Below, in pieces: positions 1 to 39,947 of a stretch of 39,947 nt of DNA. The notes beneath the pieces are model-generated. The model searched no databases, was not told where the DNA came from, and saw only the letters and a list, made by a program, of their open reading frames with translations. Origin of the DNA: a virus; the IMG/VR virus record IMGVR_UViG_3300027659_000080, positions 1 through 39,947 of that record; one strand, given 5' to 3'. The position numbers were made by a program, and so were the translations under genes. Each line of letters starts with the position of its first letter. The first letter of the stretch is position 1.

Positions 1-2
1 GC

Positions 3-158
3 ACCAAAAGTATTACAATCAAAGAACTTGATTTAAGGGAGTTACGACAACGTGCAATTATTGAAGACCGTATACCTATCCTTCAGTTTGACCTCAATAA
101 TCGTGGCTATGTGGTTCTTGTTGAAGACGATTTTTTAGCGATGTTAGAAAATGAATGA
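3..158 (+). CDS. C-terminal end of an unknown protein (truncated by window start)
   Basis: The frame beginning at base 3 is open from the window edge to a TGA at 156-158, giving about 51 residues that end in FLAMLENE. The other two forward frames close within the first 40 bases. The end is acidic and hydrophobic (VVLVEDDFLAML). The stop overlaps the ATG of the next gene in the string ATGAATGA, a typical translational-coupling junction of this genome. The start lies outside the window and I do not recognise the family. Confidence 0.6.
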   Translation, partial: TKSITIKELDLRELRQRAIIEDRIPILQFDLNNRGYVVLVEDDFLAMLENE

Positions 159-519
159 TATTTACGAACACGTTCTTAAAATAGTTGAGCACCATGACAA
201 AGGTATTACCTCTAAAGACATCAACGAATTTCTTGATAATCAAAATATTAAACGTGGACGTAACACAGTTAATGCAACTTTAAACAACCTTCATTCAGAA
301 GGTTGTGTGTTTGCTACAAGACTTGGACGCAACTATTTGTACTTTCATTCAAATTACAAAAGTAACTTTAAAGATTCTTTACGTATAGATAAACCAATTC
401 CTCAAACAAAATGGGAACGTGCCGCACGATTATGGCGTGAAGTTGCAGAATCAGACACATTAAACCCTGACTTGTACAGACAAGCATTAAAAGAATTTAA
501 GGCAGCAGAAAATGGCTGA
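151..519 (+). CDS. Small winged-helix-like DNA-binding protein
   Basis: A 122-residue protein. Residues 1-70 read as a winged helix-turn-helix: helix (IYEHVLKIVEHH), helix (TSKDINEFLDN), a recognition-like helix (GRNTVNATLNNLHSEG) and a two-strand wing (CVFATRLGRNYLYFH). This is the layout of phage DNA-binding adaptors and regulators. The C-terminal 40 residues are helical and charged. It overlaps both neighbours and is probably co-translated with the Cas4-like nuclease downstream, so a role in recombination or its control is inferred. The fold call is moderate; the function is unknown. Confidence 0.75.
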   Translation: MNDIYEHVLKIVEHHDKGITSKDINEFLDNQNIKRGRNTVNATLNNLHSEGCVFATRLGRNYLYFHSNYKSNFKDSLRIDKPIPQTKWERAARLWREVAESDTLNPDLYRQALKEFKAAENG

Positions 520-1306
520 CACACCATGGCATCTCAAAAACTATAAGAACTTAATTACCTCTAAAGGTCGTCTTGTTCCTGTAGTTGAAAAAGAACTTAT
601 TAAAGAACAACTCAATAGCACTCGTGATACTTTGCATCTTCACCCTTCGGAGATTTGCAAGAAGGATTGGTGCCCACGCTCCTCTTGGTACACCATCAAA
701 GGCTACGAAAAACAGGGTGAGACCTTTACATTTCAGAAACTCAACATCTTTGCTGAGGGTCACGCTATTCATGCTAAGTGGCAGAAGTGGCTTACTGACG
801 CTGGTGTGCTTGAGCAAGTTGAAGTACCTATCCTTAATGAGGAATACCGCCTCATGGGACACGCTGATGGCATCATCAATGACAAGAAGGGCCGTGCCAT
901 CCTTGAGATTAAGAGCGTAGGTGCTGGCACCATCCGCATGGAAGACTATGAGTCATTTAAATCTGCTACATCTGAGAATGACATGTGGAAGAAGGTTCGC
1001 CAACCTTTCCCTACTCACTTGCGTCAACTTAACTTGTATATGTACTGCCTTGGCATTCATGAAGGTGTTTTCCTTTACGAATGGAAAGCCAACCAGGATG
1101 TAAAAGAGTTTTCAGTTAAGTATCAAGCAGAGTTGATTGAAGATATTTTGGCAGGTTGTCAAAGTGTTATTAGGGCGCTAGATTCTGGAATACCACCGAT
1201 GCGACCAACTCTTGCAGAAGATTCATCTAGTCGCATTTGTAAATACTGCCCTTATTCAAAAGTTTGTTGGAAGGACGACTACATTGAACAACCCACTGAC
1301 TCCTAA
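512..1306 (+). CDS. Cas4/RecB-like PD-(D/E)XK nuclease with a Cys cluster
   Basis: A 264-residue protein with the order of motifs of the Cas4/RecB nuclease family: GHAIHAKW (about 83-90, motif I His), GHADG (D119), LEIKS (E132 and K134, metal-binding catalytic pair) and QLNLYMY (172-178, motif QxxxY). Cysteines at 49 and 54 near the N terminus and at 243, 246 and 252 near the C terminus fit the [4Fe-4S] cluster of Cas4-type exonucleases. Actinophage Cas4-family exonucleases act in DNA end processing and recombination, and the resolvase-like gene at 2596 supports that setting. No Cas1, Cas2 or CRISPR array is in the window, so an adaptation role is not indicated. The start overlaps the preceding gene by 8 bases. 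Confidence 0.9.
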   Translation: MADTPWHLKNYKNLITSKGRLVPVVEKELIKEQLNSTRDTLHLHPSEICKKDWCPRSSWYTIKGYEKQGETFTFQKLNIFAEGHAIHAKWQKWLTDAGVLEQVEVPILNEEYRLMGHADGIINDKKGRAILEIKSVGAGTIRMEDYESFKSATSENDMWKKVRQPFPTHLRQLNLYMYCLGIHEGVFLYEWKANQDVKEFSVKYQAELIEDILAGCQSVIRALDSGIPPMRPTLAEDSSSRICKYCPYSKVCWKDDYIEQPTDS

Positions 1307-1316
1307 ACATTCCATC

Positions 1317-1775
1317 ATGGGAGATTTTCTTAAGAAGTTTTCTTTGCCTGACCGCCCTGAAGGTGGTGTTCCTGATATCCCGTTGTACTTAGACGAATTG
1401 CCAGACAACCAACTTATGGAGTTTTATACTCTTTTTATGGCCTGGGTTTCCTTCGCTAAAGCCGACATGGTTTTGGCTGAGATTGATGAAGAGCGTGCTG
1501 CAAATGACTTAAAGGTTATTGAAGCAGAGACTCTTATTGGTCAATGGAACGATAAAGAAAAAGGTGACACTGTAACACTTGCTAAGGCTCGCAGGGATAC
1601 AAAGATTGAGGTTGTTGAAGCCCAACAGTTGTACTCCGAAAAGCGTGCTTACCGTAAACTGGTTGAGTCTGTCTTTGAGCGTTGTGAACGTGGTGCCCAA
1701 GTTATTAGTCGTGAGTTAAGCAGGCGCATCAGCCTTGCTCCACAAGAGCGTAGACAAGCACGGTACACAGCGTGA
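1317..1775 (+). CDS. Unknown helical protein downstream of the Cas4-like nuclease
   Basis: A 152-residue protein starting MGDFLKKFSLP. It has an acidic first half and a long charged helical or coiled-coil part (about 40-135), then a basic C terminus with several Arg. I used the first ATG after the upstream stop, but no clear ribosome-binding site precedes it. A TTG at 1284 with GGAAGG nine bases upstream is an alternative start that would overlap the nuclease. Its position suggests a partner in recombination. I do not recognise the family. Confidence 0.7.
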   Translation: MGDFLKKFSLPDRPEGGVPDIPLYLDELPDNQLMEFYTLFMAWVSFAKADMVLAEIDEERAANDLKVIEAETLIGQWNDKEKGDTVTLAKARRDTKIEVVEAQQLYSEKRAYRKLVESVFERCERGAQVISRELSRRISLAPQERRQARYTA

Positions 1776-2035
1776 GGGACAAGTTTACTTATGGTGGGGG
1801 CACCCACGTTGCCCTTCGGTACGCTCGTATGAATCGCACACGACCTATTAGCGTTGAACAAACATTGGCGTTGTTTCCGCACAAGTTTAACCGCCCCAGT
1901 AAGGTTGCTGAATCTTTCAGTTTGTTGACTCGCCACGGTCTCCTTACAGAAACTAAAAAAGGTTGGATAATCACCAATCGTGGTATTGACCACCTTGCAA
2001 GTATTGCTAAAGATTACTTAGGGGAGTTTAAATGA
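1772..2035 (+). CDS. Small winged-helix-like protein
   Basis: An 87-residue protein starting at a GTG that overlaps the upstream TGA (GTGA). Residues 27-80 look like a winged helix: ISVEQTLALFP, then SKVAESFSLLTRHGLL (recognition helix region), a short hairpin TETKKGWIITNRG, and a final helix. An internal ATG at 1829 would remove the Gly-rich N terminus but keep this domain. It probably binds DNA or acts as an adaptor; the target is unknown. It is coupled to its neighbours by overlaps. Confidence 0.65.
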   Translation: MRDKFTYGGGTHVALRYARMNRTRPISVEQTLALFPHKFNRPSKVAESFSLLTRHGLLTETKKGWIITNRGIDHLASIAKDYLGEFK

Positions 2036-2175
2036 ACCACATGCCCGATTTGCCAGTTAACAAACAATTGTTGGAACAACGTAGAGTTATCAAGTTTTGG
2101 ATTGAACGTTGTAAAGATTTAGAAGAAGAAAACGAAAAGTTAAAAGAAAAAGTAAGGTCATTTTATGGTCACTAA
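2032..2175 (+). CDS. 47-residue coiled-coil peptide
   Basis: A short ORF with a good ribosome-binding site (GGGGAG at 2021-2026) and an ATG overlapping the upstream stop. Residues 12-42 form one uninterrupted charged helix rich in Lys and Glu (KDLEEENEKLKEK), a probable coiled coil. It overlaps the next ORF by 11 bases. The overlaps on both sides and the Shine-Dalgarno site are the evidence that it is real. Function unknown. Confidence 0.6.
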   Translation: MNHMPDLPVNKQLLEQRRVIKFWIERCKDLEEENEKLKEKVRSFYGH

Positions 2176-2356
2176 ATCATGTATCACTTGCGAGTTTGCA
2201 ATGCCTATCAAAGGCTCTGACTGGGTAGAGTGCCGTAGGTACCCACCTGTGGGCTCTAGCACCACCAGTTCTGGTTTTCCCACATCCCCAATAAAGGGTT
2301 GGTGTGGCGAGTTTAAAAAGCACCATGTGTCTGTACAAGTTACGGAGCGTGTGTGA
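2165..2356 (+). CDS. Small Cys-rich, probable zinc-binding protein
   Basis: A 63-residue protein with CxxC (residues 6-9), a third Cys at about 23 (VECRRYPP) and a fourth at about 47 (KGWCGEF), arranged like a treble-clef or rubredoxin-like zinc knuckle. Such tiny Cys-containing proteins are common in phage accessory gene chains. It overlaps the ORFs on both sides. Role unknown; zinc binding is inferred from the four Cys. Confidence 0.65.
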   Translation: MVTKSCITCEFAMPIKGSDWVECRRYPPVGSSTTSSGFPTSPIKGWCGEFKKHHVSVQVTERV

Positions 2357-2517
2357 CTTACGACCTTGTAGATGAACTTCTTGACCGTTTTGGGTACAGT
2401 GACCTTTTTGCCAATGTGGTTGTTCATAACGCCGCTGAGGAGATTGTCAAGTTACGCAACAGGGTACGAGACCTTGAAGCAGAAGTTTCACGATTAGAAA
2501 GGTTGTCTTATGGCTGA
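2353..2517 (+). CDS. 54-residue protein with a coiled-coil C terminus
   Basis: Begins at a GTG that overlaps the TGA of the Cys-rich ORF (GTGTGA) and ends in LSYG. Residues 25-52 form a heptad-like helix (IVKLRNRVRDLEAEVSRLER). Its only support is the gap-free packing between neighbours and the coherent helical translation. Function unknown. Confidence 0.5.
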   Translation: MTYDLVDELLDRFGYSDLFANVVVHNAAEEIVKLRNRVRDLEAEVSRLERLSYG

Positions 2518-2596
2518 TTTTTTTACGCTCGTAATTATGGTTACGGCAGTTTTTGTCTGCGGTGTATTTACTGGACAAATGTTTAAAGACGAGTAA
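2510..2596 (+). CDS. 28-residue single-pass membrane peptide
   Basis: ATG at 2510 overlaps the preceding ORF and the stop TAA overlaps the next ATG (TAATG). The product is almost entirely one hydrophobic segment (FFTLVIMVTAVFVCGVFTG) followed by a short charged tail (MFKDE). It could be a membrane-inserted regulatory peptide; no family can be assigned at this length. Confidence 0.45.
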   Translation: MADFFTLVIMVTAVFVCGVFTGQMFKDE

Positions 2597-2961
2597 TGGC
2601 AAATAAGTCTAAAGCCAAAGGCACATCGTTTGAAGTTTCTGTAAGGGACTACCTAATTAACAAGGGGTTTATCAATGCTCACCGTCCTGCACTATCTGGT
2701 GGCAATGACACTGGGGATATCAATGGGATTGCTCGCAAGAGCCCTCTTAGGAGGGTGGCAGTTCAATGCAAGAACCAAAAAGCATTTCAACTGAGCCAGT
2801 GGCTTAACGACACTGTAGCGCAGGCTGAACGCCTTGATGGTGCAGTTCCTGTGTTGGTTGTTAAGCGCCCTGGTAAAGGGGAAAAAGCATTGGGTGATTC
2901 ATATGTTGTGATGCGTCTAGAAGACCTTACAGGGCTCTTGGATGAGGCTGGTTATCAGTAA
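2596..2961 (+). CDS. Holliday-junction-resolvase-like PD-(D/E)XK nuclease
   Basis: A 121-residue protein. The order of residues matches archaeal-type (Hjc-like) resolvases and similar small phage nucleases: KGTSFEVSVRDYL with E13 in the first helix, then a Gly-rich loop GGNDTGDI containing D38 and D41, then VAVQCKN with Q57 and K59 as the (D/E)xK-equivalent motif. It is probably a metal-dependent junction or branched-DNA endonuclease that works with the Cas4-like nuclease upstream. The start overlaps the preceding stop (TAATG). Confidence 0.8.
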   Translation: MANKSKAKGTSFEVSVRDYLINKGFINAHRPALSGGNDTGDINGIARKSPLRRVAVQCKNQKAFQLSQWLNDTVAQAERLDGAVPVLVVKRPGKGEKALGDSYVVMRLEDLTGLLDEAGYQ

Positions 2962-2995
2962 AATAAAGGTATAACTATTCTACTAGGAGTCTTTT

Positions 2996-3286
2996 ATGTC
3001 ACAAGAACTGAACACCACCATTGACGATATTCTGAAGGTATCGGGTTCTAGCAACCCGCAATCCGTAGGTTCCATCATGGCTCGTGCTATTAATGCTGGG
3101 CAAATGCCTAAAATGCGTGCTATTGGCGCATCAGCGGTAAACCAAGCAGCCAAAGCCTGCGCTATCGCCCGTGGATTTGTTGCCCCACGTGGAATTGATT
3201 TATCTTTTGTTATTGGGTTTGATGACATTCCTGGTAATGACGGAGAAACAATTTCTGCAATTTCTTTTAAACCAATCATTAAGTAA
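2996..3286 (+). CDS. SpoVS-like (Alba-superfamily) protein
   Basis: A 96-residue protein that closely follows the SpoVS pattern: ILKVSGSSNPQSVGSIMARAI, then KMRAIGASAVNQAAKACAIARGFVAP, then RGIDLSFVIGF and a final strand AISFKPII. In bacteria SpoVS is a small dimeric protein tied to sporulation and septation; the fold resembles the nucleic-acid-binding Alba proteins. A good ribosome-binding site (AGGAG) precedes the ATG, and TATAAC/TATTCT boxes at about 2970-2981 suggest its own promoter. I infer nucleic-acid binding or a cell-division effect in the infected host. Confidence 0.85.
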   Translation: MSQELNTTIDDILKVSGSSNPQSVGSIMARAINAGQMPKMRAIGASAVNQAAKACAIARGFVAPRGIDLSFVIGFDDIPGNDGETISAISFKPIIK

Positions 3287-3295
3287 GGATTAAGT

Positions 3296-3550
3296 ATGAC
3301 TACACATAACGGAAAACGTGTTACCCAACGAGGTGGCATGGATGGCGAATACGGTAAAGTATACGCAAATGGAAAAGCACAACCTAGATGGGTTATGGAA
3401 AAAATGACTGACGATTATGCAGATGAGCAAACAGGGCAACATGCCTGGGGCGTAACTGATACACATACTAAAGGTTATGGTCATGACACTTTTGACACAC
3501 ACGAAAAAGCAGTTCGTTATGCTGAAGAAATGAACAACAGACAAGCCTAA
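3296..3550 (+). CDS. Unknown 84-residue hydrophilic protein
   Basis: A small polar protein rich in Gly, His, Thr and charged residues, ending YAEEMNNRQA. It has no membrane segment or Cys cluster. The pattern GYGHDTFDTHEKAVRYAEEM looks like a strand followed by a helix. Its start is 9 bases after the SpoVS-like gene, so the two are probably co-transcribed. I do not recognise it. Confidence 0.65.
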   Translation: MTTHNGKRVTQRGGMDGEYGKVYANGKAQPRWVMEKMTDDYADEQTGQHAWGVTDTHTKGYGHDTFDTHEKAVRYAEEMNNRQA

Positions 3551-3553
3551 ATA

Positions 3554-3694
3554 ATGCCTTCTCGTAAACGTAACCGTCAACCCGCTAGTGGCAAATACCA
3601 AAAGTTTCTGTCACGCCCACCTCGTCCCGTTTCCACAGTTGGTGGTGGACAAGGTGGTCTTTTAGGCGGAACATCCTCTGGAGGACTTCAATAA
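3554..3694 (+). CDS. 46-residue basic, Gly-rich protein
   Basis: Starts MPSRKRNRQP with a strongly basic N terminus and ends in a Gly-rich tail (GGGQGGLLGGTSSGGLQ). The stop overlaps the next ATG (TAATG), the usual junction here, which is the main support. The product is probably disordered; function unknown. Confidence 0.55.
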   Translation: MPSRKRNRQPASGKYQKFLSRPPRPVSTVGGGQGGLLGGTSSGGLQ

Positions 3695-4014
3695 TGGGAA
3701 TGAACTATACATACCGCAAATACGACCCTAGTACTTATGTTGCAGGTGGAAGACTGAGCCATCAGTTTGCAGAACACGCCCCTGGACTTACTCCTGAAGA
3801 AGAAGCATGGATTGCTGAATCAGTAGAAAAAAACCCAGGTCGTTTTGGAACTCCCAAAGCCAAACCATCTTCACTTACTCCTGAAGAAGAAGCATGGATT
3901 GCTGAAAAAAATAACGTTGGTCCAGACAAGATTTCTAGACTGGCAGACAAAGTTATTAACGAACGCCCTGATGAAGATGAGCCCGATGACTTTATTGGTC
4001 AAATAACTAAATAA
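3694..4014 (+). CDS. Unknown protein with two LTPEEEAWIAE repeats
   Basis: A 106-residue protein that carries the 11-residue peptide LTPEEEAWIAE twice, at about residues 32-42 and 61-71, separated by a basic linker. The C terminus is acidic. The repeat may be a short binding helix used twice. The ATG overlaps the preceding stop; a second ATG two codons later is possible. No known domain seen. Confidence 0.7.
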   Translation: MGMNYTYRKYDPSTYVAGGRLSHQFAEHAPGLTPEEEAWIAESVEKNPGRFGTPKAKPSSLTPEEEAWIAEKNNVGPDKISRLADKVINERPDEDEPDDFIGQITK

Positions 4015-4505
4015 TGGCTGCTAATACCTTTACTCAGTGGGGGAGTGCTAACGAACCCCCTGGAATGGGTACTGCTGCCAGCATGGGTCCAGCCCCAGTT
4101 TGGCGCAACACTAAAGACCAGTTGTTATCAGGGTACCGCACAGGCGTAGAAGAACAGTATCCAGACGGATACCTTGGCACCATGTCATCAAACCGCCGTC
4201 AAGACAAGATTCTTGGCACATTAAGTCGTATGAACGCTCGGCAGTACAGTCGTGGTGTCCATAAAGGCGAGCGCATTAATCCTGGTGACTATGTTTGGCC
4301 CGAAGAGTTTAACCTTTGGACAGGAATTCAATTAGAATCTCAAGGTAAGAAGTTTGCTCCTCCTGGAGCCGAGCCTGTTCGTCTTACCAATGATGGAAAA
4401 GTAGGTCCTCGTGGCATACCTTCTCGTCAAGGGGAAGAACAGGTTGAAGAAATTAGTTCTGAACGGCGTGCCCTTCTTAAATCATTAGCACCGCCGTGGA
4501 AATAA
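4014..4505 (+). CDS. Unknown 163-residue protein
   Basis: A soluble, Gly/Pro-containing protein starting MAANTFTQWGSANEPPG, with an aromatic-rich middle (GDYVWPEEFNLWTGIQLESQ) and a charged C-terminal helix (EEQVEEISSERRALLKSL). Its start overlaps the preceding stop. It is the last gene before a new promoter at 4508. I do not recognise the family. Confidence 0.7.
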   Translation: MAANTFTQWGSANEPPGMGTAASMGPAPVWRNTKDQLLSGYRTGVEEQYPDGYLGTMSSNRRQDKILGTLSRMNARQYSRGVHKGERINPGDYVWPEEFNLWTGIQLESQGKKFAPPGAEPVRLTNDGKVGPRGIPSRQGEEQVEEISSERRALLKSLAPPWK

Positions 4506-4507
4506 GG

Positions 4508-4519
4508 TAAAATAGAGTT
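4508..4519 (+). promoter_or_regulatory. Leaderless -10 promoter (TAAAAT, 6 nt before ATG)
   Basis: TAAAAT at 4508-4513 is followed by six bases and then the ATG at 4520. There is no ribosome-binding site. The same -10/6-nt/ATG spacing recurs at several genes in this window, so the transcript probably starts at the ATG. Confidence 0.6.
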
Positions 4520-4756
4520 ATGCCAAGAGGTAAAGATTCCAGAGACCATCCAGGTCGCCGCCCAGTTGACCCACGTATTACGTATAGTCAAGACACTGAC
4601 GAAGCACCAGCGCATGGTATTCCACGCCCCAATTCAGATTTTGTAGACAATTCTGCAACTGAAGACTCTTCTGATATTTACACTGAAGGTGAAAAAGATA
4701 CTCCTGAAGATGCAAAGGAACGTGAAGACCTTAAAAAAGAACGAGGTCTTTGGTAA
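4520..4756 (+). CDS. Unknown acidic protein with the shared MPRGxD N terminus
   Basis: A 78-residue protein beginning MPRGKDSRDHPGR and continuing into a polar, strongly acidic tail. The first 13 residues are shared in pattern with the proteins starting at 4950, 5237 and 5443, while the rest differs. The gene is probably read from a leaderless transcript and overlaps the next ATG. Function unknown; the shared peptide may be a recognition tag. Confidence 0.7.
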   Translation: MPRGKDSRDHPGRRPVDPRITYSQDTDEAPAHGIPRPNSDFVDNSATEDSSDIYTEGEKDTPEDAKEREDLKKERGLW

Positions 4757-4947
4757 TGTCACGCAGAGATTCTTTTGATGATGGACATGGAATGGACCAT
4801 CACAAACTACATAACATGTTGCGAGTAGCAGGTGGTGCTGCTATTGGTGCTGCTGGATATGGTCCAATAGGTGCTATTGTAGGTGGCGTAGCAGCGCATG
4901 CTACTAATCAGTATTTTGACAAACGTGAAGAAGAAAACGAGGATTAA
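4756..4947 (+). CDS. Small protein with a Gly-zipper hydrophobic segment
   Basis: A 63-residue protein. I chose the ATG at 4756 because it overlaps the upstream TAA. Residues 23-48 are hydrophobic and glycine-rich (VAGGAAIGAAGYGPIGAIVG), the pattern of glycine-zipper membrane segments, and the ends are charged (His-rich N terminus, acidic C terminus EEENED). It is a candidate small membrane protein, possibly holin-like or membrane-perturbing; this is inference from composition only. Confidence 0.65.
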   Translation: MSRRDSFDDGHGMDHHKLHNMLRVAGGAAIGAAGYGPIGAIVGGVAAHATNQYFDKREEENED

Positions 4948-4949
4948 TA

Positions 4950-5237
4950 ATGCCTCGTGGAGAAGATACTCGTGACCACCCAAAGCGCCAAGTAGGTCGT
5001 CCAAAACCGACCCCGCAGTTTGAATTAAATGATAGCCCACAGCAAGTAGCCCGTGACTGGTCACAAGGCAATGATACTGCTTTAGGACGTTTTGCAGCAA
5101 AAGGTGAAATCAGTGAAGGTACCTTTGCGGAAATTAACAAAACTTTAGATTATGGTGCTCCACATCCTCGTGAAAAAGAACGCCTTACAAACTTGCGTAA
5201 GCACTTAGAAGCGCAAAAAGACAACGGGGACCAATAA
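4950..5237 (+). CDS. Unknown protein with the shared MPRGxD N terminus
   Basis: A 95-residue protein beginning MPRGEDTRDHPKRQ, almost the same first 13 residues as the protein at 4520. The rest is different: a polar middle and a charged C-terminal helix (EKERLTNLRKHLEAQK). Tight spacing to both neighbours. No domain recognised; it belongs to the local family described in the findings. Confidence 0.7.
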   Translation: MPRGEDTRDHPKRQVGRPKPTPQFELNDSPQQVARDWSQGNDTALGRFAAKGEISEGTFAEINKTLDYGAPHPREKERLTNLRKHLEAQKDNGDQ

Positions 5238-5446
5238 TGGCACGGGGTCGTGACGAGAGCAAGAACCCTAAGCGCAATCCAGTAGTTGTACGAGATTTGC
5301 GTGAGCCTAACGTTTTGTGGGCTAACTTTGCTAACCCTTCTGAACCCCACGATTCAGTTAAAGAATATATAATGGAACAAGGAAGAGCGCAATCACGGTT
5401 AGCACACCCTTCCAGCGTTCCTAAAACACCTAAGGATACAGAATGA
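5237..5446 (+). CDS. Unknown protein with the shared MxRGxD N terminus
   Basis: A 69-residue protein beginning MARGRDESKNPKRNP, a third version of the local N-terminal peptide. The remainder is polar with no hydrophobic segment. Its ATG overlaps the preceding stop (TAATG) and its end overlaps the next ATG (ATGA). Function unknown. Confidence 0.7.
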   Translation: MARGRDESKNPKRNPVVVRDLREPNVLWANFANPSEPHDSVKEYIMEQGRAQSRLAHPSSVPKTPKDTE

Positions 5447-5697
5447 CCAGAGGAATTGACGAGCGGAACAACCCCGCAAGAATTGCACACATGATGGCAG
5501 AAGAACCGCAAGTTCTTGCTGCTGCTTTGGGTGCTTACAATGCCATGAATGCAAATAACATTCCAAACTCTCATGACCCAGGTAGCATTGCAGAAATGAA
5601 CCATGACATGCGGGCAATGAGCCGTATGCAGGGTACACGCCGTGACATGATTGCGTCTATTGGACAGTCACCACAGGTTGTTGTTGACGGGCAGTAA
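5443..5697 (+). CDS. Unknown protein with the shared MxRGxD N terminus
   Basis: An 84-residue protein beginning MTRGIDERNNPARI, the fourth version of the local N-terminal peptide. After it comes a Met- and Ala-rich helical part (HMMAEEPQVLAAALGAYNAM) unlike the other members. It overlaps both neighbours. No known domain. Confidence 0.7.
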   Translation: MTRGIDERNNPARIAHMMAEEPQVLAAALGAYNAMNANNIPNSHDPGSIAEMNHDMRAMSRMQGTRRDMIASIGQSPQVVVDGQ

Positions 5698-6002
5698 TGC
5701 AAGTTCCGTACAAGCCCAATCAGTCTCACACAGAGATGCTGGTAGACCAGGCTTTACAATCTTATTTGCTACCTCCAGAACAAATCAGGGCAATCCGCCC
5801 GCTTGTTCCTCAGCAATTGTTTCCACAAACTCGTGGGTTTAACCGTCAAGAAATGACTTTAATGGACGTACTTGATACTCCAAGAACTATGCCAAATTAC
5901 AGCCGTTGGGTTTCTGGTGCTCCAGTTATGTTCCGTGATGGTTTTATGGAAGGCAACTTTGAAGGTTCTAGTCGCTACTCAATGCAAGGGTTGTGGGCAT
6001 AA
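5697..6002 (+). CDS. Unknown 101-residue protein
   Basis: Starts MQVPYKPNQSHTEMLVDQ and contains Pro-rich and aromatic patches (LLPPEQIRAIRPLVPQQLFPQ). It ends GLWA, with its stop overlapping the next ATG. It could be a small virion or assembly protein given the neighbouring Pro/Gly-rich protein, but nothing in the sequence proves that. Confidence 0.65.
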   Translation: MQVPYKPNQSHTEMLVDQALQSYLLPPEQIRAIRPLVPQQLFPQTRGFNRQEMTLMDVLDTPRTMPNYSRWVSGAPVMFRDGFMEGNFEGSSRYSMQGLWA

Positions 6003-7420
6003 TGCCTGATTCGCAAAATTTTAATACACAAAAAGATATTAACCGCTATTTGCAACAGCAAGGTCGTGCTCCACAAAGCCACCTTGACTGGGAAACTTGG
6101 CGTAAAATTGGACAACCTGGCACATACCAATCTCCTCCAGGGTCAAACCAAAGGTTTCAAGGTGTTAGCAGTGGTGCTGGTGGACCAAGTTACAATGGCG
6201 CAGGCTCAAACTACGACATGTTTAAAAACACAGGGGACGCTATTGCAAAGGCTTTAGAGGGTCCTACCTCTTATGTGCAGAATAAGTTTGCTAAAATGGG
6301 TAAAGACAAACCAGGCTCAACCGCCTCTTCAAGAAATGGTTCTAACATGGCAGATGACGATGGTTCAATGGGACCCCCAATTGCAGGTGGCGGACGAAGC
6401 CAAAATGCATCTATTACTTCCCCCGCCAGTAGTCGTGGCATGCGCCGTGGTCGCCGTGGGGACTTTAGTGGCGCACTAGCATCACATGGCATTACCATGG
6501 TTCAAGGTAATGATAACTACGGAACTGTCTACGGTAATATGGGAGGCGCTAATGTTGGAAACGGCGATTACGATAACTCCTTTCAATCCAAAAATAGCGG
6601 AGGACGACAGACAGCCTTCAGCGGAAACAACAGTACATTCGGTGGTGGTAGTCCAACTCCTCCAGTGGGTCCCACAACGCCGACTCCACCGCCGCCACCG
6701 CCGACTACTCCAGGCGGTCCGTATCCACCTCCACCAACGCCAAACGGTCCACCTAAACCTCCATACGTAAGCCCTCCTCGTCAACCTATTCCATTTACTG
6801 GGATAAAGAAAACAACTACACCAAATGGTCCTCCACAAGTTGGTGCTCCTCCAGTTGGACCACAAACGCCTGTTCCAGGTCCAGTCGGACCGCAGACACC
6901 AGTACAAGGTCCACAACAACCAGGTAGACCTGCAATTGGTGCAGGTCCACAACCTAGCGGTGCTATTGAGTCAGGTCCACAACCTGCGGGGCAACTTGAC
7001 GAAAGTAAGCGTACTAAAGTGCCAGATGGTCTTTACGCTCATGCTAATGACGAAAAGGGTGGTCCTGAGGCTGCCACAGCCCGTCAAAAATTAAATGAAA
7101 AAGGTGTTCACGGACCTTGGCTTTCCCAAACAGCAGGTCCACAAGCGCCAGCAGCAGGACCAATGTCACAACCTGTTGAAGGACCTGTTAACCCTGCTTC
7201 TAAAATTAATGAACAAGGTGGCGTTGGTGCTAAAAAATATGGTCCAGCAAAACCAAAACCAAAAATTGGTGACCCAGACTACAAACCAGCCATGGGTAAA
7301 AATCCTTTAAACGACAAAACACCAATGAAACCTTTAACTACTTTAATTCCACAAACAGTTGAAGGTCCAAAAAATCCCGCTGCTAAAAAAGCAGCCGCAA
7401 AGACTAAAGAAAAGAAGTAA
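6002..7420 (+). CDS. Large Pro/Gly-rich, low-complexity protein
   Basis: A 472-residue protein; the start is the ATG overlapping the upstream TAA. Residues 1-60 are Gln/Asn-rich, 60-210 Gly/Ser/Asn-rich, and 210-350 dominated by Pro with runs such as TPTPPPPPPTTP and repeats of GPQ, VGPQTPV and AGPQP. The C-terminal third carries two VEGPxNPA repeats and a Lys/Ala-rich tail. A peptide INEQGGVGAKKYGPAKP near residue 403 is echoed in the small protein at 8610. Most of it is probably disordered. It may be a virion-associated or scaffold-like protein; no catalytic domain is visible. Confidence 0.75.
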   Translation: MPDSQNFNTQKDINRYLQQQGRAPQSHLDWETWRKIGQPGTYQSPPGSNQRFQGVSSGAGGPSYNGAGSNYDMFKNTGDAIAKALEGPTSYVQNKFAKMGKDKPGSTASSRNGSNMADDDGSMGPPIAGGGRSQNASITSPASSRGMRRGRRGDFSGALASHGITMVQGNDNYGTVYGNMGGANVGNGDYDNSFQSKNSGGRQTAFSGNNSTFGGGSPTPPVGPTTPTPPPPPPTTPGGPYPPPPTPNGPPKPPYVSPPRQPIPFTGIKKTTTPNGPPQVGAPPVGPQTPVPGPVGPQTPVQGPQQPGRPAIGAGPQPSGAIESGPQPAGQLDESKRTKVPDGLYAHANDEKGGPEAATARQKLNEKGVHGPWLSQTAGPQAPAAGPMSQPVEGPVNPASKINEQGGVGAKKYGPAKPKPKIGDPDYKPAMGKNPLNDKTPMKPLTTLIPQTVEGPKNPAAKKAAAKTKEKK

Positions 7421-7423
7421 ATT

Positions 7424-7621
7424 ATGGCAGTTAATGAATCCCGCTCATGCAATCGTGACCTCACTCTAGGTGCAGGCGATGGCAAGTTTAAATCACTTAC
7501 ACCAGACCGTGGTGGCAATGTTGACCCAACAGCAGCCGCTATTCGCAAAAACATGCTTCAAATTCAATATAATATTCAAGAAGCACCAAACTTCCCAAAT
7601 TTTGAATCGCACCTTCAGTAA
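7424..7621 (+). CDS. Unknown 65-residue protein
   Basis: Starts MAVNESRSCNRDLTLG three bases after the Pro/Gly-rich gene. It is polar with a helical middle (DPTAAAIRKNMLQIQYNI). It ends a long chain of overlapping genes; a new promoter follows. No domain recognised. Confidence 0.6.
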   Translation: MAVNESRSCNRDLTLGAGDGKFKSLTPDRGGNVDPTAAAIRKNMLQIQYNIQEAPNFPNFESHLQ

Positions 7622-7624
7622 CAG

Positions 7625-7654
7625 TAGACAACACCACTAGGTATCATGTAAGAT
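7625..7654 (+). promoter_or_regulatory. Sigma70-like promoter
   Basis: TAGACA at 7625-7630, an 18-bp spacer and TAAGAT at 7649-7654 lie in the short gap after 7621. An AGGAG ribosome-binding site follows just before the ATG at 7683. A CCTTACAGAAACT string at 7656-7668 resembles the 13-bp motif of the early region but sits downstream of the -10 box. Confidence 0.5.
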
Positions 7655-7682
7655 ACCTTACAGAAACTACTAGGAGCACAAA

Positions 7683-8150
7683 ATGGCTGATAAAGACTTT
7701 GACCGTCTACTTGTATGCAAAACCCATGGGGTTATGTGGAAGATGCGTCCGTATGATGGACCACCTGAATACGACCAAGAGTTGCGTGAACTATGTGACC
7801 GTCACAACGCACAGGTACCCGACCCTGAGAATTGTAGAGCATTAATCTACCGCACAGACTCAGAAACTGCTGCCAAATTAGACGTAGAGACAGCACTAAA
7901 AAATGAGTTAAAAGAACAGGATGTTTACATCCGTGATTTCAGAGATGAGTTGAAGGTTGATGCGCTCAAATGTTTTAGTCGTCACAACCGACCAAGTCAG
8001 GGTTGCATTGATTGGTGCAGTGACGATAAGACTATTGGACGTAAAAGTGGTGTTCCTAAAGACAAGCGACAGTATGTCTGTATGTACTGCCCTGCCGCCG
8101 AATACTATACGCATCGCCAACGCACTGAAATGGGTCTTTACGGCAAGTGA
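7683..8150 (+). CDS. Unknown Cys/His-rich protein
   Basis: A 155-residue protein with several possible metal-binding sites: CKTHG (12-16), CDRHN (about 39), CFSRHNRPSQGCIDWC (about 98-113) and YVCMYCPAAEYY (about 131-142). The last is a CxxC. The middle (65-95) is a charged helix. Zinc or Fe-S binding is likely from the clusters, but I do not recognise the family. It starts a new operon behind its own promoter. Confidence 0.75.
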   Translation: MADKDFDRLLVCKTHGVMWKMRPYDGPPEYDQELRELCDRHNAQVPDPENCRALIYRTDSETAAKLDVETALKNELKEQDVYIRDFRDELKVDALKCFSRHNRPSQGCIDWCSDDKTIGRKSGVPKDKRQYVCMYCPAAEYYTHRQRTEMGLYGK

Positions 8151-8623
8151 TTCTCATTAATTTTGATGCCATTGCTTCTCCTGGCGCTGAAATAGGTGCT
8201 CGCATTCCACGAAAAGAAATGCGCCGCTTATGGGGAGCCCTAAATGCTGGGTATAACAATAAGTTAGCCATCATGGCTACAGGCATTACAAATACTCCTA
8301 TTCTTCTTGAATGGCTAAAGCGTGAGGGTTACAAAGCCACCACTGTAGATATTGTTGAAGAAGACACTGTGAATGTAAAGATTGACCGTGTGGCTTCCTT
8401 TAACGCTGTTTACGGGAAGATTAGTTGGTACATAGATATTGACCCAATTGCTGTTGCGAAGGTTGCGCATATGGGTATACCCACGCTACTATTGACAGTA
8501 CCCGACACCATCCGACTTGAATGGAACGAAGAAAAAGTTCTAAAGAGTTGGGATGTACTTGTTGAGGAAATTGAAAGCCAAGCGTTAGCAAAGGCAGAAA
8601 GGACATGGCGTGAGTCAGATTAA
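8147..8623 (+). CDS. Unknown alpha/beta protein, possibly HAD-like
   Basis: A 158-residue protein starting at a GTG that overlaps the upstream TGA. It begins with a hydrophobic strand and an Asp (ILINFDAIAS), has an Ala/Thr strand end (KLAIMATGITNTPILLEWLKREGY) and a later strand-turn WYIDIDPIAVAKVAHMGIPTLLL, similar in layout to HAD-type Rossmannoid proteins (motif I Asp, motif II Thr, later Asp). The classic DxD is not intact, so catalysis is uncertain. It is co-transcribed with the genes around it. Confidence 0.65.
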   Translation: MILINFDAIASPGAEIGARIPRKEMRRLWGALNAGYNNKLAIMATGITNTPILLEWLKREGYKATTVDIVEEDTVNVKIDRVASFNAVYGKISWYIDIDPIAVAKVAHMGIPTLLLTVPDTIRLEWNEEKVLKSWDVLVEEIESQALAKAERTWRESD

Positions 8624-8903
8624 TGAATATGGGGGCGTTGGCTCGGAACCATACGGTCCTCCAAAACCACTTGTAATGAACTTTGATGAGTGGATGGCTT
8701 ACGGTTTGGAACACAGTTTTTGTGGACCCCCTGTGTGTATTACCCATGATGGTGAACCTATGACAGATGCAGAATACGCAGAATTTGACGAGGGTCACGA
8801 CCCTTGTATTCACATGATTCGCCCTTATCACGATGTTGCAGAACGCCTTATGGTTGAGTCTTCACACTCTGCATCAATTTGGCGCAGGCCAGGTTGGGAG
8901 TGA
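8610..8903 (+). CDS. Unknown protein with INExGGVG motif
   Basis: A 97-residue protein starting at a GTG inside the end of the previous gene. Residues 4-20 read INEYGGVGSEPYGPPKP, matching the pattern INExGGVGxxxYGPxKP in the large Pro/Gly-rich protein (about 7205-7255). The rest contains His/Cys/Asp-rich parts (CGPPVCITHDGE; EGHDPCIHM) that could bind metal. Function unknown. Confidence 0.65.
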   Translation: MSQINEYGGVGSEPYGPPKPLVMNFDEWMAYGLEHSFCGPPVCITHDGEPMTDAEYAEFDEGHDPCIHMIRPYHDVAERLMVESSHSASIWRRPGWE

Positions 8904-10339
8904 AAGTCTTTTTCGGAGGGTCGGAAAAAGGTTCATATCGGCGTATGTTGCTTGACAACAACGTTAAGCACTTTGCTTTAAATCTCACACATTTACCAAT
9001 TCCTAAAAAGAAGGAATTTGTATTGTCAGACATTTTTCAAGGCAACGAAGTGCTCATTTACACTTCTGAAAACGATGAAGATTTAAACCGTTTTGATGAT
9101 TTTGTACGCAATTACGCAGATGAGATTTCTATTGTTATTGGTCGCCCTGACTACGATGGCGCATGGTTAGGGGACAAGTATGTCCCCATATGGAATGACG
9201 AAACTGACCTAGAACGGCTTGCGTGGCTTTGTCAAAAGTATGGTCGTGTAGCCATCTCAGACAAGGCTGTAAACCCTCGCAACATGGTCAGGATTCGCCA
9301 ACTGGCAGCCCGTTGGGGAACTAAACTTATTGGAATTACCTCCAAGCCTGACCTGATTGAGCACCTCCCTTGGGACGCTGTAGTTGTCAATTCTTGGACA
9401 TCTGTCATCCGTTATGGGGAAACTCAAATTTGGGATGGTCATGGTTTGCGCCGTTACCCAGCCCAGCAAAAGGAGTCCGCTCGTAAGAAGCACCGAGCAG
9501 ATATTGTCCGACTTGATGTAGATATAGTTTCTGTAATGGAGGATGATGTTGCTACTGTTGGGACGCTTGCTATCCGTTCTTGGCAACAATGGGAAACACA
9601 CACTTTTGGGGGCTATGACCCTTCTGTGGCGGATGACGAAGACGAGTTTGGACCCCCTTCTGACCCCCCAATCATTACTATTGGGGGTGTTACCCCTGTT
9701 TCTAAAAATGTGGCTTTGGGGGGGTCAAACATTACTACAGACCCCCTAAATGAGCGGCACGAAAGAGGGCGGTCATTACTACCCATAATGGGCATTGAAT
9801 CTGTAGTGTCTTTAGGTCACAGAACCGTTGGAAATGATGGAGAAGAACTAGAAATTGAACCTGAGAAAGTAAACCTTCTCAAATATAATGCTGACCCACT
9901 AAGGGAGTGCAATCATTGCTATTTGGCTCCCCGATGTCCTCAATTTCACGAAAATGCGACATGTGCGTTTTCTCTTCCTTTGGAGATTAAGTCCAAAGAC
10001 CAACTTCAGGCTGCTATGAAGGCTCTTTTAGAGATGCAAGTAGGTCGTGTGATGTTTGCTCGCTTTGCGGAAGAACTAGAAGGACAGGGTCTTGACTCTA
10101 GTCTTTCTACAGAAATTGACCGAGTATTTAACCTTGTAGAGAAAATGGCTCGTATCAGTGACAACCGAGAAATGCTCCGTATTGAGGTTGAGACTCGTGG
10201 GTCTAGCGGAGTGCTTTCCCGACTGTTTGGACAGAAGGTTGGAGAAACCAGCAAGATGCTCCCTAACGGTGGTTTAAACGAAGAAGCCACCGATGCCCTG
10301 TACGCAGACGTTATTGATTTTTCTGAAGACGGTTCTTGA
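8900..10339 (+). CDS. Two-domain protein: N-terminal alpha/beta domain, C-terminal Cys-cluster domain
   Basis: A 479-residue protein; the GTG start at 8900 overlaps the upstream TGA. Residues 1-245 form an alpha/beta domain with well-marked strands (VKVFFGGSE, EVLIYTSE, ISIVIGRPDYDGAWLG, GRVAISDKA, TKLIGITSK, DAVVVNSW) like a TIM barrel or Rossmann-like fold. A Gly/Pro/Asp linker (about 245-310) follows, then a domain with four Cys (CNHCYLAPRCPQFHENATC) and a helical tail (DQLQAAMKALLEMQVGRVMFARFAEELEG). The Cys domain recalls phage packaging-type small subunits with conserved Cys, but I cannot name the family with confidence. Confidence 0.8.
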   Translation: MKVFFGGSEKGSYRRMLLDNNVKHFALNLTHLPIPKKKEFVLSDIFQGNEVLIYTSENDEDLNRFDDFVRNYADEISIVIGRPDYDGAWLGDKYVPIWNDETDLERLAWLCQKYGRVAISDKAVNPRNMVRIRQLAARWGTKLIGITSKPDLIEHLPWDAVVVNSWTSVIRYGETQIWDGHGLRRYPAQQKESARKKHRADIVRLDVDIVSVMEDDVATVGTLAIRSWQQWETHTFGGYDPSVADDEDEFGPPSDPPIITIGGVTPVSKNVALGGSNITTDPLNERHERGRSLLPIMGIESVVSLGHRTVGNDGEELEIEPEKVNLLKYNADPLRECNHCYLAPRCPQFHENATCAFSLPLEIKSKDQLQAAMKALLEMQVGRVMFARFAEELEGQGLDSSLSTEIDRVFNLVEKMARISDNREMLRIEVETRGSSGVLSRLFGQKVGETSKMLPNGGLNEEATDALYADVIDFSEDGS

Positions 10340-10364
10340 CATACTCGTTAGTACCCACTAAAAT
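10336..10364 (+). promoter_or_regulatory. Strong sigma70-like promoter
   Basis: TTGACA at 10336-10341, a 17-bp spacer and TAAAAT at 10359-10364. It overlaps the last codons of the upstream gene and drives the small membrane ORF and the sugar-nucleotide gene downstream. Confidence 0.75.
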
Positions 10365-10385
10365 CAACTGAGTTTGGAGCATAAA

Positions 10386-10538
10386 ATGATAATAATTAGT
10401 TTATTAATGATTAATACTTATCTTCTTTGGAAGATTTTTAACACCCTTAGATATATGTCTTTGACTCCTACAAATGATGACCTTTGGGACATCTTTGCTG
10501 AATACATAGAATCACAAGACTCAGAAGAGGATTATTAA
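10386..10538 (+). CDS. 50-residue protein with a hydrophobic N terminus
   Basis: Starts MIIISLLMINTYLLWKIF, a short membrane-anchor-like segment, then a polar acidic tail ending SQDSEEDY. GGAG sits a few bases before the ATG, and the stop TAA directly precedes the next ATG. It lies between a strong promoter and the dehydratase gene. Function unknown; a membrane-anchored accessory peptide is possible. Confidence 0.55.
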   Translation: MIIISLLMINTYLLWKIFNTLRYMSLTPTNDDLWDIFAEYIESQDSEEDY

Positions 10539-11579
10539 ATGAAAATACTAGTAACTGGAGGATGTGGCTTTGCTGGTCACCATCTCATTGAACACCTCCT
10601 TACCAATACCGATAGTGAAATTTTGGTACTTGACTCTTTGACTTACGCAGGCAAAGTTGACAGGGTATTGGATATCCATAATTACGACTCAAACCGAGTA
10701 AAAATTATGTGGCATGACCTTAGGGCGACTTTACAACCCGTTGCTGAAAAACTAAAGGATATTACACATGTCCTACATCTTGCGTCTGAATCCCATGTTG
10801 ACCGCAGTATTACTGACCCAGCACCCTTTATCCACAACAACGTTATTGGGTCGCTCAACATGTACGAGTGGGCACGAACCCATGACAACCTAGAGCACTT
10901 CGTACAGATTTCAACAGATGAGGTTTATGGAGCCGCACCAGCAGGACACGCTCACCAAGAGTGGCTTGACCCTATGCTTCCATCTAACCCCTATGCAGCA
11001 AGCAAAGTTGGACAAGAAGCGATTGGTATCTCGTACTGGCGTACCTACGGTCTTCCTTTAACCATCACAAATACAATGAACCTGTTTGGAGAACGCCAAC
11101 ATCCTGAGAAGTTCCTTCCAAAAACTATTCGTTCTATTGCTAACGGAAACCCTGTAGAACTTCATGGTATTTACCATGGCATCAAAGATGGCTTTCCTGA
11201 CTGGCAAGCATCTGAACGCCATTGGCTTCATGCCCGTAACCATGCCGATGCACTTTTGTGGGTTCTTACACAAGCACCAGCAATACGTTACAAAAACTCT
11301 GTAGAAACTCAGAAACCAAACCGCTGGAATGTGGCTGGGGAAGAGAAGTCTGTACTTGAAATGACTGAGATTATTTCGGACATTCTTAACACTGCCTGTG
11401 AAATTGATTGGGTGGATTACCATTCAACACGCCCAGGTCATGACCATCGTTACGCTTTGGATTCTTCCAAGATTCATAACGCAGGGTGGAAACCACCTTT
11501 TAATCTTGAAACTGCTCTAGAAAAAACTGTGGCGTGGGTAACCCGTGATGAGAATAAGAGGTGGCTAAGTGATTACTGA
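10539..11579 (+). CDS. dTDP-glucose 4,6-dehydratase-like enzyme (extended SDR)
   Basis: A 346-residue protein, the usual length for this family. It has the NAD-binding TGGCGFAGHH loop (6-15), HLASESHVDRS (80-90), the STDEVYG motif (125-131) whose Thr-Asp-Glu acts in the dehydratases, and the Tyr/Lys pair PYAASK (Y152, K156). These features match RmlB, which turns dTDP-glucose into the 4-keto-6-deoxy sugar. In a phage this suggests deoxysugar synthesis for modifying virion or host surface glycans; glycosyltransferases at 13810 and 35052 fit. Related SDR enzymes using GDP- or UDP-sugars cannot be excluded. Confidence 0.9.
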   Translation: MKILVTGGCGFAGHHLIEHLLTNTDSEILVLDSLTYAGKVDRVLDIHNYDSNRVKIMWHDLRATLQPVAEKLKDITHVLHLASESHVDRSITDPAPFIHNNVIGSLNMYEWARTHDNLEHFVQISTDEVYGAAPAGHAHQEWLDPMLPSNPYAASKVGQEAIGISYWRTYGLPLTITNTMNLFGERQHPEKFLPKTIRSIANGNPVELHGIYHGIKDGFPDWQASERHWLHARNHADALLWVLTQAPAIRYKNSVETQKPNRWNVAGEEKSVLEMTEIISDILNTACEIDWVDYHSTRPGHDHRYALDSSKIHNAGWKPPFNLETALEKTVAWVTRDENKRWLSDY

Positions 11580-12285
11580 TGTTGGAATTGACATGGATGG
11601 AGTCATATATGACTTTGCCAAAGTTTTTCATGAATACGCCCAAAATAGGATGAACAAAGAATTGTCCAAACCTACAAAATGGGATTTCTACAAAGAATGG
11701 GGTATGTCAGACGAGCAGTTTGATGAATGGCTCATAGAAGGTGTTCAAGAACTCCGACTGTTTAATTGTGATGCTCCCATGGAAAACACTGTTGAAGGTT
11801 GGAACCTTCTGAAGCAAAACGATATAAAAATCCATTTGTTGACTCACAGAGGTGCTGTTTCTTATCAACAAACTGTTCAATGGCTAGAACGCTTTGGTCT
11901 CCGTCCTGACAGTTTACATTTTGGTGCAAACAAAGGTATTTTGAAAGCCTTTGCAACAGACCAGTGTGCGTCTATAGATGACTACCCGTTGTACTACACC
12001 CAATACGACCGTGCAGGTGTTATTTCATTTCTTCGTACACAACCATGGAACGAACAAATGTACGCACGCAGAGTAAAAGACCTCTTAGATTTTGCTAACA
12101 AAGTTATAACAATCAATGAAGCCCAAAAAGTACTTATTGAGTTACCTGTAGCACCAAAACCAAAATCACATATTATTTGGGAACCCAACAAAAACCCAAC
12201 AAGCACATACACACAAGTTTACAAAGATACAAACCCCCACGAAAACAACTTTAAGAAAATGAGATGGACTAATGACGACCTCTGA
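11569..12285 (+). CDS. HAD-superfamily phosphatase, 5'(3')-deoxyribonucleotidase-like
   Basis: A 238-residue protein from a GTG overlapping the end of the previous gene. HAD motifs are clear: motif I GIDMDGVIYDF (D8 nucleophile, D10), motif II HLLTHR (T92), a Lys near 123, and motif IV SIDDYPLYY (D137, D138). The small helical cap between motifs I and II and the sequence style match 5'(3')-deoxyribonucleotidases that dephosphorylate nucleoside monophosphates. A role in nucleotide metabolism or nucleotide-sugar recycling is inferred. The C-terminal 60 residues are an unusual polar tail. Confidence 0.8.
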   Translation: MITDVGIDMDGVIYDFAKVFHEYAQNRMNKELSKPTKWDFYKEWGMSDEQFDEWLIEGVQELRLFNCDAPMENTVEGWNLLKQNDIKIHLLTHRGAVSYQQTVQWLERFGLRPDSLHFGANKGILKAFATDQCASIDDYPLYYTQYDRAGVISFLRTQPWNEQMYARRVKDLLDFANKVITINEAQKVLIELPVAPKPKSHIIWEPNKNPTSTYTQVYKDTNPHENNFKKMRWTNDDL

Positions 12286-12583
12286 CAATCACCGTACAGA
12301 CATACTTAAAGAATCAATTAATCTTATCAACGGCGAACGAAATAGCACTTACGGTGACCCTCTAGACGATTTTGCTACAACTGCTGCGATGTGGGATGTT
12401 TATCTTGCACGCACTATTGAAGCACGTGGAACATTAGATATAAAGCCACATGATGTAGCAATCATGATGAACTTGTTAAAGATTGCACGAATTTCGTGGT
12501 CTCCTGAAAAGCGAGACCATTGGGCTGACCTTGGTGGCTACACAGGCTGTGGATGGGACTGTGTAGTCAGGCAAGATGAGTAG
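12272..12583 (+). CDS. DUF6378-like phage protein
   Basis: A 103-residue protein with the pattern NGERNSTYGDPLDDFATTAAMW followed by KPHDVAIMMNLLKIARI and a C-terminal DHWADLGGYTGCG. This is the layout of the phage family DUF6378: an all-helical protein with conserved acidic residues. Any relation to MazG-like nucleotide pyrophosphohydrolases is only a suggestion. It overlaps the HAD gene and is coupled to the WhiB gene by TAGTG. Confidence 0.7.
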   Translation: MTTSDNHRTDILKESINLINGERNSTYGDPLDDFATTAAMWDVYLARTIEARGTLDIKPHDVAIMMNLLKIARISWSPEKRDHWADLGGYTGCGWDCVVRQDE

Positions 12584-12993
12584 TGGACACACCACAATGG
12601 ATTTCTAAAAGTCTTTGTAAAAACCGACATATTGATATTTGGTATCCTCCATTAGATACCGACAACCCTGACAAATACTATGGAGTTGCACGAGAAGTGT
12701 GCCGTAGATGCCCTGTATGGAAAGAATGCTTAGACGCAGGCACTACAGAAACTTGGGGAATGTGGGGTGGATTGACCCCTCTAGAGAGAACAGTCATTAC
12801 CAACAAGTCACCAAAACCAAGTGCCATAAGGTCACACGGTACTTGGGTACGATACCGACAAGGTTGCCGATGCACAGATTGCACCGATGTTGCCGCTGTT
12901 CAGCCCGAAACTTTGAATATTAACTCGGTGCCACTAATGAGTGAACAATTGGGTGATTTAGATATCTTGAGGTTCTTGCTTTTCAACCAGTAA
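12583..12993 (+). CDS. whiB: WhiB-family Fe-S transcriptional regulator
   Basis: A 136-residue protein from a GTG start. It has the four WhiB cysteines (C12, and C40-x2-C43-x5-C49 in REVCRRCPVWKEC) that bind a [4Fe-4S] cluster, followed by the signature GMWGG (59-63). A C-terminal extension has HGTWVRYRQGCRCTDC, a second small Cys motif seen in other actinobacterial and actinophage proteins. WhiB proteins bind sigma factors and modulate transcription in Actinobacteria. It ends an operon and is followed by a strong terminator. Confidence 0.9.
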   Translation: MDTPQWISKSLCKNRHIDIWYPPLDTDNPDKYYGVAREVCRRCPVWKECLDAGTTETWGMWGGLTPLERTVITNKSPKPSAIRSHGTWVRYRQGCRCTDCTDVAAVQPETLNINSVPLMSEQLGDLDILRFLLFNQ

Positions 12994-13011
12994 CCCTGTA
13001 ACCTAGAGACA

Positions 13012-13074
13012 GACCCCATACCAAGGATTCACCTCAGAGTGCTTTAAGCACTCACTTGGTAGGGGTCTTTTTTT
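13012..13074 (+). terminator. Rho-independent terminator with nested hairpin
   Basis: The outer stem pairs 13012-13026 (GACCCCATACCAAGG) with 13055-13067 (CTTGGTAGGGGTC). The inner perfect palindrome at 13037-13053 (GAGTGCTTTAAGCACTC) closes the loop. Seven T follow at 13068-13074. It ends the operon of 10386-12993. Confidence 0.9.
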
Positions 13075-13096
13075 ATTGTACGGACATTGGAGAAAA

Positions 13097-13651
13097 ATGG
13101 TTTATCGCCTTCTTACCGCATTGACACTTTCAGTTACCACCACATTTGGTGCTATTACGACAGGAGGTAATGCGTCAGAAGCGAGTACAACAATTGTTGT
13201 AACCACTATTCCTGCAAACTTTGTACAAGCCACAAGTGTTCCTACAATGCACCCTGAATTACGCTCACAACTTGCTACACGCAAAGCAGGCTCAGTGCGC
13301 TTTTGGGAAGCAGTGTCTTGGTGTGAAACCAACCATAATTGGAAAGACGGTGGTTATTTTTCTGGTGGACTTGGGATGGCTCAATCAGTTTGGGTAAACT
13401 TTGGTGGCAAACAATTTGCATCACGCCCACCAAAAGCGACTAAAGAAGAACAGATTGTAATTGCTAACCGTGTTGCTTTCTTTGGTTTTCAAACTAAAAA
13501 TGTGTACCGCACACTTCAAGATAAGTTAGACAACAAACCATATTTCCGACCAGCAGTGGGATGGAAGAGCATGAAAAAATGGGGAGGTAACTGTGCTAAC
13601 TGGAAGACACGGAAACCACTTAGGGACAAGTACACAGAAACACCTAAGTAA
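13097..13651 (+). CDS. Rpf-like muralytic enzyme (secreted transglycosylase)
   Basis: A 184-residue protein. I used the ATG at 13097 preceded by GGAGA. Residues 1-29 are a likely signal peptide (MVYRLLTALTLSVTT, cleavage near NASEAS). Residues 66-130 match the resuscitation-promoting-factor domain: RFWEAVSWCETNHNW with catalytic-type E77, GGYFSGGLGMAQSVWVNFGG, and EEQIVIANRVA. C76 may pair with C166. Rpf proteins cleave peptidoglycan glycan strands in Actinobacteria. In a phage it could be an endolysin or a virion lysin; it stands alone between two promoters. Confidence 0.85.
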   Translation: MVYRLLTALTLSVTTTFGAITTGGNASEASTTIVVTTIPANFVQATSVPTMHPELRSQLATRKAGSVRFWEAVSWCETNHNWKDGGYFSGGLGMAQSVWVNFGGKQFASRPPKATKEEQIVIANRVAFFGFQTKNVYRTLQDKLDNKPYFRPAVGWKSMKKWGGNCANWKTRKPLRDKYTETPK

Positions 13652-13654
13652 CTG

Positions 13655-13684
13655 TTGACAGAAACCGACTAAATAAACTAGAAT
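13655..13684 (+). promoter_or_regulatory. Sigma70-like promoter, probably leaderless
   Basis: TTGACA at 13655-13660, an 18-bp spacer and TAGAAT at 13679-13684. The ATG of the next ORF comes 7 nt after the -10 box, so the mRNA likely starts at or next to the ATG; no ribosome-binding site is visible. Confidence 0.75.
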
Positions 13685-13691
13685 AGTTATT

Positions 13692-13868
13692 ATGTACAGC
13701 AAGACATACAAATGTGACTCATGTGATATCCGCCTTACAGTTGGTGTACCCGTTACAGAAACTCCTACACACCCTTGCTCACGACACGCAAACAAAACGA
13801 GGAAACTAATTGAAGTTGAAACTGGGAATAGCCAGCGGGGACAGAGTCCCACCACAGAGGGCACCTGA
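13692..13868 (+). CDS. 58-residue zinc-finger-like protein
   Basis: Starts MYSKTYKCDSCDIRL with CxxC, followed by PCSRH that supplies a further Cys and His, giving a CxxC-x-C-xx-H pattern like a small zinc ribbon. The last 60 bases overlap the glycosyltransferase in another frame, so the C terminus of one of the two may be shorter. It is driven by the strong promoter just upstream. Function unknown. Confidence 0.6.
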   Translation: MYSKTYKCDSCDIRLTVGVPVTETPTHPCSRHANKTRKLIEVETGNSQRGQSPTTEGT

Positions 13869-14892
13869 CAACAAAGGTCATTGGGGTGGCGCAGGATGGG
13901 TGCGCTTAGGACAGTACGAACACCTGCTAGAAACCGATACTTTTATTGGGACTCTTGTATGGAACAGAACGCACTTCTCTATACAAACCGATGGAGATTC
14001 TACGCTCCACGATGTTGACATCATTATCATGCAACGACTAATGCATGACACATTGCCTGAACATATGAAGTTGGCACAGAAAGCGGGTCAGATTATCATC
14101 AATGACCTTGATGATTGGTACTGGGGACTGGACACAACTAACCTTGCCTTTGCTGCAAGTCACCCAAAAACTAGCCCAAAAGAAAACACGAACCATTACA
14201 AAAAGGTACTTGCTACAAGCGACAGAATAACTGTATCAACACCGTACCTGAGGGACAGGTTGTTAAAAATGTTTAGTAACTGTCCACCCATAGATGTATT
14301 ACTTAATACTGTTGATGTAAAACGATTTAATATCCACGAACACATTACAGAAACTAAACCAATTGTTGGATGGGTTGGTTCAACTAACCACAGAAGTGGA
14401 GACCTTGAAACTGTTGCTGGGACTATCCCACCATTACAGAAACTTGGTTTAATCTCTCTCCAACACAGTGGAGCGCACCCCAACGCACCTTCGCTTGCAT
14501 CTAAGTGGGACATTACAGAAACTTCTGTAACTTCTATTCCCGCCACCGACCCTGAGGATTATCCAAACTTACTCACAATGGATATTGGTATTGCTCCACT
14601 ACGAGACACACCATTCAACCACGCAAAGTCTGATATCAAGATTCTTGAATACTCTGCTTCAGGTATTCCATGGGTTGCTTCGGGACTTCCTGCTTACGAG
14701 ACATTACAGAAACTTTGGGGAGTTGGCAGAATTGCCAAAAAGAACAAAGCAAAAGAATGGCAAAAGCACATCACAGCGTTGTGTGACCCACAAGTGCGTG
14801 CAGAAGAAGGGCAAGCCCTACGAGAAGCCTCTTGGTCAAGAGACATCCTCGTAGGTGCTGACACCTTCAACTCTTACTTAAACGCTCTCTGA
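13810..14892 (+). CDS. Glycosyltransferase, GT4-like (GT-B fold)
   Basis: A 360-residue protein starting at a TTG with GAGGAAA upstream. The N-terminal half has strands and the pattern QYEHLLETDTF...DIIIMQRLMHD; the middle has the phosphate-loop type VGWVGSTNHRSGDLE (about 186-200), and near the C terminus IKILEYSASGIPWVASGLPAYE is the nucleotide-sugar-binding E-x-x-S-x-G-x-P region of family GT4. It probably transfers a sugar onto a virion or host surface glycan. Four copies of the 13-bp early motif lie inside this gene. Confidence 0.85.
   Translation: MKLKLGIASGDRVPPQRAPDNKGHWGGAGWVRLGQYEHLLETDTFIGTLVWNRTHFSIQTDGDSTLHDVDIIIMQRLMHDTLPEHMKLAQKAGQIIINDLDDWYWGLDTTNLAFAASHPKTSPKENTNHYKKVLATSDRITVSTPYLRDRLLKMFSNCPPIDVLLNTVDVKRFNIHEHITETKPIVGWVGSTNHRSGDLETVAGTIPPLQKLGLISLQHSGAHPNAPSLASKWDITETSVTSIPATDPEDYPNLLTMDIGIAPLRDTPFNHAKSDIKILEYSASGIPWVASGLPAYETLQKLWGVGRIAKKNKAKEWQKHITALCDPQVRAEEGQALREASWSRDILVGADTFNSYLNAL
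14343..14714 (+). repeat. Four CATTACAGAAACT motifs inside the glycosyltransferase gene
   Basis: Exact copies at 14343-14355, 14432-14444, 14511-14523 and 14702-14714, all on the + strand and with no promoter box behind them. They fall in different reading frames (ITET in some, LQK in others), so they are not a repeated protein motif. A variant CATTACAGAAAGT lies at 14895-14907 just after the stop. Confidence 0.8.
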
Positions 14893-15183
14893 AACATTAC
14901 AGAAAGTCTTTGGAAGACCCCTACGCTCTTTAGGCATCAAGCCACCCCAAATACCATGCTTGATATTGTTGTCTACTGCAAAGCGCAAGCATTCCACTGA
15001 CACTGGGCATTTCCTGCAAGTGTCCACTGCTTTGGCAATACTTAACGCCACCTTCCTTTCCATGCGTCCACTACCAAACTCAAAGAAATGTGTGTTGCCC
15101 ATGCCAGCACATAGTGCGTGGTCACGCCACCGTCCATTGTCAGGTGATTTCAGCGTGTTGTATTCAATCTGTTCTGCTGTCAT
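14878..15183 (-). CDS. whiB: WhiB-family Fe-S transcriptional regulator (reverse strand)
   Basis: A 101-residue protein with the WhiB cysteines C25, C56, C59 and C65 (DTCRKCPVSVEC) and the signature GIWGG (77-81). A GGAGAG ribosome-binding site precedes the ATG. It is convergent with the glycosyltransferase and their ends overlap by 15 bases. It sits at the border of the early-gene block, divergent from it, as expected for a regulator of that block. It is a different paralogue from the WhiB at 12583: shorter and without the C-terminal Cys extension. Confidence 0.9.
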   Translation of the reverse strand: MTAEQIEYNTLKSPDNGRWRDHALCAGMGNTHFFEFGSGRMERKVALSIAKAVDTCRKCPVSVECLRFAVDNNIKHGIWGGLMPKERRGLPKTFCNVSESV

Positions 15184-15202
15184 TTCTCTCCAAAAATAAT
15201 TG

Positions 15203-15231
15203 TTGCATTTTGTTTGTGGTACCTGTACTCT
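15203..15231 (+). promoter_or_regulatory. Early-type promoter TTGCAT-N17-TACTCT
   Basis: TTGCAT at 15203-15208, 17-bp spacer, TACTCT at 15226-15231. It has the same -35 word as the early promoters at 21463 and 21908 but lacks the 13-bp motif immediately upstream. It drives the block starting at 15258. Confidence 0.65.
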
Positions 15232-15257
15232 ATCGGCAGGGAAGAAAGGAACCCAAC

Positions 15258-15497
15258 ATGAAAGTAGAGAAACTCATTGAGAGTCTTCAGAAACACTGCA
15301 AAGGTACAGATGACATCTGTGTCCTTTGGTGGACTAAGCCTGAAGATTTCTCAGATGACAAAACATTGACAGATGAAAACTGGGCAGAAGTTTGTGCAGA
15401 GTTTGACGAATGGAACGATGCATCTTTTGCTCTTAACGAATGGATTGTTGACGCAATTCTTCAGCACTCAACAGAAGTAGAGGACAACCGTGGCTAA
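15258..15497 (+). CDS. Small acidic early protein
   Basis: A 79-residue acidic protein starting MKVEKLIESLQKHCKGTDDI with AGAAAGGA upstream. It is rich in Asp/Glu/Trp (VLWWTKPEDFSDD; EFDEWNDASFALNEWI). It is the first gene of the early block. The style resembles small phage inhibitors of host proteins, but no family is recognised. Confidence 0.7.
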   Translation: MKVEKLIESLQKHCKGTDDICVLWWTKPEDFSDDKTLTDENWAEVCAEFDEWNDASFALNEWIVDAILQHSTEVEDNRG

Positions 15498-15675
15498 GTA
15501 TGCAATTTATGTAACTGAAAATGTCAATCATATGTATGTGGTTGAAGCAGAGTCGGCAGAAGAAGCCGAAGCAATTTATTACACTTATGATGATAACCAA
15601 CTCATCACAGAAGATTCAGATGGTTCTGTGGGCTGGGACAGCCCATGGGAAATTGCAGTAGTACAGGAGGACTAA
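15490..15675 (+). CDS. Small acidic protein of a local alpha/beta family
   Basis: A 61-residue protein from a GTG start inside the previous gene. Residues 1-35 read as strand, strand, helix (YAIYVTENVNHMYVVEAESAEEAEAI). The gene directly downstream has the same plan, so the two look like paralogues. Function unknown. Confidence 0.65.
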   Translation: MAKYAIYVTENVNHMYVVEAESAEEAEAIYYTYDDNQLITEDSDGSVGWDSPWEIAVVQED

Positions 15676-15677
15676 CC

Positions 15678-15851
15678 ATGGCAACTTATAAAGTATATGT
15701 TCGTATTGATTTGGAATACGAAGTGGAATGTGACAACGAAGCCGATGCAGAAGCACAAGGCTGGTTGTGGGAAGACTACCGCCAGTACAGCGAAGTCTAT
15801 TCCATTGAAGTAGACGACATTACAGAAACCGATGAAGAAGAGGAAGAATAA
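15678..15851 (+). CDS. Small acidic protein of a local alpha/beta family
   Basis: A 57-residue protein with AGGAGG before the ATG. It starts MATYKVYVRIDLEYEVECDNEADAEAQ, the same strand-strand-helix plan as the preceding protein (YxVYV...YxVExxxxADAEA). The end is a run of Asp and Glu; one copy of the 13-bp motif (CATTACAGAAACC, 15818-15830) encodes part of it (ITET). Function unknown. Confidence 0.65.
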   Translation: MATYKVYVRIDLEYEVECDNEADAEAQGWLWEDYRQYSEVYSIEVDDITETDEEEEE

Positions 15852-16273
15852 TGATTACAAACACAATGATTGGTTGGTACACAAACGATGGAGAAGGTTT
15901 TGTTACTTCTCTCATCTGCACCAACTGCGCCAGCAAGTGGGGACGCACTGACATCAACGAAGATGACTACGCCACATACGATGCATACCCTGATGGTTAC
16001 ACCTGTGCTGAATGCGGTTTTGTACTTGCTTGCCACCCCGACATTTGTACCTGTGAAACCAAAACCGAAACGAGTTTTTATACAGTTACAGCCACTGGCA
16101 CATACTTTGTGTCAGCAAAAGATTCTTTTGAAGCAAAGACCCTTGTTTACGAAGCGATGCTTGGAAACGACCCAAAACATTTGTTGGACATTGGCGAAGT
16201 TCATTTGGGCACCATGGTTGCTAAAGAGGGTACCCATTACACAATCTCCCACACAGAATACGAGCCGTTCTAA
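15851..16273 (+). CDS. Zinc-ribbon protein with a C-terminal alpha/beta repeat
   Basis: A 140-residue protein. Residues 23-70 hold CTNC, CAEC, and CHPDICTC, enough for one or two zinc sites. The C-terminal part (FYTVTATGTYFVSAKDSFEAKTLVYEAM) has the same strand-strand-helix plan as the two small proteins upstream, so it looks like a zinc ribbon fused to that small domain. Its ATG overlaps the preceding TAA and its TAA overlaps the next ATG. Function unknown. Confidence 0.7.
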   Translation: MITNTMIGWYTNDGEGFVTSLICTNCASKWGRTDINEDDYATYDAYPDGYTCAECGFVLACHPDICTCETKTETSFYTVTATGTYFVSAKDSFEAKTLVYEAMLGNDPKHLLDIGEVHLGTMVAKEGTHYTISHTEYEPF

Positions 16274-16575
16274 TGTTGACACAGAAACCGATTGGATTTG
16301 AAGGGACTGTCTGTTGGAAGGACAGCCCTGATAGTCAAGGTTACTTTTACTTCTCGTTCAGCGAAGAACTGCTGAACCACGAAGGACAACCAGCCGAAGA
16401 AGACATCTATGGTGTTCGTGATGACAACATCTTCTTCTACTTGGGTGAGTATCAACAGGAAATGTTGCATAAAGCGATTGCCAAAAGTCATACATATTTT
16501 GACATTGGTGAAGAGTGGTACATTGACCTCACAGAACCACATGAGTTTATTTATGAGTTGACGGTCTCACCGTAA
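16273..16575 (+). CDS. Unknown 100-residue acidic protein
   Basis: Starts MLTQKPIGFEGTVCWKDSP and has aromatic-rich strands (GYFYFSFSEELL, DNIFFYLGEY) and an acidic surface. No Cys cluster or membrane segment. It is the last gene before the promoter at 16579. Confidence 0.65.
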   Translation: MLTQKPIGFEGTVCWKDSPDSQGYFYFSFSEELLNHEGQPAEEDIYGVRDDNIFFYLGEYQQEMLHKAIAKSHTYFDIGEEWYIDLTEPHEFIYELTVSP

Positions 16576-16578
16576 AAC

Positions 16579-16625
16579 CATTACAGAAACTTTATGTTGC
16601 AATATCAACAGAGTGTCTGTACCAT
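16579..16625 (+). promoter_or_regulatory. Early promoter with upstream 13-bp motif
   Basis: CATTACAGAAACT at 16579-16591, then 5 nt, then TTGCAA (16597-16602), a 17-bp spacer and TACCAT (16620-16625). This is the standard layout of the early promoter family. It reads into the gene at 16657. Confidence 0.8.
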
Positions 16626-16656
16626 TCAAACTAACGCCAACAGGAGGCAACAACCA

Positions 16657-16944
16657 ATGAATTATCAGCAAGTACAGGATTATGCACTGTTATGTTCTTT
16701 AGAACACCATCTCTGCAATGTAGAAGAAATGATGGACAAGGGTTTTATCCTTAGTGACATCCTCGCACTCGTAGAGGCTGGCTCTAACGAACCAGTGATT
16801 TGGGAACAGTACGAATACGCACCACGAGAAGATGTCGTAGAAATGATTGAAGACGCACGAGGTGTGCATCTGTATAACTTTATGCACCTCTTGACAGAAG
16901 TCAATGGAAAAGAATGGGCAACCAGTTTCAAGGAAGGAAACTAA
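16657..16944 (+). CDS. Unknown small acidic early protein
   Basis: A 95-residue protein; the ATG at 16657 has AGGAGG upstream and lies downstream of the early promoter, so longer in-frame starts before the promoter are excluded. It is helical (YALLCSLEHHLCNVEEMMDKGFILSDILALVE) and acidic. Function unknown. Confidence 0.7.
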   Translation: MNYQQVQDYALLCSLEHHLCNVEEMMDKGFILSDILALVEAGSNEPVIWEQYEYAPREDVVEMIEDARGVHLYNFMHLLTEVNGKEWATSFKEGN

Positions 16945-16946
16945 CC

Positions 16947-17072
16947 ATGAAAGACTTACAAGAAAAATTACAAAGTAATTTGATTGCTTACCTTGATGGT
17001 ATGCCCGATGAAGTATTAGACAAAGTTTGTCAAATTGTTATTGACACAATCAAGGAATGTGAGCAGTCATGA
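16947..17072 (+). CDS. 41-residue helical peptide
   Basis: Starts MKDLQEKLQSNLIAYLDGM with AGGAAGG upstream, and ends overlapping the next ATG (ATGA). The product is two short helices (LQEKLQSNLIAYL and DEVLDKVCQIVIDTIKEC). Its support is the ribosome-binding site and the coupled stop/start. Function unknown. Confidence 0.55.
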   Translation: MKDLQEKLQSNLIAYLDGMPDEVLDKVCQIVIDTIKECEQS

Positions 17073-17386
17073 AAGAACACGACCAAGCACAAGAGTTCTA
17101 CGAACACATTGCAAGGAATTACACAGAGATTCGCAGTAAGTGTCTGAAGGCTGTGTGGAAGATGCGCAAAGACCCCGAAGTGTGGGACAAAGCAAACAAA
17201 AGTTGGTTCCCTGAAGTTGACCAGTGGGATTCATTTGATGCACAAACCGACATCAATTACTATACAGACGGTAACCAAATGGATTACCCAAGTGACCAAA
17301 AGCCAACCATGTCTGTGACTGCATACCTTTACGATGGTGCCAACATCATTACAGAAACTTATGTAAAGATTGATTTGAGCAAGTAA
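17069..17386 (+). CDS. Unknown 105-residue early protein
   Basis: N-terminal half helical and charged (AQEFYEHIARNYTEIRSKCLKAVWKM), C-terminal half strands (TMSVTAYLYDGANIITETYVKIDLS). The 13-bp motif at 17347-17359 encodes the ITET in the last strand, although there is no promoter behind it. Overlaps both neighbours (ATGA, TAATG). Confidence 0.65.
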   Translation: MKEHDQAQEFYEHIARNYTEIRSKCLKAVWKMRKDPEVWDKANKSWFPEVDQWDSFDAQTDINYYTDGNQMDYPSDQKPTMSVTAYLYDGANIITETYVKIDLSK

Positions 17387-17691
17387 TGACAACATCACAA
17401 CAAATTGCACGATTTATTACAAACCTTGACGATGACCAATTCATTGGTTTCAATGTCTTTGACAAACTCTGTGAGCAGTTCAACTGGCAAGGATTGGTGT
17501 TTGGTGATTTAGACATCGCCCATGTATTCCATGAAGTTGCAGGTCACACCATTACAGAAACTGAACTTGAAACAATTCGTGACAGCGTTGATTTGCATGA
17601 CATTCTTATGTCGGCTTCACAGGTTGTGATTGAACATCTCACAACTGTAGTATCTCAATATCTTGACCAACAGGAGGACAAAGATGAGTAA
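17386..17691 (+). CDS. Unknown 101-residue acidic early protein
   Basis: A helical acidic protein (IARFITNLDDDQFIGFNVFDKLCEQF...). The 13-bp motif at 17550-17562 again codes for ITET within it. The end overlaps the next gene by 8 bases. No family recognised. Confidence 0.65.
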   Translation: MTTSQQIARFITNLDDDQFIGFNVFDKLCEQFNWQGLVFGDLDIAHVFHEVAGHTITETELETIRDSVDLHDILMSASQVVIEHLTTVVSQYLDQQEDKDE

Positions 17692-18067
17692 GTGGATTTT
17701 AGATATCCAGTCAGGCACATTAGTAGACGCAGAGAACTGTGTAATCTTTGACGATTCAGTCATTACTGATTACACTAATGTGGATGAGGTGAATCCTTGG
17801 TATGACGAAGAAGGTTTCATTGACTGCGCAGAAAAGTATGGCAAACCAGTTCTTAATTACCGCAACCCTGAAGAGGTACACACTGTGTGGTGTGCGGATG
17901 ATGTACAAGAATTGTGCATGAATCTGACAGATGCTGAGGCTCTTGAAGCATTACAGAAAGTTTCAAAGGTTCTGCATGAACTGTCTATCTCCTACGGCTG
18001 GGAGATTTTAGAAACGGCTCTCGCATCCGAAGGATACGAAATTACAATGGATAAGGAATCCGAATGA
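17684..18067 (+). CDS. Unknown acidic early protein, paralogue of the next gene
   Basis: A 127-residue protein with AGGAGG before the ATG at 17684. Its N terminus (MSKWILDIQSGTLVDAENCVIFDDSVI) resembles that of the next protein (DDGIILDVSRCAIFDENEL): a strand, Asp, then Cys-x-Ile-Phe-Asp. A motif variant CATTACAGAAAGT at 17949-17961 codes for LQK in a helix. Function unknown. Confidence 0.7.
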   Translation: MSKWILDIQSGTLVDAENCVIFDDSVITDYTNVDEVNPWYDEEGFIDCAEKYGKPVLNYRNPEEVHTVWCADDVQELCMNLTDAEALEALQKVSKVLHELSISYGWEILETALASEGYEITMDKESE

Positions 18068-18528
18068 AAAAGAAAATGATTATTGTGGGTACTGATGATG
18101 GCATCATTCTTGATGTCAGCCGTTGTGCAATCTTTGATGAGAATGAGTTAAGTGAGGCAGACCAAACCATGCTGAACTTTGGTACAGAATCTGACGCACT
18201 CTCTGTGGCAAACCGCCACGGTATCAAATTGTCTGACATCTTGGAAGGCTGTGGCTACGGAGACTTAAACTATTACAACTCATTAGCGTTGAGCCCACTG
18301 GCACTGCGGTCAGAGTTTGCAGAGTTTCCTTTTATTTCCGATGAGGTTGAAGCCGATGCAGAAGCAAAAGCAATCCTTGAATGGGGTTCCAAACTCAGTG
18401 ACACACAGTTGATGAATCTCGCCGCATACGCATTACAAGACGATGATTTGTGGAACCAGTGGCGTACAACAGTTATTTGGGCGTTGCAGGAGTTTTATGC
18501 AAAGTTTCAAGAAGCGAGCAAAGAATGA
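18064..18528 (+). CDS. Unknown acidic early protein, paralogue of the preceding gene
   Basis: A 154-residue protein overlapping the preceding stop (ATGA). The first 30 residues follow the same plan as its neighbour (ILDVSRCAIFDENEL). The rest is helical and acidic with Trp residues (LWNQWRTTVIWALQEFYAKF). The pair probably arose by tandem duplication and diverged. Function unknown. Confidence 0.7.
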   Translation: MKKKMIIVGTDDGIILDVSRCAIFDENELSEADQTMLNFGTESDALSVANRHGIKLSDILEGCGYGDLNYYNSLALSPLALRSEFAEFPFISDEVEADAEAKAILEWGSKLSDTQLMNLAAYALQDDDLWNQWRTTVIWALQEFYAKFQEASKE

Positions 18529-18710
18529 GGGTTGCAGACTGGTACAAGTGGACACGCTTTAAGAAGCGTGTAGGAGCAACTCTTTTATTGCTTGGCATTC
18601 TCATTTCATTTGGAATGGAGAATGGTTCAATCTCTTACGGAGTCTACGGATTAATCATTGCAGGAACAGGCGCAATCATTATTAGCACAGTGCCCAAAAA
18701 CCAATGGTGA
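18525..18710 (+). CDS. Small two-pass membrane protein
   Basis: A 61-residue protein from the ATG overlapping the preceding TGA. Basic N terminus (WYKWTRFKKRVG), then two hydrophobic segments (ATLLLLGILISFGM and YGVYGLIIAGTGAIIISTV) joined by a short polar turn. It is a membrane protein that could alter the host envelope (superinfection exclusion, holin-like); not provable from sequence. Confidence 0.65.
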   Translation: MRVADWYKWTRFKKRVGATLLLLGILISFGMENGSISYGVYGLIIAGTGAIIISTVPKNQW

Positions 18711-18757
18711 CATTACACAAACTTTGTGTTGATTTCTCATTGCCTTTCCTGTAAGGT
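18711..18757 (+). promoter_or_regulatory. Early promoter with upstream 13-bp motif
   Basis: CATTACACAAACT at 18711-18723, 5 nt, TTGATT (18729-18734), 17-bp spacer, TAAGGT (18752-18757). Transcription should start near 18763-18765, exactly where a strong hairpin begins. Confidence 0.8.
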
Positions 18758-18762
18758 GATGA

Positions 18763-18814
18763 GTGTGTGGGGTTCCCCTGTCATCTCCTAAGGCTTCAGG
18801 GGAACCTTCCACAC
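18763..18814 (+). ncRNA. 5'-terminal stem-loop of an early transcript
   Basis: 18763-18780 (GTGTGTGGGGTTCCCCTG) pairs with 18797-18814 (CAGGGGAACCTTCCACAC) with one small internal mismatch and a 16-nt loop. It has no T-run after it, so it is not a normal terminator. It begins at the predicted transcription start and lies upstream of the gene at 18845. It may protect the mRNA 5' end or act as a regulatory structure; a separate small RNA is also possible. Confidence 0.6.
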
Positions 18815-18844
18815 AAAACCGATTAATTTTCTGAGGAGGGAATT

Positions 18845-19171
18845 ATGAATAAGACAGAACAAAAAACGGAAGTAGTTGACCCCTGTGTCTATTGCGGACG
18901 CTCAACAGCATTTGGTGCAGGAGATGGTTTATTCGTTAACCGTATCGGTGGCGACTTCACGAACGAAGAAGGCGAGACCATTGATGGCTGGGCGTGTCCT
19001 GAATGCGGTGGTTACGAATGCACTGAGTGCGACAAGACCATTTACATTGACGAAGAGATTCGTGTTGATTTCGTAGATGAACAGGGCAACCACCATTACG
19101 GAAACTATCACGAAGAGTGCTATAACGAAACCAAGCATGGCAAGCAATACGATTGGGAAGACGGGGAATAA
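18845..19171 (+). CDS. Zinc-ribbon early protein
   Basis: A 108-residue acidic protein with CVYCGR (14-19), CPECGGYECTEC (about 51-62) and a later HEEC, enough Cys/His for two zinc sites. A GAGGAGG site precedes the ATG. It follows the structured leader described above. It may bind nucleic acid or a host protein; no family assigned. Confidence 0.7.
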   Translation: MNKTEQKTEVVDPCVYCGRSTAFGAGDGLFVNRIGGDFTNEEGETIDGWACPECGGYECTECDKTIYIDEEIRVDFVDEQGNHHYGNYHEECYNETKHGKQYDWEDGE

Positions 19172-19174
19172 ACA

Positions 19175-19417
19175 ATGTCTTACCCAATCATCTATCTTGA
19201 AGAATCCAATAAAGAAATTGAAGACTGTACAGTTCTTCACGCACTCAAGGATTTATTTGTTCGCATACAACTCCGTGATGGTCATTCATGGGGCTATGTA
19301 GAAGTCACCGATTACAGCGAAGGTTTGCTGTGGTTCACAGTGTCCTTTGACAACGACACCCATTCCTACCAAGTCATGGCACCCATCACATCCATTCAAA
19401 CAATTACCTACATCTGA
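19175..19417 (+). CDS. Unknown 80-residue early protein
   Basis: Mainly beta strands by reading (TVLHALKDLFVRIQL; WGYVEVTDYSEGLLWFTVSF), a compact small protein. Co-transcribed with the zinc-ribbon gene 3 bases upstream. Its stop lies directly against the next motif and promoter. No family recognised. Confidence 0.65.
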   Translation: MSYPIIYLEESNKEIEDCTVLHALKDLFVRIQLRDGHSWGYVEVTDYSEGLLWFTVSFDNDTHSYQVMAPITSIQTITYI

Positions 19418-19464
19418 CATTACACAAACTTTGTGTTGTGTTTCCATAAACCGACCGTTATATT
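19418..19464 (+). promoter_or_regulatory. Early promoter with upstream 13-bp motif
   Basis: CATTACACAAACT at 19418-19430, 5 nt, TTGTGT (19436-19441), 17-bp spacer, TATATT (19459-19464). The motif and following bases (ACTTTGTGTTG) repeat the string at 18711. Confidence 0.8.
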
Positions 19465-19498
19465 TACAACTACCAACAACTAGTTCCTAGGAGGGACA

Positions 19499-19831
19499 AT
19501 GCCAAACGACATCAGCACATCAACAAGTATCCATCCACACACGACAGAAATGTCATTTGAGTTAAACCATATGCCTCAATTTGGCAACACAACTTTTAAG
19601 ATTAAGTTTAAGGGTTACATCAACGCCGTAGACATTTTTCTTCCAATGACACCGCAAGAACTTATTGCATTGCTTGAACAGCAAGTTGCCGATTTGAAGA
19701 GCCTCACTGCAAACAGTGCCCCTACAGAAACTAATACAGATTCTGACGAGCCCACAGAACTCAAGACCTTTGCAGAAAAGTTCAACGCTTCACCAATCGG
19801 TTTAGTAGTCAATAACATTCTCAACAAATAA
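19499..19831 (+). CDS. Unknown 110-residue early protein
   Basis: AGGAGG precedes the ATG. N-terminal half: strands (EMSFELNHMPQFGNTTFKIKFKGY). Then MTPQELIALLEQQVADLKSL, a helix, a Thr/Ser/Glu-rich linker and a final helix (TFAEKFNASPIGLVVNNIL). No known domain. Confidence 0.65.
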   Translation: MPNDISTSTSIHPHTTEMSFELNHMPQFGNTTFKIKFKGYINAVDIFLPMTPQELIALLEQQVADLKSLTANSAPTETNTDSDEPTELKTFAEKFNASPIGLVVNNILNK

Positions 19832-19843
19832 ACAACATCTCAA

Positions 19844-19856
19844 CATTACAGGAAGT
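19844..19856 (+). repeat. Variant 13-bp motif CATTACAGGAAGT
   Basis: Lies in the gap before the gene at 19864. There is no -35 or -10 box behind it, and the GGAAG part may double as the ribosome-binding site of that gene. Confidence 0.4.
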
Positions 19857-19863
19857 AGAGAAA

Positions 19864-20307
19864 ATGAAAGACAATACAAAAGATGGATGGACACTCGTAG
19901 GAGAATGTGCAGTTGACTCAGGTCAACTCATGGTCTGCGACCCGTGTTACATCAGTTCACATTGGAAGAGCAACGAGTTCACATCCAGCACTGACGAAGA
20001 TAAGAATGATTTCTCATATGACGGTGCGTGCGTTACAACAATCCGCCACACAGCAGGTCAGTTAGGAAATGATTTTGGTTCTCGCTACCTCGGTGTAGCA
20101 ACATCCACTGCTGGTGGGGACGGTGTGTTCCCTGTGTATGTGCGTTACGACAACGGTACAGCCATGGAGTTTCGTATTATGCTTGACGGTGCCAAGTTGG
20201 ACAATCTTGGAGAAATTGTTGACTACAACGAGTGCCCCGACTGCGGTGATGACATGACAGGTTGGTCATGCGAGTGCTTCAAGGATGACGACAAGGATGA
20301 CGAGTGA
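19864..20307 (+). CDS. Unknown protein of a phage DUF4241-like type
   Basis: A 147-residue protein. WTLVGECAVDSGQLMVCDPCYI followed by GVATSTAGGDGVFPVYVRY is the arrangement of DUF4241-type proteins in phages and bacteria: a beta-sandwich with a CDPCY motif. The C-terminal tail adds CPDCGDDMTGWSCEC, a zinc knuckle, and an acidic end. Function unknown. Confidence 0.7.
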   Translation: MKDNTKDGWTLVGECAVDSGQLMVCDPCYISSHWKSNEFTSSTDEDKNDFSYDGACVTTIRHTAGQLGNDFGSRYLGVATSTAGGDGVFPVYVRYDNGTAMEFRIMLDGAKLDNLGEIVDYNECPDCGDDMTGWSCECFKDDDKDDE

Positions 20308-20317
20308 TGATGAGCGA

Positions 20318-20365
20318 CATTACAAAAACTAAGAAGTTGCAAGTCTTGACCAAGACCGATACATT
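20318..20365 (+). promoter_or_regulatory. Early promoter with upstream 13-bp motif
   Basis: CATTACAAAAACT at 20318-20330, 6 nt, TTGCAA (20337-20342), 17-bp spacer, TACATT (20360-20365). It reads into the gene at 20396. Confidence 0.75.
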
Positions 20366-20395
20366 TATCAACAACCAAGTTCCACAGGAGGAATC

Positions 20396-20716
20396 ATGAC
20401 AACAGTAAAGTACCCCGAAGCACAAGTGCAACTGGCAGGTGAGGACGGTAATGCGTTCTCAATCCTTGCCCGCACAATGAAGGCATTGCGCAAGGCAGGC
20501 GTGCCCAGTGACGAAGTCACTGCATACCACACCGAAGCAACAGCAGACGACTATGGTCACTTGCTCCGCACAACCATGCGCTGGGTCACTTGTGACGCAT
20601 ACGACACAGCAACCGACAACGATTGCCACGACTGTGGCGACACGACCGATATCTACGCCGATGGACTCTGCGAAGACTGCTGGGACGCACAAGAAGAAGA
20701 CGAAGAGGAGAACTAA
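20396..20716 (+). CDS. Acidic zinc-binding early protein
   Basis: A 106-residue protein, AGGAGG before the ATG. Residues 75-95 contain CHDCGDTTDIYADGLCEDC, a CxxC-x13-CxxC zinc ribbon. The N-terminal half is alpha/beta (FSILARTMKALRKAGVPSDEV). The C terminus is all Asp/Glu. Function unknown. Confidence 0.7.
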   Translation: MTTVKYPEAQVQLAGEDGNAFSILARTMKALRKAGVPSDEVTAYHTEATADDYGHLLRTTMRWVTCDAYDTATDNDCHDCGDTTDIYADGLCEDCWDAQEEDEEEN

Positions 20717-20719
20717 GTC

Positions 20720-20893
20720 ATGACTATCACCGACAAACAATTAGATGAAATTACGCAGGGCATCCAAAGCCGTAAGCAAGCAGAGGAAGAGATTGTTCGT
20801 GCCATGCTCAAGTACAACCTGACAGAAAGGGAATTACTTCTCGCAATCTTTCAGTCGTCTTACTGGCAGAACCCACTGCGTTTGATTGATTAA
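20720..20893 (+). CDS. 57-residue helical protein
   Basis: Starts MTITDKQLDEITQGIQSRKQ three bases after the preceding gene and is helical throughout, ending NPLRLID. It is followed directly by a terminator, so it ends this transcription unit. Function unknown. Confidence 0.6.
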   Translation: MTITDKQLDEITQGIQSRKQAEEEIVRAMLKYNLTERELLLAIFQSSYWQNPLRLID

Positions 20894-20917
20894 TATCTCA
20901 CACCCCCAGTGAGGGAG

Positions 20918-20947
20918 AAGGGACGGTGCAAACCGTCCCTTTTCTTT
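20918..20947 (+). terminator. Rho-independent terminator
   Basis: Perfect 10-bp stem AAGGGACGGT/ACCGTCCCTT with a GCAA loop (20918-20941), followed by TTTCTTT. It closes the unit ending at 20893. Confidence 0.85.
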
Positions 20948-20953
20948 GCACCC

Positions 20954-21060
20954 CATTATGGAAACTGATACAGAATCTCACGAACTGATGTCACACAAAA
21001 AGCGATGTCACTAGAAAACCGACATCACAGAAACTTTGCTTTTCATTTTTAGAGATGATG
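20954..21060 (+). promoter_or_regulatory. Motif-containing upstream region, weak promoter
   Basis: Holds a variant motif CATTATGGAAACT (20954-20966), a 20-bp sequence GATGTCACTAGAAAACCGAC (21004-21023) also found once at 23113, and the motif CATCACAGAAACT (21023-21035). A -35 is not obvious; TTTTCA or TTTCAT at 21039-21045 with a poor -10 (about 21063) is the best candidate for the gene at 21135. Confidence 0.45.
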
Positions 21061-21134
21061 ACACGACTAATAGGTAACAACATAAATGTGAGAATCCTCT
21101 GACATTTTAGGAGCCAAGGAGGCTTGTAATAGAT

Positions 21135-21377
21135 ATGAACAAGAAACAAAAAAAGTATGACCAAGAACTGAGTACCTGTGAGGTTGCTTACAACCCTGAG
21201 CGTGATGGCTTCATCTGCTCTTACTGCAAAGATTCATTTACTATCTCGCAGATGGACTGCATCATCGGTGGAGGTCTCGTACCTGTCACGCTTGAAGAGT
21301 GTGAGCAGACTTTGCGCTTCCTGCGCAAAGAGACTTGCTTGATGTGCGAGTTGCCAGTGTCCCGTTCGTTTGACTAA
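21135..21377 (+). CDS. Zinc-ribbon early protein
   Basis: An 80-residue protein with CSYC (about 28-31) and CLMC (about 71-74), a CxxC...CxxC zinc ribbon split by a helical insert. A GGAGG site lies about 10 bases upstream of the ATG. The gene is monocistronic: a terminator follows at 21408. Function unknown. Confidence 0.65.
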   Translation: MNKKQKKYDQELSTCEVAYNPERDGFICSYCKDSFTISQMDCIIGGGLVPVTLEECEQTLRFLRKETCLMCELPVSRSFD

Positions 21378-21383
21378 CTAGAA

Positions 21384-21396
21384 CATTACACAAACT
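21384..21396 (+). repeat. 13-bp motif CATTACACAAACT just before a terminator
   Basis: Directly follows the gene at 21135 and precedes the terminator hairpin at 21408. No promoter boxes follow it before the hairpin. A fuller copy with a promoter lies 60 bases further on. Confidence 0.6.
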
Positions 21397-21407
21397 TTCA
21401 CGGACTC

Positions 21408-21434
21408 GCCTCCACCTTCGGGTGGGGGCTTTTT
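21408..21434 (+). terminator. Rho-independent terminator (GC-rich, TTCG loop)
   Basis: GCCTCCACC-TTCG-GGTGGGGGC (21408-21429) followed by five T. It belongs to a set of four near-identical stems (also 21837, 23025 and the reverse-strand 24183). Confidence 0.85.
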
Positions 21435-21443
21435 CGTTTTGAC

Positions 21444-21491
21444 CATTACAGAAACTTTCATGTTGCATCTTGCGAAAGATTGCCCTATCTT
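21444..21491 (+). promoter_or_regulatory. Early promoter with upstream 13-bp motif
   Basis: CATTACAGAAACT at 21444-21456, 6 nt, TTGCAT (21463-21468), 17-bp spacer, TATCTT (21486-21491). The best match to the family consensus. Confidence 0.85.
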
Positions 21492-21534
21492 TGTCAGTGG
21501 GCAACACCGCCCCGTTTCCACAGGAGGAATCACA

Positions 21535-21813
21535 GTGTTAGATATTGACACCACACTCAAGTACATGGCGTGCATCGCACAAGGCGTTCGTGCCCACAGT
21601 TTCTTTGATGACATGGGCTCACCCCCTAAGACCGAGTACGACTTTGACAGGGCTCAAATGGCTATCAGCATTCTCTGTGCGTTCATTGGTGAAGAACAGC
21701 AGAAGGAACTCACCGCAGAACAAGTGCGTGCGTTTCTCGTGTACTGCGGGTTGTCCCAAGAACTTGCACTGCGTGTTGTTGACAACGATAACGAGCCACT
21801 TGGTTGCTACTAA
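21535..21813 (+). CDS. Unknown 92-residue early protein
   Basis: I chose the GTG at 21535 with AGGAGG upstream because the longer open frame would begin inside the motif and promoter. The protein is helical (TTLKYMACIAQGVRAHSFFDD; FDRAQMAISILCAFIGEEQQKELTAEQVRAFL). The codon use begins to shift to G+C-richer from here. Function unknown. Confidence 0.7.
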   Translation: MLDIDTTLKYMACIAQGVRAHSFFDDMGSPPKTEYDFDRAQMAISILCAFIGEEQQKELTAEQVRAFLVYCGLSQELALRVVDNDNEPLGCY

Positions 21814-21836
21814 CCAACCCCCAACTCCCCCAGCAG

Positions 21837-21866
21837 GAGCCCTCGCCCTTACGGGCGGGGGCTTTT
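21837..21866 (+). terminator. Rho-independent terminator (GC-rich)
   Basis: GAGCCCTCGCCC-TTAC-GGGCGGGGGC followed by TTTT. Same stem family as 21408 and 23025. Confidence 0.85.
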
Positions 21867-21879
21867 GTCGTTCTCAGGA

Positions 21880-21937
21880 CATAACAGAAACTTTGTACGA
21901 ATGGATGTTGCATATCTCATCTGACTTCCCCTACAAT
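21880..21937 (+). promoter_or_regulatory. Early promoter with motif displaced by about one helical turn
   Basis: CATAACAGAAACT at 21880-21892, then 15 nt (instead of 5-6), TTGCAT (21908-21913), 18-bp spacer, TACAAT (21932-21937). The extra 9-10 bases equal about one DNA turn, so the motif would keep its face relative to the -35 box. Confidence 0.75.
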
Positions 21938-21981
21938 CGGTCGTGGGGCATTCCCGCCCCGCTCTAACAGGAGGACATCAA

Positions 21982-23004
21982 ATGTCACAAGAAACACTGG
22001 AATGGCTCAATCAGAACACTCTGATTGGATTCACTGAACGCCGTGGAAACGCATGGCACTACAAGGCATCTGAGCAGGGCTCGGAGAACAATCACTACAT
22101 TGGCGCAATCCCCGTTGCCGATGTGTACCGCCGTTTGCTCAACTGGCAGGCAGTAGAGGCACCAGCATTCGTTGGTATCCCAACCGCTGATGGCTTTGAC
22201 TATGTCCTTCAGAACGACCGCAAGTTCATTGTCCGCTCTGACGATTCCAGCGTGCTGGGCATCTTCAAGGACGGCTATCAGATTCACCAGTACGGCGAAT
22301 GGCTCATTGATGCAGTCGCCAACATCGTTGATGACAGCAACCTTGCCATCGGTCAGGCTGGGCTCCTGAAGGGTGGAGCAGTCGCTTGGGTCAGCATTGA
22401 ATTGCCTGAGAACATTGAGACCCCATCGGGCTTCACAGTTCGCCCGCAGTTGCTTGCAACCACCAGCCACAACGGCTCACTTGCCACCACCCACAAGATG
22501 ACCAACACGGTCGTGGTGTGTGACAACACGCTGTCCTTGGGTCTCGCCGAGAAGACAGGTACATCACGCACCCGTCACAGCAAGCACTCAGGCTTCAAGG
22601 TTCAGAATGTCCGTGATGCCATTGGCGTGGTTCACACCATGGCTGACAGCATCATGCTTGAGATTGAGGCTTTGGCTTCTATCTCGGTCAGCGACAAGCA
22701 GTTCTTTGACATCGTGAACCGCCTCGTGCCAATCGCTGAGATGGGCTCAACCACCAACTCGGCTCGCACCAAGTTGGGCAACAAGCAGGACGCAATCTTT
22801 GACCTGTACAGCAAGAACCCAATGGTCGCTCCATGGAAGGGAACCAAGTTGGGTGTCATTCAGGCATTCAACACCTACGCCCACCACATGAGCGGTACTG
22901 ACAAGAATCGTGCCCAGCGCAACCTGAGCAACGCAGTCATGGGCAAGACCGATGACGCTGACTCTGAGGTTCTCAAGGCGATTGACCTCGTCCTCACCGC
23001 CTAG
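21982..23004 (+). CDS. DUF932 phage/plasmid-like protein
   Basis: A 340-residue protein with AGGAGG before the ATG. It matches the DUF932 (TIGR03299) family: DGFDYVLQNDRKFIVRSDDSSVLGIFKDGYQIHQYGEW, then GGAVAWVSIEL, LLATTSHNGSLATTHKMTNTVVVCDNTL, and ARTKLGNKQDAIFDLYSKN. Members are widespread in phages and plasmids; the biochemical role is not known. Codons are clearly G+C-richer than in the 15-21 kb genes. It has its own early promoter and terminator. Confidence 0.85.
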   Translation: MSQETLEWLNQNTLIGFTERRGNAWHYKASEQGSENNHYIGAIPVADVYRRLLNWQAVEAPAFVGIPTADGFDYVLQNDRKFIVRSDDSSVLGIFKDGYQIHQYGEWLIDAVANIVDDSNLAIGQAGLLKGGAVAWVSIELPENIETPSGFTVRPQLLATTSHNGSLATTHKMTNTVVVCDNTLSLGLAEKTGTSRTRHSKHSGFKVQNVRDAIGVVHTMADSIMLEIEALASISVSDKQFFDIVNRLVPIAEMGSTTNSARTKLGNKQDAIFDLYSKNPMVAPWKGTKLGVIQAFNTYAHHMSGTDKNRAQRNLSNAVMGKTDDADSEVLKAIDLVLTA

Positions 23005-23024
23005 TCCACAGCGACCCTCCACTG

Positions 23025-23054
23025 GAGCCCTCACCCTTCGGGGTGGGGGCTTTT
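23025..23054 (+). terminator. Rho-independent terminator (GC-rich, TTCG loop)
   Basis: GAGCCCTCACCC-TTCG-GGGTGGGGGC followed by TTTT; closes the DUF932 gene. Confidence 0.85.
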
Positions 23055-23247
23055 CAGTTTCTGTGATGTCCCCAGCAGAACCGATGGTGTTTTTTGATGT
23101 CTCCAAAAAACCGATGTCACTAAAAAACCGACCTCGTTTTTTTGAGCCTTTCCCAATGCCCACAAGAGTTTCTGTAATGTCCCCACAATGTCCCCACAGC
23201 GTTTCAGACCGTGCTTTCATGCAATCTTTGCATGACTCCTGTGCTGT

Positions 23248-23348
23248 CCGTGAGGGATTGTTTCATTGCTCGCTGTTGCTGTGATGCTGTGAGCGATTGT
23301 TTGATTGTTCTTGGGTTCATTGTGAGTCCGTGAAAGATTGTTTGATTG
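23248..23348 (+). repeat. Three iteron-like direct repeats
   Basis: The pattern GTGARNGATTGTTTNATTG occurs at 23250-23268, 23289-23307 and 23330-23348, with 39- and 41-bp periods. A partial fourth (CCGTGAAACAC) lies near 23383. Regular, same-strand spacing of about four helical turns is typical of initiator-binding iterons. Confidence 0.7.
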
Positions 23349-23394
23349 TTTACGGATTCGCTTAACACACTTGAATCCGTGAAACACAAAACAA

Positions 23395-23480
23395 ATGCAC
23401 ACACATACACACCCGCATACACACGCCCGTGTGCGCACCCGCACCCACGCACGCCTGCGCCCGTGTGCGCACGCACGCCT
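23395..23480. repeat. Alternating purine-pyrimidine tract
   Basis: A run of CA/CG/TG steps with the string CGCCCGTGTGCGCAC at both 23424-23438 and 23458-23472. Such tracts can adopt Z-DNA under negative supercoiling. It follows the iteron-like repeats. Confidence 0.5.
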
Positions 23481-23586
23481 GCTCGTGAGCGTTCGTACAA
23501 TCCGCCGTACTCGTCCAGAGCGACCGAGACCGCCACCGACCCGCACCTGCGAACCCGACCGAGACCGCCCCGCTGTGAGTTCGCCT

Positions 23587-23602
23587 GTTAGGCACACCTA
23601 AC
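23587..23602. repeat. 16-bp palindrome GTTAGGCACACCTAAC
   Basis: Perfect six-base arms (GTTAGG/CCTAAC) around CACA. Further copies at 23800-23815 and, with one end base changed, at 26286-26301. Likely a dimeric protein-binding site. Confidence 0.6.
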
Positions 23603-23799
23603 GCTCGGTGACCTGCACCTGACCGAGCCAGTGACCGAGCCACGGGAGCCCGCAGGATTGCCCCTTCAGAGCCCGTATGGGGGCGATGGAGCCCGAAAAG
23701 GTATGAAGGGTGCCTAGGGGGGGTCATCGCCCCCTGTGAGCGTCCTACAGCGTCTGACGGGATTAGGGGTATTTCAGGGTATCCCAAAACACCTGTTTC

Positions 23800-23815
23800 G
23801 TTAGGCTCACCTAAC
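23800..23815. repeat. 16-bp palindrome GTTAGGCTCACCTAAC
   Basis: Second copy of the palindrome at 23587; only one base of the centre differs. Confidence 0.6.
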
Positions 23816-24182
23816 AGACTATTGGTCTAATCGGGAGACCGCCGAGCCCGCTAACCCAGCACCCACACGGAGGCTCCAGCAGAGCCCGCAGGAGCCCGTA
23901 TGGGGGCGACAACGGTCGGTCGGGTATCACAGTGCCCGCCCCGATTCTGTGCCCCCTACGAGCCTCCCAGCATGGTCTCAGAGGATTGCGCCGCATCAGG
24001 GGTGCGCGAACCCTTACGCACCAAGGGTTTGCGGGGTTTGAAAATGATCCCGTGGAGGTTGGTGGGTGTGTTCGTGCGGAGGCTTATGTCATCGCTATGT
24101 CATCGCTATGTGAATTGAAACAATCTCCTGCTATCCGACCCGCACAATCGGAGCCCGCAGGACATTACAGAAACTCGGAAAT

Positions 24183-24215
24183 GGAAAGAGCCCCCACCCC
24201 GAAGGGCAGGGGCTC
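24183..24215 (-). terminator. Rho-independent terminator of the helicase gene
   Basis: Read on the reverse strand: GAGCCCCTGCCC-TTC-GGGGTGGGGGCTC then TTTCC. It ends the reverse-strand helicase and has the same stem design as the + strand terminators at 21408, 21837 and 23025. Confidence 0.8.
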
Positions 24216-24229
24216 CGACCGCTGGGTGG

Positions 24230-25834
24230 CTAGAGGTCTGCGAGGTAGGAGCGCAGGATTGCCATCGCAAGGTTCTCTTCCGAGACCATGGTGTCCACCT
24301 CTTCACCGTCCATGACCGCCTTGGCTTCACGGAACTTGCCTTCCAGCAATCCCCACAGGCGGTCATCAATCGTGCGGGTGCCATCTGCCTTCACGCCGAG
24401 AACCACCTGCGAGCAGACATCACGGGTCTGACCCTTGCGCAGGAGCCGAGCCTCAGCCTGAACCACATCCATGGAGTTCCACGGGAGTTCAGCGAAGACG
24501 ATGTGGCGACCCTCGGTCATGGTGAACCCGACCGAAGCCGAGATGATGTTCGCCACCACGAGGTCGTACTGCTTTGCCTGCCAGCCATCAACCACTGCCT
24601 GCTTGGCTTCAGCGGTCATGCCACCGTGGATGGTCGCAACCTTGAGACCAGCCTTGGTGAAGTGCTCCATGATGGCTTCACGGATGTCGGTGTGGGTAGC
24701 CAGCACGAGGATGGGCTCGTGGTCGCCTTCCTCGGCAGATTCAATCGTCAACTGGATGTGAGCGATGACCGACTCCAACTTTGCCTTGCCGACCAAACGG
24801 CGCAGTTCCTGAACACGGATGAGGGCTTCAGCCTTCATCATGGACTCAGCCTTGGCGTGACCACGGGTGTCAATGAGCCACTGCTCAAGGTCGGTCTCGG
24901 CACGCTTGTACTTCTTTGCCCACTCGCCCTGCAACTGACCGTCCCGCAGGATGCGTCCCATGTTCGGCAGGTCTGCGATGACATCAGCCGAGCGCACACG
25001 ATGAGCCCAGCCAGTGATGTCGTGGAACATCTCGGCGTGCAACTGCTCGGTGTTCGCCTGACCACGGGCACCGTACGAATCCACCGCTGGGGCGAAATGG
25101 TCAAGCCAGTCTTTTGCGCTACATGGCTTGCCATCAATCGCATGGCGACCGAAAGTGTTGAGACCCTGCATCAACTGGAAGAGACCAACACGGGTCTTGG
25201 TGAATGGGGTGCCACTGAGGAGCCATTTCGGCATCTCGGTACGGCTGGCGCAGAGGTGAGCGAATGCACGACCACGACCTGCACGACCGCTGGAGACACG
25301 CTGGCACTCGTCAACGATGAGCGCATCCACGCCACGACCGAAGTCACGGACGAAGTAGTCAGGGATGATGCGGTTGCCGTGGGCATCCTTGGCGTTCTCG
25401 TCATCCCATGTGAACTTCTGCTTGCCACCAATGAACCAGCGGTTGTACCCATGGAGCGCACCGTCCGTGACGATGAGAACCTGAGCGGTCGGGAGACCCT
25501 CGGACTCGGAACCTTCACGGTCAAGCGGGGCACGCTTGTTGATGATGTCGGTCGTGACCTCAGGAGCCCACTTGGCGAACTCGTTCTTCCAGTTCCATGT
25601 CAGCGATGGCGGGCAGACGACCAGCACCTGCTTTGCGCCGAATGCCAGTGCGGACTGAGCGAGCATGATGCCCGTGATGGTCTTGCCAGTGCCCTGCTCG
25701 TGAGCGATGAGGAACTGGCGTTGCTGGGTTGCACGCCGAACCACTTCCACCTGATGTGGCATGAGGTCGGGGTGGAACACGGGTTCCATGTGTGCCATGG
25801 ATTCCCATGACTGGTACGGGGTTGATGCTTTCAT
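24230..25834 (-). CDS. SNF2-type superfamily 2 DNA helicase/translocase
   Basis: A 534-residue protein; start chosen at 25834 because AGGAGG lies just upstream. Motif Q/I region LMPHQVEVVRRA and Walker A EQGTGKT (46-52); DExx-type box ALIVDECQRV; motif III LLSGTPF; C-terminal helicase domain with LVLATHTDIREAI, VATIHGGMTAEAKQ, DLVVANIISASVGFTM and motif VI VQAEARLLRKGQTRD. These are the motifs of SNF2/SMARCAL1-like translocases. In phages such enzymes act in replication-fork or recombination processing. It is a single reverse-strand gene, G+C-rich (one 60-base stretch counted by hand at 24721 has 33 G+C) and flanked on both sides by related noncoding repeats. Confidence 0.9.
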   Translation of the reverse strand: MKASTPYQSWESMAHMEPVFHPDLMPHQVEVVRRATQQRQFLIAHEQGTGKTITGIMLAQSALAFGAKQVLVVCPPSLTWNWKNEFAKWAPEVTTDIINKRAPLDREGSESEGLPTAQVLIVTDGALHGYNRWFIGGKQKFTWDDENAKDAHGNRIIPDYFVRDFGRGVDALIVDECQRVSSGRAGRGRAFAHLCASRTEMPKWLLSGTPFTKTRVGLFQLMQGLNTFGRHAIDGKPCSAKDWLDHFAPAVDSYGARGQANTEQLHAEMFHDITGWAHRVRSADVIADLPNMGRILRDGQLQGEWAKKYKRAETDLEQWLIDTRGHAKAESMMKAEALIRVQELRRLVGKAKLESVIAHIQLTIESAEEGDHEPILVLATHTDIREAIMEHFTKAGLKVATIHGGMTAEAKQAVVDGWQAKQYDLVVANIISASVGFTMTEGRHIVFAELPWNSMDVVQAEARLLRKGQTRDVCSQVVLGVKADGTRTIDDRLWGLLEGKFREAKAVMDGEEVDTMVSEENLAMAILRSYLADL

Positions 25835-26717
25835 GATGACCCTCCTGTGAGTCGTTTTCGGCTTGTCAGTGCGACTCGCCGAAGGCGAGTCTAGGCACGC
25901 CCACAACCCAAACACAACACCACATATGGCATTACAGAAACTTTTTTGGCTGGAGCCCGCAAACCCTTACGCCCCAAGGCTCCGAGCCCTGTCGGAGAAC
26001 GGAATCTGCGCAAGCCGAGAACATGACCCTTCACTACCAAGGGAATCACCTGAGAGGACACTAGGAGAGCCATAGAGGGCGATAGATAGCAGTTGGGTAT
26101 CAGAGTGCCATATCGGATGTCGTGCCCCCTACGGGGCGTACACAGCGTCTGACAGGGTCGGTGCGGCAACGATGTCGGGAAACCCTTGCGGTGTATGGCT
26201 CGTAGCAATGCTGGCAGGGGCGTGGATGGCGTAGGTGCTGGGGTGGTACCGCCACATCCCCCCAATCACAACCTGTAGCCCCAAAATTAGGCTGACCTAA
26301 CACGCCCCATCTACTACTCCGTGATTCTGTTCTATCCCTTGCACTGCATGGCTTTGCGGGACATTACACGAACTTTCGCACGCCCTGAGAGGGCACAGAA
26401 ATGCACCTGCGCCCACTGACAGCCCAAAGCACCCATCGCCCCCCATACGCCCGTACAGCGTGTCTGATGGAGAGAGCAGGTCATGGGGAGAAAAGCAACC
26501 TCTGCGTGCAGATTCTTTGGTGTGAAGAATGTCACAGGGGTGGGGAGGTTGTGGTTTGCTCAGGATGGCGGTATAGGCGACCCCCCCATGGTTAAGTTGC
26601 GCAAAAAAACGGAGGGGGGTGCAGCACCCACTCCTCAGTGCCATGCAAAATGGCGTAATAGCCCTATTCTATAAAATAATTCTCAACGGGTTCACAGAAA
26701 ATCGCTCCAAATAGCCC
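25835..26717. other. 0.9-kb gene-free segment, partly related to the one at 23.1-24.2 kb
   Basis: No convincing gene. It carries + strand 13-bp motifs at 25930-25942 (CATTACAGAAACT) and 26362-26374 (CATTACACGAACT), a third palindrome at 26286-26301, and diverged copies of blocks also found on the other side of the helicase: AACCCTTACGCCCCAAGG (25962-25979, compare 24009-24026), GGGTAT...GTGCCCCCTACG (26095-26133, compare 23922-23960) and CGTACACAGCGTCTGAC (26137-26153, compare 23741-23757). Near its right end AATAGCCCTAT occurs twice (26657 and 26711). Its function is not known. Confidence 0.55.
26286..26301. repeat. Third copy of the 16-bp palindrome (TTAGGCTGACCTAA core)
   Basis: Same arms as 23587 and 23800 except the first base. 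It lies on the far side of the helicase gene from the other two. Confidence 0.5.
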
Positions 26718-26729
26718 TATACTAGGTAA
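26718..26729 (+). promoter_or_regulatory. Leaderless -10 promoter (TATACT, 6 nt before ATG)
   Basis: TATACT at 26718-26723, then AGGTAA, then the ATG at 26730. No good -35 at normal spacing and no ribosome-binding site. Confidence 0.7.
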
Positions 26730-27137
26730 ATGAGCCTTTCCAACCATCAATTCGGTGACCTGATACCAAAGTTGGAACAAAGACATGGAGATGATTTCCA
26801 TGACTCAGTGACCGCATTTGCCCTAGGAACGCCTAGTGACCCCATGGCGGAGTCCTCCTCATCCTACGACCTACCTATCAGCCGTGCAAGAGTCCCTCTG
26901 AGTGCCCTACCAGACCATGGAACTAGTAGTGCTGCCCGTATCGGTCGTGCGCAAGAGGGATATCGGACCTCCCCATCCTCAGTGCCCCCTATTCTCCTAG
27001 TACAGAGAGCAGGAGGGTATGACATTGCTGATGGTCACCATCGTGTACAAGCCGCTAGGAACCTCGGTAGAGAGCATATCCCTGCTTGGGTGGTGCACAG
27101 CCCTCTAAAAGAGCCTCACCCTGGCTTTGACGACTGA
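26730..27137 (+). CDS. ParB-like (ParB/Srx fold) protein
   Basis: A 135-residue protein. ISRARVPLSALP (50-61), PPILLVQRAGGYDIADGHHRVQAARNLGREHIPAWVV (86-122) is a ParB N-terminal domain: strand, then the D-G-H-H-R motif (101-105) and helix, then a strand. In ParB the equivalent GxxR motif binds CTP; many phage versions are nucleases or regulators. There is no helix-turn-helix DNA-binding domain, so it is not a full partition protein. Leaderless transcript likely. A second ParB-like protein lies at 28803. Confidence 0.8.
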   Translation: MSLSNHQFGDLIPKLEQRHGDDFHDSVTAFALGTPSDPMAESSSSYDLPISRARVPLSALPDHGTSSAARIGRAQEGYRTSPSSVPPILLVQRAGGYDIADGHHRVQAARNLGREHIPAWVVHSPLKEPHPGFDD

Positions 27138-27139
27138 CC

Positions 27140-27151
27140 TATACTAGATAA
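27140..27151 (+). promoter_or_regulatory. Leaderless -10 promoter (TATACT, 6 nt before ATG)
   Basis: TATACT at 27140-27145, AGATAA, ATG at 27152; same layout as 26718. Confidence 0.7.
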
Positions 27152-27493
27152 ATGGAAGAAATAACAGACCCCTCCTTTAAACAAACCACCTGTGATGGGT
27201 GTGGTCTACCCATCCGTTCGGCATCATTTGACCTTGTATCGGACATGATTCGGTATGAGAACCCTACATCAGGTGGTCTTGTTTCGTCAATGGCTCATGG
27301 ACTACCTAAACCCGTCAAGCGTCAGGTAAACGAATGGTTGCATGATGACCCTCGTGCCTCCAATGACCACCGCCCATACCCTGCTGCCTATGGTGAACGC
27401 CATACGCATGACTCTGACTATGAACGACAAGAACGAGAATGGCGTATGTCTGAGATGGAAAAGCGTTCACACCTAGGCGAGCAGTTCCAGTAA
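27152..27493 (+). CDS. Unknown 113-residue protein with one CxxC
   Basis: Starts MEEITDPSFKQTTCDGCGLPI; CDGC at 14-17 looks like half of a zinc site but a second pair is missing, so metal binding is uncertain. The rest is polar, with an Arg/Glu-rich C-terminal helix (YERQEREWRMSEMEKRSH). It is read from its own leaderless promoter. Function unknown. Confidence 0.65.
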   Translation: MEEITDPSFKQTTCDGCGLPIRSASFDLVSDMIRYENPTSGGLVSSMAHGLPKPVKRQVNEWLHDDPRASNDHRPYPAAYGERHTHDSDYERQEREWRMSEMEKRSHLGEQFQ

Positions 27494-27502
27494 ACTAGGT
27501 AT
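27491..27502 (+). promoter_or_regulatory. Leaderless -10 promoter (TAAACT, 6 nt before ATG)
   Basis: TAAACT at 27491-27496, AGGTAT, ATG at 27503. The TAAACT also contains the TAA stop of the preceding gene. Confidence 0.7.
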
Positions 27503-28147
27503 ATGCCTGAACTGAATGCCAACATCCCACCGATTAGTTGTTTTGTAAGAGGTAACTTCCTTACCAACCAAAAGAATGGTCACGACCTCAAGTTCCCAGT
27601 CATTGTCTTTGGTGTTGCTTCTATCACTGACAGGGCACCAGTGTTTCATTTCCTCATGGAAGATGGCGGAATTTGGTGGAGAGCCCCTATCAATGCCTTC
27701 TGCATGGACGAAGACAGCCCTGTTGTAGAAATCTACGACCTTGTTATGTGGAATTGTTTCTCTCCATACATCACTGTCACTACTTTTGAGCATATGCGTG
27801 GACGTTCTATGTCATATATTGACCGTCACAAGAAAAATGTGGACGGAAAGTACATGTTTACCCTTGACTGGCACCATCCAGACAACAACATTGCAGATAC
27901 AAACTACTCAATTGACTCTGCCAACCACAAATGTGGTCATGTCATCCTACGAGAAGACGGAAACTTTGCTATTCAGCCCAATAACCGTGTGCATCTCTGG
28001 GACCCATCGCATACGACCAAGAAAGGTGTCCATTTGATTGACCGTGAGGTCAGTGACATCGTCTGGGGTGTGGAAGACGGTAGCAAATGGCTCACATCTG
28101 ATGATTCTAGTTACAACTATGACGTAAAAATAGTTGACAAGTCATAG
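27503..28147 (+). CDS. Unknown 214-residue protein
   Basis: A mostly beta protein with hydrophobic strands (KFPVIVFGVASITDRAPVFHFLMEDGGIWWRAPI) and a later pattern KYMFTLDWHHPDNN...HKCGHVILREDGNFAIQPNNRVHLWDPS. The sequence style recalls an uncharacterised family seen in aquatic phages, but I cannot name it. The C-terminal 50 residues are hydrophilic. Leaderless promoter; the next gene begins 12 bases after the stop. Confidence 0.7.
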   Translation: MPELNANIPPISCFVRGNFLTNQKNGHDLKFPVIVFGVASITDRAPVFHFLMEDGGIWWRAPINAFCMDEDSPVVEIYDLVMWNCFSPYITVTTFEHMRGRSMSYIDRHKKNVDGKYMFTLDWHHPDNNIADTNYSIDSANHKCGHVILREDGNFAIQPNNRVHLWDPSHTTKKGVHLIDREVSDIVWGVEDGSKWLTSDDSSYNYDVKIVDKS

Positions 28148-28159
28148 TAAACTAGATAT
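28148..28159 (+). promoter_or_regulatory. Leaderless -10 promoter (TAAACT, 6 nt before ATG)
   Basis: TAAACT at 28148-28153, AGATAT, ATG at 28160. Confidence 0.7.
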
Positions 28160-28429
28160 ATGAGTCGTCCCGATGGTCCACAGTTCCGTAAAGTAGGTAA
28201 TCATAAGATGTACCGACACAATACAGGCAGTTGGGAGACCGTAGACAACTATCACTTCCAACAAGGGTCCCCTCCCACTAACCTATGGAATGTCCATGAC
28301 CTACGAGACCCTGATGCATGGGAGCCAGTGTTTGAAACACAGCACGGTAGTCTAAAAAGTGCTCATTCTGAGTTTAGAAGGTACCATCCTGAGCGTGATG
28401 CGGGCGACAAACCGCTACTTGAGCACTAA
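28160..28429 (+). CDS. Unknown 89-residue protein
   Basis: Starts MSRPDGPQFRKVGNHKMYRHN; polar, rich in His, Asp and Arg, with no hydrophobic segment. Its stop overlaps the next ATG (TAATG), so it is co-translated with the ART-like gene. No domain recognised; it could be a partner or antidote of that protein, which is speculation. Confidence 0.6.
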   Translation: MSRPDGPQFRKVGNHKMYRHNTGSWETVDNYHFQQGSPPTNLWNVHDLRDPDAWEPVFETQHGSLKSAHSEFRRYHPERDAGDKPLLEH

Positions 28430-28800
28430 TGCCAGTACCTGAAGGACAACAGTTCATCACGCTATACCGTGGATTGCAGGGAGTACAGCCCCATCGTGTA
28501 AACCATCGCAGTATGGGAGACATCTGGACCAGTAGTTATGGCGTTGCTCATAGATATGCCTCTGGTCAAGCAGACGACAACACCAAAAACTCTACTTTTG
28601 GAACAATTGTTAGAGCATCCGTACCAGTCCATGCGATTAAAGAAGATGATACAGGCGATGATTTGAAAGAATACCGTCTACATCCTGGTTCTGAGGTAGA
28701 AGTAAGTAGCAAAGAGTTTGTACAACAGCGTGGTGAGAGTAAAAGACACTCTGTTCCTGACGATTATTGGAAAAAGTACCCAATGAAGGGTACAATTTAG
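28429..28800 (+). CDS. ADP-ribosyltransferase-like (ART-fold) protein
   Basis: A 123-residue protein with the R-S-E layout of the ART fold: LYRG with R14, IWTSSYGVAHRYA (T34, S35, S36; STS-like), a strand TIVRASVPVHAI, and SEVEVS (E89 and E91, the ExE motif). This matches NAD-dependent mono-ADP-ribosyltransferases such as phage and toxin ARTs. If active it would modify a host protein. The protein is short, so it may be a single minimal domain. Related ART-like sequences lie at 29331 and 38099. Confidence 0.65.
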   Translation: MPVPEGQQFITLYRGLQGVQPHRVNHRSMGDIWTSSYGVAHRYASGQADDNTKNSTFGTIVRASVPVHAIKEDDTGDDLKEYRLHPGSEVEVSSKEFVQQRGESKRHSVPDDYWKKYPMKGTI

Positions 28801-28802
28801 TA

Positions 28803-29276
28803 ATGCTGCCATTACACCTTGAAGAACAGAAATTCAAAAAGAGTTTAAAGTCAGGTCGTTTTTATGGCACTGAAATGTGGGGAGAAGAGCGCAATGTCAA
28901 TGTAAGAGCAATGGGTAGGCTTTCCAGCCCTCAATTTACAATGCTTATGCGTCCATCTGATTATTCTAATTCATGGTTAGACATGGATGTACCAGTTCCT
29001 CATGTCCCTGGTCATGTGCGCCATCAACCTTTTGATGCAGACCACCCTGAGTACCAAGAGTTAGAGCAACGAATCATGAAAGAGGGTGTGCGTAGACCAG
29101 TCATCGTTGGACAGAAGCAGAATATGTACAACCCTGACATTCACCTTGACCCAAACAAAATAACTGTGCGACCTGCTTACCCTGTCATGGATGGTCACCA
29201 TCGTGCGTTCTTTGCTATCAAACATGGTTTACATATCCCTGTAGTACAGTTTGTAAGCCAAAGAGGGAATTACTAA
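28803..29276 (+). CDS. ParB-like (ParB/Srx fold) protein
   Basis: A 157-residue protein; ATG at 28803 overlaps nothing and follows the preceding TAG by two bases. Residues 88-150: LEQRIMKEGVRRPVIVGQK, then ITVRPAYPVMDGHHRAFFAIKHGLHIPVVQF with the motif D-G-H-H-R (130-134). It resembles the protein at 26730 but is divergent. The N-terminal half is of unknown fold. No helix-turn-helix is present. Confidence 0.75.
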   Translation: MLPLHLEEQKFKKSLKSGRFYGTEMWGEERNVNVRAMGRLSSPQFTMLMRPSDYSNSWLDMDVPVPHVPGHVRHQPFDADHPEYQELEQRIMKEGVRRPVIVGQKQNMYNPDIHLDPNKITVRPAYPVMDGHHRAFFAIKHGLHIPVVQFVSQRGNY

Positions 29277-29292
29277 AAAATTTCTGGTGGGG

Positions 29293-29304
29293 TAAACTAG
29301 TTAT
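29293..29304 (+). promoter_or_regulatory. Leaderless -10 promoter (TAAACT, 6 nt before ATG)
   Basis: TAAACT at 29293-29298, AGTTAT, ATG at 29305. That ATG opens a seven-codon micro-ORF, not the main gene. Confidence 0.65.
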
Positions 29305-29328
29305 ATGTGTGCAATGGAAAAAGGTTAA
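29305..29328 (+). CDS. Leaderless seven-residue micro-ORF
   Basis: ATG at 29305 reads MCAMEKG and stops at TAA 29326-29328, two bases before the ATG of the next gene. It covers the AAAAGG ribosome-binding site of that gene, so its translation could set the rate of the main gene (leader-peptide style coupling). It may be a by-product of the leaderless promoter. Confidence 0.45.
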   Translation: MCAMEKG

Positions 29329-29330
29329 GT

Positions 29331-29858
29331 ATGGCTCGTGGTGCTTGGCGTGACCCTAGTAGAGAGACAACACCTCTTGGCTCGTCCCCTATTCATATTT
29401 CTGACCGAGGCAGTTATGGTGAAAACAGAAGGCAAGCAACAAAAGGCTGGCACGTTGCCTTACGAGTAAGTCGTGAATCAATTGAAAAGAATGGCATTGA
29501 CCATAAAATCATTGGTAGTGGTGGTACAAGTGTCTTTAGCGACAACCGTGACCAATTTGGGCGTAGGCCACGACAAGGTAACTACTTTTTCCTACATCAG
29601 GAAGATGCCTTAGATTTTGCTCAACCAGGCATCCATGACATTTGGGAAATAGATATCCCAGAAAAACGTCAGCACATGTTCTTCCATGACCGTGGTCTTG
29701 GGCCAAACTACTCTGGGCAATCCCCTCGTAAAATACCAAAGAAGTCGTTAACTCTTTTACATCTAGAGGGTCCCCCAAGCCCAGAGGCTTCTGAGAAATT
29801 CAGTAAAAAAATTAACTACGTGAGTAGACTATTGAACAATGGTCAGTTCAACGACTGA
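29331..29858 (+). CDS. Unknown protein, possibly ART-fold
   Basis: A 175-residue protein starting MARGAWRDPSRE, which begins like the M-x-R-G family at 4.5-5.7 kb. I chose this ATG over an upstream GTG (29307) because a ribosome-binding site is present. The middle reads WHVALRVSRESIEKNGIDHKII, then GNYFFLHQEDALDFAQ and IWEIDIP, a plan like KptA/ART-type domains (strand, helix, x-x-G-I turn, aromatic-rich strand, helix). No certain catalytic triad, so this is a low-confidence fold call. Confidence 0.6.
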   Translation: MARGAWRDPSRETTPLGSSPIHISDRGSYGENRRQATKGWHVALRVSRESIEKNGIDHKIIGSGGTSVFSDNRDQFGRRPRQGNYFFLHQEDALDFAQPGIHDIWEIDIPEKRQHMFFHDRGLGPNYSGQSPRKIPKKSLTLLHLEGPPSPEASEKFSKKINYVSRLLNNGQFND

Positions 29859-29867
29859 GTAATAAAG

Positions 29868-29879
29868 TAAACTAAATAG
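29868..29879 (+). promoter_or_regulatory. Leaderless -10 promoter (TAAACT, 6 nt before ATG)
   Basis: TAAACT at 29868-29873, AAATAG, ATG at 29880. Confidence 0.65.
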
Positions 29880-30584
29880 ATGAGCGATTTAAGAGTTACA
29901 GATGTTCAGGCTGCATTGCGGCATTTTGCTGGTCTTGGGCATGATGTACTCACAGACCCACGTGCTGTCCATCTTACAAATCATCCTGATGAAGAACCTA
30001 AACCATACAGAATGGCAGCAGGACATAGTTTAAGTTTTGATGGTACGGGCATGCAGGTAGGCGGTTTAACGTCATATGTTATGCAATCTGAACGACCATT
30101 AATTTCTTATGTAGCAACACATATTCAACCCAATTGGCATGGCAGAAGGGTTGCGCCATTAGTACCTACAATGCAACGTGAGCGGATGGTGGCTCTTGGT
30201 GCCACGGGAGATGATAAATATCATCAATTTACCTGGGATACTACACATAACTCATCTTCAGGTCCTGGTTACCACGATAGTATGACTGGCTCAAAAGGGT
30301 CATCTGTTTTTCTTAATGATGGACGAAACGATATTCATGAGGCTTTAAAAGCGCATACAACAAAGGCTGTATCACATACAGGTGCAAGATACTTGTCTGA
30401 GGAGAGAAAGCAACCTATGACACCTGAGGAAATGTCTAACTTTGATGTTCCACATGCAATGTTGTCTATGTTGGAAGGTGCCCAACCTTTTAAAGGTATT
30501 ATCACTGTGCGACAAGGTTTAGGCAATATTTACCATTACAACCCCGATACAGAAGAATTGCGGACGCACCTTGTCAGACCTTAG
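29880..30584 (+). CDS. Unknown protein, first of four tandem paralogues
   Basis: A 234-residue protein starting MSDLRVTDVQAALRHFAGLGHDVLTD. The N-terminal 40 residues are repeated in the next two genes and, more distantly, in a third. It has a C-terminal pattern FKGIITVRQGLGNIYHYNPDTEEL shared with the paralogues (VHVVHGDHGDTNHYIYNPATEEM). A conserved middle (NDIHEALKAHTT) also recurs. The N-terminal helices look like a small helical or HTH-like module; function unknown. Leaderless start. Confidence 0.8.
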   Translation: MSDLRVTDVQAALRHFAGLGHDVLTDPRAVHLTNHPDEEPKPYRMAAGHSLSFDGTGMQVGGLTSYVMQSERPLISYVATHIQPNWHGRRVAPLVPTMQRERMVALGATGDDKYHQFTWDTTHNSSSGPGYHDSMTGSKGSSVFLNDGRNDIHEALKAHTTKAVSHTGARYLSEERKQPMTPEEMSNFDVPHAMLSMLEGAQPFKGIITVRQGLGNIYHYNPDTEELRTHLVRP

Positions 30585-31290
30585 AGTAACTGATGTTCAA
30601 GCAGCCCTACGGCATTTTGCTAATAATACTGGTCACAATGTTTTAACTGATGACCCACACAACATTTTGATTGATGACAAAAAATACGGTATGGCTGTTG
30701 GGCACCGCTTAAGCATTCATAACTATGAAAAAAGTACCAGAATGGCTTCTCGTGGTGACATTCAACTTTCATCTTTTATTCAGCAAGCAGAATCACATAT
30801 TATTTCAGAGGTAAACAGCGCTCATTCTTTTGCACGCCCTGATGAGAAGGAATTCCCATGGGTAAGGTCCACAGCCCCTTTAGGGCCTTATCATGGGTTA
30901 GGTTCAACAGGTGGTCCTTATGAACATTATGCAACATTTGGTGTTCAACACCCTGATGGTCTGATGAAAGGAATGATTCATCAAATAAATAAACCAGATG
31001 GTTGGACTACTAAAAAACCCTCTAGCGTATGGGAACCACATGAAGATATTCATGAAGCATTGAAATCACATACTGATTTGCGACCAAAGTATTCCCCAGA
31101 AAAACTTAAAGGTTTTGACCACCCACTTGCTTTGGAAAGATTAATATCTGAAAAAGAAGAAAGACCTGGCGTTGCAGAGGGGTCCAACACTACCTATAAA
31201 GGACTTGTACACGTTGTTCACGGAGACCATGGTGATACAAACCACTACATCTATAACCCCGCTACAGAAGAGATGCATAGATATGGGTGA
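30571..31290 (+). CDS. Unknown protein, second of four tandem paralogues
   Basis: A 239-residue protein from a TTG start inside the end of the preceding gene. Begins MSDLRVTDVQAALRHFANNTGHNVLTD, nearly identical to its neighbour for about 18 residues. It shares the EDIHEALKSHTD segment and the C-terminal NPATEEMHR. The middle is divergent. Confidence 0.8.
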   Translation: MSDLRVTDVQAALRHFANNTGHNVLTDDPHNILIDDKKYGMAVGHRLSIHNYEKSTRMASRGDIQLSSFIQQAESHIISEVNSAHSFARPDEKEFPWVRSTAPLGPYHGLGSTGGPYEHYATFGVQHPDGLMKGMIHQINKPDGWTTKKPSSVWEPHEDIHEALKSHTDLRPKYSPEKLKGFDHPLALERLISEKEERPGVAEGSNTTYKGLVHVVHGDHGDTNHYIYNPATEEMHRYG

Positions 31291-31993
31291 CCTTAGAGTA
31301 ACCGATGTACAAAAAATTATTCGTAAGCATGCTGATGTAGGTCACGACATTACACAAAGTCCACAGCATGTACATTTGGATAATAAGCCTTATGGGATGG
31401 TTGTAAACCACCACTTACAACTTAACCACGGTTCTTATGGTGGTGATGATGCAAGCATTTTGAATACATACTTGACGCAGGCAGAAAGACCCTTAGTAAG
31501 TAAACTACAAACAATGTTACGTGGTAGCACCGTTGCAGGCACTGGCAATAGATTTCGTCCTGAGCGAGGTGTAACACCCTACGGTAGGCACCAGTTTAAT
31601 TCTAAAGAACTTAGTGACTATGGGTATGATGACTTACATTATATAAATGGTAATCATTCCACATGGGTGGGAGACCATGGTGAGTGGCAAAATGAAAACG
31701 GATTATGGGTACCCCACGGTTTTTCAAAGTACAAAGATTCGCATGAAGCCCTACAATCACATACTTCAGCAGAAGTTCCACATGATGGAGTTGTGCACAA
31801 TGAGGAATACGACTCTCGTGAAATGACACCTGAAGAACATTCTGCTTTCAATAACACTGAAGCATTACATAACCTTACAGGATTAAAACCATTTTCTGGA
31901 TTAGTAAACGTATTACATGTTCCTAAGGATAGTCCTAAGGTTTCTTACACTTACAACCCACAGACAGAGGAACTGCACCGCCATGGCGATTAA
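31283..31993 (+). CDS. Unknown protein, third of four tandem paralogues
   Basis: A 236-residue protein. I chose the ATG at 31283 (not an upstream in-frame one at 31172) because it aligns with the paralogues: MGDLRVTDVQKIIRKHADVGHDIT. Shared elements: KDSHEALQSHTS and the end SYTYNPQTEELHRHGD. It overlaps the previous gene by 8 bases. Confidence 0.8.
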   Translation: MGDLRVTDVQKIIRKHADVGHDITQSPQHVHLDNKPYGMVVNHHLQLNHGSYGGDDASILNTYLTQAERPLVSKLQTMLRGSTVAGTGNRFRPERGVTPYGRHQFNSKELSDYGYDDLHYINGNHSTWVGDHGEWQNENGLWVPHGFSKYKDSHEALQSHTSAEVPHDGVVHNEEYDSREMTPEEHSAFNNTEALHNLTGLKPFSGLVNVLHVPKDSPKVSYTYNPQTEELHRHGD

Positions 31994-32732
31994 CCATAAT
32001 GATGTGTATGACTTCCTACACGGTGTTAGAAAACATAATGGTATTGACCTCATCTCACAACCAAAGATGGTAAACATACATGGTAGGACATACCCCACTA
32101 TTGGTAATAATCTGTCAATAGACAATGTGGATGGTTGGGGAGATTTATATATTCATATTCCCCATGAAAATGGTTATCTAACAGAGATGCATGTGTTTAA
32201 CCCAAACACTAACCCAAAACCTACCAAACTTGAACATCCTAATCACGTAACCGTAAATGATGTCGTTCCAGGTACACGTAAAACCCAAAGTGGTTTAATA
32301 CGACCTACTTTTAACTTTGGAACAAAAGGTGTAAATAGGACAGGTCCTTATAGCATGGATACGGCTGGGAACCTTGAACATACCTCAACTAAGGACACAA
32401 CTCATATTCACAAATTTCTTGAACATATTTCTGGGTTGCCATCTCCTCAAGGTGAAGCACTTAACATGTATGGTCGTGAAGGAAATGGTCCAATCCCAAG
32501 AGACAAAATGCATGCTGTTGATTTAGCAGAAAGCGTTGGTCATCTGCGTGAGTTACACATAGGTATAACCATGCCGAAAGGCACTGAACATCATTTAGCC
32601 ATTGCAGACATCAATGCACGAGTAAACGGTCCTCCTCGCCAAGGCGACAAGGAATACCTATATGATATTGGCTCAGAGTCTTTAACAGGGGTTCCAAAAG
32701 AAATGCGCACAAAATTCGGAGATGTTGGTTAA
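31983..32732 (+). CDS. Unknown protein, fourth and most divergent tandem paralogue
   Basis: A 249-residue protein starting MAINHNDVYDFLHGVRKHNGIDLIS, recognisably related to VTDVQxxLRHF...GHDVLTD. It keeps a Gly-x-N-x-L-S-I strand (TIGNNLSIDN; compare AVGHRLSIHN in the second copy) and the end EYLYDIGSESLTG corresponds to HYIYNPATEEM. Overlaps the third copy by 11 bases. Function unknown. Confidence 0.75.
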   Translation: MAINHNDVYDFLHGVRKHNGIDLISQPKMVNIHGRTYPTIGNNLSIDNVDGWGDLYIHIPHENGYLTEMHVFNPNTNPKPTKLEHPNHVTVNDVVPGTRKTQSGLIRPTFNFGTKGVNRTGPYSMDTAGNLEHTSTKDTTHIHKFLEHISGLPSPQGEALNMYGREGNGPIPRDKMHAVDLAESVGHLRELHIGITMPKGTEHHLAIADINARVNGPPRQGDKEYLYDIGSESLTGVPKEMRTKFGDVG

Positions 32733-32905
32733 TGCCTACTTATCAATACAAATGCCCAAATGACCACTACTACGAAGAAGAGCGGTCTATTACATCACAT
32801 GAGCCTATTCTCATCTGTACCTCTTGTTCAGAGGAGATGAAGAAGGTATTTAGCGTTCCTGCGCTCAACCTTGTCGGTAGGGGCTTCTACCGCAACGGCG
32901 GATAG
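32732..32905 (+). CDS. FmdB-type zinc-ribbon protein
   Basis: A 57-residue protein. MPTYQYKCPNDHYYEEERSI, then ICTSCSEEMKKVFSVPAL and GFYRNGG is the FmdB/CxxC zinc-ribbon pattern: one Cys pair partly replaced (C8 and H12) and CxxC at 29-32. FmdB-like ribbons are common in actinobacteria and their phages. It overlaps the preceding stop (TAATG). Confidence 0.75.
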   Translation: MPTYQYKCPNDHYYEEERSITSHEPILICTSCSEEMKKVFSVPALNLVGRGFYRNGG

Positions 32906-32917
32906 TATAATAGTTCT
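32906..32917 (+). promoter_or_regulatory. Leaderless -10 promoter (TATAAT, 6 nt before ATG)
   Basis: TATAAT at 32906-32911, AGTTCT, ATG at 32918. The consensus -10 box is found at the same spacing as the weaker TAAACT versions. Confidence 0.75.
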
Positions 32918-33148
32918 ATGAAACAAATAATTCTTCGTATTTGTGCCACTTTTGCGGCTACTGGTCTTTCTGTAGTCGGAGCGGGCGCTATTGCTGGTAT
33001 TCCCCTTTGGAAGGCTATGCTGATGGCTGGTATCAGTGGGGTAAGTTTTGTTGTTGAAGGTCTTGCACGAGCATACATGGATGATGGTAAATTAACAATC
33101 AATGAGATTAATGATGTTTTCAACAAAGTTGATAAGAAAGCAAAGTAA
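32918..33148 (+). CDS. Small membrane protein, holin-like
   Basis: A 76-residue protein with two hydrophobic segments: residues 4-27 (IILRICATFAATGLSVVGAGAI) and about 30-48 (LWKAMLMAGISGVSFVVEG), then a short charged tail with DDGKLTINEINDVFNKVDKK, which resembles an EF-hand-like acidic loop and helix. Small two-pass membrane proteins with charged tails in actinophages often serve as holins; the Rpf-like lysin is far away, so pairing is not shown. Confidence 0.65.
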   Translation: MKQIILRICATFAATGLSVVGAGAIAGIPLWKAMLMAGISGVSFVVEGLARAYMDDGKLTINEINDVFNKVDKKAK

Positions 33149-33300
33149 TGGCAACTTCTAAACATTGGAGCGACCCTGAAGAAGATGCATACACAGACGA
33201 TGAGGGTAACATCTTGTATTACGATAAACAAGGCAAATTGCGAAAGTTTAAAGCAACTGCTGTTGAATACCAGCAAATGTACCACTATGGAGATGACTAA
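33148..33300 (+). CDS. 50-residue acidic protein
   Basis: Starts MATSKHWSDPEEDAYTDDEG, overlaps the preceding TAA and the next ATG (TAATG on both sides). Acidic and aromatic (NILYYDKQGKLRKF; YQQMYHYGDD). Function unknown; it is co-translated with its neighbours. Confidence 0.6.
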   Translation: MATSKHWSDPEEDAYTDDEGNILYYDKQGKLRKFKATAVEYQQMYHYGDD

Positions 33301-33626
33301 TGGCTAGGAACAAAGGGATTGACCCAGACGGTGATGGTCCTGGATTTAGGGATGATGACTCCCACTTCCAGTTAAGTGGGGATGAAGCACAAGATTACGC
33401 CATAAAAAAGGCAAATGCTAAACCAAGGAAAAAGCGACCACCTAGTGCAAAAGCAATTGCTCGTGGTCTTAGGGCTCAACAGCACATGAACGCAACACAG
33501 TTTCGTGAACCCGAAGACCGTGGTCCTAGACCTGGCTATGTACCACCTGCGCCTGGAGAACCAGGTGGTCCACTATTGCCTAAAGAAAAACCTAAAGAGG
33601 ATACAGAACCTCCTAAAGAGGATTAA
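33300..33626 (+). CDS. Unknown charged, disordered protein
   Basis: A 108-residue protein starting MARNKGIDPDGDGPG. Basic middle (KPRKKRPPSAKAIARGLRAQQHMNA) and a Pro/Glu-rich tail (PKEKPKEDTEPPKED). Mostly low complexity and likely disordered. It ends before the reverse-strand operon; the two stops are about 10 bases apart. Confidence 0.6.
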   Translation: MARNKGIDPDGDGPGFRDDDSHFQLSGDEAQDYAIKKANAKPRKKRPPSAKAIARGLRAQQHMNATQFREPEDRGPRPGYVPPAPGEPGGPLLPKEKPKEDTEPPKED

Positions 33627-33635
33627 TACACCCCA

Positions 33636-34505
33636 TTACCAAAACTTTAGTACTGAGCGCCTAATGCCTTCTTCTAAAGATACTTTAGGAGTATAAAAAC
33701 TTAGCATCTTAGAAGAATCAGAGCAACGGTAAGCAACACCTTCGGGAGCATCAGTCTTGTGCTCATAGGTAGTTGTATAACCTACTTCTTTGCACACTAA
33801 CTCTGCCAGTTCATTGAACGTAGTAGGTCTACCTAATCCAAGGTTTACAGGTCCAGGTACATCAAGTTCTACAGCCTTGATAGTAGCGGCAACTACATCC
33901 TCAATATGGATAAAATCACGCACTTGCTTACCAGTACCCCAAATAAAAAAAGGGTCATAATGATGCACGCCACGGTGGATAAAAGACGGGAATGGGTAGG
34001 TTAGGTCTTGGTCTTCCCCGTACCCTGAGAATGGGCGAAACACATGAACCCGAAGACCTTCCTGCTCTGCATACTTTGCAAGGATTTCTCCTGTTAACTT
34101 AGCCCAACCATACGTAAGGTCTGGTAAACGCACGTTATCTAGGTCAATGTCATCCTCTACAAGTTTGTGCTCGCTACCGTAACCTTGAAGGTCAATAGGG
34201 TATGCCGCAGAAGACGAGTAGTACACAACATGGTCTGGTTTGGTACGTAATGCCCATTGGAACATATCGGAGTCAATAGCAAGGTCAGTAGCGACTTTTA
34301 AAGGGTTTCCTTCAATAGTTGCCCTACCCCCAACAATTGCGGCTAAATGAATAACTAAATCAAATTTAGTATTGTCTTCAGCAAAGAACTTACGAGCATC
34401 TAAACCATTAACAATGTCAACACACGTAATGTCATTGCCATTGTCTAATTGTCGGTGAAACTCACGACCAACAAAACCAGCATCTCCAGTAATTAAAATT
34501 TTCAT
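33636..34505 (-). CDS. NAD-dependent sugar epimerase/dehydratase (extended SDR)
   Basis: A 289-residue protein; start at 34505 by ATGA overlap with the upstream gene. NAD-binding motif ITGDAGFVGREF (about 4-15), HLAAIVGGRATI, catalytic YGWAKLTGE (Tyr-x-x-x-Lys) and FRPFSGYGEDQ. It resembles UDP-glucose 4-epimerase/GDP-fucose synthase-type enzymes. The third gene of a reverse-strand glycan operon. The exact sugar substrate cannot be read from sequence. Confidence 0.85.
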   Translation of the reverse strand: MKILITGDAGFVGREFHRQLDNGNDITCVDIVNGLDARKFFAEDNTKFDLVIHLAAIVGGRATIEGNPLKVATDLAIDSDMFQWALRTKPDHVVYYSSSAAYPIDLQGYGSEHKLVEDDIDLDNVRLPDLTYGWAKLTGEILAKYAEQEGLRVHVFRPFSGYGEDQDLTYPFPSFIHRGVHHYDPFFIWGTGKQVRDFIHIEDVVAATIKAVELDVPGPVNLGLGRPTTFNELAELVCKEVGYTTTYEHKTDAPEGVAYRCSDSSKMLSFYTPKVSLEEGIRRSVLKFW

Positions 34506-35059
34506 TTGCATCCCCAAATTCCATATGTATAAGTTTCATTAAACACAGTGCTATCTAACATTACAAACACATTAGACTCCCAACCTGCTTTTGTCAAGAG
34601 TTCTTCTACACCTTCACGGTCCCATGCCCAATAATGCTCTTTATTGGTGTCTTCCCATGCATTAATTGGTGTAGTTAAAATAAGACATTCTGCTTTTTCC
34701 CTCATCTGTTGTAACGCAGGCACAGGCTTATCTAGGTGCTCAAGTGTCTCTGAACAAATAAACAATGATACGTATGGTATTTTCTTGATAGTTTCCTCAA
34801 CTGGGCCTGTGTGTTCATAACCCTCTGCATAGTCACCCAAAATAGTTGGTAAGTCCAAGTATTTAGCAATTGCTGCGTTACCGCAACTTAAATCAGCCAC
34901 TACTGTGGCTTGTACTTCTCGTGCCATGTCTTTGGCAATAGTCTGTGTAATCTCAACACGTAACCCATGCCCACGACCATAAAGACCATGGTCATGTGGT
35001 TCAGGGTAAAGTTTGTCAAGAAACTCTTGAGAGTGTTTTGGGCGCAGTCTTTTAATCAC
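34502..35059 (-). CDS. Class I SAM-dependent methyltransferase
   Basis: A protein of about 185 residues. VVADLSCGNAAIAKYL is the glycine-poor but recognisable SAM-binding motif I; motif II/III is SLFICSETLEHLDKP followed by AECLILTTPIN, as in small-molecule or sugar methyltransferases. The GTG at 35059 overlaps the preceding stop; TTG at 35065 is an alternative. In this operon it probably methylates a sugar. Confidence 0.8.
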   Translation of the reverse strand: MIKRLRPKHSQEFLDKLYPEPHDHGLYGRGHGLRVEITQTIAKDMAREVQATVVADLSCGNAAIAKYLDLPTILGDYAEGYEHTGPVEETIKKIPYVSLFICSETLEHLDKPVPALQQMREKAECLILTTPINAWEDTNKEHYWAWDREGVEELLTKAGWESNVFVMLDSTVFNETYTYGIWGCK

Positions 35060-35747
35060 GAACAACAGTCATATCATGACCACGAGTTTCAATTGCGCCA
35101 ATTGCCGTAGGAAAGTGGGTTGCACGAATGTCAGTACGAACATGTGTAGGAATTCCTAACAAGGTCTTTGCATCATGGTGGTAACAAGGGTCATCTGACA
35201 TACCTGTGTCAAAATCCCAACGCCAACGAATCTTTGTAAAGACCTCACGAGCAATCATAATTGCGGCTGCCGAAGCCATAGCGTCCATTACAGGAAATGG
35301 GTAGGTATCTACAACGGGACCCATTAAACCATAAGTTGAAATAAAGGGGGCTGTAAGGGGATAATGCATCTCCAACAATTTTGGCAATACATCATCTGAT
35401 GGTTGACAGTCAGCCGCTAGAAACAACAAATGTGAGCAGTTGGGGCGTGACTGAGCGTAATCCACAACAAGGTTTTGACCAACAACAATATGGCGAAGAC
35501 GGTTAGCGGTTGTGACACTTGTACGACCATCATCCAATGAGTATGTCCAGTACTCACCACCAATCTCAGCAAGTCGGTCCAGTAAAGGCTGAAAAGGCTC
35601 CAAACCACGTTTGTCTATTTGAATAGCCACAAAATAGTGTACTTCTGGGTGAGTGCTTTTTACAGCCTCAGCATTACGCATCCAAGATGCCCAAGTGTCC
35701 TCTTGGTCCATAACAAATGCAGCCATTGTGGTTCCTACAACAATCAT
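35052..35747 (-). CDS. Glycosyltransferase, GT-A/GT2-like
   Basis: A 231-residue protein with TTAGGAG upstream of the ATG. The pattern HYFVAIQIDKRG, then RPNCSHLLFLAADCQPSDDVLPKLLEMHYPLTAPF, then a region of the type RWRWDFDTGMSDDPCYHHDA, is a GT-A layout (acidic A-D-C motif for metal and nucleotide). First gene of the reverse operon, followed by methyltransferase and epimerase. Function inferred: transfer of a modified sugar. Confidence 0.75.
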   Translation of the reverse strand: MIVVGTTMAAFVMDQEDTWASWMRNAEAVKSTHPEVHYFVAIQIDKRGLEPFQPLLDRLAEIGGEYWTYSLDDGRTSVTTANRLRHIVVGQNLVVDYAQSRPNCSHLLFLAADCQPSDDVLPKLLEMHYPLTAPFISTYGLMGPVVDTYPFPVMDAMASAAAIMIAREVFTKIRWRWDFDTGMSDDPCYHHDAKTLLGIPTHVRTDIRATHFPTAIGAIETRGHDMTVVRD

Positions 35748-35774
35748 TTATACTCCTAATAAGTCTTCTTGAGG

Positions 35775-35787
35775 TAAACTATACACT
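35775..35787 (+). promoter_or_regulatory. Leaderless -10 promoter (TAAACT, 7 nt before ATG)
   Basis: TAAACT at 35775-35780, seven bases, ATG at 35788. It overlaps a reverse-strand TATAGT -10 box. Confidence 0.6.
35779..35784 (-). promoter_or_regulatory. Reverse -10 box overlapping the forward promoter
   Basis: Read on the reverse strand, TATAGT spans 35784-35779. A start about 7 bases on gives a 25-30 nt leader with TTAGGAG before the glycosyltransferase ATG at 35747. It shares bases with the forward TAAACT, so the two promoters should compete. Confidence 0.45.
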
Positions 35788-36144
35788 ATGGCGAAAGAAC
35801 ACCTCAACTACGAACAAATGAATTTGACTCAAGCACATATTAAAGGGTTAAATGTTCATAAAGTCGTTGAAGAACTACTAACACATGTTATGAACCATAG
35901 TCCCACACCTGTAATTGGGCGTAAAACAAACGGTGGACATGTACAACTTTATTTTAAAGATGATGGACTTGTAACCCTTCCAAGCACACCTAAAGACCAA
36001 CATTCTGTTGGTAACGCTGAATCACAGATTCGTAGGTCTCTAGGTACTCATGGGTTTGAATTTCCAACCCGTGGACAAGTTAAAAAGCAGTCAAAAAAAG
36101 AAAAGAAAGAAACTACTGAAAACCCAGTAGTAGAACCAGAATGA
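35788..36144 (+). CDS. Unknown 118-residue protein
   Basis: Starts MAKEHLNYEQMNLTQAHI with helices (GLNVHKVVEELLTHVMNH), then strands (GHVQLYFKDDGLVTLPSTP) and a basic Lys-rich C terminus (KKQSKKEKKE). Possibly nucleic-acid binding from its charge and strands; no known domain. Confidence 0.65.
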   Translation: MAKEHLNYEQMNLTQAHIKGLNVHKVVEELLTHVMNHSPTPVIGRKTNGGHVQLYFKDDGLVTLPSTPKDQHSVGNAESQIRRSLGTHGFEFPTRGQVKKQSKKEKKETTENPVVEPE

Positions 36145-36296
36145 TTGTTACATACCCTATTTACACTGAGTCTTATGGGAACGCCCTCAAGTTGGCAGAG
36201 AATATGGCTAAGTCACATGGTTTTAAAACTTCTAGACTTTTAGGCATTACAAGAACTGGAAATGGTTCGTGGGATGTAAGGATGTTGGTGTCATGA
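36141..36296 (+). CDS. 51-residue alpha/beta peptide
   Basis: Starts MIVTYPIYTESYGNALKLAENM, a strand then helix, then a strand (SRLLGITRTGNGSWDVRMLV). It overlaps both neighbours (ATGA). Support is the junctions and the coherent strand-helix-strand plan. Function unknown. Confidence 0.5.
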   Translation: MIVTYPIYTESYGNALKLAENMAKSHGFKTSRLLGITRTGNGSWDVRMLVS

Positions 36297-37975
36297 CTAT
36301 TGGAAAACAGTTTGAAAATACATTTTGGCAAGACCCAGATACAAATGAAACACATGTTTGGACTAGGGGAACTCCTCAACCAAACATAACTCCTTCTGGT
36401 CGCCCTCTTCATCAAACAACAACACTCAACTCCGTTTATGGTTCGTCAAACGAAGACCTTGGTGCTGGGTCACAAGGTTTACAAGGATTGTTGTTTCATC
36501 CTTTAACTGGTACAGGCTTAAAAGGTGACTCAATGGTTCCAGATGCCATGCGTAGAGGAACCATTCAAAGGGCTTTGGACTTAACCAGCGTTGAAGGTTA
36601 CAAGAAAAACCTATCAAATATCTTGGGAAGAGTTACTAGGAGGTCTACAAAACGAAATGTTGCGCATAGGGTAGAAAGAGCCAATATCTCCGACAAAGGT
36701 GCGGAAACACACATTCGCAGGTTGACTGACACGCTGGACCAGTCAGATATGCCAACTCACATTATTGCTAAAAAAGAAACCCCCACTAAAACAGTATTAG
36801 ACCCTCTCCCAGGACGTGCTTATGCTGAATCTAGTGGTACTGCTATCCGCCTGACTACCCCACGTGATAGTAAAACTAAAACAGTTATAAGTAAAGAAAC
36901 AGTTAGTGTTCCTTCAGACACCCCTATTGGTAATCCTAAATTTTGGGACCAACTAGATTGGGCACGAAGGAGAGGTGGGGATGACCACAACTCAATATCG
37001 GCAGATGAAACTTTTGATTTAGCCACACATTGGGTACACCCAGAGACTGGTCATGTGATGACTAGGGAATACGCCCAAAACTTGCCGTATGTAAATGACC
37101 ACAATGATGCAGAAAACCCCATGCAAACCCCAGCATTGTTGTTAAGGGATTGGGGATATGTACCTAATTTATTTCCAGGTAAGGGCAATGCAGCCGCTAA
37201 ATCTCATTCAGTTGGTAAAGTTGGTAAAGTTGAAATTGGTTATGGTGACTTTGACCGTGGCGATGGGTACAATCGGGAAACTTTTCACAACAGGTTTAAA
37301 CCAGGTACCAAACAAGAGGAAAGAACTATTGTTAAGCGTGTTCGTATTGAACCAGCATTAAATGAAGAAACAATGGTACATGAATTAGGCCATGCTATGG
37401 ACCCAAAGATAGGTGAAGGTGCTACTAACCGTGGTAATTATACTTATGGGAATAAAAAACACACAGTTATAGCAGACCCCATAGAAGAAGGCGTAGCAGA
37501 TGCTTCCGCAGACCGTTATACCCGTTACAAAGGCCAATTTCAGGACACACTTGCAAATAATGAACAACGCCTAAAAGATTTTGAATCTAGTGGTTATACA
37601 ATTAATTATTCAGGATGGAAAAACAAAACACAAAGTGCTTTGTACGCAGCCACTCGTTACCATACCGCTTTGGCTGACAACATGAGTCACCCACAACAAA
37701 TGCCAAGCCGTAAGCAACTTATTGATGCTTTGCCAGAACAAGAACGTAAGGCTGTTAAAGGTACAAGACTTTTTGGCAACCCAGGTAACCAATACTTAGA
37801 TACTGCCAACAGTTTGGCTCTTGGTCATCTGTACCATCACATGCCTCATGTTCGTGGAATCTTAAAACAGGCTGGTTTAGAAGATGCTGCTCTTGAGGCT
37901 CATGCCGATTACAAAAAACGTATGGGTTTAGATGTTCAACATCCAGTATTGCCAGGGATGGAAGACTTTGTCTGA
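36293..37975 (+). CDS. Zinc metallopeptidase-like protein (HExxH)
   Basis: A 560-residue protein. The zinc-binding motif MVHELGHAMDP (H363, E364, H367) is followed 32 residues later by EEGVADA (E398/E399), which can serve as the third ligand in gluzincin-like families. The N-terminal 350 residues are polar, with Arg/Thr-rich parts and no known domain. Phage metallopeptidases of this kind often occur in proteins delivered with the DNA or in host-takeover cargo. The start at 36293 overlaps the preceding stop. Confidence 0.8.
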   Translation: MTIGKQFENTFWQDPDTNETHVWTRGTPQPNITPSGRPLHQTTTLNSVYGSSNEDLGAGSQGLQGLLFHPLTGTGLKGDSMVPDAMRRGTIQRALDLTSVEGYKKNLSNILGRVTRRSTKRNVAHRVERANISDKGAETHIRRLTDTLDQSDMPTHIIAKKETPTKTVLDPLPGRAYAESSGTAIRLTTPRDSKTKTVISKETVSVPSDTPIGNPKFWDQLDWARRRGGDDHNSISADETFDLATHWVHPETGHVMTREYAQNLPYVNDHNDAENPMQTPALLLRDWGYVPNLFPGKGNAAAKSHSVGKVGKVEIGYGDFDRGDGYNRETFHNRFKPGTKQEERTIVKRVRIEPALNEETMVHELGHAMDPKIGEGATNRGNYTYGNKKHTVIADPIEEGVADASADRYTRYKGQFQDTLANNEQRLKDFESSGYTINYSGWKNKTQSALYAATRYHTALADNMSHPQQMPSRKQLIDALPEQERKAVKGTRLFGNPGNQYLDTANSLALGHLYHHMPHVRGILKQAGLEDAALEAHADYKKRMGLDVQHPVLPGMEDFV

Positions 37976-38099
37976 TGAGAAGTCCTGTGACCTGTCTGAG
38001 CAATGTGTGTGGTGTGGCGGTCAAATGCGCCCTGAACACGCTCATTATCGGTGCGAATCTTGTGGCTCTAGGGACTCTTGTTGTGAGGGAGTTTATTGA
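37968..38099 (+). CDS. 43-residue zinc-ribbon protein
   Basis: A TTG inside the end of the metallopeptidase opens a frame with CVWCGGQMRPEHAHYRCESC, a CxxC-x12-CxxC zinc ribbon, plus two more Cys. An alternative frame from the ATG at 37975 (hydrophobic, starting MRSPVTCL) is also open, but the Cys spacing argues for this one. Its stop overlaps the next ATG. Confidence 0.6.
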   Translation: MSDEKSCDLSEQCVWCGGQMRPEHAHYRCESCGSRDSCCEGVY

Positions 38100-38788
38100 T
38101 GAGCGCCAGTGAACATGTAAGCAAGCAATTTAAAGGTCATAGCGACCCCAATGTCCATTGGTCTGAAAACTGGGCAAATAACCTTCGTGAAGCAAATGTT
38201 CGTGCTGACGATAGTCGTAGTCATATAAGTGGTTCAGTGTTTGATTCGCCAATTAATCAGTGGGTTAACTCTTCGTGGCATCAACCTGCACGATTTCCTA
38301 CAAATGCACTTCAACATCTAGACAGCCGATTGGCTGAATATGGTCATTTAGAGCATTGGGATTCAAACCCTGAAATAGCACGAAGGCAAGCAACCATACG
38401 AAAAAGACCTGATGTACAAAGAATGGATGTAAACACAGAACACCCTGAGCATTTGCATGAGCAAATGAAAGGAACAGGTGTACCAGAACATGTTACTGTC
38501 TACCATCATGGTGACATTCCTGCTAATGCTGAATATGCAAGTGGCTCAGTTGACCCAAAGTGGCCTGAAGAAGTTAAATCAGGGTGGAGAAGCAAGGACC
38601 CTTCTATTAACAGAGGGCGTTTGCACATTTATTTAGTGCCACATCAAGACATCCTCCATGGAGGGTCAGGTGTTGAAGATGAAGTATTCTTTAGGCGTGG
38701 GCAGAGTTTTAATAAAACCAAACGCAGCCAAAAACAACAAAGAATAGTTGCTACCAACTTAGAAGACCGTATGGAATATGGTGGCTAA
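38099..38788 (+). CDS. ART-fold-like protein
   Basis: A 229-residue protein with a polar N-terminal 125 residues. Then VTVYHHGDIP (133-141; His136 where ARTs have Arg), YASGS (146-150; STS-like), and a strand LHIYLVPHQDIL, GVEDEVFF with E193/E195 (ExE). This is the ART order with a changed first residue, so it may be an inactive or altered ADP-ribosyltransferase. Compare the ART-like protein at 28429. The C-terminal region is Lys/Gln-rich. Confidence 0.6.
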   Translation: MSASEHVSKQFKGHSDPNVHWSENWANNLREANVRADDSRSHISGSVFDSPINQWVNSSWHQPARFPTNALQHLDSRLAEYGHLEHWDSNPEIARRQATIRKRPDVQRMDVNTEHPEHLHEQMKGTGVPEHVTVYHHGDIPANAEYASGSVDPKWPEEVKSGWRSKDPSINRGRLHIYLVPHQDILHGGSGVEDEVFFRRGQSFNKTKRSQKQQRIVATNLEDRMEYGG

Positions 38789-38789
38789 C

Positions 38790-38830
38790 TAGTTATCCAC
38801 ATGTTTATTCACATGTGTGTATAATTATTA
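38790..38830 (+). promoter_or_regulatory. Promoter with TATAAT and two ACATGT palindromes
   Basis: ACATGT occurs twice (about 38800 and 38811), in a short inverted-repeat context, and TATAAT lies at 38820-38825 with an ATG (38831) only five bases after it. The palindromes could be an operator over the promoter. Confidence 0.5.
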
Positions 38831-38902
38831 ATGAGGTTCTTACCCACCGAGGCGGATTGCTTGCGAGCAGTCCGTCTTCGTGTCTCTGGTAAACTGTATT
38901 AA
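38831..38902 (+). CDS. 23-residue micro-ORF with an internal hairpin
   Basis: ATG at 38831, five bases after TATAAT, reads MRFLPTEADCLRAVRLRVSGKLY and stops in TAATG overlapping the next ATG. The DNA inside it forms a hairpin (GGCGGATTGCT with AGCAGTCCGTC, about 38850-38875). It may be a leader peptide or attenuator; the hairpin has no T-run. Whether it is translated is uncertain. Confidence 0.4.
   Translation: MRFLPTEADCLRAVRLRVSGKLY
38890..38901 (+). promoter_or_regulatory. Leaderless -10 promoter (TAAACT, 6 nt before ATG)
   Basis: TAAACT at 38890-38895, GTATTA, ATG at 38902. It sits at the end of the micro-ORF, giving the secreted-protein gene its own start. Confidence 0.6.
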
Positions 38903-39947
38903 TGAACAAGACCCGTGTGCGGGTTACAAGTTGTTTTTTGTGGGTAATGCTCACATTCTTGGGGCTTTATCCGTCATCTCCCGCTAAAGCCGAAAACTTA
39001 ATAATCACAGAACCAACAGACGTTTGGTTTGATTACAGTGAGACAACACAGTTTATTGCCCAAACTTACATGATTACTGGGTACAACTCAGACCCAATGC
39101 TGTGGTTATACAACGAAGCAGGCACTTTGCTTTATAGCATTGATGACTCCATTGGCTTGCAGTCGTACATCTCCATGGAGGTGCCTGCTGGTCGCTACCG
39201 ACTCAGGGCTGGTATCTGTTGTGGCAACCCTGATGCTTGGCATACCAATGGAGGGTGGAACTTACGGTATGAACTGGGTTTCAATGGTGTTGGGTCTACT
39301 CAGACCACTTCTACAACCTCTACAACAGTAGAACCCACCACAACAACTTCCACTACGTCTACGACTTCTACCACTACGTCTACGACTTCTACCACGACAT
39401 CCACAACATCCACAACCACAACGACACTGGCACCAACCACAACCACGTCATCTACTACCACCACCGTTTTGACAACAACAACGACAACAGAGCCACCGAC
39501 AACAACAGTATTACCGACAAGTACAACATCCACGACCTCCACAACGGTTCCTGAAACTACTACCACCTTATCACCTGTGACGAATACCACAAGTACCTCT
39601 ACAACCACCACTAGCACCACAATGGCTCCTGTGCCCACCACAACCACTACAAGCACCTCTACGACCTCTACAGTGCCTCTTACGACTACTACAACTGAAC
39701 CTGTACAAGAACTTGTACAAGTTGACCCAGAAGTAACAGCGCTACTTGGCGCTATCAGTATGTTGCCTCAATCCGAGATTGCAACGGCTGTGGATAATAT
39801 TATTGAAGAAGGTGTCAGTCCTGATGAAGCAACCGCTCTTGCAACTAATCCAGAAGTTCTACAATCGGTTACTTCTGAACAAGCCGCAGAAATCTTTGAT
39901 GCAGTTGAAGTCTCTGACTTGTCTGATGCGCAAGCAGACCAATTGGT
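38902..39947 (+). CDS. Secreted Thr-rich protein (runs off the window)
   Basis: The frame from the ATG at 38902 is open to the window end (348 residues so far). Residues 1-32 are a signal peptide with an LWVMLTFLGLY core and a cleavage site near PAKA-EN. About 33-130 form a beta domain (VWFDYSETTQFIAQTYMITG; PMLWLYNEAGTLLY; RLRAGICCG) like bacterial pre-peptidase C-terminal-type domains. Residues 133-275 are nearly all Thr/Ser/Pro, a mucin-like stalk typical of low-GC actinobacterial surface proteins. After it comes an acidic helical part (VDPEVTALLGAISML). It may be a phage-encoded surface or cell-wall-binding protein. Confidence 0.85.
   Translation, partial: MNKTRVRVTSCFLWVMLTFLGLYPSSPAKAENLIITEPTDVWFDYSETTQFIAQTYMITGYNSDPMLWLYNEAGTLLYSIDDSIGLQSYISMEVPAGRYRLRAGICCGNPDAWHTNGGWNLRYELGFNGVGSTQTTSTTSTTVEPTTTTSTTSTTSTTTSTTSTTTSTTSTTTTTLAPTTTTSSTTTTVLTTTTTTEPPTTTVLPTSTTSTTSTTVPETTTTLSPVTNTTSTSTTTTSTTMAPVPTTTTTSTSTTSTVPLTTTTTEPVQELVQVDPEVTALLGAISMLPQSEIATAVDNIIEEGVSPDEATALATNPEVLQSVTSEQAAEIFDAVEVSDLSDAQADQL

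What the first reader, a model, noticed from the sequence alone, without database searches (positions are those of the whole stretch)
29880..32732. Four tandem paralogous genes of unknown function
The starts (VTDVQAALRHFA, VTDVQAALRHFA, VTDVQKIIRKHA, HNDVYDFLHGVR), a middle DIHEALKxHT segment in the first three, and the C-terminal YNPxTEE pattern are shared, with divergent regions between. Repeated duplication of a gene of this size is unusual in compact phage genomes and hints at a variable, selected function.
Basis: seen in the sequence. Interest (0 to 1): 0.55.

Follow-up and report, generated by a model that had tools for sequence, protein, structure and literature searches.

The report
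Diverged tandem phage accessory genes
A phage genome fragment carries three clearly duplicated genes in a row, plus a fourth that seems to share only its beginning, in a stretch where related phages keep other duplicated and toxin-like genes; what the proteins do is not known.

Summary
g1 (29880-30584), g2 (30571-31290, TTG start) and g3 (31283-31993) are end-to-end paralogues (29-35% identity, E 8e-17 to 3e-30). g4 (31983-32732) lacks the DIHEALK and YNPxTEE segments and resembles them only over its first ~45 residues (0 of 5000 shuffles score as high). The four frames overlap stop-to-start. No Pfam, PHROG, NCBIfam, PADLOC, PDB-sequence or fold match is convincing.

Copy number varies: 3 in the window, 3, 2 and 1 in three other viral contigs, 0 in 27 other records searched whole (many are fragments). 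The window's copies are not a recent local expansion: g3 groups with two copies of another phage (support 100/99). Ends are conserved, middles diverge, dN<dS, and gene blocks are mosaic. The genes sit in an accessory island with ParB-like, ART-like, GNAT and zincin-like genes, next to virion genes in a 94.9 kb sheath-encoding relative. A second, unrelated tandem family occupies the island of other phages, so duplication is not peculiar to this gene.

Best reading (0.42): accessory proteins, probably made late, that bind host or competitor targets, with a constant N-terminal module and a variable body. Function is inferred only. New member of a known kind.

The parts
29867..29874 (+). GTAAACTA, a -10-like motif 5 nt before the g1 start; possible promoter of the g1-g4 unit
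   Evidence: recurs 5-6 nt before several gene starts of the island; 9 sites with at most 1 mismatch in window 26701-39947, 6 of them at starts of called genes, against 0.1 in Markov shuffles and 0.45 for scrambled motifs
29880..30584 (+). g1, 234 aa, family member
30571..31290 (+). g2, 239 aa, TTG start overlapping g1 by 14 nt, family member
31283..31993 (+). g3, 236 aa, family member; groups with two copies of L004
31983..32732 (+). g4, 249 aa; resembles the family only over the N-terminal ~45 residues; missing at this place in L004, where identity to the window resumes at window 32725
29866..29923 (+). 58-nt block identical to the start of the first copy in L004 (14 nt upstream + 44 nt coding), after which the two genes diverge
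29292..29866 (+). 575-nt block with gene 29307-29858 (not of this family), between two GTAAACTA copies; missing at this place in L004

Best explanation
g1-g3 (and, by its N-terminus, g4) are accessory proteins of a phage of actinobacteria, probably made late in infection from one polycistronic unit, that act on host (or competing-phage) molecules rather than build the virion. Each has a constant N-terminal module of about 50 residues (one helix plus the start of an antiparallel sheet) and conserved end segments, with a variable, indel-rich middle that would set the target. The phages hold several diverged copies side by side and gain, lose and recombine them, so that a phage carries several specificities at once. 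Shown: paralogy of three genes, constant ends and variable middle, copy-number variation, mosaic junctions, location in an island of enzyme-like accessory genes next to virion genes. Inferred: late expression, common transcription, target binding, role against host functions or defences.
For: Family and copy number. Constant N-terminus, variable middle. Mosaic structure: window and L004 are 92% identical over 79 nt across the g1 start and then diverge; g4 and gene 29307-29858 are present in the window and missing at the same places in L004. Between g3 and its nearest relative, dS is 0.54 and 0.44 at the two ends and 1.59 in the middle, which suggests exchange. Neighbours: ParB-like (26730-27137, PHROG E 4e-6), HELGH in 36269-37975 (read directly), PARP/ART-like (L016:7955-8266, E 0.001, below Pfam's cut-off), GNAT (L143:3226-3624, PF00583 above its cut-off), weak metallopeptidase matches (E 0.01-0.03, below cut-off). 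In relative G003 (94.9 kb) the island is followed by tail-fibre-like genes, terminase, portal, capsid and sheath (only terminase, by phrog_2, and sheath, by Pfam, are backed by profiles; the rest is my reading). The island's start-site motif also precedes a few virion-type genes. Two WhiB genes point to an actinobacterial host (whiB is used so in PMC6802176, passages read).
Against: No domain, fold or experiment shows a target or a function. g1-g4 lack the short N-terminal QF tag and the C-terminal LPGME tag that several island proteins share, so they need not share those proteins' fate. dN < dS. The start-site motif is rare before virion genes (in 37 kb of G003: 1 exact site and 4 sites in all with up to one mismatch, against 0.65 in Markov shuffles), so late timing is weakly supported.
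Confidence: 0.42

Rival explanations
1. They are minor virion or tail-associated proteins (for example variable adhesins), and the duplications vary host attachment.
For: The island lies next to tail-fibre-like genes in relatives (by my reading of the frames); the models are rich in antiparallel beta sheet.
Against: No PHROG family matches; the family is missing from 27 of the 28 records searched whole, most of them found through neighbouring genes, so it looks dispensable (many are fragments); no fold match to fibre domains at a significant score.
Confidence: 0.18
2. They are enzymes: the invariant His pair of the HEALxxHT segment with the N-terminal GH and the C-terminal Y.P.TE would form an active or metal site.
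For: G20, H21, H154, H160, Y224, P226, T228 and E229 (g3 numbering) are invariant in 9 of 9 aligned copies.
Against: g4 keeps the G but not the first H; the spacing H[ED]xxxxH is not the zincin HExxH; no profile or fold match to an enzyme at a significant score; the model around the His pair has pLDDT about 73.
Confidence: 0.15
3. They are superinfection-exclusion or immunity proteins, one copy per competitor.
For: Tandem diverged copies and mosaic exchange; a non-significant resemblance of the model to the TipC2 immunity protein (Z 3.5).
Against: Z 3.5 is within noise; I see no hydrophobic signal or membrane stretch in the sequences (read by eye, not computed).
Confidence: 0.1
4. Neutral or weakly useful duplicates kept by frequent recombination.
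For: Tandem duplicates of a second family in three phages and of a HELGH-type gene in L043 in the same island; no positive selection signal.
Against: All nine copies found are full open frames, dN/dS is about 0.46 for g3 and its nearest relative, and the duplication is old or exchanged between phages.
Confidence: 0.15

Closest known systems
T4 internal proteins (IPI, IPIII) and Alt
   Same: Accessory proteins, dispensable in some hosts, that act on host functions; IPI inhibits a restriction system and IPIII is needed in one host strain (PMC9391042, passages read); Alt is an injected ADP-ribosyltransferase (PMC5512222, passage read).
   Different: No sequence relation seen; a capsid-targeting sequence or virion packaging is not shown for g1-g4.
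Phage polyvalent proteins (Iyer et al. 2017, PMC5512222; abstract, outline, one section and passages read)
   Same: Same kinds of neighbouring domains (ParB-like, ART, zincin, GNAT), and a position near late virion genes.
   Different: Here the domains are separate small genes, and g1-g4 match no domain of that set.
Segmental amplification of anti-defence genes: tifA in T4 (PMC9391042, passages read); SegB-driven amplification (PMC13096335, search listing and start of abstract only)
   Same: Tandem copies made by recombination in a phage.
   Different: Those are recent repeats of one segment; g1-g3 are 29-35% identical proteins whose copies are older than, or exchanged across, the split from relatives.

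Membership tests
The g1-g3 family itself | End-to-end match to the 9-sequence profile and to each other | tested here: met
   g1, g2, g3 at E 2e-62 to 2e-92 (they are rows of the profile, so this is expected); independent BLASTP links all three
The g1-g3 family itself | g4 matches beyond the N-terminus | tested here: not met
   only profile columns 18-51 match
Polyvalent proteins | Several disparate domains in one polypeptide | tested here: not met
   234-249 aa, no Pfam match at E up to 1
Polyvalent proteins | Gene lies near late virion genes | tested here: met
   in relatives G003 and the L004 contig; the window itself holds no virion gene that I recognised
T4-type internal proteins | Capsid-targeting sequence, processing by prohead protease, presence in the virion | not testable with these tools
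   needs virion proteomics
T4-type internal proteins | Sequence homology | tested here: inconclusive
   no PHROG match at E up to 1; direct comparison with IP proteins not run
Zincin metallopeptidases | HExxH motif at the conserved His pair | tested here: not met
   the segment reads H[ED]xxxxH in 9 of 9 copies
Proteins of anti-phage systems in PADLOC | Profile match | tested here: inconclusive
   only BilB on g2 at E 0.03 over 28 residues

The most novel reading that the evidence does not exclude
This group of actinobacterial phages keeps a cassette island, studded with its own start-site promoters, in which unrelated small effector proteins are marked by short common end tags (N-terminal ...QF, C-terminal LPGME.F) and in which untagged families such as g1-g4 diversify as tandem arrays with a constant docking module and exchangeable bodies: a modular, single-gene counterpart of polyvalent proteins, delivered or deployed as a set.
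Probability: 0.18. Interest if true: 0.7.

Novelty: new member of a known kind. Interest (0 to 1): 0.4.

Why it matters
The family has no convincing match in Pfam, PHROGs, NCBIfam, PADLOC or PDB sequences, and it marks a recombining accessory island in phages of actinobacteria. If the island is an arsenal of anti-host proteins, its tandem arrays are candidates for anti-defence genes, and the shared start-site motif and end tags give simple handles for finding more of them.

Tried and rejected
Phage records of GenBank: no megablast match to window 27000-37000; tblastn with g3 finds only E >= 2, with g4 nothing; g1 and g2 were not run there. A viral-contig scan with g1 alone found nothing; scans with alignments found three contigs, and one with N-termini no further one. 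A scan of genome contigs found no relative. These scans start from short peptide patterns and can miss distant relatives.

g4: phmmer against the frames of 60 loci finds only itself.

Fold: two AlphaFold2 models (g3 first, pLDDT 66.3, pTM 0.71; L016 copy first, pLDDT 66.6, pTM 0.70). Foldseek: no match at E <= 0.001 in PDB (g3 model only) or BFVD (both). VIA-align best Z 3.4 (NLP toxin fold) and 3.5 (TipC2, Rad50), within noise. The outline is a helix and an antiparallel sheet; I drew no function from it.

NCBIfam's Lnu(A) match on g3 (E 0.006, 16.6 bits against a cut-off of 300) is discarded as chance.

Idea that GTAAACTA marks preferred recombination junctions: one clean case (575-nt block), but the general test fails: where the upstream gene is homologous, the downstream gene is too in 7 of 26 pairs of motif junctions and 913 of 2607 pairs of other junctions (pairs not independent).

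Positive selection: not seen. I first took the tandem genes of L079, L143 and L016 for several families; one search shows that they are one BLAST-linked cluster.

In 'island' means the 10.5-11 kb upstream of the Thr-rich gene; in distant phages (e.g. L112, L115, L119) that stretch holds tail-type genes, so the island set is diluted.

Literature: the listings I saw for freshwater actinophages (12 of 121 listed), tandem paralogues, leaderless late promoters, the motif string (8 of 379 listed) and amplified anti-defence genes show no report of this island; the terms were narrow and most papers were not opened.

Full report
What is there. The window is a 39,947-base virus record; in the frames that I read I recognised no virion gene. 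Two WhiB genes (Pfam E 1e-11 and 9e-18) point to an actinobacterial host. At 29880-32732 four genes follow each other with stop/start overlaps of 14, 8 and 11 nt. g1, g2 and g3 are paralogues over their whole length (BLASTP 29-35% identity, E 8e-17 to 3e-30). g4 is not; only its first ~45 residues fit the family profile, in register, better than any of 5000 shuffles of itself and better than any other non-member frame among 11,414. A hhalign comparison gives P 0.0009 but a probability of 22.5%. I call the N-terminal relation of g4 likely, not proven.

Relatives. Alignment-based scans of IMG/VR found three other contigs with the family: L004 (IMGVR_UViG_3300020161_000820, 3 copies), L005 (3300008107_000496, 2 copies) and L016 (3300032233_001072, record G003, 1 copy); counts were made on the whole records. 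To ask how often phages with the same neighbourhood lack the family, I fetched 58 loci with the neighbouring small membrane-protein gene and the best 80 of 183 loci with the Thr-rich secreted-protein gene. With the window and L016 these make 140 loci, 87 after removal of near-duplicates. A family profile finds no further contig among the 140. Of 28 records searched whole, including G003, only G003 has it. Many of these records are fragments, so absence is not proof for each.

History. In a tree of the nine copies only one group is firm: g3 with L004 copies 2 and 3 (support 100/99); the window's three copies are not one clade, and the other branches are long and unresolved. So the duplication is older than the split of these phages, or copies have moved between them. 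Residues 1-52 are 33-69% identical between copies, the middle 15-45%, the end 22-69%. For g3 and L004 copy 2, dS is 0.54, 1.59 and 0.44 in the three parts and dN 0.28, 0.51 and 0.24: purifying selection, with a middle of different history. The first copies in the window and in L004 are identical over 58 nt around the start codon (14 upstream, 44 coding) and then diverge. g4 is missing at its place in L004, where identity to the window (88.7%) resumes at 32725, at the end of g4. A 575-nt block with another gene, 29292-29866, lies between two copies of GTAAACTA in the window; its outer flanks, joined, match the L004 junction at 89 of 110 bases. The array is thus mosaic. The wider idea that the motif marks the junctions failed its test (7 of 26 pairs against 913 of 2607).

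Setting. The island around the array holds a ParB-like protein (26730-27137, PHROG E 4e-6), a protein with HELGH (36269-37975, read directly), and in relatives a PARP/ART-like (E 0.001, below cut-off), a GNAT (PF00583, above cut-off) and weakly metallopeptidase-like proteins (E 0.01-0.03, below cut-off). In G003 it is followed, by my reading of the frames, by tail-fibre-like genes, terminase, portal, capsid and sheath. Terminase is backed by phrog_2 (named from memory; the same profile rings in 11 of 14 control genomes) and sheath by Pfam; the others are recognised from memory. Tandem duplication recurs here: a second family, unrelated to g1-g3 by BLAST, has three copies in L079, four in L143 and three in L016, all in one cluster with a C-terminal LPGME-type end, and L043 has a tandem pair related to the HELGH gene. 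In all, 24 of 87 loci show at least one near pair, but many of these are tail-type genes outside any accessory island.

Start-site motif. GTAAACTA stands 5-6 nt before the start of several island genes, g1 included. In window 26701-39947 there are 9 sites with at most one mismatch and a start codon 4-7 nt on, against 0.1 in Markov shuffles and 0.45 (at most 3) for scrambled motifs. Six of the nine are at starts of called genes (27503, 28160, 29307, 29880, 35788, 38902; the one at 29307 is 7 nt before a GTG, the one at 38902 has a mismatch); the other three lie inside genes or on the other strand, one of them (31500) inside g3. In window 1-26700 there are 2 sites against 0.8. Relatives show it too (with ATG 3-12 nt on: L016 7, L077 4, L033 4, L143 3, each against 0.1-0.2 in shuffles; L079 1; virion stretches L159 and L160 0). 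TAAACT fits a -10 box (recalled), with transcription starting at or next to the start codon. Of the array genes only g1 has the motif before its start; g2-g4 would be translated from the same message. The L016 copy has CTAAACTA 6 nt before its start. The motif is rare among virion genes, so it does not prove late expression.

Function. No profile or fold library gives an answer. I commit to accessory proteins acting on host or competitor molecules, with a constant module and a variable body (0.42), for reasons of position, variability and likely dispensability; each step from there to a mechanism is inference. T4 shows that phages can amplify an anti-defence gene in tandem and carry anti-host internal proteins (PMC9391042, passages read), which is a parallel and not evidence for membership.

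Verdict. Real observation, corrected from four to three plus one partial; a family without known relatives; duplication ordinary for its island. Interest 0.4.

Noticed in passing
window 27490, 28147, 29292, 29867, 35774 (exact); 38889 (one mismatch): GTAAACTA 5-7 nt before gene starts, enriched in the accessory island here and in relatives such as L016, L077 and L033: a candidate leaderless promoter of this phage group.
   Followed up: partly
window 28429, 36269, 38096; L141:9598, L079:1410, L143:2566 and others: Island proteins not linked by BLAST share a short N-terminal tag ending in QF: QF within residues 5-14 in 19 of 167 upstream-of-Thr-rich clusters and 5 of 198 others (p 0.001; 10 other dipeptides not significant); a longer pattern, chosen after seeing the data, in 15 of 167 and 0 of 198, its reverse in 3 and 4. 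g1-g4 lack it.
   Followed up: partly
window end of 36269-37975; L016:11997-14388, L143:3627-8013, L141:3859-4755: C-terminal LPGM/LE-type end on three clusters not linked by BLAST; two of the three carry HExxH, so they may be distant relatives.
   Followed up: partly
L143:3627-8013, L079:2623-5344, L016:11997-14388: A second tandem family (3-4 copies, one BLAST cluster) in the same island of other phages; the three members tested have no convincing Pfam or PHROG match.
   Followed up: partly
window 27503-28147: Protein of PHROG 3704 with matches in 112 phage records, mostly cyanophages, also pelagiphages (32-49% identity in the 20 listed).
   Followed up: no
L160:16502-17140, minus strand: Proteasome-like protein (Pfam E 3e-5, above cut-off) beside the portal-like gene of G003.
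   Followed up: no
window 35788-36144: PADLOC HicA-like match (E 0.0015), not examined.
   Followed up: no
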